DNA from: Morinoia aosen
Taxonomy: Eukaryota; Arthropoda; Malacostraca; Amphipoda; Talitridae
DNA length: 64,000 nucleotides
Assembly (NCBI GenBank): GCA_030386875.1
Contig: CM059568.1
Span: 25,228,120-25,292,119, forward strand
Direction: 5' to 3'
Under the pieces are notes generated by a model. That model was given only the letters and a program-made list of their open reading frames with translations. It did not search any database and was not told the origin of the DNA. Below, piece by piece: positions 1 through 64,000 of the stretch (its first letter is position 1; each line of letters opens with the position of its first letter). The translations under genes and the position numbers were made by a program.

Positions 1-210
1 TACCAGAACCTAAATAGGAGGGACAAAAATTTCAAAATAGGTGACAGGGTTATGTTAAAAAATCATTACAAAACAAACAAATTACAACTTTCATGGCAGG
101 GGCCTGGCTTAATTACGAAAATCAAAGAACACTGGGTCGAAATCAAAATAGGGGATAAAATCCATAAAAGTAACATGAACCATGTATTGCCCCTAAGTAA
201 AAGGAATTGA
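1..210 (+). CDS. Gypsy pol polyprotein, integrase C-terminal tail (partial)
   Basis: Frame 1 is open from the first base to a TGA at 208-210. The last 69 residues contain FKIGDRVMLKN, a run of basic residues, SWQGPGLITKIKEHWVEI and a final NHVLPLSKRN. The pattern of a G-D-x-V segment followed by W-x-GP-x-x-I is the small beta-barrel tail of Ty3/gypsy integrases that binds DNA or chromatin. Nothing upstream is available, so catalytic status cannot be judged. Family assignment rests on this pattern only. Confidence 0.75.
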   Translation, partial: YQNLNRRDKNFKIGDRVMLKNHYKTNKLQLSWQGPGLITKIKEHWVEIKIGDKIHKSNMNHVLPLSKRN

Positions 211-1985
211 CATCGTTACTTCGTACTGATTCACCTATAATATTTTTGCAACGTTAACGTTTCAGACGTGACAAGTTACTATTTTGCTGAAAATACGACT
301 GTGTGAATCTTTGTTTTATGTCAATTAAATATCTACTTTGCGTTACTTGTTTCGCAGCATAATAATCTCACACATGCTATATCTCGTTTCATATTAATCT
401 CTTGTATGCTTGTGCTAAATAATCTGCTGTGTTCTAGTATTAGTGATTTTCATTGCTAACAGCAAAGGAATTAACCTTCTAAACAGGTTACCCTATATTA
501 AAGTTTAAGTTCTGTACGTTAAAATTCAAGGTTAACGTATGTCACAGAAGACATCCTTCAACGAATATTCTCACGATCTGTGCAATTGCAATGTTTCACA
601 ACAGTCAATATCTACGTTCAAATTTTGATGCTGAACAGCCAATTAAAAATGATGGGCGAGTTCCGCATTTGCTAAATGCATCACATCAACAGAGCACCAA
701 TGATGATGAAAAAAATCAACCTCGCGACTTGAGGACATTAATAAGTTATTCGAAATACATCGTGAATACATCGTGAGAAACTTCCGGGTAGAAACTGGAT
801 ACTGTTGTTAACTTATTTGATTGACAATCAGTTTAATAGTTTTCACTTCAATTGTTTTCACTATCAGTTAACTGATTCAAATATAGTTAGTATTTCATTT
901 AGCATTTAATAATTCAATAAGTAGTTAGTGTTTCACTGTTAACTTTCAAAAATTTGAAAGACGAATAGATTAATATTTTAATCGCATTTATATTTGTATT
1001 TAGAGTAAGTTTTCATTGGTTGTGAATGACATTAAAAATTTTATGGCCATGCTAAATCGGTTTTTTGTTTTCGTTTCCATTTCAGCTTCACGTTGCTGTG
1101 CGAAGAAGCACAGCAAATACGAGCGAGTCACGCATTAAACACGCGAAGACTTCACACACTAATATGCGGTGTCTGGCTGTGACCGCATAACGCCGAGTGA
1201 CTGTCTACAAACATTGATGGCCTAGACTGAAATTACCCTTAGTCAAGAACTTTGACTTCAATTAACCTTGAAAGCAGTTCTCCGTTTTCTCGGTGTGAGA
1301 CAGGGAACGATGCCAAACTTGCAACTATTCAAGTTCACGGACGTGTACACCCATTTTTCATATCCATGTTAAATCGATCAAGGTTAAATGCGAAATGTTA
1401 TTTAAAATTATTGAATTTATGCGTATCGATATTGAGTTTCATTTCATTGTGTTTTTATAACCTTGTACCTGGTGTTTTTATTTATAATCCCTTAACCTGA
1501 AATACTGACGGTTTTTATTTTTCCATAGTAGTAGTGTAGGAACTCGTGTTATAGTTTATACTGTTAGTGCGTTAGTGCGTTTCTATATACTAATGTTAGT
1601 GCGTTATAGTTTATACTGTTGAAGAAGATGGCATTATTATTGTTAACCTGTTGCTGCCTCCTTTCTTCCCGCTTGCGTTAGTGCGTTTCTTTATTTTGTT
1701 GTTATTGTTAGAATAAAACAAGGTGTAATATGGATAAAATATACGTTTACTTATATTTAAAGTGACTTCGTTCAATATTAAAGATTTTTGAGAGGTTTAA
1801 TTTTCAACAATATCCCGCTGAGGAGCAAACAATTTGCTATGTTAGTAGTGATTAATTTACTACTATGTTAATTACTACGATGTTAATTTTATTAATGAAA
1901 ATTTTTTTTCATTTAATCACTTATTAAAAATTAAAAAAAAATTTTTGCGATAAGTACCTCAATTTAAAAAAGGGAGGGTGAGATA
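211..1985 (+). other. Non-coding stretch between gypsy pol and its 3' LTR
   Basis: There is no convincing gene here. The longest open frames are about 60 to 80 codons, show no signal peptide, transmembrane segment or furin-like site, and resemble no family I know, so an env gene is not supported. Short direct repeats of GTTAGTGCGTT occur around 1565-1690. The stretch ends in a polypurine run at about 1965-1983 that would prime plus-strand synthesis next to the LTR. Confidence 0.5.
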
Positions 1986-2138
1986 TGTACGCGAGACCCC
2001 AACACCAACTCACGTCGGAGTTTTTATAAGCACTAGACAACTTAGACCTGGCGCTATCCTTCTCGTCACCTCCTTGAACACCTAAGAAACGTCTCCGAGT
2101 TTCATTACCACGATCAAGGCCGCACCTCTAGCGGCACA
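1986..2138 (+). repeat. Short 3' LTR of the gypsy element (about 153 bp)
   Basis: It begins TGTACGCGAG after the polypurine tract AAAAAAGGGAGGGTGAGATA and ends in CA. It contains a TATA-like TTTTTATAAGCAC about 45 bases in. It has the same layout as the LTR-like block at 18795-18955 (purine tract, TGTGCGAGCG start, CTTATAAGC box, CA end), although the two differ in sequence. Confidence 0.55.
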
Positions 2139-2637
2139 CTTTGAAATGTTTCCCAACTCGAGCGCCAAAAAAATCAAAATGATAACCAGTGAATAAATAC
2201 AGGCTACAGAGTATCATTTTGCCTCTAATTTCCTGTGTGGTGTCTAATACTTGTGTAACACTCTGCAATGCAGAGTTGCAAAGTGTTACAATAATTTGAA
2301 ATACATTAAATCAAAAACAATAAATAGAATACATTAAACAACGTGCTCATTAATTGTCTCATTATACTCATTAATAACTTGAATAATGCACTCATTATTT
2401 TCGAAGAGTAGCCCCACTTTTTCAACTGAAATTAGATATAAGCCAAAATAATTCCATGTGATTGGAAAGCATAAGACAAAGTTATTTTTTCAACCTAAAG
2501 AAGATAATAAAAATAGCATTCTAAGATGATCGTCATCAATGAATCATGAGAATGTAATGAAGTGTCGTGACAAATCAAATCCCTCGATTGCGTAATAGTT
2601 GATCCCATTCATGACATGTTCTTGTCGATTTCAATAT

Positions 2638-3292
2638 AAAAACTTCAGGTTTCATTTGTTTGCAGCGGTTTTCGAGCTGCACGACGACGGGTGTGAAATC
2701 ATTGAGCGTATGATGCTGCTTGCGTCCTCTCATGCTCTGCGACATGCACAGCTGGTCTCATGGAGCAGGTTCCTTGTTATTAAGTGCATTCATAAAATGA
2801 ACCAACTTGACTTAAAGCGCAATCCGAAAATAATATCACTGCTGTTGAAGTGAATTTGTCCTGTGGAGAAAGAGACAAATTATTCGCGCAAATGCAGAAA
2901 AACTTAATCCCTCATAGAGAGACGGATGTATCACAGGGTCGCCCAAGCGACCACGGGTTATGTGTCATTGAGAAAATATCACATACATTGAATAATTCAG
3001 AACAATAATCAGATGCAGTCGCAACTACTACAATCAACCTCAGCTTCATTCTCTGTCTCCACAGGACAAATTCATTTCAATAGCAGTGATATTATTTTCG
3101 GATTGCACCTCAAGTCAAGTTGGTTCAATTTCTGAATGCATATCAGCACGAGGAGCCTGTTTCATGAGACCAGCTGTGCATGTAGCAGCGCATATGAGGA
3201 CGCAAGCAGCATCACACGCTCAATGATATCACATTCGTCGTCGGGCAACTTGAAAAATGCTGCAAACTAATGAAACCATAACTTTTTGTATA
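2638..3292. repeat. Foldback (long inverted repeat), copy A
   Basis: The left arm (about 2638-2874) and right arm (about 3051-3292) are reverse complements of each other over roughly 235 bases with scattered mismatches, separated by about 175 bases. Matching landmarks are GCAATCCGAAAATAATATCA in the left arm and TGATATTATTTTCGGATTGC in the right arm, its exact reverse complement. Copies with the same structure occur at 23561-24214 and 42561-43213. A transcript would form a long hairpin. Confidence 0.85.
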
Positions 3293-3319
3293 GAAAATCG
3301 GCAGGAACATCTCAAGAAT

Positions 3320-4329
3320 CACACTCTGTAAAAAGTGTCAACAGTGTCTCCGTGAAGTGAGGACGTTCTTTCTCTTTGCTCGGAAACAAAGTGTCCAATT
3401 GATTAATGAAAATGCATTTCTAACCAAAAATAGTGCCCACTCAGACCATGAAAATCCAAGAGTAAATTTCATCTAACCAAAATCCAAAAATTCGAACAAA
3501 AAGTATGATATTCCCTCAAAACAGCACTCAACCCTTGCTTCTCTTTTTGCAAGTGTCTCCTTTCTCACAAGATGGCGACAAGAAGGGCAAGCAAGAAGAA
3601 CAGTGACGGTACGCTGGAGCTTGACTGTCCAGACGTACAAAACCTGTCAAAACCGAATACGCAAATAGTCTCCATCATAATTGATCACTCTAAGTCTATG
3701 ATGGAGATATTTCAAAGCGAAATTAGTGACTTGAAAACGATGATTGAAACACAAATGAAAAAAGAATTGAATCAATAATCAGTGATTGAAGAGCAAAATA
3801 AAAAGATAGATAGGCTAGTCTCTCGTCTAGAGCGATTCGAAAGGAAAAAAGAACGGGAAGATTTGGAAAACAAAAAATGCACTCTGGTTATCACAGGAGA
3901 ACTACTGCAATAACCAGACTGAGAACTACTGAGAACTACTCCTACATGACTGTTTCCAATAATAAAATTTGCCATGGGAAATATGTAATATGTAATTCGC
4001 CTTCAGTCTGTTGTTAAATCTTTTATCGAATATACTGTTAAATATAGTCCATACAACCAATATTGTAAAATGAAACATCCGATATCGAGTAAATTATCTC
4101 ACTGATCAGTCTAATGTAAAACTAGGTTAAGTGATTTAGGTTAAACATTATTGTACACCTTAGAATAATGTTGATGGTAGGATGCCCCAGAAGTCGCTGA
4201 ACTTATTCGGACCCACAGGTAGCTATATTCAAACTTGTATATTGTACTAGACTTAAGAAACATTCTACCTCTGTATCTTCTGTAGAAAATAAATTGTTTA
4301 AATGGTTTAAATTGTTTAAATTGTTTAAT
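3320..4329 (+). mobile_element. Internally deleted LINE-type element with an exact empty site
   Basis: Copy C of the spacer reads CTCAAGAATGTGACCAAC at 43239-43256. Here the same site is split, with AAT repeated on both sides (3317-3319 and 4330-4332). The 1010-base insert has a 5' leader, an ORF1 start at 3572, and a 3' end made of TTTAAATTG-type repeats (TTGTTTAAATGGTTTAAATTG and so on). A repetitive 3' end, ORF1 with a coiled coil and no ORF2 suggest a LINE derivative that lost its middle and would need another element's enzymes to move. Confidence 0.8.
3572..3912 (+). pseudogene. LINE ORF1 N-terminal fragment (coiled coil)
   Basis: The frame starts at ATG 3572 (MATRRASKKNSDGTLELDC) and is basic, then helical. 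The stretch SMMEIFQSEISDLKTMIETQ and, beyond a TAA at about 3776, EEQNKKIDRLVSRLERFERK form a heptad-rich coiled coil in the same frame. The stop inside the helix looks like a nonsense change. The coiled coil is followed by KKCTLVITGE and a second stop. Coiled-coil trimerisation is common for LINE ORF1 proteins, whose usual role is RNA binding. No RNA-binding domain remains. Confidence 0.6.
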
Positions 4330-5812
4330 AATGTGACCAACTATTACTCAATCGAGTGATTAGATTTTTCATAAAATTTCATGGCATTGTCACTATTCGT
4401 TGATTGCTGATATCAATATAACGTTGTTTTACCATCTCCGTTAGACTGCATAAGTCGAGACAATAACGTTCATTCTTCATGCTTTGTCAACGCTATTTAA
4501 AGCTTCATATTTTGCAACATCTTCTCTCGATGCGTAATATTGAGGAAATAACAATTCGAATTTTGCCAAAGCTTAGGAAACTACGGACGAAGTTTTATTT
4601 TTAGGTCGACGAAACATGCATAGATGTTTTACCAATGAAAGAATGTTGAGTCTTTTGTTTTAAAGAATGAATTCCATGTAACCTCAAAACAATGATCACA
4701 CACACAAATTTCTCTCTAAGAAATCAGTATTTCTGAAATCAATGAGCCTTCAAAATTTTTCGCATTGTCTTCTCAAATTTGTCTCACCAAATACTACTGA
4801 AGCTTAATTATGTGACGCTATGTGAGACGGATTGAGTTTTGTTCAAAACAGACAGTTGATTGCGATTAATAATAATGGCAATAATGTAACATTTGACTCC
4901 ACGCCGCACCTCCGAATTACATTCACGTAATTTAGCTCATTCCAGTGCGCTGTGTATATCTCATACGGTTTTTCAAAGCATTCAGTGTAATAACAAAGTA
5001 TTATAATTGGATATTGATTATCATTGACCAAAAAAGTGAAGCAATAGTTACTGAATAAAAATGATTTGTGAAAGATATAGCGAAAATGTCCCTCGATTGA
5101 ACTAAGATATATATAATTTTAACATTTTTTCACATTTCTTTGCTTTGAGTTCCTTACATGCAATGATGTACTTTTCATTCAACGATTTGCATCACGTCGC
5201 ATAAATAACGCGCAGCAAAAATAACCAAATAATCCTCAAGTCTTCGTACGCGGTTTTGTCAACATCAAATTGGTCAATAACATTTACGAACAAAACCCGC
5301 AATACCGGCAGACACTACAATACACAATACCGCTTCTAGGACTCTTATTGAATAACAAATTGAGGGATACTAACACCGCAAACTTTTTCTTAGTTTAGCC
5401 AGGAACGACAAAACAACTCTTGTGAAAGATGCTGTATAATGTTTCCTACAACAGACAAATCTAACATTTTAGTTTGAAAACTAAAATTTGAAATTTCATG
5501 GCGAATGTGTTATTCCAACAAATAATGAAAAAGGATGGGTAAGTAGCAAACACTTCGAATAAATATCTATATAAGAATATTTGGCATATTTATCCCAGCA
5601 ATATATTGCTTTGGTCAACAAATTATTTTGTTCGTCGTTGAAATAGCATCATCGGTCTAGGCTCTGACACGAAGCAGACAGACAACGCAGGAGTACACAG
5701 TTTACTTCGTAATTTAATACAGCACAAATCAAACGGTTGTGCCTGTCGTCATTAGGCGTTAAAGGTCACGATCGTCATCAGAGGAAGGTAAGAGGGCATC
5801 CATTCTTCGGGT

Positions 5813-5845
5813 TAAGGGGTTAGTACATCCCGAAGAGATACTTGA
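5813..5845 (-). pseudogene. RING gene 1, stub of exon 3
   Basis: On the minus strand the last codons of exon 3 (SSISSGCTNP) can be read, followed by TTA where genes 2 and 3 have the stop TGA. The match to genes 2 and 3 stops abruptly at 5845, where LINE-like sequence begins. The rest of exon 3, including the last two zinc ligands of the RING, is not found between here and exon 2 at 19114. The 3' flank 5420-5812 still matches genes 2 and 3, so this is the original end of gene 1. Confidence 0.8.
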
Positions 5846-8400
5846 CTTTCGAGGAGTTTCGTTGCGGCTGCGGTGGTGAGAGGAGGTGGGGTGTCGCGCG
5901 CCGCTCCGGCGAGAAGTTGTCGGTGCTTTAATTCCAAGCACTTCGAAATGTGATGGAAAACTGATCATCTGTGATCATCTACATCATTGAATCAATAAAC
6001 TGGAAAAGTCATCAAAAAAAATCAGCTGTGATAAGTGCTGAATTTCATCGTGCAAATCAGAGTGGTGTTTTCTGTAAACTATGTGTGGACTCTGTGTGTG
6101 GACTGTGTGTGGACTCGAAGTGTGTGCAACAGCCCCCGGAAATGGTCATTTTCGCCTCCCTCCCTGGTGAACCGCAAAAACCCCCTCCCTCCTCCTCCGC
6201 ATCCCCTGTCACTCCCACCGACTTGAACCGGAATGAGCTTACCACGAATACTAACGTGGAAGAAAAAAAGACCTGATGAAATAACAAAGTTGAATTTTGT
6301 GAACACCAACATAAAATACAGTGATAAATTTATGCAATTCTTATCTGTTATGGCGAAATTTATGTTGAGTGTCAGTGAATATGAGTTGAGTGTCTGTGGG
6401 TTTCTTTTAATCGCCTGACAGTTCATTTTTCATCCTATTTTAAAGGCGATGCCACCTATGTCTCCTATTTCTCAAACCATCGATACCAAAATCGCTGCAA
6501 AATAGAAGCTGCACTCTGGCAAGACCGTACCTCGTGAAAATGAACTTTCAGGATCATGCTTTGTTTTCGATTTTTCAATACTAACGACAAACAAATTTTC
6601 CTCTCAATAACTTCTACTCAGTGAACAGAACCTAAAATATCCTCCCCTCTATCCATACATCCGATACAATTTCACGATGTATTCATATGAAACTAGCTCA
6701 GCTACTCGTAAAGCGGCTTTATCTGGAGAAATAACATCCCTCACAACGTCGCTTGAAAAATCAAAGCCAAATAAGCTGAATATATCTGAATCGTTCATAA
6801 AACTAAAACGAAAACCCCCAAAAACGTCGCGCGTAAAGTCACTCGTTCAAAAGCATCAACCGCTCAAAATGACAAAAAAAACCCGACGGTAAAGCAGTGC
6901 GACGTCAACGAAAGCACCGCAGCACATCCGGCACCACCTGAGCGAACCGACAGAGAGTCGACAGAAGGTCGCCCGACAGAGAGCCGAGTTTCGGGTTCAC
7001 CAGCTACGGACAAAAACCTCCAAAGCGTTGCTGGTAACAATGAAGTCTTCACATCGGCATCGCACTCAGTTGAAACAAGCCCTAGCAAGAGCAAGGAAGA
7101 AGCCCCTGAGCCTGGACTCCACTATCCAAGCAATCCTCGAGAGGATACACCAGCGAAAGAAGTCTTACTTGGTATGATGTGTAAACATGTAAATTTGTCT
7201 CTAGCTACCGAAAATGATGCGATGAATGAGCCTAATATTAGCGGTTCTAATATTTCTAATATTTATAATTCTAGTGATCATGATTACCTGAATATTGCAT
7301 CAAGCAGCTTGCACTCGCTTCAAATTTCAATGTCCCATTACATTCACCAGGTAAACAATAACCTGTCTCTCACTGCAGCCCACTTAATGAAAATGTCAAA
7401 AGAGCGGGCACCTCCAAGTCCACTTTCGATATCTTCCACCGCTTCAAATATTAGACTCATAACAGAACAACTTTTCAAATTGAACTTGCATGTAAGCTCT
7501 TTGATCTTACGCCAAAGACCTCGTTTTCTACAGGCCAATTTTCTGACTCACAGTGCAAAAAATCTCTGGATACATTTCTCGTCGGTGATAAAATTCTCAC
7601 GATGGTCCAAAGGAACGACATTGACCCCACTTGTAAAATAAGAACTGTAATTTCCGGTCGCATTGACGATCTCCTTGACGTAATTGGCCAAATGCCTCAA
7701 TTCACTAACTACATCGTTTGCTTCAGAGACTTGAGCCTCTCACAACCTATCATTGCTAAAATCAAAGAACTCATATTGTCTAAGCATGCCTTAGCCCGTA
7801 TTTATGTAGTGAGTGGGTGTAGCGGCAAACAATTGTATCAGGCGTTGAATTTGTGTAAAACAAACGGTATTAAAATGATTCCGCTCCGAACAAACAGTGC
7901 AACTGATCTCATAACTTGCATTGATGTTCGTACTTGGCCCGGTACAAGAGAAGAAACACATCATTTTCTTCAACAGATTGCTCTTAGATCGAGTCTAAAA
8001 CTCACTTTACAACCTAGCTCCAGTATCGTAAACTCCAATGGCCTGAATGACAAAACTGAATGCTCCAACATCAGTGCAGAATAGCAATAAGGACTGAAGA
8101 ATTCTACACGATCACTAGCTGTTTCAAGTGAAGTCTCCAGAAACCTGAATCATTGCTTGCCTATTGGTGATGAACGTTCTCCTCCATTGACCTCCGACTA
8201 CCGCACAGTACCCACAAAAAAACAGGTTTTCGTTATTATCTGACGCGAACTCAGAGAGCGATATACCCTCATCACAAACGAGTATAAAGCATCAACCACC
8301 AACAAGAACAAAAAAAACAAAAAAAAAACCGTTTATTTCCAAGTTGTCACATGAGATACATATGCCAACATATTGGCTTTTAAAAGTTCCTTAATATAAG
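5846..8400 (+). mobile_element. CR1/L2-like LINE, 5' part (leader and ORF1)
   Basis: Sequence foreign to the gene array starts at 5846. It contains a GT-rich leader (5846-6676, with a TGTGTGGACT repeat near 6085-6115), a decayed ORF1 (6677-8084), and an AT-rich end with A runs at about 8310-8330. No ORF2 follows. It may be the 5' half of the same LINE whose ORF2 lies at 16.2-18.35 kb, split by later insertions, or a separate truncated copy. I cannot decide between these. Confidence 0.6.
6677..8084 (+). pseudogene. LINE ORF1 protein, frameshifted, SGNH-hydrolase-like domain
   Basis: Three frames together follow the ORF1 at 13741-15084 on the other strand. The first (6677-6892) starts MYSYETSSATRKAALSGEI, comparable to MHHYETRYAGRKVPFSAQM there. 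The second (about 6890-7500) is low complexity and then contains NNLSLTAAHLMKMSKE and APPSPLSISSTASN. The third (about 7500-8084) contains FLVGDKILT, ISGRIDDLLDVI and NYIVCFRDLSL. The order of a G-D-x block, a middle block and a hydrophobic block fits the SGNH/GDSL-like esterase domain found in ORF1 of some CR1/L2 LINEs. Here the nucleophile position after GD is Lys, so catalysis is unlikely. Frameshifts lie near 6890 and 7500. Confidence 0.7.
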
Positions 8401-8419
8401 ACGTCCTAAAACAAAAGAT

Positions 8420-8851
8420 CCATACGAGGAGTATTAATTGACAAACCATCCGAGGTGTAAAAATAGATAAGCCATACGAGGCATAATAATCGACGAACTA
8501 TATGAGGTGTGCTAATAGATAAACTATCAGAGGTGTACAAATAGATAGACCATACGAGGCATATTAATAGACATAATAAACGAGGCGTACTATAATAGAC
8601 AAACCACACATGGTGTGCTAATAGTCTAACAAAGTTCCATACGAGGAATACTAATTGACAAACCATACGAGGTGTACAAATAGATAAGCCGTACGAGGCA
8701 TAATAATAGACAAACTATACGAGATGTAATATTAGACAATACTATCATAGGTGTACAGATAGATAGACCATACGAGGCATATTAATAGAAAAAATATACG
8801 AGGCGTACTAATAGACAAACCATACGGGTCGTGCTAATTGTTTAACTCTGT
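8420..8851. repeat. Two-level tandem satellite
   Basis: A unit of about 26 to 29 bases of the type CATACGAGGTGTACTAATAG occurs roughly 16 times. The units form a higher-order repeat of about 215 bases: the series from 8420 to 8637 (starting CCATACGAGGAGTATTAATT) recurs in the same order at 8638-8851 (starting CCATACGAGGAATACTAATT). No protein function is suggested. Confidence 0.85.
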
Positions 8852-11165
8852 CAAGGGTAGTTGAATGAGAAATGAGAAATATTATCTCTTGGATATTTTA
8901 TATTCCAAGAGATTCCGGTACAGCACTTCTTGCCTTTTTCCTACTTCGATAATTTCAACTAAGAACTTGGCAGTTTCGAAGAATTCTTTAGTATTTTTCG
9001 AATTATTTATAAGATCATCGAAGTAGGAAAAATACAAAAAAACGCTACACCGTACTAGATTGAAACAACACCGTAAATGACAATCAAGTATTGAGAAAAA
9101 GATAGTCTCGAAATAATTTGTAAAGAACATCGCGCAACACAGCACGCACATCTAGGAATGCGTAAACAAACTTACACTCAAAATTGAAATGCATGGCTTG
9201 TTAGGCATACAAATATAGAGATAATTTTTGCACGAGTGCTTTATTTCCTTTGTCTGTTTATACTTTTTAATTTCTTCTGTTCACAGAAATGCCCTTCGGG
9301 GTCGTGATAGATCGATTTATAAATCATAAAGCAAGCGCAATCAATTTGTTTATTTCTGAAATTTGGTGCAGTGTTAACTGATCGCAGAGCTTTAGGTAAA
9401 ATGTGATGTGTCTTGAGGTTTTGCTTTTTATGCAAAAAGTAGAAATAGAAACCGATATATGTACATGTGCGCATATATGTGTGCGAAACGTGTGCATGTT
9501 TACACTGATACATAAACATTTATGTTTGCGTGCGCACACGTACATACTCACGCACACACCAACACACATATTCATATATATACGTATTGAAAACGAATAT
9601 AAGAAAAATGCTAATAGACATGAAAAATAATCTTACTCTTTCAATGTTTAAAATGACAGCCCAAGCTCTGATGAATCGAAAGAAATAACCTGAGGAAAGA
9701 TAAGGAATAGAAAAGGACTGCGAAAAACGTATAAATGGAATGGTTTTTTAATTTCCTAAAGGAAATTTTAAGAAAATTCAAGTTACCGCTGAGGAACAAC
9801 AACAACAAAAAAACATATATCTTCAATATATCATATCATATATCATATCTTCTCGATATTCTCTGCAACATCATGCGGACATGGGTACATGGGATAAAAT
9901 GGAGATACAGTGTAGGCCAGTTACCACTCATGATTGACAAATATCTACAAAATTTTGGCAGAAATGCGCAAACAAACATATACTCAACATCAAAATTTGC
10001 TTGTACAACATACGGACAGAAAAATAATTTTACCACGATTCATACGCTCAAATTACGATTAATTTCATTAATTGTATTTGTCATTAATCCGATTCACAGA
10101 GACGTCCTCTGGTGTAAGTGGGAGATCTATTTTTGAATCATTTCGCTAGTGCAATAAAATTTATTAACCGGATGGTTTTTGTGTAAACAAATGAATTAGA
10201 AACATGTATATCTATTTATGTAGATATATATATACCTATATACGTACACACACATATTAATATATGTACTTATTGAGAATGAAATATAAGAAAAAAATAC
10301 AAATATAAAATAAGAGGATAGAAACAACCTACCATCTATTACACCGATAATGACAGTTGAGCTCATTGTAATCCTAAGAAATTATTCGAAAAAAAAAATA
10401 ACTAAAAGGAAAAGAAGACTTCGGAAAACGTAAAATGAACTGGTTTTTAGTTACTTCATAGAAATTTTTAAGAAAACTCAGGTTACAGTCAAGAAACAAC
10501 ACAACTCTTCAGTATTATACAGACATGTGTACATGGGATAAAATGGAGTAATATTGTGGCCGGATATCACATTTGAGTGGAGAATATTTACAAAATTTGG
10601 CACATATAGGTAGATTAAGCAATGGTCCAAAGTGATAATTTTGATAACAGAAATTAACAGTTTTTTTCGATTTTAAAGTTTAGTGCTGGTGTGCACTGAA
10701 CGCACGGAAAAATATAAAAGACTAAATGAAAATGCTTAAATTAACCCCTCCCCCCAGCTCAGCCGAAATCGATTGAAAACATCTTCGAGAATGATTTTGA
10801 AATAACGAGACAACGTTAGCCAAAATTTAATTCATTATAAACTTTGCACAATCCTCACATTTATAAACCTGTATATTGGTGTACACACAAAATGTATTTC
10901 AGAGTATGTTTTCCATACGGATGTTAAATATTAACACAGAGAAGAAAAAATAACAAAATAAAGATGAGGAAATACTCCTAATTATGGAAAAAACGTTCAT
11001 TCTGCTGTATTGAACTCACGGTTGGGGTGCTCATTATTGTCGACAGAAATAGTTAAGATGAATGCACGAATGGCTTAGCAAACGTAAAATGAAATAGTTT
11101 CTAATTTTTTAACAGAAATTTCAGGAAAATTAAATTTTCTGGTAAATGGGAAATTCACACCGAAA
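8852..11165. repeat. Gene-free AT-rich region with diverged 0.65-kb tandem repeats
   Basis: No gene is recognised. Three diverged versions of one segment follow each other. Landmarks are AACGTATAAATGGAATGG at 9729, AACGTAAAATGAACTGG at 10427 and AACGTAAAATGAAATAG at 11082. Between the first two, other shared marks are ACATGGGATAAAATGGAG (about 9887 and 10533) and CTACAAAATTTTGGCA / TTACAAAATTTGGCA (9945 and 10588). A stretch rich in alternating TG/CA and TA steps lies at 9450-9580 and 10200-10270. Confidence 0.55.
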
Positions 11166-13745
11166 TGCTGCAGGTCTATAGAGATGCAAAATGACGTGAC
11201 ACATTTACTCTAAATTCTTTTACAGTTTTAGAGTTTTTGATATGCTGGGGAAGCTTGTTCCACAAAAAAACTCCAGAAACTGAGAGAGCTTTTTGTCCCA
11301 CGTTAGATGAACGGTAACTGACTAAAACATCATCTTCCGATTTGGTTTTTTGTTTGGGATATTAGATGGAAAAAATTTTACCACCTCTGCATTACTTTGG
11401 GGGAGGTACAGAGAGGAGAACACTCGTCGAGCTTTTTGGATCATGAATCTGTTCGGTATTGGGATCCAGTCGAGTTTTCTTAAAAGAGGGGTGACATGAT
11501 CGTATTTATTGAAATTTCCTTTGCACACCACTTTGGCGGCGAAGTTTAGACATTTTTGCAACTCTTTCTGACGATATTGAGGTAAATTTCCCCACACAAG
11601 ACTGCAGTAGTCCAGGCGCGATAAAACTAAAGACTGAATCACTAACAATCTAGATTTTTCGTCAAGTGTGTTCTTAATGCGATGAAAGAACATTAAGGTT
11701 CCGTTTATTTTGTTGCACATTGTTTCGACGTGTGAATTGAAAGTCATATTTTTGTCAAACCAAACACCCAGATTTTTTACCGTCTCTACTGGTTCAATTG
11801 TATCGTCTCTAAATGTTAGCTTGAATGGTGGTAAATTTTTAGTCGCATTCTGTGACCCAAAAATAATGCATTGCGTTTTACTTGCGTTAAGTTTGAGGCC
11901 ATTATGGTCATACTACAATTTAAGGTTTCTCAGAAGGTTTTCAGCGTTGGCTTGTGTTTCTTTTAAATCTGCTGTTGAGCTTGTCATGGCAACTTGTACG
12001 TCGTCAGCATACATTGAGATATTTGTGTTTGCCGGCATGGTGGGGAAATCATTGATGAAGATTGGAAATAAGAGCGGGCCGATGATTGAACCTTGAGGAA
12101 CGCCAAAATTGTTTGGTATGAATGATGACATTTTGTTATTCAAGCACACTGCATGAGAGCGGTTTAGTAGGTAGCTTTCAAACCATTGAGTGTCAATTCT
12201 GAGGTTTGAAATTTTTTGTAGAAGTTTCTTATGCTCAACACTGTCGAAAGCTTTGGAGAGATCAAGCAATAGTAGGGGAGTTAATTTTTTTTGGTCAATA
12301 TCATTGTAAATTTTTTCTGTTATGTTTAACAGGGCGTCCTGAGTACTGGTATTCCTTCTGTAAGCATATAGATTGCGATGCGGTAGATGTGACTCGTCTA
12401 TGTAAGACGAGAGCTGGTTTTTTATTACTTTTTCTAATATTTTGGACATAACAGGCAGGAGACTGATTGGTCTGTAGTTTGACGCTATGTCGATATCACC
12501 AGATTTATGTAATGGCTTAATAATGGATAATTTCCATTGGTCGGGAAACTTGTTTGTGGCTGTAGATGTATTTATTATCAAACGAATGAGGGGTGCTGTG
12601 ACAGGGAAGCTGTCTTTTATTTGTTGGAGGCTTATGCCATCATGTCCAGTCGCTTTGGTATTCTTTAGTGAGTATAAGATTTTTCGTAACTCTATGACGC
12701 TAACCGGCTTTGGTCTCCATTTGTTTCTACTATTTGGGGATGATACATCGCTCGGATTTGCTCCTGTAGATGTGTCTGAAACTGTCCTGGATACTTCATT
12801 GAAAACATCTTCGCCAACTTTTGAGAAGAAAGTATTAAAGTCATTAGCCATTTTTGAGGGGTTGTCGAAAGTGCTTTTGCACTCCGAGTTTTTATACTGA
12901 GCAACTTCTCTAATGATTTCCCAAGTTCTTTTTGGGTTTTGTTTTGCCGCCAAGAGTTCTTTGTGGAAGTAGTCCCGTTTTGCTTCCTTAACTTTTCTTC
13001 GTAGGATCTTCTCATGATCTTTATATAATTTTAGACGCGTACTGTCTGATTTATTCAGTTTGTACTCACGCTGCAAATTTCTTTTAGCTCTGCTCAACTG
13101 TTTTATCTCATCTGTTATCCATTTAGAAATTCTTGGCTTAACTTTCTTCGTAGTGAAAGGTGCGCATTCGTTAAGAGCCGATACGAAATTTTCGTTGAAA
13201 AGCGAAACTTGTAAATTGACATCATCGGTGTTTTCCATGCCTTGAAATTCACTCCATCTGTCTAATAGCTTTTCTTGAAATATTTCAGGGGAGTAGTGAT
13301 TTTTCATGCGATGTGAAATGTAACTAGATTTCTGTTTCTCTTTTGCAATATTTATTTGGCATTCTACCGAATGGTGATCAGAAAAGGACGGTAAGATTTC
13401 TGTGCTGAGTACTGCTTGGGGATTGTTTGTAATTGCTAGGTCAAGAAGAGTTTTGGAAGCGTTGGTAATTCGCGTTGGTTCTTGGACCATTTGAGAAAGA
13501 TTAAGTCTGTGCAGCATCTTGCTTAGCTTATTGTTTTTATTTGTCAGATCTACGTTAAAATCTCCGAAAACATAGAAAGATTTTTGGCTGCAGAGATTAA
13601 TTTAAACGTATTTTCAATGAAATCTAATGTTGGACGTAGAGATGCTGACGGATGTCTGTAAAGACTGCCGATAATGAAAGACTTGTGTTTGTTTACTTGA
13701 ACATTGAGCCAAACCATTTCTATGTTTTCGCATTTTTCTTTTATC
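11166..13745 (-). pseudogene. LINE ORF2: partial APE endonuclease plus reverse transcriptase
   Basis: The frame opens in the endonuclease (IEMVWLNVQV, SLYRHPSASL). A one-base shift near 13590 leads into the long frame 13517-11913 with FSDHHSVEC, the endonuclease SDHH-type block. The RT follows: LKNTKATGHDGISL, NYRPISLLP, LLLLDLSKAFDS (first catalytic Asp), GVPQGSIIGPLLF and YADD. A TAG stop at about 11913 interrupts it, and the same frame continues with LGVWFDKNMTFNSHV and LSRLDYCSLVWG to 11322. A further shift near 11330 precedes the final WNKLPQHIKNSKTVKEF. The enzyme would nick target DNA and copy its own RNA onto it. It is dead here through at least two shifts and one stop. The domain set fits the CR1/L2 superfamily of LINEs. 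Confidence 0.85.
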
Positions 13746-15084
13746 GGAAATAAGGATGTAGAGTAGGCCGTTGAGGCCGTTGAATGTTATTGAGTGCGTA
13801 ACCGTTTTCATAATCTGGGTAAGTTTGAAATTGAATCGAGTTTAAACCCAGGTTTTTGCAGAAATTCATCGCTTTGTTGAATTCTTTCGCACTGCAAGCA
13901 TTGGCGATATAAATAGTAGAAAGTGCGTACTTCCTTACAATTTGTTGTTTGATTCGAGCAAGGTCTGAGGGAGAGTGGCAGAGACCATCAAAACTTAGTA
14001 TATAATTTTTAAATCTAGGCATGCAATTTATAGCATGGAGAAGGTCGTCGAAGCGCCCAGATGGAACAGTTTTGATCCAGCAAGAGCGATCGATGTCCTT
14101 CCTTCTGATCGTGCTTAGGATATTGTCACCTAGCAGCAGAGTATCGTAAGGTTCTCGACAATTGGAGTCGACTTCACAAGAGATACTAGCAGGTACCGCA
14201 GTTGCAAGGTCATGAGAACTTATATGTGAATTTAAAGCAAAAAGTTGCTCGGTTAAGTTTTGAATGTTTGATACTGTAGAGAAAATCGACGACGGGCTAG
14301 GAGGCTCACGTTGTCTTAGGGATTTATTGAAAAACGCTGCTGTTAGAGACAAATTGTGAATAATTTCATGAATTTTTTGAGAGCTTGTGATTTGAAGCGG
14401 GTGCAAGTAGCCATTTAAAGAAGTAACAGTGTTTTTTCTATTGCTCTGTACTGGAAATTTCATTTTGTTCTCACAGCTTGCGCTCTGGGGTAATTTACTG
14501 CCAGTATCGGTTTGTGCGCGAATATTATCTAACATATAATCTGGAGAATGAGGAGAGTCTACCACGCTTGAAATGTCCTTATTAATAACAACTATTCTGT
14601 CTTGTACCACTGATGAGGATGGCGTTTGTGTCCCCGTCGCTGGCGGACAGTTTGGAGCGTTGTTGTTGACGCAGAGCTGGGGAGCTGGCACGCTGTTATG
14701 CTTGTTCAGATGAGGAGCAGCAGTTGGTTGTGGTGCTGCGGCTGAGACTTCACTGCTTCGAACCTTCAAATGATTGCTGGAGGTTTGGCAGATATGTTTT
14801 CCCTCGTCCTGCGATATTGGTTGCATAGTCTTCACTGACGTTGCTTCGGAAGGTGACACACATTCTCTGACGGAGTTACTGGCAGCGGTTAGCAAGTCTC
14901 CTGCGTTTTGAGCATTAGAATCTTGTGAGCGAGAGGATGTAGGTTTCCTACTTGCAGGCACTTTGCTTGGTAAGGTCGTATTTTTGCCCCTGAAAGAACC
15001 ATTTTTCCGGGATGTTGTGTAGGGCAACATCTGTGCAGAGAACGGCACTTTCCGGCCTGCGTAGCGAGTCTCGTAGTGATGCAT
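13741..15084 (-). CDS. LINE ORF1 protein with degenerate SGNH-hydrolase-like domain
   Basis: One open frame of 447 codons starts at ATG 15084. Residues 1-260 are basic, Ser/Pro-rich and probably disordered. About 235-285 (IIHNLSLTAAF, REPPSPSSIFSTVSN, LTEQLFALNSHISS) match the second LINE ORF1 at 7.3-7.5 kb. About 305-430 form an alpha/beta domain: LLLGDNILSTI, then VPSGRFDDLLHAI, then NYILSFDGL and YALSTIYIANACSA. This follows SGNH/GDSL esterase blocks I to III, but the Ser of G-D-S is Asn and the GxND block is FDG, so esterase activity is doubtful. The C-terminus (RPQRPTLHPYFR) comes from the deletion joint with ORF2. Confidence 0.75.
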   Translation of the reverse strand: MHHYETRYAGRKVPFSAQMLPYTTSRKNGSFRGKNTTLPSKVPASRKPTSSRSQDSNAQNAGDLLTAASNSVRECVSPSEATSVKTMQPISQDEGKHICQTSSNHLKVRSSEVSAAAPQPTAAPHLNKHNSVPAPQLCVNNNAPNCPPATGTQTPSSSVVQDRIVVINKDISSVVDSPHSPDYMLDNIRAQTDTGSKLPQSASCENKMKFPVQSNRKNTVTSLNGYLHPLQITSSQKIHEIIHNLSLTAAFFNKSLRQREPPSPSSIFSTVSNIQNLTEQLFALNSHISSHDLATAVPASISCEVDSNCREPYDTLLLGDNILSTIRRKDIDRSCWIKTVPSGRFDDLLHAINCMPRFKNYILSFDGLCHSPSDLARIKQQIVRKYALSTIYIANACSAKEFNKAMNFCKNLGLNSIQFQTYPDYENGYALNNIQRPQRPTLHPYFR

Positions 15085-15340
15085 TGTGCGTTATATTTGC
15101 ATAGCTATGACTGAATTATGAGAACGATGTAGTTTTTGTATATGTATCGCTGATACTGATTTGCTAAATTTTACCTCGCTCAGCAAGTATTTTATGAAAA
15201 GTGAGGTAAATCCAAGCCGTTCATCGAGGTATTGAAGCTCACAGCTGAGAGAAGAGGGGTTGCCCTTTAATGCTGGAGGACAGAGGCGAGGAACTGGGAG
15301 GCTTGGGGTTGGCCGCGAACAATGACATGCAATTTTGCAT

Positions 15341-16206
15341 TTTGCATTTTGTACGACTAGGTCACAGTCTCTGACACGAGTCGTGATTTTTTTTTCTTTT
15401 TTTGGCCGAGAGTTTCTTCCTATTTGAGGGACGTTTTAATTATTCAACAGAATGAGATCTGGTACAAAATGTGATATGATGATATTGAGGGACAGCACAA
15501 TTTTTAAATTTCAGTTTCATTGATTATAAAGAAAGCGTATCTTAGTATTCAGCCTCATCTTCAGTCTTTTCCTTCGTTCGGATGGGCTTCCTTTCGCTGC
15601 GGTAATTTTGCAGGAAATTTTGCAGGATCAAGAAACACATCGTCAGTAGGATGACTAACGCTTTTAGTGAGAACATATTTGAATTACAAATTCAAGGTTA
15701 GGTGCACTTTTTATAGTATTTTCCCTGGTGATTGTAAATGTTTTTCAACTTCTCGTTCACCCGTTGATCTTACTGGTAGCTCACTTCAAACTTTCTGTGT
15801 ATTTGAACTATTCGGTGTCAGTAGTGAAACGGAGGTACGAAACACAATAATTCTTTCGTGCACATTTGCCGTCTCGGCCACGTAGGAAGTGAACAAAAAC
15901 TTAACTGAGAGGTTTGACATTACCAAAAATTGATCACAAACAAACGTAATTTCTTTGGTTGCTTGAAGCGGAAAAGTCCAGGTTTTACTATGCTCTGAAC
16001 GGTCAGAGGACGGGAGGCAGGTGTACGGGAAAGGGGGGGGGGGACCACGTACTCGGAAGCATTAAAATCAATACAAAGAGTAAAATTGCAGCAGAATCTC
16101 AGTCGAAATCCGATAAAACATTTACAGCCAAACCGCATACATAACCACCACCAAGAGTGGAAATGACAAGGGCTCCCCTCATTTCTCAGTCGCTCACTCA
16201 ACTTAA
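15341..16206. other. No recognised gene; junction region between two LINEs
   Basis: There are T runs near 15390-15410, a GCATTTT triplication near 15335-15350 and a G run at 16028-16037. An open frame from 15959 to 16144 (ending TKSKIAAESQSKSDKTF) is basic and could be remnant LINE coding sequence just upstream of ORF2, but this is too weak to call. Confidence 0.4.
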
Positions 16207-16305
16207 ACTGGCCACAGCCTGCCAATTCAAAGCCAGGAAAACAAGAAATCCCAACAACTTTCGTCTGATAATGCTGAAAGTCAGCCTAAATATGATTCAA
16301 GCCCC

Positions 16306-16800
16306 ATGTACCCACTCGTCAGCACCACCATGGATGAATTAAAACGATCATTGAAAGTGAAGCTGCTTCCTACCATAGCCGATGGGCACTGCCTCTTTCA
16401 TGCAGTAACTCACCAGCTTAAAACACAATCGTCTTCAAAATGGAATTACAATTCCTTAAAAGCAGCAATCAAAAATGAGAGCACTACAAATGAAAACAAA
16501 TATGTTAGTTTCCTTGCCAAGAAAAGCGGTGTTCTACCTAGGCTCATAAGTAAATACATTGACGAAAAACATTTTGATCATGATGCTGGGGACCTAATAC
16601 CACATATCATATCAAAGATCACTGGTAGGAGAATTTTCATCTTCGATGAGCAAGGCGGTGGTATTTGGAAAACAGTAGTCGACCCCTCACCAGAGGTATC
16701 AACTAATAACCATCCGTTGATGCTTCATCGGAAAAATGATCACCACAGTACCCTTGTTGCACAAGACAAAAACATAACTGATATCACATCATCTTTATGA
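16306..16800 (+). CDS. OTU-like cysteine protease domain of the LINE
   Basis: From ATG 16306 this 164-residue part contains KLLPTIADGHCLFHAVTHQL (residues about 19-38). That is the OTU hallmark D-G-x-C-L-F, with Asp25 and Cys28 as the expected catalytic pair. It is followed by helical segments (WNYNSLKAAIKNE, YVSFLAKKSGV), then LIPHIISKITGRRIFIFDE, and finally HRKNDHHSTLVAQ near residues 141-153, where the catalytic His is expected. OTU proteins usually cleave ubiquitin chains. Within a LINE it could protect the ORF proteins from ubiquitin-dependent decay or process the polyprotein; both are inference. The final TGA is in frame with the endonuclease, so this was probably the N-terminus of ORF2. 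Confidence 0.8.
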   Translation: MYPLVSTTMDELKRSLKVKLLPTIADGHCLFHAVTHQLKTQSSSKWNYNSLKAAIKNESTTNENKYVSFLAKKSGVLPRLISKYIDEKHFDHDAGDLIPHIISKITGRRIFIFDEQGGGIWKTVVDPSPEVSTNNHPLMLHRKNDHHSTLVAQDKNITDITSSL

Positions 16801-18353
16801 CAAAATACTGTTGTCCAGTTGAATGGCAGTCTCTCAAATACACCTGATGCTAGACCTGACACTCTGGGCAACAATGATAAGATCAACGAATCCACGAAAT
16901 GGTCCCTACCAAAAAATCACTTTGATACCACAAATAATCGCCATAAAATGAAAAACATCAAAATTAAACATATCAATGCTCGGAGCCTCATTAGCAAGCT
17001 GGATGGCGTTAGAGTAATGTTGGTCACAGAAGACATTGACATTTTATGTGTTTCCGAGACATGGCTTGATTCGCGAACTCAAAGCTCCTTTTTCAATATT
17101 CCCGATTACGTGCTGTACCGTCTTAAAAGTAGCAAAGGTAGTGGATCTTGTATTTTCGTGAAGGAAATGTATCTGTCGTCTTTACTTTTAACAAATGAAG
17201 TGTGCGAGGGCATAGAAATGGTTTGGTTGAAAGTGCAAATAAATAAACGTAAGTCCATCATTACCGGCAGCCTTTACCGGCACCCATCAGCTTCTCTACC
17301 AGCAACAATAGAGTTCGTTGAGAAAATTTTTAAAGAAATTTTAGCTACAAAAAAGTCATTCTTCGCATTCCATGATTTTAATATTGACCTAACGGATGAA
17401 AAAAATCAGCTAAGCAGACTGTTGTACAAACTAAACTTTTCACAAATGATTAAAGAACCGACTCGCGTTACAAGAGAATCAAAAACTCTCCTCGATCTGG
17501 CAATTACAAACAAACCTACGGCAATACTTAATACAGTTATATCACCCTCTGTCGCCGATGACCACTCTGTAGAATGTAAAATTAATATTGCAAAGGAAAG
17601 ACAAAACTTTCGTTTCCTAACTTACCGCCTAAAAAGTCAATATTCACCGGAACTACTTAATGAAAAACTCCTAAACAGGTTCACCGAATTTCAGAGTATG
17701 ATACAACCGTACGATGTGGACATTGAAGTTTCTATCTTCAACGAGAACTTCACAGCAGCTCTCAATGAATGCGCTCCTTATATCACCAAAAAAACTAAAC
17801 CAAAACGCACTCTCTGGATTACCAGCGAAATTAAAGACCTAAGCAGAAAAAAGAAAGTTTCCTTGCGAGAGTATAAAGAAAACAGGTCAAACATTACTTT
17901 ATACAAGAGATATAAAGAACTTGGAAAGATTCTTCGGAAGAAAATCACGCAAGCAAAACAAACTCACTTCCACCAAGAACTATTCATGGCAAAAAATTAT
18001 CCAAAACGTACATGGGAGATCATTAGTGAGGTGGCTAAATATAAAAACTTAGAGCGCAAAAGTGATTTTGAAAATCCTTTTGAAAAAGCCACTGAGTTCA
18101 ACACATTCGTTTCAAAAGTAGGTGCCCAAGCCTTCGAGGAAGTGATTAGAACCAGTCCGAGGAAACTGACAGTTGAAAGTTCATGCCCTACTGCACTTTT
18201 AAAGGCTGGTGCCCTGCGGAAGCCACGTTCTGTCGATTTACCAGAGTTACAAACTATTTTATACGCATTGAAAAACACAAAAGCAGTCGGACATGATGGA
18301 ATCAGCCTCCAATACATAAAATACAGTTTTCAAGTCACAGCACCTGTTTTAAT
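16801..18353 (+). pseudogene. LINE APE endonuclease and truncated reverse transcriptase
   Basis: It continues the OTU frame without shift. Endonuclease blocks by residue (counted from codon 16819): HINARSLISKLDGV about 50-63, DILCVSETWLDS about 74-85 (metal-binding Glu), GSLYRHPSASL about 152, FAFHDFNIDL about 182-191 (Gly of GDFN replaced by His, Asp and Asn kept) and VADDHSVECK about 244-254 (catalytic Asp-His). Then come a Lys-rich connector and KAVGHDGIS at the RT start. After APVLM the sequence becomes unrelated (SGVSFTSLCC). The endonuclease appears largely intact; the RT is lost. Confidence 0.85.
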
Positions 18354-18794
18354 GAGATTATCTGGCGTTTCATTTACTTCCCTTTGCTGTGTCTTGTTTA
18401 CGTAAGTAAGTACATTGTAAGTTCAATAGTTGTGCTGTTGTTTTTTTTTGTAGCAGCTAGTGTTATATTTCTTTTAAATTTTGAGGATAAGGGCATTATG
18501 TTATATCGTTTCAGCGCCTTTATACTCCCAGCTTGTGTTGCGGCTTGTGTTGATACTTCTCGAGCTGAGTACTGTTACTAAATTTGACCAAATTTATTCG
18601 TATTGATCTTTCAATGGTGAAGAAAAACGATCCAATTATGTACCAGTGTATTTCCCAGTTAATAGAATTACCTTTGAGTTTTACACGCATGTGAGGCGGA
18701 TTCTGTGTTTGAAATTAAAAATTTTCTTTTTATCCGCCGGAATATATTTTTTTATTTATAATTGAATACCTATTCGGTTAAAGGGGGGAAGAAA
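18354..18794. other. Unassigned stretch before a short LTR
   Basis: This is T-rich sequence with no gene. It ends in a purine tract (AAAGGGGGGAAGAAA, about 18780-18794) directly before the LTR-like block at 18795, as expected of the last internal bases of an LTR retrotransposon. The breakpoint at 18353, where the LINE is cut, may be the end of that element or a deletion joint. Confidence 0.4.
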
Positions 18795-18955
18795 TGTGCG
18801 AGCGAGCACGCCCCCCTACCCCTGTGCACCTCAGAGGTCTTATAAGCGGTGAGCTCTTTAGGGCCCGCGCATTTGGTCCGTGCTCTACCCTGTACAACAT
18901 CTCTGCCAGTAAACGTCGCAGTTAACCAGCGTATCTCTACCCTTTGGCCTTCACA
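18795..18955 (+). repeat. Short LTR-like block (about 161 bp)
   Basis: It starts TGTGCGAGCG after the purine tract, contains a TATA-like TCTTATAAGCGG and ends GGCCTTCACA. Its right boundary is exact: the next bases, ATCGTGAACCCTCTAAAAAA, are intron 2 of the RING gene, as at 25579 and 63498. Its layout matches the 1986-2138 LTR. No partner LTR was found at the left edge (5846), so this may be a solo or truncated element. Confidence 0.5.
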
Positions 18956-19113
18956 ATCGTGAACCCTCTAAAAAACCGACAAAACTATATAAAATATAAT
19001 CTATCATTGTCATTGATTGCCGCAATAAGAAATGGTGGCATGGAACACCCGGTTCCTAAGTTCCCTGCAGGAAGTCAACACTAAAATAATAAACGTTAGC
19101 AAATTGAACTCAC

Positions 19114-19781
19114 TGCGGCCTGAGGTGAGCGGGGGCGCAGCGGTCGCAGAAGAGATGGCGACAGCTCGAAAGCACGCAGAACTCGTCGTCGTCCTGAATT
19201 GCGGCCTGGCAAACTGCGCAGGTCTTCAGGGTCCCGCAGCCCAGCACCTCCTCCACCGTAGAGCAGGGCGTGATGGGGAGCAGGAGGGGGCTAGTAGCAA
19301 AAGCCCCCTGCAGAATCAAAGGGAAGACCAAGCTGGCGACCAGATTCTGCATGTGGACGGCACTGTAGAAGGCAGTCCTGCCCTGAGGATCGTCAGCCAC
19401 GACGGAGCGCATCTCCTCATACACAGGGTCGAAGAGCAACACGTTGTACAGGAAACAAAAGCGGGCGAGGTCCCTCAGGTGAGCGATGGCGTTGCCGTCA
19501 TAGAGTTGCGTTGAGGTGATGCGCTCCAAGACGAGATTGATGCCTTCCACCACGTCCAAAACATACCACTTCATCGATGGCAGGAGAGGATAAGGAGCAG
19601 TCGGGGTGTAGCAAACATAAATACCATCAGCGCCCTCCAAAACAATGGTCAGCACGGACACCAGGGCTCCCACCTGACGCAGGGACGGACGCGAGAGGGG
19701 GGCGCCCAAGACTCTCCGCAGCTCGCGGAACCACATCGGAGGCACGAGGTGCTGGTGGCTTCGTTGGGCTGTGGCTACGTC
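19114..19781 (-). CDS. RING gene 1, exon 2
   Basis: Exon 2 is bounded by an AG acceptor (TTGTCCACAG before 19781) and a GTGAGT donor after 19114. It encodes about 222 residues, mostly helical with two hydrophobic stretches (LRQVGALVSVLTIVLEGADG and LVASLVFPLILQGAFATS), then six of the eight zinc ligands of the RING. Compared with gene 3 the readable parts are highly alike, which supports recent duplication. Confidence 0.8.
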
Positions 19782-21185
19782 CTGTGGACAAATCGAATTG
19801 TTAACTTAAATCGTTCACAACTTCTAGTTAGTTAAATCCATGATTTGACACAAAATTTTTGAAAGAAAGCGAGAAAAGTATATATTGCTACAGCACAATA
19901 AAAAAAATGAAGTATCAGCATTGAACGAAATTAATTTCGGAATGCAAATATTTCGAAAACATTACCAATGCAAATTAAACATTCAGAGTAACATCTCTAT
20001 ATGACAAGTATTCTCAGAGAAGGCTTTAAGAACAGCTCTTTCTGACTTTTATTCATGCTGAACAGAAAAGTTGCTGGGAAATAAAAAAACTCGAGATAAA
20101 TTTCATATGGGAATTCAAAAAAAAAATATATACAAAAACTATTGTTTCCCAGACTATGACAAATAATCTCATAGGGCATAAGTCACTCTTCATTTCTAAA
20201 GCTGCAGTGGTCAAAAAAATATTAAAGAGTTTTTGTTGAAAGAGGTACGAATTTGTACAAAATTAAAAACACTAACTCACAAAATTAAATTTCAGGTATT
20301 TGAAACATTGTGCAGTTTCCGGTGAGAAATAGATGTCAAAAAATAAGAAAATAAGCCGGAAGCATTAAATACTGACTTCTACATCCGTTAATTTTTGACG
20401 TATGACATCCAAAAAACTACTCCAATGCTGTCAATCACGAAAGTTGATATCGCAGCGCTTAATTTAATAATTCATCCAAACATCATTTGTATTAAATGAC
20501 GCGCAAAATATTGAAAAGATCAATATAGTTAATTCACAATGATCTACTCTTCCCCATTGATGCACACAGAACCAATACAGTCCTGACACCAACACACACA
20601 ACTGATTGAAATGGAATGATCGGGAGCTATGAAAGTTCGAATTGAATTTATTGAATGAATTTACCAGTCAATTTGTCAATGGTTGCGATGTGTCATCAGA
20701 AATAATATCATACTTCCCATAAACAAGAATTAATCACAGAAATTTTTTAGGAATCGCTCAATTGACCGTTTAATTAGTGTTATTAGAAATGTGTACTCGT
20801 TTACTGTTGAATTTTGTATTGTGACGAGGGGACTGTCAAGTGGAAGATTAATCAAAAATTTTCTTAGTTCTATCATGATTATCGGCCACATCAGTAACAA
20901 AAATGCAATCAATTTTCAAACAATAACTACCACATGGTAGCCACTTTTGCTATTAAATTTCCTTGCACAAAAATGTAAAAAAAATTATTTCTATATAAAT
21001 TTCACTTCTTTGGCAGGTTCCCTTTCCGATACTAGTATTACTACCTTTACAGTTATTCTATTTCAAAGCATAATATCGCTGCGTGTCATGAACACTGCTG
21101 TTAATTCAAATGATTGGAATGCTGTATGAGTAATTTTATCTTCTAAAATGAACAACAATCGTCAACAACTGATGGGTGCACTTAC
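19782..21185 (-). other. Intron 1 of RING gene 1
   Basis: A 1.4-kb intron with a GTAAGT donor and a TTGTCCACAG acceptor. It aligns along most of its length with intron 1 of gene 2 (29560-31109). Landmarks shared by both are GGAAGCATTAAATACTGACT / GGAAGCTTTAAATACTGACT and TCAATATAGTTAATTCACAA. No gene or recent insertion is seen. Confidence 0.75.
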
Positions 21186-21320
21186 CATACTCAGGCAGGC
21201 CTCCTCATCTTCACGCGATACAAAATCCAATATGGAATGGTCCACTTCACGGATGAACTCCCAAATCTTCTGCCGGTTCACAGCAGACCAGCCTGCAGCG
21301 GAAGAAGCAGGCTGCTTCAT
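21186..21320 (-). CDS. RING gene 1, exon 1
   Basis: This exon has 45 codons from ATG (21320-21318) to the donor at 21185. The start is chosen because the same ATG position is kept in gene 2, and the frame joins exon 2 in phase 0. The encoded stretch INRQ-like VNRQKIWEFIREVDHS is helical; SREDEEACLSM is acidic. There is no signal peptide. Confidence 0.8.
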
Positions 21321-24300
21321 TACTCTTTGTGCGGCCGTTGGTCCTTTTACTCCCGGGGGTTACTTGCAATAAATTTGCACAGGTGATTCTCAACACTGGG
21401 TATGGGTCTCTAGTCACAAAACTTTCGAACCAGCAAAAACTGTTCTTTTTTCACAAAGAGCTGATCACTGTAGCGCACGTGTGTTTTGTAAGGCTGCTCA
21501 GTTGAGACGGTCTTCATAGTTAATAGATTGGAGGTACTAGGCCTACGATTCCTTTCAGTAAACTGTTTTTTCGTCGTGTAATCCGATACCTCCCATTCAC
21601 CGATGGTTCCGCGCTAATGAAGAAGAGGACTATTCGTCACGGCTGCCATCGGTCGCTTGTTTGGCTGCAAGCGTTTCTGAGTCGTTTGGAAGTGCCTTGC
21701 GGCAGACCGCCTTGGTTGCTTTCCATTGTTTAGTTGTAATTATTTTCTGTTACCTTAGACTCATGTCCTATCTTGTATCTTTAATTCGGTACAATGTTCA
21801 TCGAAGTAAAATGCCCATGACTGAAGAATGAAATAAGTGGTCTGAAAATACAACAGATGGTGATGTATAACTATTATCAGCATGATTCATTGAGAAATTC
21901 AATGAAATTTGTTAGTTTCTATTTCAAACAATGTTAAAAATTTCGTTAGTAGGATTTTTCAGGGTAAAAATTTGTTGACATGAAAAAACTTTACTCCCGC
22001 TTTGTGCAGATGTTGTACCTTATGGTAATCGCTCAATTCGCATAACATAAATTACATTAAGAATGACTGGGCTTTTTTCCATTTTTACACTCCAAAAGTA
22101 AAAATTTGATATATTGAGGAGAACCCAGTAAAAGTAATTTAAATTAGGCAGCACTTCAACCACAAAAAATGCAGCTTTTTATGACTGTACATTTATGACA
22201 AAATTAATATAACATTTTTTCCATAGTAGTGAACTGCATTAAAATTAATATTTGTTTCATGGATGACCTACATGTACTGCATCATTAGAAAGTTAAAAAT
22301 AAAGCGTAAATAATGAAGCAAAATTTGAATGCCTGTGTTCACTCAGATTTTAGAACTATCAGAAGAAGCAAAGAACTCCACTCCTTACTTCATAACTTCC
22401 ACAGATCTTATGTTACCTCAGATATTTACAGAGAAAATTTCTGTCTTTTCGCTTCTTTAACAACACAAGGTCTAAATTTTCGCTCGTTGATTCAAGCACC
22501 AAAAATACCAGGCTCATGTAAACTCATTGTTGATGTTAGACATGTAAACTCAATGAATGTATTTCAACAGCAGGGATTTTAGAAATGAATTCGAAAAGAA
22601 GGGAATCTAAAGATCCAAAGGCTGTGTGGACGCTTTTTACGCATCTGAAAGTAGAAATATATTTTTTCAACACGACCGAAAATAAATTAAAATAGATCAA
22701 TTAGTGAAGAATTTACAGTAAGCTATAAACTTTATAAACTAAAGTGTTAACATCATTTTTGACCGGCTTATCTGATATCTAGCGAAAGAAGGAGACCGAT
22801 TCGTCTGCTGGTTGTCTCCATTGGCCTGCTGGTAATGACTAGAAGGTGGAGCTTTAATCGACTGTGTCTTCGCTTAACTCGCCTGTTGAAGAATAGATAA
22901 AGTCATTTTATGATGTTTCAAGCGCCGTTAGTAAATGACAGCCATGTAAGTTTGCTGAGCTTTGATGAAAGGATACAGGATTGCAAACACTGTAAATTTT
23001 GCCAAACTGTTCATGTTGAACACTATCTCGTACATTCGACAGTGAAATTCGTAGCTTGTAACTTTGAAATGTTTCCCAACTCGTGCGCCAAAAAAATCAA
23101 AATGTTAACCATTGAATAAATACAGGACACTGAGTATCGTTTTGTCTCTAATTTCCTTTGTGGTGTGTAATACTTGTGTAACACTCTGCAGTGCAGAGTT
23201 GCAGAGTGTTACAAAAATTTGAAATACATTAAATTAAATACAATATATAGAGTACATTAAATAACACGCTCATTGATTGTCTCATTATACTCATTAATAA
23301 CTTAAATTATGCCTTCATTATTTTCGAAGAGTAGCCCCACTTTTTCAACTGAAATTATATATAAGCCAAAATTATTCAATGTGATTGGAAAGCATGAAAC
23401 AAAGTTATTGTTTCAACCTAAAGAAGATAATAAAAATTGCATTCTAAGATGATCGTCATTAATGAATCATGAGAATGTAATGAAGTGTCGTGACAAATCA
23501 AATCCTTCGATTGCGTAATATTTGATCCCATTCTTGACATGTTCTTGTCGATTTCAATATAAAAACTTCAGGTTTCATTTGTTTGCAGCGGTTTTCGAGC
23601 TGCACGACGTCAGATGTGAAATCATTGAGCGTGTGATGCTGCTTGCGTCCTCTCATGCTCTGCTACATGCACAGCTGGTCTCATGGAGCAGGTTCTTTGT
23701 GATGAAGTGCATTCAGAAAATGAAACAACTTGACTTAAAGCGCAATCCGAAAATAATATCACTGCTGTTGAAGTGAATTTGTCCTGTGGAGAAAGAGACA
23801 AATTATTCGCGCAAATGCAGAAAAAGTTACTCAATCTCTAATAGAGTGACGGATGTATCACAGGTTCGCCCAAGCGACCACGGGTTACGTGTCATTGAGA
23901 AAATATCGCATACATTGAATAATTAAGAACAATAATCAGATGCAGTCGCAAATACTACAATCAACCTCAGCTTCATTCTCTGTCTCCACAGAACAAATTC
24001 ACTTCAACAGCAGTGATATTATTTTCGGATTGCACTTCAAGTCAATTTGGTTCAATTTCTGAATGCATACCAGCACGAGGAGCCTGCTTCATGAGACCAG
24101 CTGTGCATGTAGCAGCGCATGTGAGGACGCAAGAAGCATCACACGCTAAATGGTTTCACATTCGTCGTCGGGCAACTTGAAAAATGCTGCAAACTAATGA
24201 AACCATAAGTTTTTATATTGAAAATCGGCATGAACATCGGCTTGTGAAAGATGCTGTACAACGTTTCCTACAACAGGCAAATTCAACATTTTAATTTGAA

Positions 24301-24634
24301 AACTTAAATTTGAAATTTCATGGCGTATGTGTTATTCCAACAAATAATGAAAAAGGATGGGTAAGTAGCAAACACTTCGAATAAATATCTATATAAATAT
24401 ATTTGGCATATTTATCCCAGCAATATATTGCTTGGGACAACAAATTATTTGGTTCGTCGTTGAAATAGCGTCACCGGTCTAGGCTCTGACACGAAGCAGA
24501 CAGACAACGCAGGAGTACACAGTTTAATTTGTAATTCAATACAGCACAACTCAAACGCTTGCGCCTGTCGTCATTAAGCGTTAAAGGCAACGATCGTCAT
24601 CAGAAGAAGGTAAAAGGGCATCCATACTACAGGT
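21321..24634 (-). repeat. Intergenic spacer of the RING-gene array, copy B
   Basis: This is the region upstream of gene 1 and downstream of gene 2. It matches 40375-43994 from 21375 onward (TTTGCACAGGTGATTCTCAA) and 2139-5812 from about 23050. It should hold the promoter of gene 1 next to 21320, but no clear TATA box or initiator could be recognised. An internal deletion joins the foldback's outer flank (about 24235) to sequence that lies near 5415 in copy A. It contains the foldback 23561-24214 and a hairpin (TGTAACACTCTGCA and its complement, about 23172-23213). Confidence 0.75.
23561..24214. repeat. Foldback (long inverted repeat), copy B
   Basis: The arms are about 23561-23798 and 23978-24214 with about 180 bases between. 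The sequence is nearly the same as copies A and C. The left arm overlaps an 84-codon open frame (23522-23776) kept in all three copies. Confidence 0.85.
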
Positions 24635-24804
24635 TCAGGGGTTAGTACAACCCGAAGAGATACTTGAGGCAGCCCGAAGTCTGGGGTCCGAAGACCTCGT
24701 CGAGCTGCGGCGCAGAGTGTCCGGCCTCAGGTGCCTTTGGTACTCCACCAGCGGAGACTTGGTCATCCAGAAGCTGGCGCCGGCAACACACCGGAAACGG
24801 GCAA
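24635..24804 (-). pseudogene. RING gene 2, exon 3 (frameshifted)
   Basis: The acceptor CTTCTTGTTGCAG precedes 24804. The exon should supply the last RING ligands. It reads C-P-F-P-V-C where gene 3 has C-P-C-P-V-C, so the seventh ligand is Phe. Two bases are missing just afterwards (exon length 170 against 172 in gene 3), shifting the frame; the old frame (FWMTKSPLVEYQRHLRPDTL to SSGCTNP) is still recognisable to its TGA at 24635. Three separate lesions elsewhere in gene 2 agree that it is dead. Confidence 0.8.
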
Positions 24805-25735
24805 CTGCAACAAGAAGCATTGCGAAGTTATTATTTACAATCACTTTGGGGAGGCTGGATTTGAAAGTCAAATGTTATAGATATCTACAAATACATGAGT
24901 CACACAAAACTCTAGTTCAATCAAAAGTAATTTCATAACTTGTCATGAGTTTATGTGCTGCGTTGCATTGTTTCTGCATGAATCTTGCCTAAATCAAATT
25001 GAGTACATATGTCAAACAGCATTAAGTTGACAATTTTTTTTTCAACTCATCTTGGGTAGATTTGATTTTTATACTCAAGATTATTGCTGTGTTTTGTTAG
25101 ATGAAGTTTAGATAAGTAGCTCATGTGACGAATAATCAAAGACCATTACAAAATGAATGTTACTGCTGTGTTTGTCGAAAAGTATTGGAGAGGTTGACAC
25201 CATGCTGACCGATAAATATAAACGTTGGAACTATTTAAGTTGGAAACCGAAAAAAAACTATATATAAGAAATAAGCTAGGTGATATATCACTCATTGAAA
25301 TTCAAGAACTAAATTAATCCGCAACAAAATATCATATGAGGTGCTCAAACCAAGAACATTCAATTATTTCGTATGCCCTCATTTTTTATGCTTATCATCA
25401 TTGAAAATATTTGCCTTTATATATTCCATAATTTATGAATTTTAAATCCGTGTGCACTTAAAATAACGCTCAATGTTCTTTAGAACTGATCCAAACTAGT
25501 GTTTTTCTACAAGTCTGATATCAAATTTCATACGCAATAAACAAATTAATAAAAACATTTTTCAATGAACAAAAATTCTCGTGAACCCTCTAAAAAACCG
25601 ACATAACTATATAAAATAAAATTTTTCATAGTCATTCATTGGCACATTAAGAAATGGTTGCATGGAACACCCGGTTCCTAAGTTCCCTGCAGGAAGTCGA
25701 CACTAAAATAATAAACGTTAGCAAATTGAAATCAC
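24805..25735 (-). other. Intron 2 of RING gene 2
   Basis: This intron of about 0.93 kb is shared with gene 3, where it is split by the composite element (44167-44456 and 63016-63654). It provides the empty site GTGTTTTGTTAG at about 25091. The donor next to 25736 reads GTGATT instead of the GTGAGT of genes 1 and 3. No gene is seen. Confidence 0.75.
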
Positions 25736-25780
25736 TGCGGCCTGAGGCGAGCGGGGGCGCAGCGGTCGCAGAGGAGATGG
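25736..25780 (-). pseudogene. RING gene 2, exon 2, 3' piece
   Basis: These 45 bases encode the end of the RING segment of exon 2 (equivalent to CDRCAP through HLRP in gene 1). They were separated from the rest of the exon by the LTR insertion at 25781. The four bases ATGG occur at both edges of the insertion (25777-25780 and 28992-28995) but once in gene 1. Confidence 0.85.
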
Positions 25781-26225
25781 TGTGAGGAATTTCCTCACAG
25801 TTTCTAGTGGGGGTCTGACAGTAACATTGCGGGCCAAGCTTTTGTTGTCAGTGTTTTTTTTTTATATGTTTACTAAGGGTGTAGTCGAACGATAGAGAAC
25901 AGGGATCTTCAGGCCAGCCTTTAATTTAGATGAGCTCGTCCATCTTTTGATTTTCGTCAGTTACGGTGTCAAACTCATTCCCGTTCTTAAAGTTAGATGT
26001 GCGCAGCAAGCTGCGTCAATCATGCTTGCTCTCGTCTGGCAAGTTGTCGTTTTCTGCCAAGATTAGCGTAACTTCAACAGTGCTGAAGACCTGCAACTGC
26101 GAGTCAATCTTCTTGCAATCGTTTCTCTCCTTTACTCTACTCCCCTTACCTTGCCCTGCACTTTTCCTCAAATGCTTGGTGTGACTGTGTATGTGTGTTT
26201 GTGTGTGTATAATTGTGTGTGAGGT

Positions 26226-26550
26226 AAAATTACCTTACCTTGGCTGTTGCTTAAATTACCTTACTTTACCTTGGCTGTTGCCTAAATTACCTTACCTTAC
26301 CTTGGCTGTTGCCTAAATTACCTTACCTCACCTTGGCTGTTGCCTAAATTACCTTACCTTACCTTGGCTTTTGCCTAAATTTCCTTACATTACCTTGGCT
26401 GTTGCCTAAATTTCCTTACCTTACCCTGGCTGTTGCCTAAATTACCTTACCTTACCTTACCTTGGCTGTTGCCTAAATTACCTCACCTTACTTTACCTTG
26501 GCTGTTGCCTAAATTACCTTACCTTACCTAGGCTGTTGCCTAAATTTCCT
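26226..26550. repeat. Minisatellite of TTACC and TTGGCTGTTGCCTAAA units
   Basis: About nine tandem copies of a unit of roughly 35 to 40 bases: two to four TTACC or CTTACC repeats, then TTGGCTGTTGCCTAAA. The number of TTACC steps varies between copies. It lies inside the LTR. It is preceded by a TG-rich run (TGTGTATGTGTGTTTGTGTG, about 26184-26220). Confidence 0.85.
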
Positions 26551-27177
26551 TTCTAAGATTTGCTCATCTAGCAAGAGAGTGCAAACTCTCTCCGAGCGAT
26601 TCTTCCTTCTTTCTTCTTGTTTCTTTTGCAACCTTAAATCTTTTCTCAACTACGAGTTTACGTCTGAAAGTCGCCGCACACTGGACCAAATTAAGTTCAG
26701 GTACGGGGAATCTTGTCTATAATCTAATCTAATCTGAGTATATCTTGATAAATTCCTTAGTTATATTTCTTCATTTTCTGGCTGTATGCTTACCAATGCC
26801 TTAATCTTTCATCACAGTATAACTCTCGCTGCAATGGCTCCCTCGGACCAGTTATTGCTACTGCTTTCGATTTCACTCAGTCCTTGACTATGAGGTAAAT
26901 ACTTCCATATTAAATTCCTTTGAAGTTTGAGATATTTAAATTAAGCTGAAACTTCACTTTCTTTCCCTAATTGCCTGTAATTTAATTTGTCTTTCTTGAT
27001 TGTCGTTTGTCGGCCTTAGCGGGGTTCGCATGCCGCTGCGTTGTTCTGCATAGCCCGACGTTGGGCCGTCAAATGACAACCTACAAGTTCTTAGGACGTC
27101 TGTACTTCGCTGAAGTTAACGGAAGTGCTGACTATAACGTCTATTTTCCATTAAATAATTTGTAAACCTAGTCGATA

Positions 27178-28766
27178 AGGGGTGTTTACACTAGGGGACA
27201 TTTCGGCTGTGAGGCGCGACTCGTGTAGACGAAGCTCACCACTGAGGCTCATATTTGTGTGTGTGAGCCCGAAGTTCCCGATTCACTTTGATTGAATCCG
27301 TGGAGCGGCTGCACGTGTGAGCGGCGCTGGCCGCGCTGCTCTAGACCGGTCAGTGTGCAAGTAGTAGTCATCAAGTGAGGTGGCGCCTCTCGCTCACCCG
27401 TAATGGCTGACTCAACACTGCCGCGAGAAACTACACTGCTTCTAATTGAAATGTACTAAGCCCATCAATGCCTTTGGCAGACTAAAAGCTGTGAATATAA
27501 GGAGGCTGCTTTCCATTATATTTTAATGAAAATGAACGAATATAGTAACATTACACTCATGCAAATAAAAAAGAGTTTACGTAGCTACGATGCAGCAACA
27601 ATATTCACACAAGCTCGTCTACAGCAATCCATATTTCAAAGCAGCAAGCCACACTGACTGGTTTTGTGCTGCATGGCTGCCACTTGTGTTTGACCAAAAA
27701 ATCTAGTGTGACCTCAAAAAATATCGAGAAACATCTAGATTTAAAAATAAAACATCCAAAAATTTATCTAGAAATAAATTATCTACTATAATAAATTAGT
27801 TGAACAATAGCATATAAGGATATTTATATCATAAATTGCTTTATATTAGGCAATTTATCTTTATATAAATTATCTAGTATCCTGATATTTACCCTAATAA
27901 AGCTTGGTATCCAAATATTCTTCAATTCCACACGTGTTGCGAGTAGAAAGGTCAGTCTCTATTGCATTGCAATAATCAATGCTCAGATTCCTACTTATCA
28001 ACAATTGTTTTAATGCTTTCACACCGCTACCTTCATCATTTTTAATAATTTTGCAATTACTAAGTAGGTTGATTCTACTTTATTAGATGCATTACTTTAG
28101 TTTATAACTGATACACCATGTAGTTTCATGATAGAAATATCATTGCTTCCATCCAACAATAAACTGAACTCATTGTTACCAATATCATTGGTCATTCTTT
28201 CGTCAAAATGAGGTCACAATACATTCTTGATAATGTATGTGCATTTTATTCCATGACTTTTTTATATCATCAATATTTTTGCAATTGGAGATAGTGTGTT
28301 TTAGCTTATGAACCGTGAAATAGCCGTCTTGGTGTCTTTCATAATCTGAACATAACATGATCAGAATATGGTTGCTTCACTATTCAGACAATTTGCTTAA
28401 GTAAATTAACAAATATAATAAGAATGACGTAGTAACCAACCATTAGGGTGAATTCTTAATTCGAATTTACAGTAATCTATCATGTACATAGCTTAATTGT
28501 AATTCTAGCTAGGAAATTTTTAGCATACAGAAAAACTATATAGTTTTTATAGCTAATATCTAGGTTCAAAAGTTTACATCAAGGCTTCAGCAAAAACATC
28601 TAGATCTAGCTATATAATATCTAGAGTGGCAGCCCTGTTGAGCAGCGCGCGCTCCATGGCTCGCTCCGATGGTGTCTAGTCTAAACGCACATGGCTCTTG
28701 TGAAGCTCCACACGAGGCGTCTACACGTGAGCCTGCAGCAAAATGTAGACCAGTGTAAACGGCCCT
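27178..28766. mobile_element. Non-autonomous DNA transposon with imperfect terminal repeats
   Basis: The left end GGGTGTTTACACTAGGGG and the right end (read as complement) GGGCCGTTTACACTGGTC are inverted repeats. Beyond them, matching subterminal words such as CGTGTAGACG occur on both sides in inverted orientation. No transposase frame is seen. No clear target duplication was identified, so the exact limits are uncertain by a few bases. Confidence 0.5.
27672..28637. mobile_element. hAT-like non-autonomous element nested in the previous one
   Basis: The ends are CATGGCTGCCACT (left) and, as complement, CAGGGCTGCCACT (right), resembling the CAGxG-type ends of hAT elements. The flanks TTGTGCTG and TTGAGCAG agree at six of eight positions, fitting an aged 8-bp duplication. 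The interior is very AT-rich with many CTAGAT words and no open frame of note. Confidence 0.6.
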
Positions 28767-28991
28767 TTACTGTGCCTAGAGGTACTCTCAACGACCTTAA
28801 TTAACTGACAATAATTTGTCACCAAACTGGAGGGTTTTACACCTGCTCTTGTAACTGCGTTAAGCTTGGGTTACCGTTGGAGCTTTGCGCCTCGTTTTGC
28901 GCCTTGTTCCGAGTTTGATCCAATAAATCTATTGGTATTGTTACTTTTTGTTTAACCCTCCAGCCTGAGTTGTGTGAAGAAAATCTCCACA

Positions 28992-29559
28992 ATGGCGACA
29001 GCTTGAAAGCACGCAGAACTCGTCGTCGTCCTGAATTGAGTCCTGACAAACTCTGCAGGTCTTCAGGGACCCGCAGCCCCGCATCTCCTCCACCGTAGAG
29101 CAGGGCGTGATGGGAGCTGGAGGGGGCTGGTAGCAAAAGCCCCCTGCAGAATCAAAGGGAAGACCAAGCTGGCGACCAGATTCTGCGCATCTCCTCATAC
29201 ACAGGGTCGAAGAGCAGCACGTTGTACAGGAAACAAAAGCGGGCGAGGTCCCTCAGGTGAGCGATGGCGTTGCCGTCATAGAGTTGCGGCGTGGTAATGC
29301 GCTCCAAGACGAGATTAATGCCTCCCACCACGTCCAAAACGTACCACTTCATCGATGGCACGAGAGGATAAGGAGCATTTGGGGTGTAGCCATCACAAAT
29401 ACCATCAGCGCCCTCCAAAACAACGGTCAGCACGGACACCAGGGCTCCCACCTGACGCAGGGACGGACGCGAGAGGGCGGCGCCCAAGACTCTCCGCAGC
29501 TCGCGGAAGCACATCGGCGGCACGAGGTGCTGGTGGCTTCGTTGGGCAGTGGCTACGTC
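28992..29559 (-). pseudogene. RING gene 2, exon 2, main piece (58-bp deletion)
   Basis: After the TTGTCCACAG acceptor at 29559 the frame follows gene 1 (DVATAQRSHQHLVPP, CFRELRRVLGAALSRPS, VLLFDPVYEEMR). At about 29187 a segment of 58 bases present in gene 1 is missing between two GC dinucleotides, which shifts the frame and removes the part equivalent to SVVADDPQGRTAFYSAVHM. The RING beginning CRVC...CVLSSCRH is still legible in the old frame up to the LTR insertion at 28991. Confidence 0.85.
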
Positions 29560-31109
29560 CTGTGGACAAATCAAATTGTTAGCTCAAATCGTTCACAACT
29601 TTTAGTTAGTTAAATCCTCCAAATGAAGAAAATAAAATTAAAGAAATGAATGGTAGGTACAAGCTGATTTCATTACAATTTCATTGTAAAAAACAACGTG
29701 TGGAAATTGGATCAGAGACTACTGACAAATTGGTGGCATACATAGTGGAAATAATATGCTCTTTGAGCATAGATGCAACAATTTATTAATTGAAAGAGAC
29801 ATGATTTGATACGAAATTTTAGAAATAAAACGAGAAAATTTTTTATTGCTACAGCATAATAAAAAGAATGAAGTATCAGCATTGAACGAAATTAATTTCT
29901 GAATGATAATATTTCGAAAACATTAACAATGCATATTCAACATTCAGAGTAACATCTCTGACAAGTATGACAAGTATTCTCAGAGAATGCTTTAAGAACA
30001 GCTCTTTCTGACTTTTATTCATGCTGAACAGAAAATTCGCTGGGAAATAAAAAAACTCGAGTTAAATTTCATATGGGAATTCAAAAAAAATATATCCTAA
30101 AACTATTGTTTCCCAGACTATGACAAATAATCTCATAGGGCATAAGTTACTCTTCATTTCAATAACAGCAGTGGTCAAAATAATATTAAAGATTTTTTGT
30201 TGAAAAGAGGTAGAAATTTCTATAAAATTAAAAACGCTAACGCACAAAATTATATTTCAGGTATTTGAAACGTTGTGCAGTTTCCGGTGAGAAATAGATG
30301 TCAGAAAATAAGAAAATAAGCCGGAAGCTTTAAATACTGACTTCTACAACCGTTAATTTTTTGACGTATGACATCCAAAAAACTACTCCAATGCTGTCAA
30401 TCACAAAAGTTAAATCGTAGCACTTAATTTACTAATTCTTCCAAACATCATTTGCATTAAATGACGCGCAAAATATTGAAAAGATCAATATAGTTAATTC
30501 ACAAAGATCTACTCTTCCCCATTGTTGCACACAGAACCAATACAGTCCTGACACCAACACACACAACTGAATGAAATGGAATAATCGGGAGCTATGAAAG
30601 TTCGAATTGAATTTAATGAATGAATTAAGCAGTCAATTTGTCAATGATTTTGATGTGTCATCAGAAATAATATTATATTTCCCATAAACAAGAATTAATC
30701 ACAAAATTTTTTAGGAATCGCTCAATTGAGCATTTAATTAGTGTTATTAGAAATGTGGACTCGTTTACTGTTGAATTGGGTATTGTGACGAGGGGACCGT
30801 CAAGTGGAAGATTTATCAAAAATTTTCTAAGATCTATCTTGAATATCGGCCACATCAGTAACACAAATGCACAAAATGCATCCTTGCACAAAAATGTGAA
30901 AAAATTCATTCAATATATATTTCACTTCTTTGGCTGGTTCCCTTACCGATACTAGTATTACTACCTCTACAGTTATTTTATTTCAAAGCATAATATCGCT
31001 GCGTATCATGAACACTGCTGTTAATTTAAATTACATGTTAAAATGCTGTAGGAGTAATTTTATCTTCTAAAATGAACAACAATCGTCAACAACTGATGGG
31101 TGCACCCAC
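29560..31109 (-). other. Intron 1 of RING gene 2
   Basis: The intron of 1.55 kb is homologous to intron 1 of gene 1, with an additional stretch of about 150 bases near 29620-29790 not seen there. The donor is GTGGGT (GTAAGT in gene 1), still a usable type. No gene is seen. Confidence 0.75.
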
Positions 31110-31244
31110 CATACTCAGGTAGGCCTCCTCATCTTCATGCGATACAACATCCAGTATGGAATGGTCCACTTCACGGATGAACTCCCAAATCTTCTGCCGG
31201 TTCACAGCAGACCAGCCGGTAGCGGAAGAAGCAGGCTGCTCCAT
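31110..31244 (-). pseudogene. RING gene 2, exon 1
   Basis: This exon has 45 codons like gene 1, with start MEQPASSATGWSAVNRQ and end EDEEAYLSM, and is open. It is listed as part of a pseudogene because exon 2 and exon 3 carry a deletion, an insertion, a lost zinc ligand and a frameshift. Only 40 bases separate its ATG from the solo copia LTR. Confidence 0.8.
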
Positions 31245-31284
31245 CACTATTTGTTCGGCTGTTGGTCCTTTTACTCGCGGGGGT

Positions 31285-31551
31285 TGTTGAAACCTTTATT
31301 GTAGCACATTGAATGTATATGTGTATAATACTGATAATGTTACAATGCTCTTGTGTTAGAATATGTTTAAACAGTACTCTACGTTGAGAACTGAGCTCAT
31401 GGTTCTCATGGAACTGTGCTCATGGTTCTCAGGCTTGGCTGGAGTCCACTCCACCGCTATCGTTCGTGATGTAAACTTACTGTGTCCTGCTGTGTGTTAC
31501 TCTCAATATATAAATCCCAAGTGTCTCGCTTTACCTAACCTAACCTCAATA
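31285..31551 (+). mobile_element. Solo copia LTR, plus orientation
   Basis: It begins TGTTGAAACCTTTATTGTAG and ends CTAACCTCAATA, the same family as the LTRs of the neighbouring copia but in the opposite orientation. GGGGT is repeated at both sides (31280-31284 and 31552-31556). Gene 1 has the uninterrupted CGGGGGTTACTTGCAATAA at about 21353. A solo LTR arises by recombination between the two LTRs of a full element. Confidence 0.85.
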
Positions 31552-31573
31552 GGGGTTACTTGCAATAAGTTTG

Positions 31574-31810
31574 TATTGGAGTTAGGTTAAGTAAGACGAG
31601 ACACTTGGAGTTTGTATAATCAGTACACACAGCAGGACACAGTTTACATCACGAAGGATAGCGGTGGAGTGGGTTCCAGCCAAGCCCGAGAACCATGAGC
31701 TCAGTTCTCAGCGCGGAGTACTGTCTGAACACATTCTAACAAAAGAACACTGTAACATTATCAGTATTATACACATATACATTCAAGGTGCTACAATAAA
31801 GGTTTCACCA
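31574..31810 (-). repeat. Copia 3' LTR
   Basis: 237 bases. On the minus strand it begins TGGTGAAACC (TGTTGAAACC in the other copies) and ends CTAACTCCAATA. It directly follows the purine run GAGAAGGAG at 31811-31819 on the minus strand. Confidence 0.85.
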
Positions 31811-31817
31811 CTCCTTC

Positions 31818-32452
31818 TCACATTGAATGTGTGTCAGATGAGACCATTCCTAACTTCGTTCTCAGCCTAGAGAACTTTTCTATGGGCAGGTTCTTGGTAA
31901 ATATGTCGGCGAGCATTTCGTCGGTAGGGCAATAGACTACGTCTATGTCTTTGTTACTTACAAGATCCCGTACATAGTGAAACTTAATATCGATATGCTT
32001 GCTCCTCCCATGATATTTGGGATTGTTGGCAAGACAGATGGCTGACTGGTTGTCTTCGTTTATAACCATTGGTTCCACAGTACCAAATTTTAGTTCACTG
32101 AGTAAGTGCTTCAACCAGACAGCCTCTTGAGCCGCACCGGCAAGAGCAACGTATTCGGCTTCTGCAGTTGAGAGGGCTACACAAGTTTGTTTATTAGATC
32201 TCCACGTAATTACCGAATTACTGAGGGTGAAACAGTAACCAGAGGTAGACTTTCGGTCATTTTTATCACCATCCCAGTCAGCATCTGAATAACCAATGCA
32301 AGTATCAGAACATTTGCTATACAAGAGACCTAGTTTGGAGGTGCCTCTCAGGTACCTGAAAATTCTCTTAACACGCATCCAAAGCTATTCAAGAGGTTTG
32401 GAGCTGTTTTTAGCAACATTATTCACTGCGAATGCAATGTCAGGTCGAGTTC
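31818..32452 (-). pseudogene. Copia RNase H and end of pol
   Basis: The open part 32378-31818 contains YSDADWDGDKNDRKSTSGYC (first catalytic Asp), STAEAEYVALAGAAQEAVWL (catalytic Glu), INEDNQSAICLANNP (second Asp) and RSKHIDIKFHYVRD, the ordinary copia RNase H. Upstream an in-frame TAG interrupts the link from RT. The domain would remove the RNA strand of the RNA-DNA hybrid during replication. The core residues are present. Confidence 0.85.
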
Positions 32453-32825
32453 GATTATATTAGATTAGATTATAAGTTAGTTTAAGCCTCCCTAACCGCT
32501 ACAAAAATAGAGCGTATCGAAGAGAGGAAGGAGGAAGGCACCATTTAGTATGGAGATAAGAAAATGAGGAATCTATGCTGAAGGGGCATGGAAACAGTAA
32601 GATGAGAAAGAAGTTCATGAAATAAGATAAAAGTTGAAGAAGAAAGTGAGAAGTGCTGAAAAACAGGACAGCAGCGAACCGAAAAAAGGTGGTCCTTAAC
32701 ATAACAAAAAATAACATTTATTTCAACAAAAAAAAGGCCTACCTAACTCTCAGCTCGGGCCCTCACATTTTTCCCCTGGGAGCGCTAATTCCCATAGATA
32801 CAATAGTTGTATCCCCCTGAGGGGG
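32453..32825 (-). mobile_element. Short retroposon (SINE or 5'-truncated LINE) inside copia pol
   Basis: A 373-base insert between two copies of TGTCAGGTCGAGTTC (32438-32452 and 32826-32840), a 15-bp target duplication. Read on the minus strand it ends in TAATCTAATCTAATATAATC, a short repetitive 3' tail, and begins with CCCCCTCAGGGGGATACAAC. A duplication of this length with a simple tail is the mark of LINE-driven insertion. It shares GAGGAAGGCACCAT-type sequence with 34230-34480. Confidence 0.8.
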
Positions 32826-34046
32826 TGTCAGGTCGAGTTCTGGTTGACAAATACAAACGGCTACCTACAGCACTTTGATAAGTAGCAGGGTCAAATTCGA
32901 CATCATTTGGGGAGCATATCGGATTTACATTTACATCAGCGGGAGTTGCAACAGGTTCACAATTATCAAAGCCAAATTTTGACAACAGAGCCTCAGTGTA
33001 AGCAGTTTGATTTAAGAAAACATTGTTTTTAGATTGTACAACACTTACACCTAGGAAGTAACTCAGCACACCAAGGTCTTTCATTTTGTATTGGGTAGAA
33101 AGACTCATCTTTATTTGATTTATTTCGTCACCAGACTCAGAAGCAATTATTAGATCGTCTACATACACCGCCACAATACACAGTTTCTTCACTTGAACAC
33201 GAGTGTATATACAAGCATCACTCTTAGATTGTGCAAAACCCAATTTCTTCAAATAGCTATCTAGTGTAGTATTCCAACACTTAGGAGCTTGTTTTATTCC
33301 GTAGAGCGATTTTTGTACTTTACACACAAGATTTTCTTGCCTTTGATAATAAAACCGTCAGGTTGAACCAGGTACAGTTCTTCAACCAGTTCTCCATTAA
33401 GAAAGACTGTTGCAACGTCCATGTGATGGACTTGCATGTTGCATTTGGTAGCCAAAGCTAGTACTGTCCTGACAGATTCAAATCGAACCACGGGACTGAA
33501 GGTCTCGTCGTAGTCAGTGCCATATTTTTTGAGTAGCCTTGAGCCACAAGGCGAGGTTTGTACGAGCAAATGCTTCCGTCGGGTCCGGTTTTTCTTTTAA
33601 AGATCCACTTTGATTTGATAGGTTTTTTTGTCATTAGGACACTCTACAAGAGACCATACTTTGTTTTGATTTATAGACTCCATCTCATTCTCCATAGCTG
33701 TTTCCCATAGTTTTGCTTCTGGTCCACTGAGTGCTTCTTGAACACAAGATGGTATATCAAGCTCATTTTTCATTAAATACACCCATTCACCTAACCTATC
33801 AGGAGCGCGTCGATACCTGGCTGATTGTCTAGGCTCCACTCCCTCCATCCCAGCATCTGACTGTGTATTGTTGTGCGCTAGCGGAATTTCTATCTTCGCT
33901 TCGGCACACAATAGAACGGAAGGCGCAAGGATTCCAAAAGAATGCGAGGTTTCTTCGGTTTTATTTCTTACCCAGACGACTCCGTAATTCTGCACAGACA
34001 GGTATGATTCAGGCTCTGACCAGGAATTGCATGACAAGGAAATCAT
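32826..34046 (-). pseudogene. Copia reverse transcriptase (frameshifted)
   Basis: Three pieces: 34046-33597 (RQSARYRRAPDRLGEWVYLM, LWETAMENEMESINQNKVWS), 33569-33294 (DYDETFSPVVRFESVRTVLA, MQVHHMDVATVFLNGELVEE, with the first catalytic Asp) and 33327-32826 (KSLYGIKQAPKCWN, AVYVDDLIIAS with the YVDD site, DLGVLSYFLGV). Frame changes near 33597 and 33310 separate them. This is the standard copia RT, which copies the element's RNA in the cytoplasmic particle. The active-site residues remain but the frame is broken. Confidence 0.85.
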
Positions 34047-34232
34047 AATTTAAGATCGTAGGCGAATGATCAATTAATTTATATAGCACCGCACAACAAT
34101 AAAGTGAATTCATACCTCGAGGGTACACGAGAAATAGCTGAGTGAGACATAAGAGGCCATAGAATAGTAGCACATAAAAAGGGAATTCGCCACCCTGCTA
34201 ACGACGTGGCACAACGACGATTCACAATGTTA

Positions 34233-34480
34233 CGATTATTATTATTATTATATAAGAAAGTTTTAGCTTCCCTCAACCACGACAAAGAAGTCCCAAGAGA
34301 GGAAAGAGGAAGGCACCATCTAGCATGGAGTTGAGGGAACGCGGAAACTAAGCATAAGGTGCACAAAACAGTAAGCTAAGGAAGAGATTCATGAAACAAG
34401 AAGAAGTTTCTGTTGCATTTACAGGGAAGAGAATAAGTCTTCACTCACGGAACACATCGCTAGAAAACACATTTCTAAAA
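34233..34480 (-). mobile_element. Second retroposon related to the one at 32453
   Basis: It shares AGAGGAAAGAGGAAGGCACC and CATGGAGTTGAGG-like words with 32520-32570. On the minus strand it ends in a run of TAA units (plus strand GATTATTATTATTATTATAT at 34234). The left-hand limits and a target duplication were not found. Confidence 0.5.
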
Positions 34481-34877
34481 ACACATTTGCAATACACGCA
34501 CAGGACCAAAAAGGACAAACTACTCGCACACGCATTGATTACAACATTTTTGGCGTCCTGACCAGCCTTTTAGAATTTAAAACTCTCGAGATAAGGAACA
34601 CATTTCATCCTCTACATGGAGTAAATGACAAGGCAAGTTTAGTTTTGTAAATCACACATGGGAGTTTTATGAATTTTAGGCTATAAGGACAGCTTCCCCC
34701 ATACGAAACCTTTTTTTTATTATTGAACCTGGAGCAATGAAATTTGGTATACTGATAGGAACTGCAATTTAGAATCGATTATACTTGTGGAAAAAGTACG
34801 ATTTTCCTGGAACGAAAATGGGAAATCGAAGAAAACGAACATTTAGGGGGGGTTTTCAAAATGCTTCTTGTCCGACA

Positions 34878-35141
34878 GTTTTTGAGCTACAGTAATGTTT
34901 TTGGTATCGTTGGATGCGGAAAGACGTGAACATTCCAAAAACTCAAATGGTTTTTTTCCAATTTTCGAAATAAGAAAAAACGTGAAAAAAAAAAAATATT
35001 TAATCGAAAAAATGCGGATTTATGACGTCATATCTTTTGAACATGAATTTATATCAACAAACTATTCAAGTTTTTGACAAGCCCTTGCTTTTCCGCATCT
35101 AATGATACCAAAATTATCACTGTAGCTCAAAAACTGTAGGT
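34878..35141. repeat. Short foldback with 46- to 48-bp arms
   Basis: The left arm, beginning ACAGTTTTTGAGCTACAGTA at about 34878, and the right arm, ending CTGTAGCTCAAAAACTGTAG at about 35141, are inverted repeats including GGTATCGTTGGATGCGGAA and TTCCGCATCTAATGATACC. About 170 bases separate them. This is MITE-like, but no terminal duplication was seen. Confidence 0.65.
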
Positions 35142-36956
35142 GAAGAAGCATTTTGCAATCAAAAGTCCATTATTTACAATATAAGCAAAACAAAGAAACA
35201 TAAACAAATGTAATTAAAAATTTTTTTAAATTTTTGGTCCAGGTTAGACCCCTGAAAGAGAGACAAGTAAAGAGACATAGGAGATGACATGGCAAAGTCA
35301 AGCCGTGAAGGAAGTGCCATGGGGGAGGTGTAACATGATAAAATATCCCTTCCCCACCCCTCCCCCCATTTTTCAAACCCCCGTAGCGGGCGAACGAGTG
35401 AACGTACAAGTCTCATTTTTTCACAGAATGTACCTGACCTCCTACACTTCCTACTGCAGCAATAATCCCCATATCATCTATAATCTCAAAATAGGGGTTC
35501 CTATGGGGGACGCTGTCCTTAAATATGTGCAACAATACTCACAGACGGTGGGGGAAGGTCCCTCACTTTAGGCCTGGAATAGCCTATTTTAACACATAAA
35601 ATAGGCGACTACCTTTGTCTTTTTCTTTACTCTACCTGTGGAAAAGAGACAGCAAAATTAGGTCTCTGACGCTGAAACAAGCTGAAATGTAACAGCGGAC
35701 TGGTACTACAGCCTATCCAGCCGCAGAATCAGACTTAAGATACACCAATTCGCTTAATTTAAACACCAAGCAGCAAGTACACATTCATCAACGTCGCTCC
35801 GGAAACACAAATCACATGGGCTAGTGGTCTCAAATTTCTGCGCCTATTCTCAGTCTACTGAGAATGCCGTAACTTTAGGCTTCCACCTTACTGACTAGCG
35901 CAACTTGCCCAGCACAGTTCATAGGTGAGAAGCCAATCGACTAAAAGATATTTTACTTTGTTTCATATCTTTTACTTAACGAATGTTATAGAGAGCGCAA
36001 TACAAAGACAAGAAAAATCATGTTTCCAAGTTGGTACAAGTTTAGCACGATGTGTCATGAATTTTTCAATATCAACAACTGATGTCTAATCCATGGAAGA
36101 ACCACCACATAGTTTTTATTTTTAGTACACAAATCTTTCAATAGTGACGCAATGGTTGATTTGTATTCTTAATTAAATGTAAAATTGTGTTAGTTTTGTG
36201 TCAAACTATGAAATGTAATAAACTTAAATAAAATCATCTGTGTCAATTCAAATGCATTGAAATGTCAGTCTTTCCATGTTACATTTACCGCCTATGACAC
36301 TGTTTACCATGTTTGATTATTATGCAAATATTGCTGAGCAAAAAAAAAACATTTAGACGTTAATACAGGATCACTTTGAACAATGAAAGAAAAATAGGAA
36401 TCAGTTTATCTGTTAAACCACACATTCACTGAACCTGTCTGATACTCAAGCTTTCTTCATCTTGGGTTGTTAAAACTTAGCATGAGAATGCACATGTTAA
36501 ACCTAACTTCAGAGTTAAATTGTTTAACAGGCAAATCTGTAAAATCACAGTGTTCAGCTAAAATACCGTTAACCTAAAATCTGACTAATTTCCAGCATCA
36601 CACTGCAGCTGCAGAGCGCACCAGATTCACAACATTACAATGGCTAGTGACTCAATGTGGACGACTCACCGGCCGCCAGAAGCATCCTCGAATGCTCTAG
36701 AAACCGGCCGTCCACCGCTATCAACACGAGATTTGTAAAGCAATCGACAAATATAGCTAGTAATGGAACACGTTCAAGTTGATAAAATTTCTAACGCGAA
36801 TTCACTTTTAAAAGACACAGAAACTTAAGATTATCCGGGAACCTGTTCCTCCCACGAGCACTTCAATTCAAATAACACGCTGCGTCACTCTTGCGGACCA
36901 GCGCGGATCCGCAAAATGTTGCCGAAATAAAGTTGTCAAAATTCTTTTAATTTTCT

Positions 36957-36974
36957 CACGTCTTGCAAGACGTG
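36957..36974. repeat. Perfect 18-bp palindrome
   Basis: CACGTCTTGCAAGACGTG reads the same on both strands. It sits exactly where copia integrase sequence ends and the 2.9-kb foreign block starts. It may be a breakpoint product or chance. Confidence 0.6.
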
Positions 36975-37935
36975 ACAGACTGTCTATGCTCCACCCCTCC
37001 CTCAGAGTCTTCTAGTTCTGGATCCGGAGGAAGAAGAGTAAAATTACCATCATTTACTTCTGAAGGCTCCTTCTCAATTGGCATCTGCTGAGATTCATTG
37101 AACATAACGTCTCTACTCAAAAATATCCTTCTGCTGCTTATGTCATACAGACGATATCCCTTGGATCCACTTCCATATCCTACAAGAACACACGGTTTAG
37201 ATTTTGGATCAAGTTTTTCCCTCTCATTTTTGGGGACATGTGCGTACGCACTGCATCCAAAGGTTTTGAGGTGCTGCACATTGGGCTTGTGTCCATTAAG
37301 GGCCTGATAAGGGGTCATATCATTCAATGCACTAGCAGGGCTCCTATTTTTGACATACACGGCAGTTGATATAGCTTCACCCCAGAATGATTTTGGTAAC
37401 TTTGAACCAGACAGCATAGCTCAAGGAGAGTTCTATTCATTCATTCTGCAACTCCATTTTGTTCAGGTGTCTCAGGCACAGTTTTTTCATGGATAATTCC
37501 TTCCCTTTTTAGGAATTGTTCAAAGTCATTAGAGATGTATTCCCCACCGTTATCGGAGCGCAGAATTTTAATTTTGTGATCATAGTGATTTTCTACCAAA
37601 GATTCGAACTCCTGAAACACATTAAAAACATCACTCTTATGTTTGATAATGTACACCCAAGTATATCTGGAGTGGTCGTTTATGAAGGTTACAAAATACC
37701 TTCCACTCCCAAGTGATATGGGATTAAGCTGGCCACACACATCACTGTGGATAAGTTCTAAGGGTCGGCGTTCCCTTTTGTGATTTGTTTTGGGGAACAG
37801 AAGCCTATGATTTTTACCATCACAACAGTTTTCACAAAAAATGTTATCTCCACTCACAGAACAATCAAAACCTCTAACAAGATTCTTAGTGGCTAATTTC
37901 TTAAGATTATTGAATCCTCGATGACAAAACCGTTA
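36975..37935 (-). pseudogene. Copia integrase (frameshifted)
   Basis: The right part (37857-37441) contains the core with HSDVCGQLNP (first Asp), RSDNGGEYIS (second Asp) and ETPEQNGVAE (Glu), the D,D-35-E triad, and an upstream FCENCCDGK zinc-type segment. A frame change near 37430 leads to SFWGEAISTAVYVKNRSP and GYGSGSKGYRLYD (37417-36975), the C-terminal part. The pre-integrase region just upstream carries an in-frame TAA near 37935. The catalytic triad is kept. The enzyme would insert the cDNA, giving the 5-bp duplications seen at the ends. Confidence 0.85.
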
Positions 37936-37971
37936 ATGCCACAGAATTTCATCAGAGGAAACGTTCATGCA

Positions 37972-39156
37972 TTAAGCAGCTGAATTAACGGTGCAATTAA
38001 GTTTATACAATTTTCCTACTTTACTGCCGAAGGCAATTAATTCATCGTCTTTATTTACAATCTTACATGAGCTTTCGTCAAAGTAAACTGAGTTTCCACT
38101 TTCTGTAATCTGAGGCACAGAAAGTAAATTGTACGCTAAGCCAGGTACATACAAGACATTCTTAACAACACAGGTATCTACTAGACCTTTAGGCAACAAC
38201 ACCATAACTTCAACATCACCTACACCAACACCTTGCAAGTTTCTACCATCACCAACTTCAATGTTAATTGGACTAGATAGCTCATTCATACAAGAAAAAT
38301 CATTCCTATTATTACACATGTGTGCTGTTGCACCGGAATCAATTACCCAACAATTATTGATATTTATCACAGACAATGCACTGATATAATTTGTTTTACC
38401 TGCTAAAAAATTGTTTTGGTCGTCTGTGTGGTTCCCATCTTCTTTCTTCAACTTTTCTTGATAGATCCAGCACTTGGCACGTAGGTGTCCCAATTTTCCG
38501 CATTCGAAGCATCTTGAGTTTTTCAATTTGGAGGTCACAAGGGATTTTTCACTGAAGTGTGAAGCATTTTGGTTTTTCAGTTTTGCTTCTTCATTCAGAA
38601 GACGCTCTGTCACAATATCCCATGACGGTAGTTTTTCATGAGCTTCCAGTGTAGTCATCAGTGTGGAGAAATGGTCGGGAAGTGACGACAGCAAGATTAT
38701 TACACGACTTTCTTCATCAACAGCGTCATCAATCACACTCAAGGACTCAAATATTTCGACAAATGCTTTGAGATGAGTTTGTAAGTCTTGGTCTTCTTTT
38801 AGTTTCATGTTGTAGAGTCTTTTGCGTAGTCTGAACTTGTTAGACCAAGTTTTCTTTTGGAATGTATCTTCAATCTTATGCCATAGTTGCACAGGGTCAG
38901 TAGGATCACCCAATGAATAAAGTTGACTTGTTTCGACACCAAGCACAATTGTTGCAAGTGCACTGTCACGTCTTTCTTCAAATTTTCTTTGAGCAGTCTC
39001 GTCCGTAGTCTGTGGCATGGTTTCCGTTCCTCGAACCAAGTTCCACAGTTTTTCTTTCATCAGGATCATCTTCATTTGCAGCTTCCACGTAGGATAGTTT
39101 TTATCATTAAGAGCCGTGAGGCAGTTCTTTGCACTTTCACTTACGGAGCCTGCCAT
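37972..39156 (-). CDS. Copia gag with zinc knuckle and aspartic protease
   Basis: 394 codons from ATG 39156. Residues 1-210: capsid-like helical region typical of copia gag (YPTWKLQMKMILMKEKLWNL, VIILLSSLPDHFSTLMTTL). Residues about 219-233: zinc knuckle CFECGKLGHLRAKC (C-x2-C-x4-H-x4-C). Residues about 270-280: VIDSGATAHMCN, the active site of the retroviral-type protease. The frame then ends at a TAA (37972) where an intact copia would continue into integrase. This is probably a nonsense change, since the same frame goes on to a second TAA. It forms the particle shell and matures it. Confidence 0.85.
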   Translation of the reverse strand: MAGSVSESAKNCLTALNDKNYPTWKLQMKMILMKEKLWNLVRGTETMPQTTDETAQRKFEERRDSALATIVLGVETSQLYSLGDPTDPVQLWHKIEDTFQKKTWSNKFRLRKRLYNMKLKEDQDLQTHLKAFVEIFESLSVIDDAVDEESRVIILLSSLPDHFSTLMTTLEAHEKLPSWDIVTERLLNEEAKLKNQNASHFSEKSLVTSKLKNSRCFECGKLGHLRAKCWIYQEKLKKEDGNHTDDQNNFLAGKTNYISALSVININNCWVIDSGATAHMCNNRNDFSCMNELSSPINIEVGDGRNLQGVGVGDVEVMVLLPKGLVDTCVVKNVLYVPGLAYNLLSVPQITESGNSVYFDESSCKIVNKDDELIAFGSKVGKLYKLNCTVNSAA

Positions 39157-39290
39157 GTTTCTTTCTCTTTCACCGTTTCTGTCTCACACAGCACTAACAA
39201 ATCACCAACGTCTGTTCTCGCTGTCCCGGGCTGTTTTTCGCTTCGGGACTTAGGATACCCTCACTTGATATTGCTTCATCGGAAGGTTTT

Positions 39291-39304
39291 CTGGGCCCAT
39301 AACC
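39291..39304 (-). promoter_or_regulatory. Copia primer binding site for tRNA-iMet anticodon arm
   Basis: Directly after the 5' LTR end (minus strand ...CTCCAATA) comes GGTTATGGGCCCAG. Its complement CTGGGCCCATAACC is the anticodon stem-loop sequence of eukaryotic initiator methionine tRNA (anticodon CAT). Drosophila copia uses an internally cleaved tRNA-iMet in this way. Confidence 0.8.
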
Positions 39305-40369
39305 TATTGGAGTTAGGTTAACCCGCGCACTGTAACTGGTCGCCTCATTTACCAGGCTCACTGGTTGCCAGACGTAAGGCATAACCCCAAGTTGTTATAC
39401 ACCAAAATGATCGTCTCAGCGAGTGCTACACAGCTGGAGCCAGAAACCCCCACATTGTGGGGGTTAAGGCAGAGCTCCAACCACTTGGAAGTTGGGAGGG
39501 GTAAGCACAGTCAGTGTGGTAAATGAGGCGACCGTGAGAGGGTGTGCGTGCGAACAGTCAGTGGCAGCCTCAGTTACCAGCGAAACTACTCAGGGCCTTA
39601 TTTCGCCTTATTTCGTAAAAATGGCAAATAAGACAAATCTGAAGTCAGTAGCGTGTAGAGCAGTATTTTATTCATATTGTGTGAAAATTACAAGTTTCGA
39701 AACACTATACTTACAGTAATATAACCAGACATGCAAACATGCATTTATGTAGGAACTAAAACGAAGAATGGATAACACCTAGTAGACATAAATGGTCATA
39801 ACTTTTTTTCTAATTGTTGTAGAGGAAAAATAAAAACATCAGCAGGTTTGGAAGGATTTTCTGCATAAAATAGCAGTGAAAAACATTACATTGTTCCCAA
39901 AACACAAAAATGGCCATTGATCTCTTTGAAGCAATGTTGTGCAAAAATCTACGGAGTTTGACTCCATATTACAAAGAAACGGTTCAAGTTATCAAAAATC
40001 TGACAACATCAAAGTGTAAAGCAACATTTTTTACTCATTACTTCATATTTTTACATCTCTGCCTATTACGGTAAGTGAACAGGGAACGGCAGAGTAACGC
40101 GGGTAAATTGACTACTTTTCTGAGGGATGCGCGACCGTGCGCGGGTTAAGTAAGACGAGACACTTGGAGTTTGTATAATCAGTACACACAGCAGGACACA
40201 GTTTACATCACGAAGGATAGCGGTGGAGTGGGCTCCAGCCAAGCCCGAGAACCATGAGCTCAGTTCTCAGCGCGGAGTACTGTCTAAACACGTTCTAACA
40301 CAAGAACACTGTAACATTATCAGTATTATACACATATACATTCAAGGTGCTACAATAAAGGTTTCAACA
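39305..40369 (-). repeat. Copia 5' LTR, interrupted by a MITE
   Basis: The LTR is 39305-39321 plus 40146-40369. It begins (minus strand) TGTTGAAACCTTTATTGTAG and ends CTAACTCCAATA, like the 3' LTR. The interruption at TTAA is the element 39322-40145. Confidence 0.85.
39322..40145. mobile_element. piggyBac-like MITE at a TTAA site
   Basis: The ends are CCCGCGCAC (39322-39330) and its exact complement GTGCGCGGG (40137-40145), flanked by TTAA on both sides (39318-39321 and 40146-40149). The 3' copia LTR has a single TTAA here. A TTAA target and CCC-starting termini are the signature of the piggyBac superfamily. The 824 bases hold no transposase. Subterminal words GGTAAATGAGGCGACCGT and GGTCGCCTCATTTACC are inverted copies. 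Confidence 0.85.
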
Positions 40370-40374
40370 GTTTG

Positions 40375-43300
40375 CACAGGTGATTCTCAACACTGGGTAT
40401 GGGTTTCTAGTCACAAAACTCTCGAACCAGCAAAAACTGTTCATTTTTCACAAAAGGCTGATCACTGTAGCGCACGTGTGTTTTGTAAGGTTGCTCTGTT
40501 GAGACTGTCTTCATAGTCAGGAGATTGGAAGTACTAGGCCTACGATTCCTTCCAGTAAACTATTTTTTCGTCCTGTAATCCGATACCTCCAATTCACCGA
40601 TGGTTCCCCGCTAATGAAAAGGGGACGATTCGTCACGGCTGCCATCGGTCGCTTGTTTGGATGCAAGTGTTTCTGAGTCGTTTGGAAGTGCCTTGTGCCA
40701 AACAGCCTTGGCTGCTTTCCATTGTTTAGTTGTGAATTATTTTCTTTTACTTTAGACTAATGTCCCATCTTGTATCTTAAATTCGGTACAATATTCATCG
40801 AAGTAAAATTCACATGACTGAAGAATGAAATAAGTAGTCTGAAAATACAACAGATGGTGATGCATAACTTTTATAGGCATGATTCATTAAGAAATTCAAT
40901 AAACTTTGTTATTTTTTTATTTCAAATAATGTTAAAAATTACGAAAGTAGGATTTTTCAGTTTAAAAATTTTTCGACATGGAAATAATTTACTCTTGCTT
41001 TGTGCAGTTATTGTACCTCATGGTAATCGCTCAATTCGCATAACATGAATTACATTAAAAAATTGGGCTTTTTTTCCATTTTTACACTCCGATAGTAAAA
41101 ATTTGAAATGTTGAAGAGAACCCAGGAAAAGTAATTTAAATTAGGCAGCACTTGAACAGCAAAAAAAATGCAGCTTTTTATGAGTGTACATTTGTGACAA
41201 AATTAATATAAGATTTTTTCCATAGAAGTGAGCTGCATTGAAAATTATATTTGTTTCATGGATGACCTACATGTACTGCATCATTAAAAAGTTAAAAATA
41301 AAGCGTAAATAATGAAGCTAAATTTGAATGCCTGTGTTCACTCAGATTTTAGAACTATCAGAAGGATCGAAGAACTCCACTCTTTACTTCATAACTTCCA
41401 AAGATCTCATGTTACCGCAGAAATTTACAGAGAAAATTTCTGTCTTTTCGCTTCTTTAACAACACAAAGTCTAAATTTCCGCTCGTTGATTCAAGCACCA
41501 AAAATACCAGGCTTAATGTAAACTCATTGTTGATGTTAGACATGTAAACTCAATGAATGTATTTCAACAGCAGGGATTTTAGAAATGAATTCGAAAAGAA
41601 GGGAAGCTAAAGATCCAATGGCTGTGTGAACGCTTTTTACACAGCTGGAAGTAGAAATATATTTTTTCAACACGACCGAAAATAAATTAAAATTGATCAA
41701 TTAATGACGAATTTACAGTAAGCTATAAACTTTATAAACTAAACTGCTGACCTCATTTTTGACCGGCTTATCTGATATCTAGCGATAGGTGGAGACCGAT
41801 TCGTCTGCTGGTTGTCTCCATTGGCCTGCTGGTAATTGTTAGAAGTCGGAGCTTTAATCGACTGTGTCTTCACTTAACTCGCCTGTTGAAGAAATAGATA
41901 AAGTCATTTTATGATGTTTTGAGCGCCGTTAGTAAATCACAGCCATGTAAGTGTGCTGAGCTTTGATGAAAGGATACAGGATTGCTAACACTGTAATTTC
42001 GCCAAATTGTTCATGTTGAGCACTCTCTCGTACATTCGTCAGTAAAATTCCTAGCTTGTAATTTGGAAATGTTTCCCAACTCGTGCGCCAAAAAAATCAA
42101 AATGTTAACCACTGAATAAATACAGGCCACAGATTACCGCTTTGTCTCTAATTTCCTGTGTGGTATCTAATACTTGTGTAACACTCTGCAGTGCAGAGTT
42201 GCAGAGTGTTACAATAATTTGAAATACATTAAATTAAATGCAATAAATAAAATACAATAAATAAAGTGCTCAATAATTGTCTCATTATACTCATTAATAA
42301 TTTAAATAATGCACTCATTATTTTCGAAGAGTAGCCCCACTTTTGCAACTTAAATTAGATATAAGCCAAAATTATTCCATGTGATTGGAAAGCATAAAAC
42401 AAAGTTATTGTTTCAACATAAAGAAGATAATAAAAATACCATTCTAAGATGATCGTCAATAATGAATCGTGAAAATGTAATGAAGTGTGGTGACAAATCA
42501 AATCCCTCGATTGCGTAATAGTTGATCCCATTCTTGACAATTTCTTGTCGATTTCAATATAAAAACTTCAGGTTTCATATATTTGCAGCGGTTTTCGAGC
42601 TGCACGACGACGGATGTGAAATCATTGAGCGTGTGATGCTGCTTGCGTCCTCTCATGCTCTGCTACATGCACAGCTGGTCTCATGGAGCAGGTTCCTTGT
42701 GATGAAGTGCACTCAGAAAATGAACAAATTTGACTTAAAGCGCAATCCGAAAATAATATCACTGCTGTTGAAGTGAATTTTTCGTGTGGGGAAGAGACAA
42801 ATTATTCGCGCAAATGCAGAAAAACTTACTCAATATCTCATAGAGTGACGGATGTATCACAGGTTCGCACAAGCGACCACGAGTTACGTGTCATTGAGAA
42901 AATATCGCATACATTGAATAATTCAGAAAAATAATCAGATGCAGTCGCAACTACTACAATCAACCTCAGCTTCATTCTCTGTCTCCACAGGACAAATTCA
43001 CTTCAACAGCAGTGATATCATTTTCGGATTGCACCTCAAGTCAAGTTGGTTCAATTTCTGAATGCATATCAGCACGAGGAGCCTGCTTCATGAGACGAGC
43101 TGTGCATGTAGCAGCGCATGTGAGGACGAAAGCAGCATCACATGCTCAATGGTTTCACATTCGTCGTCGGGCAACTTGAAAAATGCTGCAAACTAATGAA
43201 ACCATAAGTTTTTATATTGAAAATCGGCAAGAACATCTCAAGAATGTGACCAACTATTACTCAGTCGAGTGATTAGATTTGTCATAACATTTCATAGCAT

Positions 43301-43994
43301 TGTCACTATTCGTTGATTGCTGATATCAATATAACGTTGTTTTACCATCTCCGTAAGACTGTGTAGGTCGAGACAATAACGTTCATTTTTCATGCTTTGT
43401 CAACGCTATTTAAAGCTTCATATTTTGCTACATCTTCTCCCGATGTGTCATATTTAGGAAATAACAATTCGAATTTTGCCCAAACTTAGGAAACTACGGA
43501 CGAAATTTCATATCTAGGTCGATGAAACATGCATAGATGTTTTACCAATGAAAGAATGTTGAGTCTTTTGTTTCAAGAAATAAATTCCATGTAACCTCAA
43601 AACAATGATCGCACAAAAAAATTCTCTCCAAGAAATCAGCATTTCTGAAATCGATGAGCCTCCAAAATTTTTCGCATTGTCACTTCAAATTGGCCTCACC
43701 AAAAACTATTGAAGCTGAATTATGTAACGCTTTGTGAGACGGATTGAGTTTTGTTATATATTATATATATATATATATTATAATATATTGCTTGGGTCAA
43801 CAAATTATTTGGTTCGTCGTTGAATTAGCGTCATCGGTCTAGGCTCTGACACGAAGCAGACAGACAACGCAGGAGTACACAGTTTACTTCGTAATTTAAT
43901 ACAGCACAACTCAAACGGTTGTGCCTGTCGTCATTAAGCGTTAAAGGCCACGATCGTCATCAGAGGAAGGTCAAAGGGCATCCATACTTCGGGT
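40375..43994 (-). repeat. Intergenic spacer of the RING-gene array, copy C
   Basis: This is the spacer between gene 2 (promoter side, now separated by copia) and the 3' end of gene 3. It is collinear with copy B from TTTGCACAGGTGATTCTCAA to the foldback, then collinear with copy A after the LINE insertion site. A TA-repeat run at 43757-43795 marks the joint of a deletion relative to copy A. An ATTAAA (minus strand, about 43900-43895), 95 bases after the stop of gene 3, may be its polyadenylation signal. Confidence 0.75.
42561..43213. repeat. Foldback (long inverted repeat), copy C
   Basis: The arms are about 42561-42798 and 42977-43213, as in copies A and B. The right-hand outer flank CTCAAGAATGTGACC is the empty site for the LINE in copy A. 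Confidence 0.85.
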
Positions 43995-44166
43995 TCAGGG
44001 GTTAGTACAACCCGAAGAGAGACTTGAGGCAGCCCGATGTCTGGGGTCCGAAGTCCTCGTCGAGTTGCGGCGCAGAGTGGCGGCCTCCAGGTGCCACTGA
44101 TACTCCACCAGCAGGGACTTGGTCATCCAGAAGCTGGCGCCGGCACCGCACACCGGACACGGGCAA
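43995..44166 (-). CDS. RING gene 3, exon 3 (intact)
   Basis: The acceptor CTTCTTGTTGCAG lies just before 44166. The first base completes the split His codon of exon 2. Then follows CPCPVCGAGASFWM, giving the last two zinc ligands (C-P-V-C), and a 40-residue tail rich in Ser, Thr and Arg ending SSGCTNP and TGA (43997-43995). With the CAVC and CRHHICDRC of exon 2 this gives a full C3HC4 RING. No lesion is seen. RING proteins of this type usually recruit an E2 enzyme; the N-terminal region is not one I recognise, so the target is unknown. Confidence 0.85.
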
Positions 44167-44456
44167 CTGCAACAAGAAGCATTGCTAAGTTATTATTCAC
44201 AACCACTTTGGGAAGGCTGGATTTGAAAGTCGAATGTCATAGATATCTATATATACATGAGTCACACAAAACTCTAGTTCAACCATAAGTAATTTCATGA
44301 CATGTCATCAGTTAATGTGGTGCGTTGCATTGTTCCTGTATGAATCTTGCCTAAACAAAAATGAGTACATATGTCAAACAGTATTAAGTTGACAAATTTT
44401 TTTCAACTCATCCTGGGTAGATTTGATTTTTATACTCAAGATAATTGCAGTGTTTT

Positions 44457-46289
44457 TGTCACGAGAAAAGGTCCCGCCTCCTTATTAATTTTTCATTAGG
44501 AAGGAGATCAGGTTTTCGGAATAGAGGGATTAGCGTACCTCCACACTAAGGACACAATACACAAGAAATGCAAGAAAATACACAAGAACACAGTCATTTA
44601 AGGAAAAACAATCAACAGATACCTATACTAAAATTAGGGCTGTACCCACCGATGATGATGATTACTACTTACAAGAAGCGCCTTTTCCTTGCCCCGCTGC
44701 CTCGATGAAATATGGTACTAGAGAAAACAGGTTATAAAACTCTATATGTAAGGGCTAATGATACTTTCCTAGTAAATGCATCCTACTACAGCCACCTCAT
44801 AGGAAATTACTGAAATTGTAATTCTACAAGCGTTGCCTACCTAATCGGTCGACCGACTTTATTCTACGTTACTACACATCGAAACACGTGACAAATTATG
44901 CCTGGCCTAGCGTTCTCCATCGGGGCAGAAAAGCGCCAGCCACAGCTCACAGACTCATTCTCACACCACGTACTGCTTCATTTTCAAATTCTGAGTCATA
45001 CACAGATTAGCAAATGTTCATTGTCGTCGGGTTTGACGGCGTCGCGTAATTTCTTCATGTAGAGTATGATCAGCAACACATGTAACCCTCCACCTGTGCG
45101 ACAAACATTTACAACCCATTACTTTTAATTGAACTGATTATGTTCCCTCACATACTCCAAATTTTCTCTTCAACATAAATGACATTTAAATTTATTATCA
45201 TATTTATTTCAAATGATTTTTCTTCAAGGAAACTTGCTCTCACCCGCCCGGGAACGTTGATATTTAATGCTCCATCAATGACTACCACAATCTGATTGGG
45301 TTTGAATTAAACCCTTCTGAAACAAAAGGCGAACATTTACTGAGTTATTACAAAGAATTTTGATAGGTTCAACAATATATGTATCTTTCAACGCACACTA
45401 CATTCAAGTATCTCTACGTGATATATCAGTATAACACTCGGTTCTACGCACTTCATTCCCCGACGACGCACCGCGTTAGACTGCCCCTCGGGTTGTTGGC
45501 TTTGCGTAATTGTCGGAGAAGGTTATCCTTTCTTTTCCACCCATACCCAATCAGGCTCTTCTGAAATTCTGACGCGCTTGTAATTCTTGACGCGCCGTAT
45601 GCCGTTTCGCGTATTACACTGGTCTGCATGAAAATCGGCCCTGACACCATTCCGGCTGATTATTATTGGCCGTTCTCCTCATCAGCCTGAATCCCTCTTT
45701 GTCGAGAACGTAGCAAACTCCGCCCTCAAATTCTCTCACAAGTTTGGCACGAAAATCCTTATATATTTTTTTTACTACCCTTCTACTTCCCTGCAGTGGT
45801 GACAGTTTTTCTGCGCTGTGTAAAGAATCTTTGTTTGGCTATATGCCGTTCGACTCAAGGGTCTCTGAGCTTAGGTTTCGAGTCGTTCATCACTGTCACC
45901 CCTCGCTGTTTAGTTTTAGCCACAAATTTTCGGTCATGTGGGTAAACACCGAACCTCTGCGCTGTGTAGGCTCTTGAGCTATTGATTACAAAATTCCCTC
46001 TAAGGAAAACACAAGCCCTTCACGCGATACATGTTCCATGTTGGACACAAACATACAGGCATTCACATACACATTCTGAGGCGACCCTTTCTGCACTTGT
46101 CGGACAATCTCGGAATATTACAAAAGTCCTACAATAAGGAATTCAAAATTTTTAATTATTTCCTAAAATTTGCATACAATGTTTAATTATTTCCTAAAAT
46201 TTGCATACACAATTGAATTTTTCTAACTCTCCAAAAAAATGCGTACAATATTTTTCTCAAAATTTCGTACACTAATATTTTTCTCAACA
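44457..46289 (-). repeat. 3' LTR of the composite gypsy (1.83 kb)
   Basis: It matches the right-hand LTR 61230-63011 over its length with small differences. The minus strand starts TGTTGAGAAAAATATT and ends CTCGTGACA. The purine-rich AGGTGGGCGGATA lies just before it on the minus strand (46302-46290). Confidence 0.85.
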
Positions 46290-46660
46290 TATCCGCCCAC
46301 CTACATTGAGAAAAAATTGATTCAATAATTTTTTCGCATTAATTTTCTGCTAGTCATTTGAATAATTATTCACAAGTATTGGCAGCCAACTTAAGACACT
46401 CATGTTAATCTCTACTTTAGAACATTTTTATCCGTAAAATTAATTTCGGATTCAATAGAGGAATCTTACGATTAAGAATTCTACGCGTCGCTATCGGCAA
46501 TATTGTGAGTATGGTGTTCACATTTATTTAATCGACATGTTAGTATACCGCCAAAGTTAAATACATTATGACTGCTTGATAGCTCCAGATTACATGTTCA
46601 AATTTTCGCGAGTGTATTCCTCTAAAAACTTCAGACATCCTAAAGAATGAAATCTTGTTC
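46290..46660 (-). repeat. Second copy of the gypsy 3' region next to the LTR
   Basis: Together with the adjoining LTR part (45897-46289) it repeats 50158-50920 almost base for base; similarity stops in AAATCTTGTTC. Beyond 46661 lies BEL coding sequence, so the BEL frame reads on into this stretch without meaning. Confidence 0.85.
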
Positions 46661-47649
46661 CGCCGATGTTCGATGTTCCGCAAAAAATTTAAATTCTCGT
46701 TATTTACCTCTGTGCACTCCAATTCCAAGTTCTCCACCGAAGGCAGGGTCTGCAAACGCTGACCCGTCTCCCGCGCATCTGCCGCAACATCTGCAACCGT
46801 ACGGCAACCAGCAACAACAGGTGAAGCTTCTGAAATTTTACGGGGAAGAAACAGAAAATTTGTTATTAGACGAGGAATATCACTGGTAAGTAAAATCCCG
46901 ATTTGCGAATCAATATAACAAGAGTGAACAGATTCACCGAACTTAACGTAAGTCATTTCCAACAAGTGATCAGACTCAGTGCCGATTATCATCCCAATTT
47001 CATCAATCTGGTCGTTTTGTTCAGCTTTGAGCAGTGTGTCTGCTAAAATGAAGCCTTTGCTCTTGAAGCCGTCAATAACCTTCGTTAGACCAACCAAAGA
47101 CAATGAAATGTTAATTTCTGGGATGCACACTGCGTTCACATGATGGAGTTCCTTTCCGATCCACAATTTGAACGTCCACAATGGAACGTCCACAATTTTG
47201 GTTTTCAAAGTTTTTGTTGCAATTAAGCCGTGAATAGTGAGAGTAACCCCAGGATCAATTACGGTCAAGTTGTGAAAGTCGGCCAAAGGTTGCAAAATAA
47301 AATTTCTCTGACATCCCCCATCTTTCAACATGCGTACAACGGATGTTTTATTACCCTTTCTTATTTCTGAAGTAAAAGTAGACAAAATATTACTGCAATC
47401 ACTAGTTTTGTTGTGCAGCAACTCGCTCCACACAACTGTACCAGTCGTCGAGACACCGTGTTCCTGATTGAGGGAAAGGTTTGGTCTTCTAGAGCTTTGA
47501 GCACTTTGACCAGATTTTCGGCACAGATACGACATATGCTCGCCATTGCAGTGACGGCACTTTGAATTAAATTTAAATCGGCAGTTAGAAGCAGTGTGAT
47601 TTTTGTAGGAACATTTGAGACATGCGTTAATAGGTTTTAACTTTTCCAA
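46661..47649 (-). pseudogene. BEL/Pao zinc knuckles and aspartic protease region
   Basis: From 47649: CLKCSYKNHTASNC and CRHCNGEHMSYLC, two zinc knuckles, then about residues 105-260 a protease of the BEL type (VVRMLKDGGCQRNFILQPLA, HHVNAVCIPEINISLSLVG, IGMIIGTESDHLLE). The active-site D-T/S-G is D-G-G here, so activity is uncertain. After about residue 330 the frame runs into gypsy sequence. A frame change at about 47645 separates it from the capsid part. Confidence 0.75.
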
Positions 47650-48782
47650 TTTTTGTTAGCATTATCATATACCACACAACCGGCAATAGAATGATTGTTG
47701 GCCTTACCATCGTGCTCGCAAAGATCACAAGTCGGAGTGTAACCTTTCTGCTCACGCTGACGCATATTTACCGCCAAAGAAGTTACGCGTGCACCTTTTG
47801 ACTCAAAACACCCAGGTTCCTTGACTGCGAACTTTTCGTTTTTCGTTTTGTTTTCGTTAAATTTTTCGTTTTGTCTCAAGTACCGTTCTGTTGCTTCAAA
47901 AATGATCCCTTCAATTTGCTGAAGTGAAGGTTTATTGGTATTCGTAATTTGAATGATGTGAGTTTGAAAACGCTCATTCAATCCGTTCCACAGGAAATAC
48001 GCTAAAACCGTTTCGAGATCAATGCTCAGCGACTTGAATGAATTTATGATGGTTCGCATTTCTCCAATGAAAGCGTACGGATCACCCGAGGAAGACAACT
48101 TAATTTGGGCCAATTTCCTAATAGCAGAATATTTCTGAACAACAGCAGAGGCAAAGGCCTGCGATAGAAGATCTTTGGCAGTTTTATAGGTTTGCTCCGC
48201 AATATCCAAAGAATCTACCAGAATTTTAGGAGCGCCAGAAAGCTGGTTCTTTAAATAAACAAATCTTTCATAGGCACTCAATTTATGCTTGTTTACGATG
48301 CTCTCAAAAGGGTAAAAGAACTTTTCGAGGCTTTCGTGCTTTTCGTTCGAAAATTTAGGTAAAGGAACCTCTGGTAGCTTAAGTTTTTGTTTTGCGCTGA
48401 CACGACTTGACACATTCAAACCAAGAGAATCTCTTGACAAATCTCTGGTAGGCTCACTACTCACTGGTTGCAGTAGAGACAATGCAGTTAGAATCTGGTC
48501 CTCGTAACCTTCCTGCTCCTCGACCGTGGTTTGAAGCAGCTCGTCCTCGGCCCCATCTCTCACCATCGCCTAGAAGATATGCTTATCCAGATCTCTGACC
48601 TCAGAACCAAGAGACTGTAGTCGCGATTTTTGTACCTGTATTTGCTGCTCACTAAACGTAGCATAATCACGATTAATAACAGAACAAGCTTTGGTTATGC
48701 GCTGGCGAACATACTGACGCGTTTTTATTAAAATCCGTTGCTCCGAGTCCCGAACCTCCACAGTTGATTTTTCACCGGCCAT
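47637..48782 (-). pseudogene. BEL/Pao gag
   Basis: It starts at ATG 48782 (MAGEKSTVEVRDSEQRILIK), with a helical N-terminus, then an in-frame TAG at 48570-48572, then in the same frame the capsid-like core: LPEVPLPKFSNEKHESLEKF, LSAYERFVYLKNQLSGAPK, AKDLLSQAFASAVVQKYSAI, VLAYFLWNGLNERFQTHI. This order is characteristic of BEL/Pao gag, which forms the particle. It ends at 47637 with a shift into the zinc-knuckle frame. Confidence 0.8.
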
Positions 48783-50157
48783 GGCTGTAATAAAAGTTAT
48801 AAATTTTCGACAACCCTGAAAAATAAAGTTTAGGGAATATTAATAAGCAGCAGGACGGGCTCCGACCACCAGGCGTCGCACATACGGTTTGCTGGTCCCC
48901 ATACTGGCCACCATGTACAAAATGCTGCAACAGAATGAATAAGGTATAAAAAATCTGCTCCAGCTTCCGTAATTTATTTTGCTTATTAGAGTGTTTTACA
49001 CCAATAAAAATTAGGTGCGGTGCTCAAAATCTGCTGCAAGGTTGAAAGTCCGAAATAGGTCGGTGCAGTAGCGCGAGCGATCACCATGAAGACACAGGAT
49101 TCGCCGCAGCTGGCACAGACCCGAACAACCTGTGTGACAACAAATTATACGCATGTAGTGGAAGTTTGTAGACGACTGGAATTTTCGGGATAAATTTATA
49201 GGTCAAGGTTTATGAAAGTCTTTGACACTTTCATCAAGTTTCAAAGTTATAAAGAGTTTAAGTATTCAAAGAGTTTTTAAGTATTCAAAGAGTTTTTGAG
49301 TATTCAAAGAGTTTTTAAGTATTCAAAGAGTTTTTAAGTATTCAAAGAGTTTTTAAGTATTCAAAGAGTTTTTAAGTATTCAAAGAGTTTTTAAGTATTC
49401 AAAGAGTTTTGTATTCAAAGAGTTTTTAAATTTTCAAAGAGTTTTCAAGTAAAGTATTAATTTCATTTGCGGATAAAATATTATGAGGAGCAAAGCACCC
49501 AAATTTCACACTAGCTCCCGAAAAGACCTTATTTTCTCTAGAAAAGAACGAACCTCCGAGGGCCTCGGGTGTCTTCCGCCCATGCGACGCAAGTTGCCTG
49601 TTGCCGTCCTCTCGCTGCTTTTGGTTTACAAGCTCATCTTGTTGTAGATTTCTTCAGGTTTAAAATTTCCCTAGAGAATTTTGGGGTCCAGGTTGCCGAG
49701 TTGAAAAAACCGTATTAAGTTTCAGAACCGATGAGCCTCCTGTCGCTGATAACGAAGAGTGTCTCGAGGAGAGTCCTGAAGTGCTGCTGAAGAGTACCGA
49801 AGCCCAACTGATAATGGCCGGACCAAATAGCAGCTCTGACACTTGACCGGACTGACACTCGGTTCAATAGACAGCAGTTGCGTTGAACAGCAGCTCAATC
49901 GGTCCTGGTACGGGACTGCGTGGAAAATGAAAACTTCCAACGACATCAGTTTTGGTGGCTTATAAAAGTTCGAAAGTAATTTAGTCTTATTGGGGATGCG
50001 AAATTTGAATATACTTTGTCTCCTCATTGATTGAACGATTTATTTATAATAGTACTAATATATACTGATAAATTTATTATTTCCTTTAATTATGCACCAT
50101 GTACATTTTAGATATCATTTGAATTAGAACTCAATCCAAGCTGCAGATATTCTGCAT
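48783..50157 (-). other. BEL leader and presumed LTR
   Basis: No gene. It holds the minisatellite 49249-49450 and a TGGTGGCCAGTATGG motif after TTTTGTACA (about 48900-48925) that looks like the LTR end and primer site. The LTR start could not be found; the sequence is cut by the junction at 50157. Confidence 0.5.
49249..49450. repeat. Minisatellite, 19-bp unit
   Basis: About ten tandem copies of AAGTATTCAAAGAGTTTTT with few changes, one with a deletion (GTATTCAAAGAGTTTTGTATTC, shortened). Confidence 0.85.
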
Positions 50158-50549
50158 ACCCCTCGCTGTTTAGTGTTAACCACAAATTTTCGGTCATGTG
50201 GGTAAACACCGAACCTCTGCGCTGTGTAGGCTCTTGAGCTATTGATTACAAAATTCCCTCTAAGGAAAACACAAGCCCTTCACGCGATACATGTTCCATG
50301 TTGGACACAAACATACAGGCATTCACATACACATTCTGAGGGCGACCCTTTCTGCACTTGTCGGACAAGCTCGGAATATTAGAGAAGTCCTACAATAAGG
50401 AATTCAAAATGTTTAATTATTTCCAAAAATTTGCATACAATGTTTAATTATTTCCTAAAATTTGCATACACAATTGAATTTTTCTAACTCTCCAAAAAAA
50501 TGCGTACAATAGTTTTCTCAAATTTCGTACACTAATATTTTTCTCAACA
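50158..50549 (-). repeat. Truncated gypsy LTR
   Basis: Only the first 392 bases (minus strand TGTTGAGAAAAATATT onward) of the 1.8-kb LTR are present. It stops at 50158 against BEL sequence. It directly follows the purine tract of the gypsy 3' region. Confidence 0.85.
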
Positions 50550-53041
50550 TATCCGCCCACCTACAGTGGGAAAAAATGGATTCAATAATTTTTTCGCATT
50601 AATTTTCTGCTAGTCATTTGAATAATTATTCACAAGTATTGGCAGCCAACTTAAGACACTCATGTTATTCTCTACTTTAAAACATTTTTATCCCTAAAAT
50701 AAATTTCGGATTCAATAGAGGCATCTTACGATTAAGAATTCTACGCGTCGCTATCGGCAATATTGTGAGTATGGTGTTCACATTTATTTAATCGACATGT
50801 TAGTATACCGCCAAAGTTAAATACATTATGACTGCTTGATAGCTCCAGATTACATGTTCAAATTTTCGCGAGTGTATTCCTCTAAAAACTTCAGACATCC
50901 TAAAGAATGAAATCTTGTTCTGTCGATTTTAATTTCCGTCGTGCACGGTCCAGCGTGCACGTCGTGCAGGGTTTCCATAGTTTCCATCGTAGTTTGGACG
51001 GCTCCTTCCTCGTTTTTACCGAGTTTATGGCTTATTTCTCATGCTTTTCCGTAGCATTTCCATGGCTTTATTCACGCTTTGGTGCTCGTCACTTTTGGGC
51101 TGGATGCCCTCTTATAACTCAAATAATTTCAATTTTTCAAAATTTTTATCCGGTACATTTTCCTCACGACTTCGTTTTATCAGATAGCTTGTTATTGCGA
51201 ACTAAATATCCGCTCGATCATGGGAAATGCAGTCTGTTATAACTTGTATTTTAAATGCCGATTCGAACTCGATTTCCAAACCTCAGATTTCATAAAGCTT
51301 GCTTCGGTGACCAGTAATAGTAGCCTTTCATGATATCACTCAAGTCCGTTGATGAATTCGAGCCAATGCCAGCATTCAAATATTCGTTTCTTTTATACGA
51401 GATAACACTCCTCTTTTCATGCGAGATAATATTCATATATGTGTGAGAACTTACATTGTTTAAATAGTAACTTGGAGCGTGCGCAGCTTATCCAGCTCTA
51501 TCCAATGATACCTCGTAGTTACTACTCTTCTTAACATGATGACAAAGATGCCGAAATACATGGCGTCAGTACCCCACTGTGAACATGTACCTCATTATTA
51601 TTTCTCAGGGAAAGTGCATTCGATTTCCAAGTTAGCCTCTGTCGGGCGAAAAATGGTTCGATGCAAGCTCTCCATTACTAATTTTTATTTCTCCATGCCC
51701 AAGCACATAAAAGCATTTTTAAACGCTAGTACATTATGGCTGAACAACACTATCAGAATTATTTTCATTTATTCTTCAATCTTGCTAGTGACTCTCAGCT
51801 TGTATTGCGATGCTTTCAAACTCTCGCGTATTAATTAACAAGTCCTCGAGACGCCTTCTCTGTGGTTTTCTGAGTGCGGTCGCTGGAGCTAGCCGCACAC
51901 TGCAGTTAACCCAGGCTCTTTTCAATTAGTACTCGTCAATTAGTACATGCACTCTCTGCATTCCTTGCGCCATGAGAACACATTTCCAGCCATTTGTCTT
52001 CAGTCGTCGTTCCTTCAATGTAACGCCCTAAATTTTCACATCCTCAACGCTTCTTATAAAGTTTCGATGTTTCCCCCATGTTGTATGTTTATTATTTCTT
52101 CTTCGCTGTTGTAAATGTTGTCCGCCGTTCACTTTGTCCGTCTGTTACTTTGCAGATGCAATTTCCACACTAAGTTACCAAGAAACCTTAATTCCTTGAG
52201 TATGAGGAATTGGAAACGTACAAAATCTACAGAATTAGGTAAGATTTACTCTCAAAAGAACATCATAATTTACGACGTTCCTAATGAGTGAGGGAAAGGC
52301 ACACAGAATCAAAAAATCAACACTACAGTAAGAACGAAACCGCTACTCATAATCTAATTGAACACACATTTCCCTTTCGACGAAAAGAACTACATTAAAA
52401 GTATTGATAAAAAATAAGCACTCCCGCTTGAGTATTTCGTGTAATACAACGCTTCTATTGAGCGGCAAAACTGGCAAGTAATACTACTTAATACGCGAGC
52501 AGCCTGCTCTGCAGATACATCTGAAAATTAACCTAAGGCACTCATTGTTACTCTCGTAGCATGAACTAGCATGATTCTACGAATATCAGTTAAACTAATT
52601 CACTCGTTTAGTCATCTTACGTTAACTGCACACTCTTGGCGAGATGCAGAAAAGAGTTTTCCCACGAAATGAATCAACCTACTTCTGTAAAGAAACACAC
52701 TAAATTTAACCTTATGAAGATTCATTTCCCTTCTCTAAGCTAGAATGAAAAATGAAAATATAAGTTTAGTATAAGATTAGTTCACTCTAACAATCATCTC
52801 GTATCGAACGAGATCTCATGTGAGCACAAAAAAAGAAATTAGAGTTACACAAACTAGAAACTACTTCTACTGGAGAGCGCCTCTCACTCTAGTGAGTGAG
52901 AATAAATTTAATTCATAGCTAGAATAACATAATCCTACTAGAGAACACATTTAAAATTAAACACGCAAAAACAGCACATTACACCGAGTCAAAGATACTC
53001 ATAAAACTCAATTCACTGTAGTTCGTTGTGTGAGCGATGAT
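50550..53041 (-). other. Gypsy 3' region between integrase and LTR
   Basis: 2.5 kb with no gene I can support. Open frames are about 100 codons at most and show no envelope-like features. About 370 bases next to the LTR are repeated at 46290-46660. Confidence 0.6.
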
Positions 53042-54147
53042 TCACCTACATCTAGAGCGTAGGTTGTAATTCCGCTGAGTTTTGGACGCAGCTCGCCGTT
53101 CATTCACTGCGTCTCTTGTTTTCCTGTCTTCGTCTTCGCTGTAGCCTGCGTTGCTAGCAGCCACTGGCGCAATAGCATCATCTTTATGATGAGGGTATGA
53201 CTCCCCTCTTAAATGCGCTACCTTTAGCCGGTCTAGGTGAACTCTCTCTACACGGTCACTATGAAGTGCCTTAATCGTTGCATTAGTGTCGCTCTTTTCA
53301 ATTATTCGATAAGGACCAACCCAATCTGTCGGCCATGCGTCGTCAGCTTCAGGTCGTCCTGTCGGATTATGAAGCAATACTATATCACCTACATGAACTT
53401 TGTTGTTCTTGACTCCTCGCTCTTTTAATTGCACAGACTTGTCGTGCGACGCTTTAGATTTTGCCTTAACAATCTTGAATGCATTGTGGAGTCGTGCAGT
53501 CACTTCTGCCGCGTAGTTCTCCCCTAGAGATTAATCTATTCGCGGGCTTTTTAGCCATTCAATGATTGGAATATCGGCATCTCTACCAAAGAACAAATAG
53601 AATGGAATTTCTTCAATGCCGCTCTGGTAGCTGGTATTTAGTGCCAGGCACGTCCAAGGAACAGAAAGGTGCCACGAGGACTGACCACTACTGCCAGGTG
53701 AGACAACACGGTCTTGATGTTCTTATTTTGACGTGCCGACATTCCATTCGATTGTGGATGAAAGGCTGAAGTATTGGTGTAGTTTATCTTCAACTTTTCG
53801 CACACACTTCGGAACAAAGCGGAAGTGAATTCAGTACCTCTATCTGAGACGAGCGTTTTTGCAGGGCCGTGCGTTGTTACAAATTTAGTTAACGCTCGAG
53901 TCACTTCCTCTGTGGTTTTGCTTCTGAGCGGAAATGCTGCGACGCATCTGCTGAAATGGTCGACCACAGTAAAAATGTTTTTGTGGCCTTCATTCGAAAC
54001 TGGCATTACAATTAAATCAACTCCTACTCTGTCCAGTGGCTTATCAATTTTTGGGAATGAACCCATGCTAACACAAATGCGGTTATTAACCTTCAGCTTC
54101 TGACACTGCATGCACGAGTCTACAAATACATTTACGTCTTTGGACAT
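53042..54147 (-). pseudogene. Gypsy integrase (composite element)
   Basis: The core piece 54147-53638 has CMQCQKLKV of the zinc-binding part, DRVGVDLIVMP (first Asp), TLVSDRGTEFTS (second Asp) and FHPQSNGMSARQNKNIK. In active gypsy integrases the last block has Glu where Ala stands here, so the catalytic triad is incomplete. After a shift the C-terminal piece 53503-53042 has HVGDIVLLHNPTG, TDWVGPYRII, VERVHLDRLKV and the terminal RNYNLRSR common in gypsy pol. Confidence 0.85.
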
Positions 54148-54324
54148 ATATATCCAGTAACCGAATTCCAGTACTCGCTTCCAAGTCTTAGCCCTCCCTT
54201 AGTGCGCGCCGATGGCCCCATCATGCGCCAACGTCATCGCGGACTCTCTTAGAGTGTCTGGCACTATTATCAAGAGCCTGGTTCTCTTAGGCTTTCGTTG
54301 CGTTTTTCTGAAATACAGTATGCC

Positions 54325-56308
54325 TCAGTCGGCGAAGATTTCGGATTTCAGAGCGAGACTTGGAGCTTCCCCTAATTTGTCACCTTCAAGGTAATTGAGC
54401 ACAGGACCCCAAACAGGATCTTTTAATTGCTCTGCGCTCGCATTTTCTTTTTGCAGGCTGACCTCCGGCTGTTGAACACTGGGCGTTTCATCCAGCATCG
54501 ACGTGACAAAAACCGTCTTAGGCGCTCCGTTGTCTTCATCGTACATGTTTTGCGCTATGTTCCTTGACAGCGCGTCTGGCACCACAGTCTGAGCTCCTGG
54601 CCGATAAATTACTTCAAAATCGTACTGTAGGAGTGTTAGTGGCCACCTCATAATTCTATTGTTCTTGCTATTTTTACCTTTGAACAAATATTTAAGGGCC
54701 GTGTGATCAGTGATTACCACGAATTTATTACCGTACAGATAAGGTGAGAAATGATTTACTGCGGCTACAACTGCTAATCCTTCGCGTTCAGTGATTGAAT
54801 AACGTTTTTCAGCTTCATTGAATCTTTTGCTGAAGTATCCAATGGGTTGTTCTTTCCCTTCACATCTTTGGGCCAGAACTGCTCCAGAGCCCTCATTTGA
54901 TGCATCACAGCGTAAATAATACGTCTCGTTTAGAGAGGGTTTCTTCTGAACTGGAGCTTCTATCATTAGCTGCTTGAGTTCACAGAAGGCTTGTTCATGT
55001 TCTTCATTTCACTTGAATTTTTGTCCTTTCTTGGTCAGCGCATTAAGGAGAGCAGCTGTTGTGGCAAAATGCGGAATGAACCTCCGATAGAAGTTGAGCC
55101 CCGCGACGAACGAGCGGACCTTTCGTGCGGTCGTAGGCCTCGGATAATTATGCATTGCCTCCACATTCTTGGGATCTGGGATTAGTCCCTCACGACTGAT
55201 GTAACATCCTAGGTACTTTACTTGTTTTTGCGCAAATTTGCACTTGTCTTAGCCTATTTTCACTCCGGCACATTGAAACTCGTGTAACACATCTCTCAAA
55301 TTTTCTAGATGACTCTCAAAAGTCATATAGCTGATGCACACATGTCCTAATAAATGACGGCGAATTTTCCAAGCTGCCTTTTGAGAACATGGCAAATTAC
55401 TCTCTGATACACTGAGGTTGAACACTTAAGTCCCATAGGGAGCCTAGCAAATTCAAATTTTCCTTGCCTAGTTTGAAACGCCGTGTTCTGTTTGCTTTCT
55501 TCGTCTAGCTCAATTTGATGGAAGGCTGATTTTGCATCAACAATCGAATAGTATTCTTTGCCAGCAACTTCTTCCAACGTTCCCACGATGTGCGGAATCG
55601 GATAATGTTCGTTCACCACCCGCATGTTTACAGCTCGCAAATTAAGGCAAACTCTGTGCCCTCCACCAGGCTTTTTCACAAGTACGAGGGGATTTTTTAC
55701 GCATTTGTGCTCTCTTGCACAATTCCACTTTCGAGCATCTCCGAGACCTTTTTATCAATAATTTCTTGGCTGGCATACGGAATTCGCCATCTTCTCGTCT
55801 GAATGGGCCTGTAATCATTTAACAAAATTTTGTATTTCACACCCTTTATAAGTCCAATGACCATTTCATCTGCGATGATCGTTTTATGATACTCCTTCAG
55901 TAGAGCTCGGACTTGTTCCTGCTTTTCATGATCCAAGTAACTGAGATCAAGCTCATCAATTTGCTGAAAGCGCTTCTCTCTGCGGAGATTTTCTGGTTCG
56001 CTGTTTTCATCATTGTTTTCTTCTGCAGTTGCATTTTCATTCGAGATTTCGTGGCATGTTGCAATTATTGCCCCCTCAGTCAGAGCGATTTCTTCGATGA
56101 AGGGGTTAAGCACTGGCATTAGAACGTACCCATTTTGCACTCTTGCTGCGGTGGCTCCTACACAGGGTGCCCACTTACTTCTAGGTTCTAAAATCACTTC
56201 CCTTTCATTGAAACTCATATCCACCCTGCACTTCATCATTATTTGTGTGCGCGGCTTCACTGTGATGTCTTCTGCCAGTGTTACCATGTTTCCCTTCGTG
56301 TCACACAC
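54325..56308 (-). pseudogene. Gypsy reverse transcriptase and RNase H (composite element)
   Basis: The first piece (56308-55697) contains LKEYHKTIIADEM and WRIPYASQEIIDKKVSEMLE. The RT piece (55679-55347) contains HRVCLNLRAVNMRVV, YYSIVDAKSAFHQIEL (catalytic Asp) and FEFARLPMGLKCS. At about 55345 an in-frame TAG falls in the Y-x-D-D block, destroying the active site. The RNase H piece (54966-54325) contains YLRCDASNEGSGAVLAQ, YSITEREGLAVVAAV, VVITDHTALKYLF and RPGAQTVVPDALSRN, a complete gypsy RNase H. Confidence 0.85.
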
Positions 56309-56426
56309 AAAATTTTTGAAGAAATCGGTCCTGGCACTTAAAACATGTTCACGTAAGTGCCAAAAAGCGACGCCCTATGTTTTTCGAAGTCTATTTTTGC
56401 GTTGACTTTGTTCATTACTTCCACTC

Positions 56427-56869
56427 TGTTGTGGGCAATATTCTTGAGACTGACGTGAAAGATTAATTGAGCCATATAAATTAAGTTCAATTGCACGGAA
56501 ACAGATCCTAGTCTCTTGTCCTCCCGTGCTACGTCGGAGCGCCCTTCAGAGGTGCGTATGATGCTTCAAACTTGAACGCGAGTGGGTCACGGAATAGGAA
56601 AATGTCATGTGATTTATTCTTATTGTGTAACAGCATAGTCTTACTTGTGTTTTTTGTTTGTTGTAGGTTGCGTGAGGGGACTGTTTCCGATGTTCTCTCT
56701 CCCTCTCTCTAGTATATACATGTTAATGATAGTATTACACTGAAATCGTCTCGCCCGTTGCCTCAGATAATTTTGAATGTTCAATAAATTAGTTATAGAT
56801 TACCTTTCTTTGGTCCTTGGGAGACTGGCGGGGTAAAAGTGATTTTAAACGAGATCAGATCTCGTTACA
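56427..56869 (+). repeat. 5' LTR of the nested gypsy
   Basis: 443 bases, starting TGTTGTGGGCAATATTC and ending GATCTCGTTACA. It contains a TC-rich run (CTCTCTCCCTCTCTCTAGTA) and a TTCAATAAATTAG near the end that may serve polyadenylation. Confidence 0.9.
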
Positions 56870-56871
56870 TA

Positions 56872-56889
56872 TGGGGGCTTGACCGGGAT
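56872..56889 (+). promoter_or_regulatory. Primer binding site of the nested gypsy
   Basis: TGGGGGCTTGACCGGGAT starts two bases after the LTR. It begins with TGG, as expected for pairing with a tRNA CCA end. It resembles the tRNA-Pro site TGGGGGCTCGTCCGGGAT with two differences, so tRNA-Pro or a relative is the likely primer. Confidence 0.7.
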
Positions 56890-56991
56890 TTATTTTCCGC
56901 TTCATCTCTTAACTCTTCCGTTGGGAACTAACGAGAATAGGAATCTACGAATCATTCTTTTCATCTTTGTCATCTTGGCGTCTTAACTTAT

Positions 56992-58013
56992 TCTAAATAA
57001 ACACTCAATACATTACTAATGGTAGGGACTTAGGTTATGAGGGCGATGGGTTACGTAAATATGTACTTCAGTGTAAGGAGGAACATAAGCAGTCAGAGGA
57101 GAGGGAGAGAGAACGGAGAAAGCAGGAGGAGGATCTCCAGAGAGAAGCGAGGGCCCACGAACGAGAGATGAAGAGGATGGAGACAGAAGTAGAGATGGCG
57201 AGGATTAATGCCGCCGGAGTCGAAGCAGCAACTAGCCGTGAGCAGCAGAGTGGAGCTGGTATAATGTCACCACAACGGAACCTAATTAAGCTGTCTACAT
57301 ACAACGACGGTGAAGACGTGGCAGTATATCTACAGACCTTCGAGAAAGTGAGGGATGCCAACTGCTGGTCTCCGTCCGTGGCGATTTCGGCACTTCAGAA
57401 TGGCTTCGTAAATTCAAGAGTAGGCACCTTCATAAACTCTTTACCAACTGATGAAGACTATGACAGTGTGAAAATGAAGATAATTAGTGCTTTCGGTTTG
57501 TCAGTGTACGATTACGAAAGCAAGTTCCGGTCTGCCAAGCAGGGATCAGAGTCTTTCTGTCAGTATTCGTTAAGGGTTCGCCAGTATTTGGATAAATTTT
57601 GTGATTTGGCGGGTGTTGAGAGGTCGAACGACTCGGTCGTGGAGCGGATGATTAAGGATCAGCTAGTGTCAGCCGCGGATAGGAACTTGTCTGAATATCT
57701 CCGAGAAAACGATTTATTTCAGGTGCCTATGGAGAAAGTAGTAAAGTTAGCTGATAACTTCCAAGCGATTCATGGTAAGATAGATCAGAAAATTATAGGT
57801 AAAAGTCCGTCAGAGTTCATGTATCCTAAATTAATTGTCTGTTGTAATTGCGGCAAGGCAGGGCACACGGCACGTCAATGTACTGAAAAATTTAGCAATA
57901 TTGTTGCGTCTGTGATACAAAGTAGCGAGTTAAAAACTAAAACTATCGTAAAATGTTTCCGCTGCAGCCAGTTGGGCCACAATGCTAGAAATTGCAGAGC
58001 TCAGAAATTTTAG
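56992..58013 (+). CDS. Gag of the nested gypsy
   Basis: The frame is open from about 56992 (GDGLRKYVLQCKEEHKQSEE and a Glu/Arg-rich coiled coil), although its first ATG is 57168. Then come a capsid-like region (LIKLSTYNDGEDVAVYLQTF, FVNSRVGTFINSLP, FCQYSLRVRQYLDKFCDLAG) and two zinc knuckles near the end, CCNCGKAGHTARQC and CFRCSQLGHNARNC. The frame is intact to the TAG at 58011. The N-terminal start is uncertain: either 57168 or a non-ATG/lost ATG upstream. It would package its own RNA. Confidence 0.8.
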
Positions 58014-58031
58014 AATTCTCATCGGAAAGCT

Positions 58032-58574
58032 GTGTCGGAACCCATAATCATTAATTCTCTCGTTAAGCAAGAATCACAATTAGTCTCAGATGAAAATTTG
58101 CCATTTACTGTTGGTTTGTATAATGATAAAAAGGTTAAAATCTTCCACGATACTGGAGCTACCTCAGTTTTGGTTAGAGATTCATTGGTCAATGTGTCGC
58201 AGTTAACGGGTGGCAAGAAATCCCTGAGATAATCGGATAATCGTAAGATTATTGTACCTATTGCGCGGGTGCTGGTGGATTGCAAGTTCTTTAGAGATGA
58301 AGTTAAAGCGGCTTGTGTGGCAGACTTGCCTCTCGGTGTTCTTCTAGGAAAGAATCCTAGAGCTATTTTTAAATTAGGTGAGGCCTGTGACGAGGCTTAT
58401 ACTTTGCAAACTAGCAACCAACCTGCCCCTTACGCTGCTAATCGACGTAAGAATAAAGTGTATTACGATAAAAGATCTCGACCTGGTGTGTTTGAAATGG
58501 GAGAAAAAGTTCTGTCGTTTCCCATCATTTCTCGTAAGTTTCTTTCGGAGTGGAACGGCCCTTTGCTAGGTTAG
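58032..58574 (+). pseudogene. Nested gypsy protease joined to the integrase C-terminus
   Basis: 58032-58232 has KVKIFHDTGATSVLVRDSLV, the protease active site D-T-G-A, ending in TAA. 58269-58574 continues with VADLPLGVLLGKNPRAIFKL and then shifts without a break to RKNKVYYDKRSRPGVFEMGE and WNGPLLG, which belong to the integrase tail. The joint near 58400 removes RT, RNase H and the integrase core. Such a copy would depend on a complete relative. Confidence 0.8.
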
Positions 58575-59115
58575 ATTTGGCGATAGCCCATTTACCGATT
58601 AACTTGTCAGAAAATTTCGTCTGTGTTTGACTTCAGTCAATAGGAATTTAATGTTGTTCAGTTGGCATTAAATTAGTTGTTTGAGTTATATTGTTATCGT
58701 GTTATTATTGAAGGGATGGGCGATTGTCTTTCCTTGGTTAAGTTCTCTTGATTTGTTAGTCTTTAGTGCTAATTTTAAGGATCCTTGTGTGATGTAAACA
58801 TAGTTCTACGGAGTTCAGAAATGCTGCATTAGTTTTGAACTTGAAGAACTGTAAGATGGAGTGACAATGTAACAATCTTAGCTATCCTACTGTAGGCAAT
58901 AAAATTTCCACCGTTCCAGATTAAAGTGACGCCATGAGTATTTCCCGAGATCAAGTGTTAAGCGGAACGGGTGTTCATTTTAAAATTGGGGTATTTTTAT
59001 AGTTTTTCCTAAATGACTCCTTCATCGAGGTGTGAATTCCTAGGGTAATTTTCAGGCGGACGTGTTGTGGCGTTGTCCTTGTTCTTGGAAGAACTTCGCC
59101 TAAGAGGGGGGGATA
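58575..59115 (+). other. 3' untranslated part of the nested gypsy
   Basis: No gene. It ends in the polypurine tract at 59101-59115 next to the right LTR. Confidence 0.6.
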
Positions 59116-59558
59116 TGTAGTGGGCAATATTCTTGAGACTGACGTGATAGATTAAGTGAGCCATAGAAATTAAGTTCAATTGCACGGAAACAGATCCTAG
59201 TATCTTGTCCTCCCGTGCTACGTCGGAGCGCCCTTCAGAGGTGCGTATGATGCTTCAAACTTGAACGCGAGTGGGTCACGGAATAGGAAAATGTCATGTG
59301 ATTTATTCTTATTGTGTAACAGCATAGTCTTACTTGTGTTTTTTGTTTGTTGTAGGTTGCGTGAGGGGACTGTTGCCGATGTTCTCTCTCCCTCTCTCTA
59401 GTATATACATGTTAATGAGAGTATTACACTGAAATCGTCTCGCCCGTTACCTCAGATAATATTGAATGTTCAATAAATTAGTTATAGATTACCTTTCTTT
59501 GGTCCTTGGGAGACTGGCGGGGTGAAAGCGACTTAAAACAAGATCAGATCTCGTTACA
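59116..59558 (+). repeat. 3' LTR of the nested gypsy
   Basis: 443 bases, the same length as the left LTR, starting TGTAGTGGGC. CACTC follows as the target duplicate. Confidence 0.9.
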
Positions 59559-59563
59559 CACTC

Positions 59564-59835
59564 CTAATAGAAAGTCTCCTGGAAAGCATTTTCTAGCCAA
59601 ACAAAGCATCTTTGCACCACTTTCCGACCGTTAACCTTAATTGGGACATTAATTTTCCCTAGCACCGCTACAGGCTCTTCTCCAATTGTTTTCAACGCGA
59701 CTGATGTTCCTCTCACCTTTGCACTTTTGATTCCCGCGACTACACGTTCCTTCACCAAGCATATGTTTGCTCCTGTGTCCTGGAGTGCGGTTACAGGTGT
59801 GCCGTTAACATGGAGTGTAATGCTGGGATTTATTA
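59564..59835 (-). pseudogene. Gypsy protease (composite element), cut by the nested element
   Basis: The minus strand reads VTALQDTGANICLVKERVV with the D-T-G-A active site, then GKINVPIKVNGRKVVQRCFV, a normal gypsy protease fold. The frame is interrupted at 59563 by the nested element and would resume at 56421. Confidence 0.75.
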
Positions 59836-59841
59836 GCGGAG

Positions 59842-60857
59842 TTAACGGCCTCCTAGCCCATTTTTTGGTGGTCTTGGAAAATTTCGCGCCCTATAATTAG
59901 CTCTAATGTGCCCGAATTTCCCGCAGTTGAAGCACGGCGGTGGCACCGTTCTGCACTGCGTCAAATCCACGGTAGAGGGAGGTGGCACTTCTTGACATTG
60001 CTGTGGCGCTCTCACGTGGTAATTTTGGTGATAATGGCTCCTCACTCTGCCTCCGCCTCTCCAGTTTGGCGCTTCGTCATATTCTCTTCGTTGATATGTA
60101 GAGTTCCGCGTCTGTCTGCCCCGTCCACTCCAGTGCGATGCTTCGTTGTGGCATCTTTGTGGATATGGTGAGTGCCGCATTGTGTGTCCTACACGTGCAA
60201 CCTCCCGTTATGGTCTTCTTTCGTCCTGATGAAGTCTTTGTCACTCAGGATCCCTGATCTCCGTATTTTGTCCTGGCACTGGTAGTGCCCGTCTATTTTC
60301 CACCTCTAAGGCCAAGTTCTTCAACTCTTGCACTGTGGTAGGCCGCACATCACTTCGAAACATTCTCGTAATATCTGCTCTCAATCCCAGCCAAATTAAA
60401 AGTCAACAAGCACTAGCTCCGGATGTTCTGGGTACTTCGCTTTGTACAGCGCTTCAACTCGTGTTGCATATTCAGTTACTCCTTCTCGGCTTGTCTGTTT
60501 TTTAGTGAACATCTCATACAATGCCTGGGTGTGATGCTCTACTTGGTTGGCATACAGGCGGAGCCACTCCTCGGCCTCTTGTAGGTTTGTCAGCGTATCC
60601 TTCACTTGATTGTACACCTTGACCTCTGCTTGACCTAGTGAAAGGAAGAAGACCCGCATTTGCTCACTGTTATTCCGGTGGCCCGCGGTGAATCTTAATC
60701 GTGCTAAATACTCCCCGACGTCGTCTCCCATATGGAATTTATACCCTATAGCTTCTACACAGCTTAGCACTTCTGGCATATTTACGTCTTCTTCAGGCTG
60801 CGGTGCTGCCGCTCACCCATTTGCACGAGTGTTGTTTCTTCTCCCTCGCGCAGGCAT
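59842..60857 (-). pseudogene. Gypsy gag (composite element)
   Basis: It starts at ATG 60857 (MPARGRRNNTRANG), followed by an in-frame TGA at 60815-60813. The capsid-like part 60779-60396 has YKFHMGDDVGEYLARLRFTA and YEMFTKKQTSREGVTEYATR. A shift leads to the Arg-rich, Gly-rich part 60180-59842 with one zinc knuckle CFNCGKFGHIRANY, in which the last Cys is Tyr. The stop, the shift and the lost zinc ligand make it inactive. Confidence 0.8.
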
Positions 60858-61229
60858 GTTGTCGATCTTTTCTTCAATTCAAATTTCCAAAAATTTAAAT
60901 TTCACGACTACTCAAATTTCTTTTCAAGGCTACTCACTGAGATTTTACTGAAATTTTGCATTAATCGAATAAACACACTAGAATTATTTCAGCTGAATCT
61001 CATCACTCTTATGAACATCTTTTAATTTCTTTAGCTGTATGGTAGTGCACTTTTTGTCTTCTTACACCGAAACACAGAAAATCATCACTTTATGAGTTAC
61101 GTACCCAACTGAATTTCTATGTGTTTTGCACATGAAAATACCCCAGTAAAAATACAATTTAACTGTTACACTTCACTCACAAATTCACAAAAATCACAAA
61201 ACGATCGTGTTGATCTTTGCCAAATTTCG
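60858..61229 (-). other. Leader of the composite gypsy
   Basis: About 370 bases between the 5' LTR and gag. On the minus strand the LTR end CTCGTGACA is followed by ACGAAATTTGGCAAAGATC. A TGGCAAAGATCAACACGA there could be the primer site, but I cannot name the tRNA. Confidence 0.5.
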
Positions 61230-63011
61230 TTGTCACGAGAAATGGTCCCGCCTCCTTATTAATCTTTCATTAGTAAGGAGATCAGGTTCTCGGGATAGAG
61301 GGATTGGCGTACCTCCACACTAAGGACACAATACACAAGAAATGCAAGAAAATACACAAGAACACAGTCATTAAGGAAAAACAATCATCAGATACCTATA
61401 CTAAAATTAGGGCTGCACTCACCGATGATTAGGATTACCACATACAAGAAGCGCCTTTTCCTTGCGCCCACTACCTCGATGAAATATGGTACTAGCGAAA
61501 ACCGGCTATAAAACTCCATATGTAAGGGCTAATGATATTTTCCTGGTAAATGCATCCTACTACAGCCACCTCATAGGAAATTACTGAAATTGTAATTCTA
61601 CAAGCGTTGCCTACCTAATCGGTCGACCGACTTTATTCTACGTTACTACACATCGAAACACGTGACAAATTATGCCTGGCCAAGCGTACTCCAACGGGGC
61701 AGAAAAGCGCCAGCCTCAGCTCACAGACTCATTCTCACACCACGTACTGCTTCAGTTCCAAATTCTGAGTCATACACAGATTAGCAAATGTTCATTGTCG
61801 TCGGGTTTGACGGCGTCGCGTAATTTCTTCATGTAGAGTATGATCAGCAACACATGTAACCCTCCACCTGTGCGACAAACATTTACAACCCATTACTTTT
61901 AACTGAACGGATTATGTTCCCTCAGACATTCCAAATTTTCTCTTCAACATAAATGACATTTTGTTTATTATCATATTTATTTCAAATGATTTTCCTTCAA
62001 GGAAACTTGCTCTCACATGCCCGGGAACGTTGATATTTAATGCTCCATCAATGACTACCACAATCTGATTGGGTTTGAATTTAACCCTTCTGAAACTAAA
62101 GGAGAACATTTGCTGAGTTATTACAAAGAATTTTTATAGGTTCAACAATATATGTATCTTTCAACGCACACTACATTCAAGTATCTCTACGTGATATATC
62201 AGTATAACACTCTATTCTACGCACTTCATTCCCCGACGACGCACCACGTTAGACTGCCTCTCGGGTTGTTGGCTTTGCGTAATTGTTAGAGAATGTTATC
62301 CTTTCTTTTCCACCCATACCCAATCAGGCTCTTCTGAAATTCTTACGCGCTTGTAATTCTTGACGCGCCGTATGCCGTTTCGCGTATCATTGGCCGTTCT
62401 CCTCATCAGCCTGAATCCCTATTTGTCGAGAACGTAGCAAACTCCGAACTCAAATTCTCTCACAAGTTTGGCGCGAAAATCCTTAGATATTTTTTTACTC
62501 CCCTTCTACCTCCCTGCCGTGGTGACTGTTTTTCTGCGCTGTGTAAGGAATCTTTGTTTGGCTATATGCCGTTCGACTCACGGGTCTCTGAGCTTAGGTT
62601 TCGAGTCGTTCATCACTGTCACCCCTCGCTGTTAAGTGTTAGCCACAAATTTTTAGTCATGTGGTTAAACACCGAACCTCTGCGCTGTGTAGGCTCTTGA
62701 GCTATTGATTACAAAATTCCCGCTAAGGAAAACACAAGCCCTTCACGCGATACATGTTCCATGTTGGACACAAACATACAGGCATTCACATACACATTCT
62801 GAGGCAACCCTTTCTGCACTTGTCGGACAATCTCTGAATATTACAAAAGTCCTACAATAAGGAATTCAAAATGTTTAATTATTTCCTAAAATTGGCTTAC
62901 AATGTTTAATTATTTCCTAAAATTTACATAATAATTGAATTTTTCTAACTCTCCAAAAAAATGCGTACAATATTTTTCTCAAAATTTCGTCCAATAATAT
63001 TTTTCTCAACA
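61230..63011 (-). repeat. 5' LTR of the composite gypsy (1.78 kb)
   Basis: It matches 44457-46289 closely. Small deletions relative to the left copy account for the 51-base difference, for example near 62387 where about 40 bases are missing. No gene inside; the LTR contains many short open frames without meaning. Confidence 0.85.
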
Positions 63012-63015
63012 TTTT

Positions 63016-63654
63016 GTTAGATGAAGTTTGGATAAACAGCTCATGTGACGAATACTCAAAGACCATTACAAAATAAATGCTACAGGTGTATTTATTGAAA
63101 AGTATGGGAGAGGTAGACACCATGCACCGATAAATATAAACATTGAAACTATTTACGTTGGAAACCAAAAAAAAAAACGAAAAAATAAGAAATAACCTTG
63201 CTATTATATCACTCTATGAAATTCAAGAACTAAATTAATCTTCAACAAAATATCATATGATTCGCTCGAACCAAGAACATTCAATTATTTCGTTTGCCAT
63301 TATTTTTTATGCTTATCACCGTTGAAAATATTTGCCTTTATATATTCAATAAATAATGAATTATAAATCAGTGTGCATTTAAAATATCGCTCAATGTTCG
63401 TTAGGACTGATACAAACTAGTGTGTTCTATAAGTCTGATATCAAATTTCATACGCAATAAACAAATTAACAGAAATATTTTTCAATGACAGAAATTATCG
63501 TGAACCATCTAAAAAAACGACACAACTATATAAAATAAATTCTACCATAGTCATTGATTGCCACAATAAGAAATGGTTGCATGGAACACCCGGTTCCTAA
63601 GTTCCCTGCAGGAAGTCAACACTAAAATAATAAGCGTTAGAAAATTGAACTCAC
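63016..63654 (-). other. Intron 2 of RING gene 3, part next to exon 2
   Basis: It is homologous to 25095-25735 of gene 2 (GTTAGATGAAGTTTGGATAA onward). The other part of the intron is 44167-44456. Without the insert the intron would be about 0.93 kb. The donor after 63655 is GTGAGT. Confidence 0.75.
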
Positions 63655-64000
63655 TGCGGCCTGAGGCGAGCGGGGGCGCAGCGGTCGCAGATGTGATGGC
63701 GACAGCTCCCAAGCACGCAGAACTCGTCGTCGTCCTGAATTGCGTCCTGGCAAACTGCGCAGGTCTTCAGGGTCCCGCAGCCCAGCATCTCCTCCACCTT
63801 GGAGCAGGGCGTGATGGGGAGCTGAAGGGGGCTGGTAGCAAAAGCCCCCTGCAGAATCAAAGGGACGACCAAGCTGGCGACCAGATTCTGCATATGGACG
63901 GCACTGTAGAAGGCGGTCCTGCCCTGAGGATCGTCAGCCACGACGGAGCGCATCTCCTCATACACAGGGTCGAAGAGCAGCACGTTGAACAGGAGACAAA
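63655..64000 (-). CDS. RING gene 3, exon 2 (3' part, continues beyond the window)
   Basis: The frame reads MLLFDPVYEEMRSVVADDPQ, LVASLVVPLILQGAF, then the RING start CAVCQDAIQDDDEFC and CRHHICDRCAPARLRP. It ends CA/GTGAGT with the same split codon as gene 1. All six expected zinc ligands of this exon are present, with the remaining two in exon 3 at 43995-44166. Exon 1 and most of exon 2 lie to the right of the window. This is the only copy with no visible lesion. Confidence 0.85.

Follow-up and report, generated by a model that had tools for sequence, protein, structure and literature searches.

As judged from its sequence relatives, an OTU cysteine protease domain is surely part of ORF1 in a large group of LINEs of the amphipod Morinoia aosen. 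The best explanation for its in-frame position ahead of ORF2 is that readthrough of the ORF1 stop codon yields a minor, Gag-Pol-like fusion of ORF1-OTU with the endonuclease and the reverse transcriptase (RT), and we consider such a fusion probable in the intact relatives of the copy described here. One RNA of these relatives would encode an ORF1 of about 800 amino acids, the last ~160 residues of which form the putative OTU domain, followed by a leaky UGA and then by approximately 990 codons of the same frame with endonuclease and RT. The majority of ribosomes would halt at the UGA and produce ORF1-OTU, and a few would pass it and produce ORF1-OTU-endonuclease-RT, comparable to the Gag-Pol protein of MuLV. 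Within this arrangement, the OTU domain would probably strip ubiquitin from the retrotransposition particle or cleave the fusion protein.

The analyzed stretch of DNA, in the following called the window, comprises 64,000 nucleotides and contains a copy of the second of three LINE families considered here (Table 1). On the plus strand, the region 16207-18405 is a single frame that is interrupted solely by the TGA at 16798-16800, and the OTU domain, this one TGA and the start of the LINE endonuclease/RT region share this frame within 16207-18353, as the initial annotation had described it. The beginning of the frame at 16207 is meaningless, because a stop codon of the window copy lies directly before it and the frame of L038, a full-length family 2 element, extends far upstream. 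The two family 2 pieces of the window abut in the element (L038 positions 18-1658 and 1657-3968 in the alignment to full-length L038). They are separated by an insertion of 7.7 kb with a family 1 LINE at 11180-13766 and 13773-15110 on the minus strand plus flanks, and this inserted LINE has itself lost 1.45 kb, including OTU, TGA and endonuclease start. Close to the 3' side of this LINE, a tandem repeat block at 8414-8846 is shared with the family 1 copies L027 and L030. Since the similarity to L038 stops at 18344, the window copy is without an RT core. Being split by another LINE, decayed and 3'-truncated, it is a dead member of an abundant LINE. Its linker contains an in-frame ATG at 16948, which is absent from all 18 other family 2 copies read.

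Table 1. Parts of the family 2 LINE copy in the window and of the insertion that splits it
Feature	Position	Strand	Remark
5' part of ORF1, family 2 element	6670..8303	+	L038 element positions 18-1658, 90.7% identity
Insertion splitting the family 2 element	8304..16043	.	largely a minus-strand family 1 LINE
3' part of ORF1, terminated by the OTU domain	16044..16797	+	92.4% identity to L038 over 16044-18344
Putative OTU cysteine protease domain (approximate)	16330..16797	+	PF02338 25.7 bits; three-family alignment; DGHC and late His present
TGA, ORF1 stop and candidate leaky stop	16798..16800	+	TGA in 42/42 own-genome copies read
Linker of 56 codons, open in the ORF1/ORF2 frame	16801..16968	+	
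ORF2 start: APE-type endonuclease and first portion of the RT region, 3'-truncated thereafter	16969..18344	+	

Elsewhere in the window, a gene-like ORF is present twice on the minus strand (19110-19805 and 29152-29583) within several long duplicated blocks, and the copy at 19110-19805 ends in a Cys-rich stretch that by eye resembles a RING finger. Fragments resembling LTR elements of the Copia, BEL/Pao-like and Gypsy types, recognized by eye from their ORFs, are located on the minus strand at 31818-39183, 46540-48569 and 53042-56374, respectively.

The search for further copies in the genome of M. aosen (1.99 Gb, 29 contigs) revealed the same plan in all three families: an ORF1 with OTU domain, TGA, a linker of 53-56 codons and endonuclease-RT, all in the same frame. 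For family 1, a search with the Pfam OTU profile PF02338 gave 1842 first-look candidates; the 150 scored rows all exceeded the cut-off, 49 of them lie in open frames of at least 800 amino acids, and 20 of the 150, picked for long frames, were fetched. Family 2 is represented by a search with the window stretch (18703 candidates, 62 scored matches), from which 18 matches were read at the junction and L038 alone in full. A search with the ORF2 query P0002 resulted in 49 scored matches, four of which were fetched with their upstream sequence (family 3). The OTU domain stands at the end of ORF1 and is followed by TGA in 18/18 copies of family 2, in 4/4 of family 3 and in 20/20 of family 1, the last figure being partly a selection artefact, because these copies were picked for long ORF1 frames. 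The four copies of family 3 are the fairest test of the association of OTU and ORF2, since they were found by ORF2 alone. Altogether, TGA is present in all 42 copies read, the endonuclease is in frame in 41, an in-frame ATG in the linker occurs in none, and extra in-frame linker stops occur in four. The initial annotation had taken the TGA for a mere break in the frame; on the evidence of these copies it is surely the regular stop codon of ORF1 and not a sign of decay. The shared frame of the three families does not represent three independent events, since the families share ancestry.

In each of the 20 copies of family 1, a frame of 805-884 amino acids runs up to the TGA and has the OTU domain at its end. 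Nineteen of them continue in frame into the endonuclease motif, the exception being L018 with a frameshift in the linker. L027, L030 and L036 possess an unbroken second frame of 987 amino acids from the TGA on, L032 (981 amino acids) and L034 have an additional linker stop, and the second frames of the remaining copies are broken. The family was active recently, since L030 and the remaining 19 copies share 96.6-99.5% identity in the aligned part. Among the scored matches to the window stretch, the internal TGA is present in 62/62 and no other stop in 35/62, which confirms at the sequence level that the OTU-TGA-endonuclease frame recurs beyond chance. Several of these matches consist of one frame of 1797-1800 amino acids, with that TGA as the sole stop inside the match. 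L038 has an ORF1 of 804 amino acids, the TGA and then 992 amino acids in the same frame, and L041 has an additional linker stop. In all four copies of family 3, the OTU end is followed by TGA CAA and by an ATG-free linker in frame; in L057 the Cys part of the OTU domain is deleted, and in L056 ORF1 is frameshifted. The ORF1 proteins of families 2 and 3 are 38-40% identical to that of family 1, and between families the identity amounts to 48-58% in the region before the stop and to 67-79% in the endonuclease. In ORF2 of L030 and L038, PF03372 and PF00078 exceed their cut-offs (endonuclease and RT of an APE-type LINE). A further query, P0009, retrieved mostly frames of 986-987 amino acids resembling family 1, and L060 is a truncated family 1 copy. 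The copy search proposed in the initial annotation thus supports the OTU domain as part of the family, and the arrangement recurs in intact copies. Capture of a host OTU fragment by one single copy is rejected, as the domain recurs in three families.

A single polypeptide with OTU, endonuclease and RT requires readthrough of the TGA, which is favored but not proven by the sequence. The linkers of the reference copies (53, 56 and 56 codons) contain no in-frame stop, against 17, 13 and 12 stops in the other two frames together, and no in-frame ATG, against 4, 3 and 1 out of frame. Under a first-order Markov model, the probability of a linker with neither in-frame stop nor ATG is 0.0005, 0.006 and 0.007 for the respective families, values that are not independent because of the shared ancestry. 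The first in-frame ATG of the reference copies is located 10-16 codons past the start of the endonuclease motif. The base after the UGA is C in 41/42 copies; the codon after the TGA is CTA in 20/20 copies of family 1, and in families 2 and 3 together it is CAA in 21/22 and AAA in 1/22. If a type II readthrough signal is defined as UGA followed by CUA or CGG, in many cases with a stem-loop ~6-12 nt downstream, the signal UGA CUA is present in family 1 and absent from families 2 and 3. According to one report, UGA CUA alone confers 1.5-2.9% readthrough, the human OPRL1 stop with more of its sequence reaches 17%, and UGA CAA, as in families 2 and 3, is of the kind termed ostensibly less leaky (PMC11166343). 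RNA structure 3' of the stop is not unusual in 18 folds (z between -1.9 and 0.44), and family 2 alone shows a stem of 10 bp, located 9 nt past the stop. Selection on the linker is borderline between families 2 and 3 (dN 0.44, dS 0.91, p 0.051) and not significant between families 1 and 2 or 1 and 3 (p 0.20 and 0.23).

This weak selection on the linker would also fit a different scenario, in which ORF1-OTU always ends at the UGA, while translation of ORF2 begins on its own, through either reinitiation or internal entry at a non-AUG codon. In that case ancestry or chance would account for the common frame, and the OTU domain would never be joined to the polymerase. SART1 and mammalian L1 provide precedents for reinitiation and unconventional initiation (PMC5972666), and families 2 and 3 offer a candidate start in good context, namely a CTG that forms linker codon 22 and is flanked by A at -3 and G at +4. 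However, this CTG is missing from family 1, each of the three reference copies has out-of-frame ATGs ahead of the endonuclease and past the stop, and a separate start leaves unexplained why the linker is open in one frame only. We regard this scenario as rather unlikely, and readthrough as the likely way in which ORF2 would be produced.

Other ways of decoding or removing the UGA are disfavored. General use of UGA as a sense codon is at odds with TGG counts of 18 and 15 against one TGA each. The histone H3 and H4 genes seen at the two loci read (L061 and L062) end in TAA and are hence silent on sense use of UGA; large histone clusters are present on C4, C22, C23, C26 and C27 of the genome (150 scored of 712 candidates, with near-equal H3-like matches). 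Insertion of selenocysteine was rejected, as no SECIS match was found in L030, L038 and L058 at E up to 1. An intron excising the TGA is improbable, since a spliced template would have lost this codon.

The first part of the window frame matches PF02338 with 25.7 bits (cut-off 23.3, E 1.7e-5, model positions 2-68 of 128), which supports the OTU domain as part of the family by the profile search that the initial annotation had recommended. L030 reaches 31.9 bits, and the full ORF1 proteins of L038 and L058 score 19.7 and 18.2 bits, both under the cut-off; all six aligned members match at E up to 0.1 (best 2.6e-9). A dN/dS analysis of the OTU part, likewise recommended, revealed purifying selection between families 2 and 3 (dN 0.24, dS 0.91, dN/dS about 0.26, p 2.5e-9; 149 codons before the stop). 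Compared with solved structures, a profile of the members finds VCPIP1 (E 0.0023), OTUD7B (0.025) and EschOTU (0.13), followed by unrelated chains. The single window sequence found no relative among solved structures, and its single-sequence structure model has a mean pLDDT of 40.7, too low for use. The model is covered incompletely by the Pfam matches (as far as position 100 of 128 among the members listed; 1/150 genome rows reaches 128), and the window copy reads HH at a site where the remaining aligned members read HY. Both observations would fit a fold relic or a binding module without protease activity. However, DGHC and the late His are invariant across the six aligned members, purifying selection acts on the region, and the profile has deubiquitinases as its closest relatives of solved structure, so that we consider loss of protease activity rather improbable. 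DGHC is in frame in 41/42 own-genome copies. In the middle of ORF1, a region starts with a GDN/GDK motif, which we take to be reminiscent of SGNH esterase ORF1 proteins; this region has no Pfam match.

The initial annotation had placed the OTU domain at the N-terminus of ORF2, and while it is indeed element-borne and in the same frame as the endonuclease, a view of the TGA at 16798 as a mutation of the window copy has next to no probability, for although the window shows a single frame, the codon is shared by every copy read and ORF1 of intact relatives extends ~640 codons upstream of the OTU domain, which is the C-terminus of ORF1.

Among database proteins, no match to the OTU part was found at E 0.01 (164 candidates), none to the ORF1 proteins of the three families at 0.001 (7931 candidates), and scans of viral contigs gave no relative. 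The part after the TGA, taken alone, has only sub-threshold endonuclease matches in Pfam; its best three database relatives, LINE ORF2-like proteins with RT, are 35-39% identical over 95-99%. Among the matches from named animals are three RT proteins (51-53% over 29-30%) from the amphipod Trinorchestia longiramus and one protein of the thrips Frankliniella fusca (24%). With the endonuclease part, at least 49 matches at 1e-10 were obtained (7993 candidates scored, those sharing most words); none of the first 12 of the 49 that were aligned possesses an OTU domain, and several of these begin inside the endonuclease.

In a scan of prokaryote genome contigs, ORF2 relatives were detected at nine loci; the records concerned were deposited as MAGs and presumably represent eukaryote contamination. 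None of the nine contains the OTU Cys motif in a regular-expression search, and the upstream part was read in six. L001 and L002 encode a zinc-knuckle ORF1, a TAG and a same-frame ORF2 after 20 and 22 codons without ATG; they are related to each other (endonuclease 50% identical, TAG at the same place). L006, a contig of 4612 bases, has a zinc-knuckle ORF1, TAG CAACTA and a same-frame ORF2 after 10 codons without ATG, and its TAG CAACTA fits the type I readthrough signal UAG CAR YYA. In L003 and L005 the endonuclease is preceded by a 2A-like DxExNPGP, and in L004 there are upstream ATGs. Because the related families L001, L002 and L006 in other deposits are without OTU, the domain is, on sequence comparison, a feature of the present LINE group and not of the whole superfamily. 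The in-frame stop may be more general than the OTU domain, although a claim would need more than three such contigs, two of which are related. Chances seem about even for the wider idea that one class of LINEs obtains its polymerase through readthrough of the ORF1 stop, as a polyprotein of a Gag-like and a Pol-like part (contexts UGA CUA, UGA CAA, UAG CAA CUA and UAG G), with an OTU protease exactly at the junction in one animal lineage, a position from which it could process the polyprotein or free the particle of ubiquitin.

By domain content, the elements resemble APE-type LINEs of the Jockey superfamily (CR1, L2), which share an APE endonuclease and RT in ORF2 and an ORF1 of varied domains; their ORF1 types I-V carry RRM, CCHC, PHD and esterase domains, and OTU is not mentioned in the text of that source (PMC4120745). 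RLE-type LINEs with an Ulp1-like protease also place a cysteine protease of a ubiquitin-like system ahead of the RT, but the protease is not of the OTU type and the arrangement is one protein. Helentrons have OTU-like protease ORFs, for which a role in cleavage of their own proteins has been proposed; in contrast, they are rolling-circle DNA elements with the OTU in an ORF of its own (PMC4067079). An in-frame stop between Gag-like and Pol-like parts is known from MuLV (PMC5009743) and from the Ty1/copia element VdLTRE5 (PMC3441728), which are, however, a retrovirus and an LTR element, and the MuLV stop is UAG plus a pseudoknot. Non-standard translation of LINE RNA has been described as reinitiation in SART1 and L1 and as 2A StopGo in LINEs of trypanosomes and sea urchin, in both cases without stop readthrough (PMC5972666). 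Neither an OTU domain in a LINE nor stop readthrough between LINE ORF1 and ORF2 was found in the PMC literature searched; Repbase reports and most subscription journals lie outside this scope, so that earlier mentions of either are possible.

By which route the RNA of a two-gene LINE yields a small amount of ORF2 protein has long been asked, and the answers so far are few (reinitiation, unconventional initiation, 2A). A leaky stop that is conserved and in frame would, if true, be a clear and testable alternative and would tie LINEs to the Gag-Pol logic of retroviruses. That a LINE with recent activity retains its OTU domain under selection suggests an action of the ubiquitin system on LINE particles in this organism, to which the element responds; alternatively, it may mean that LINEs can process a polyprotein.
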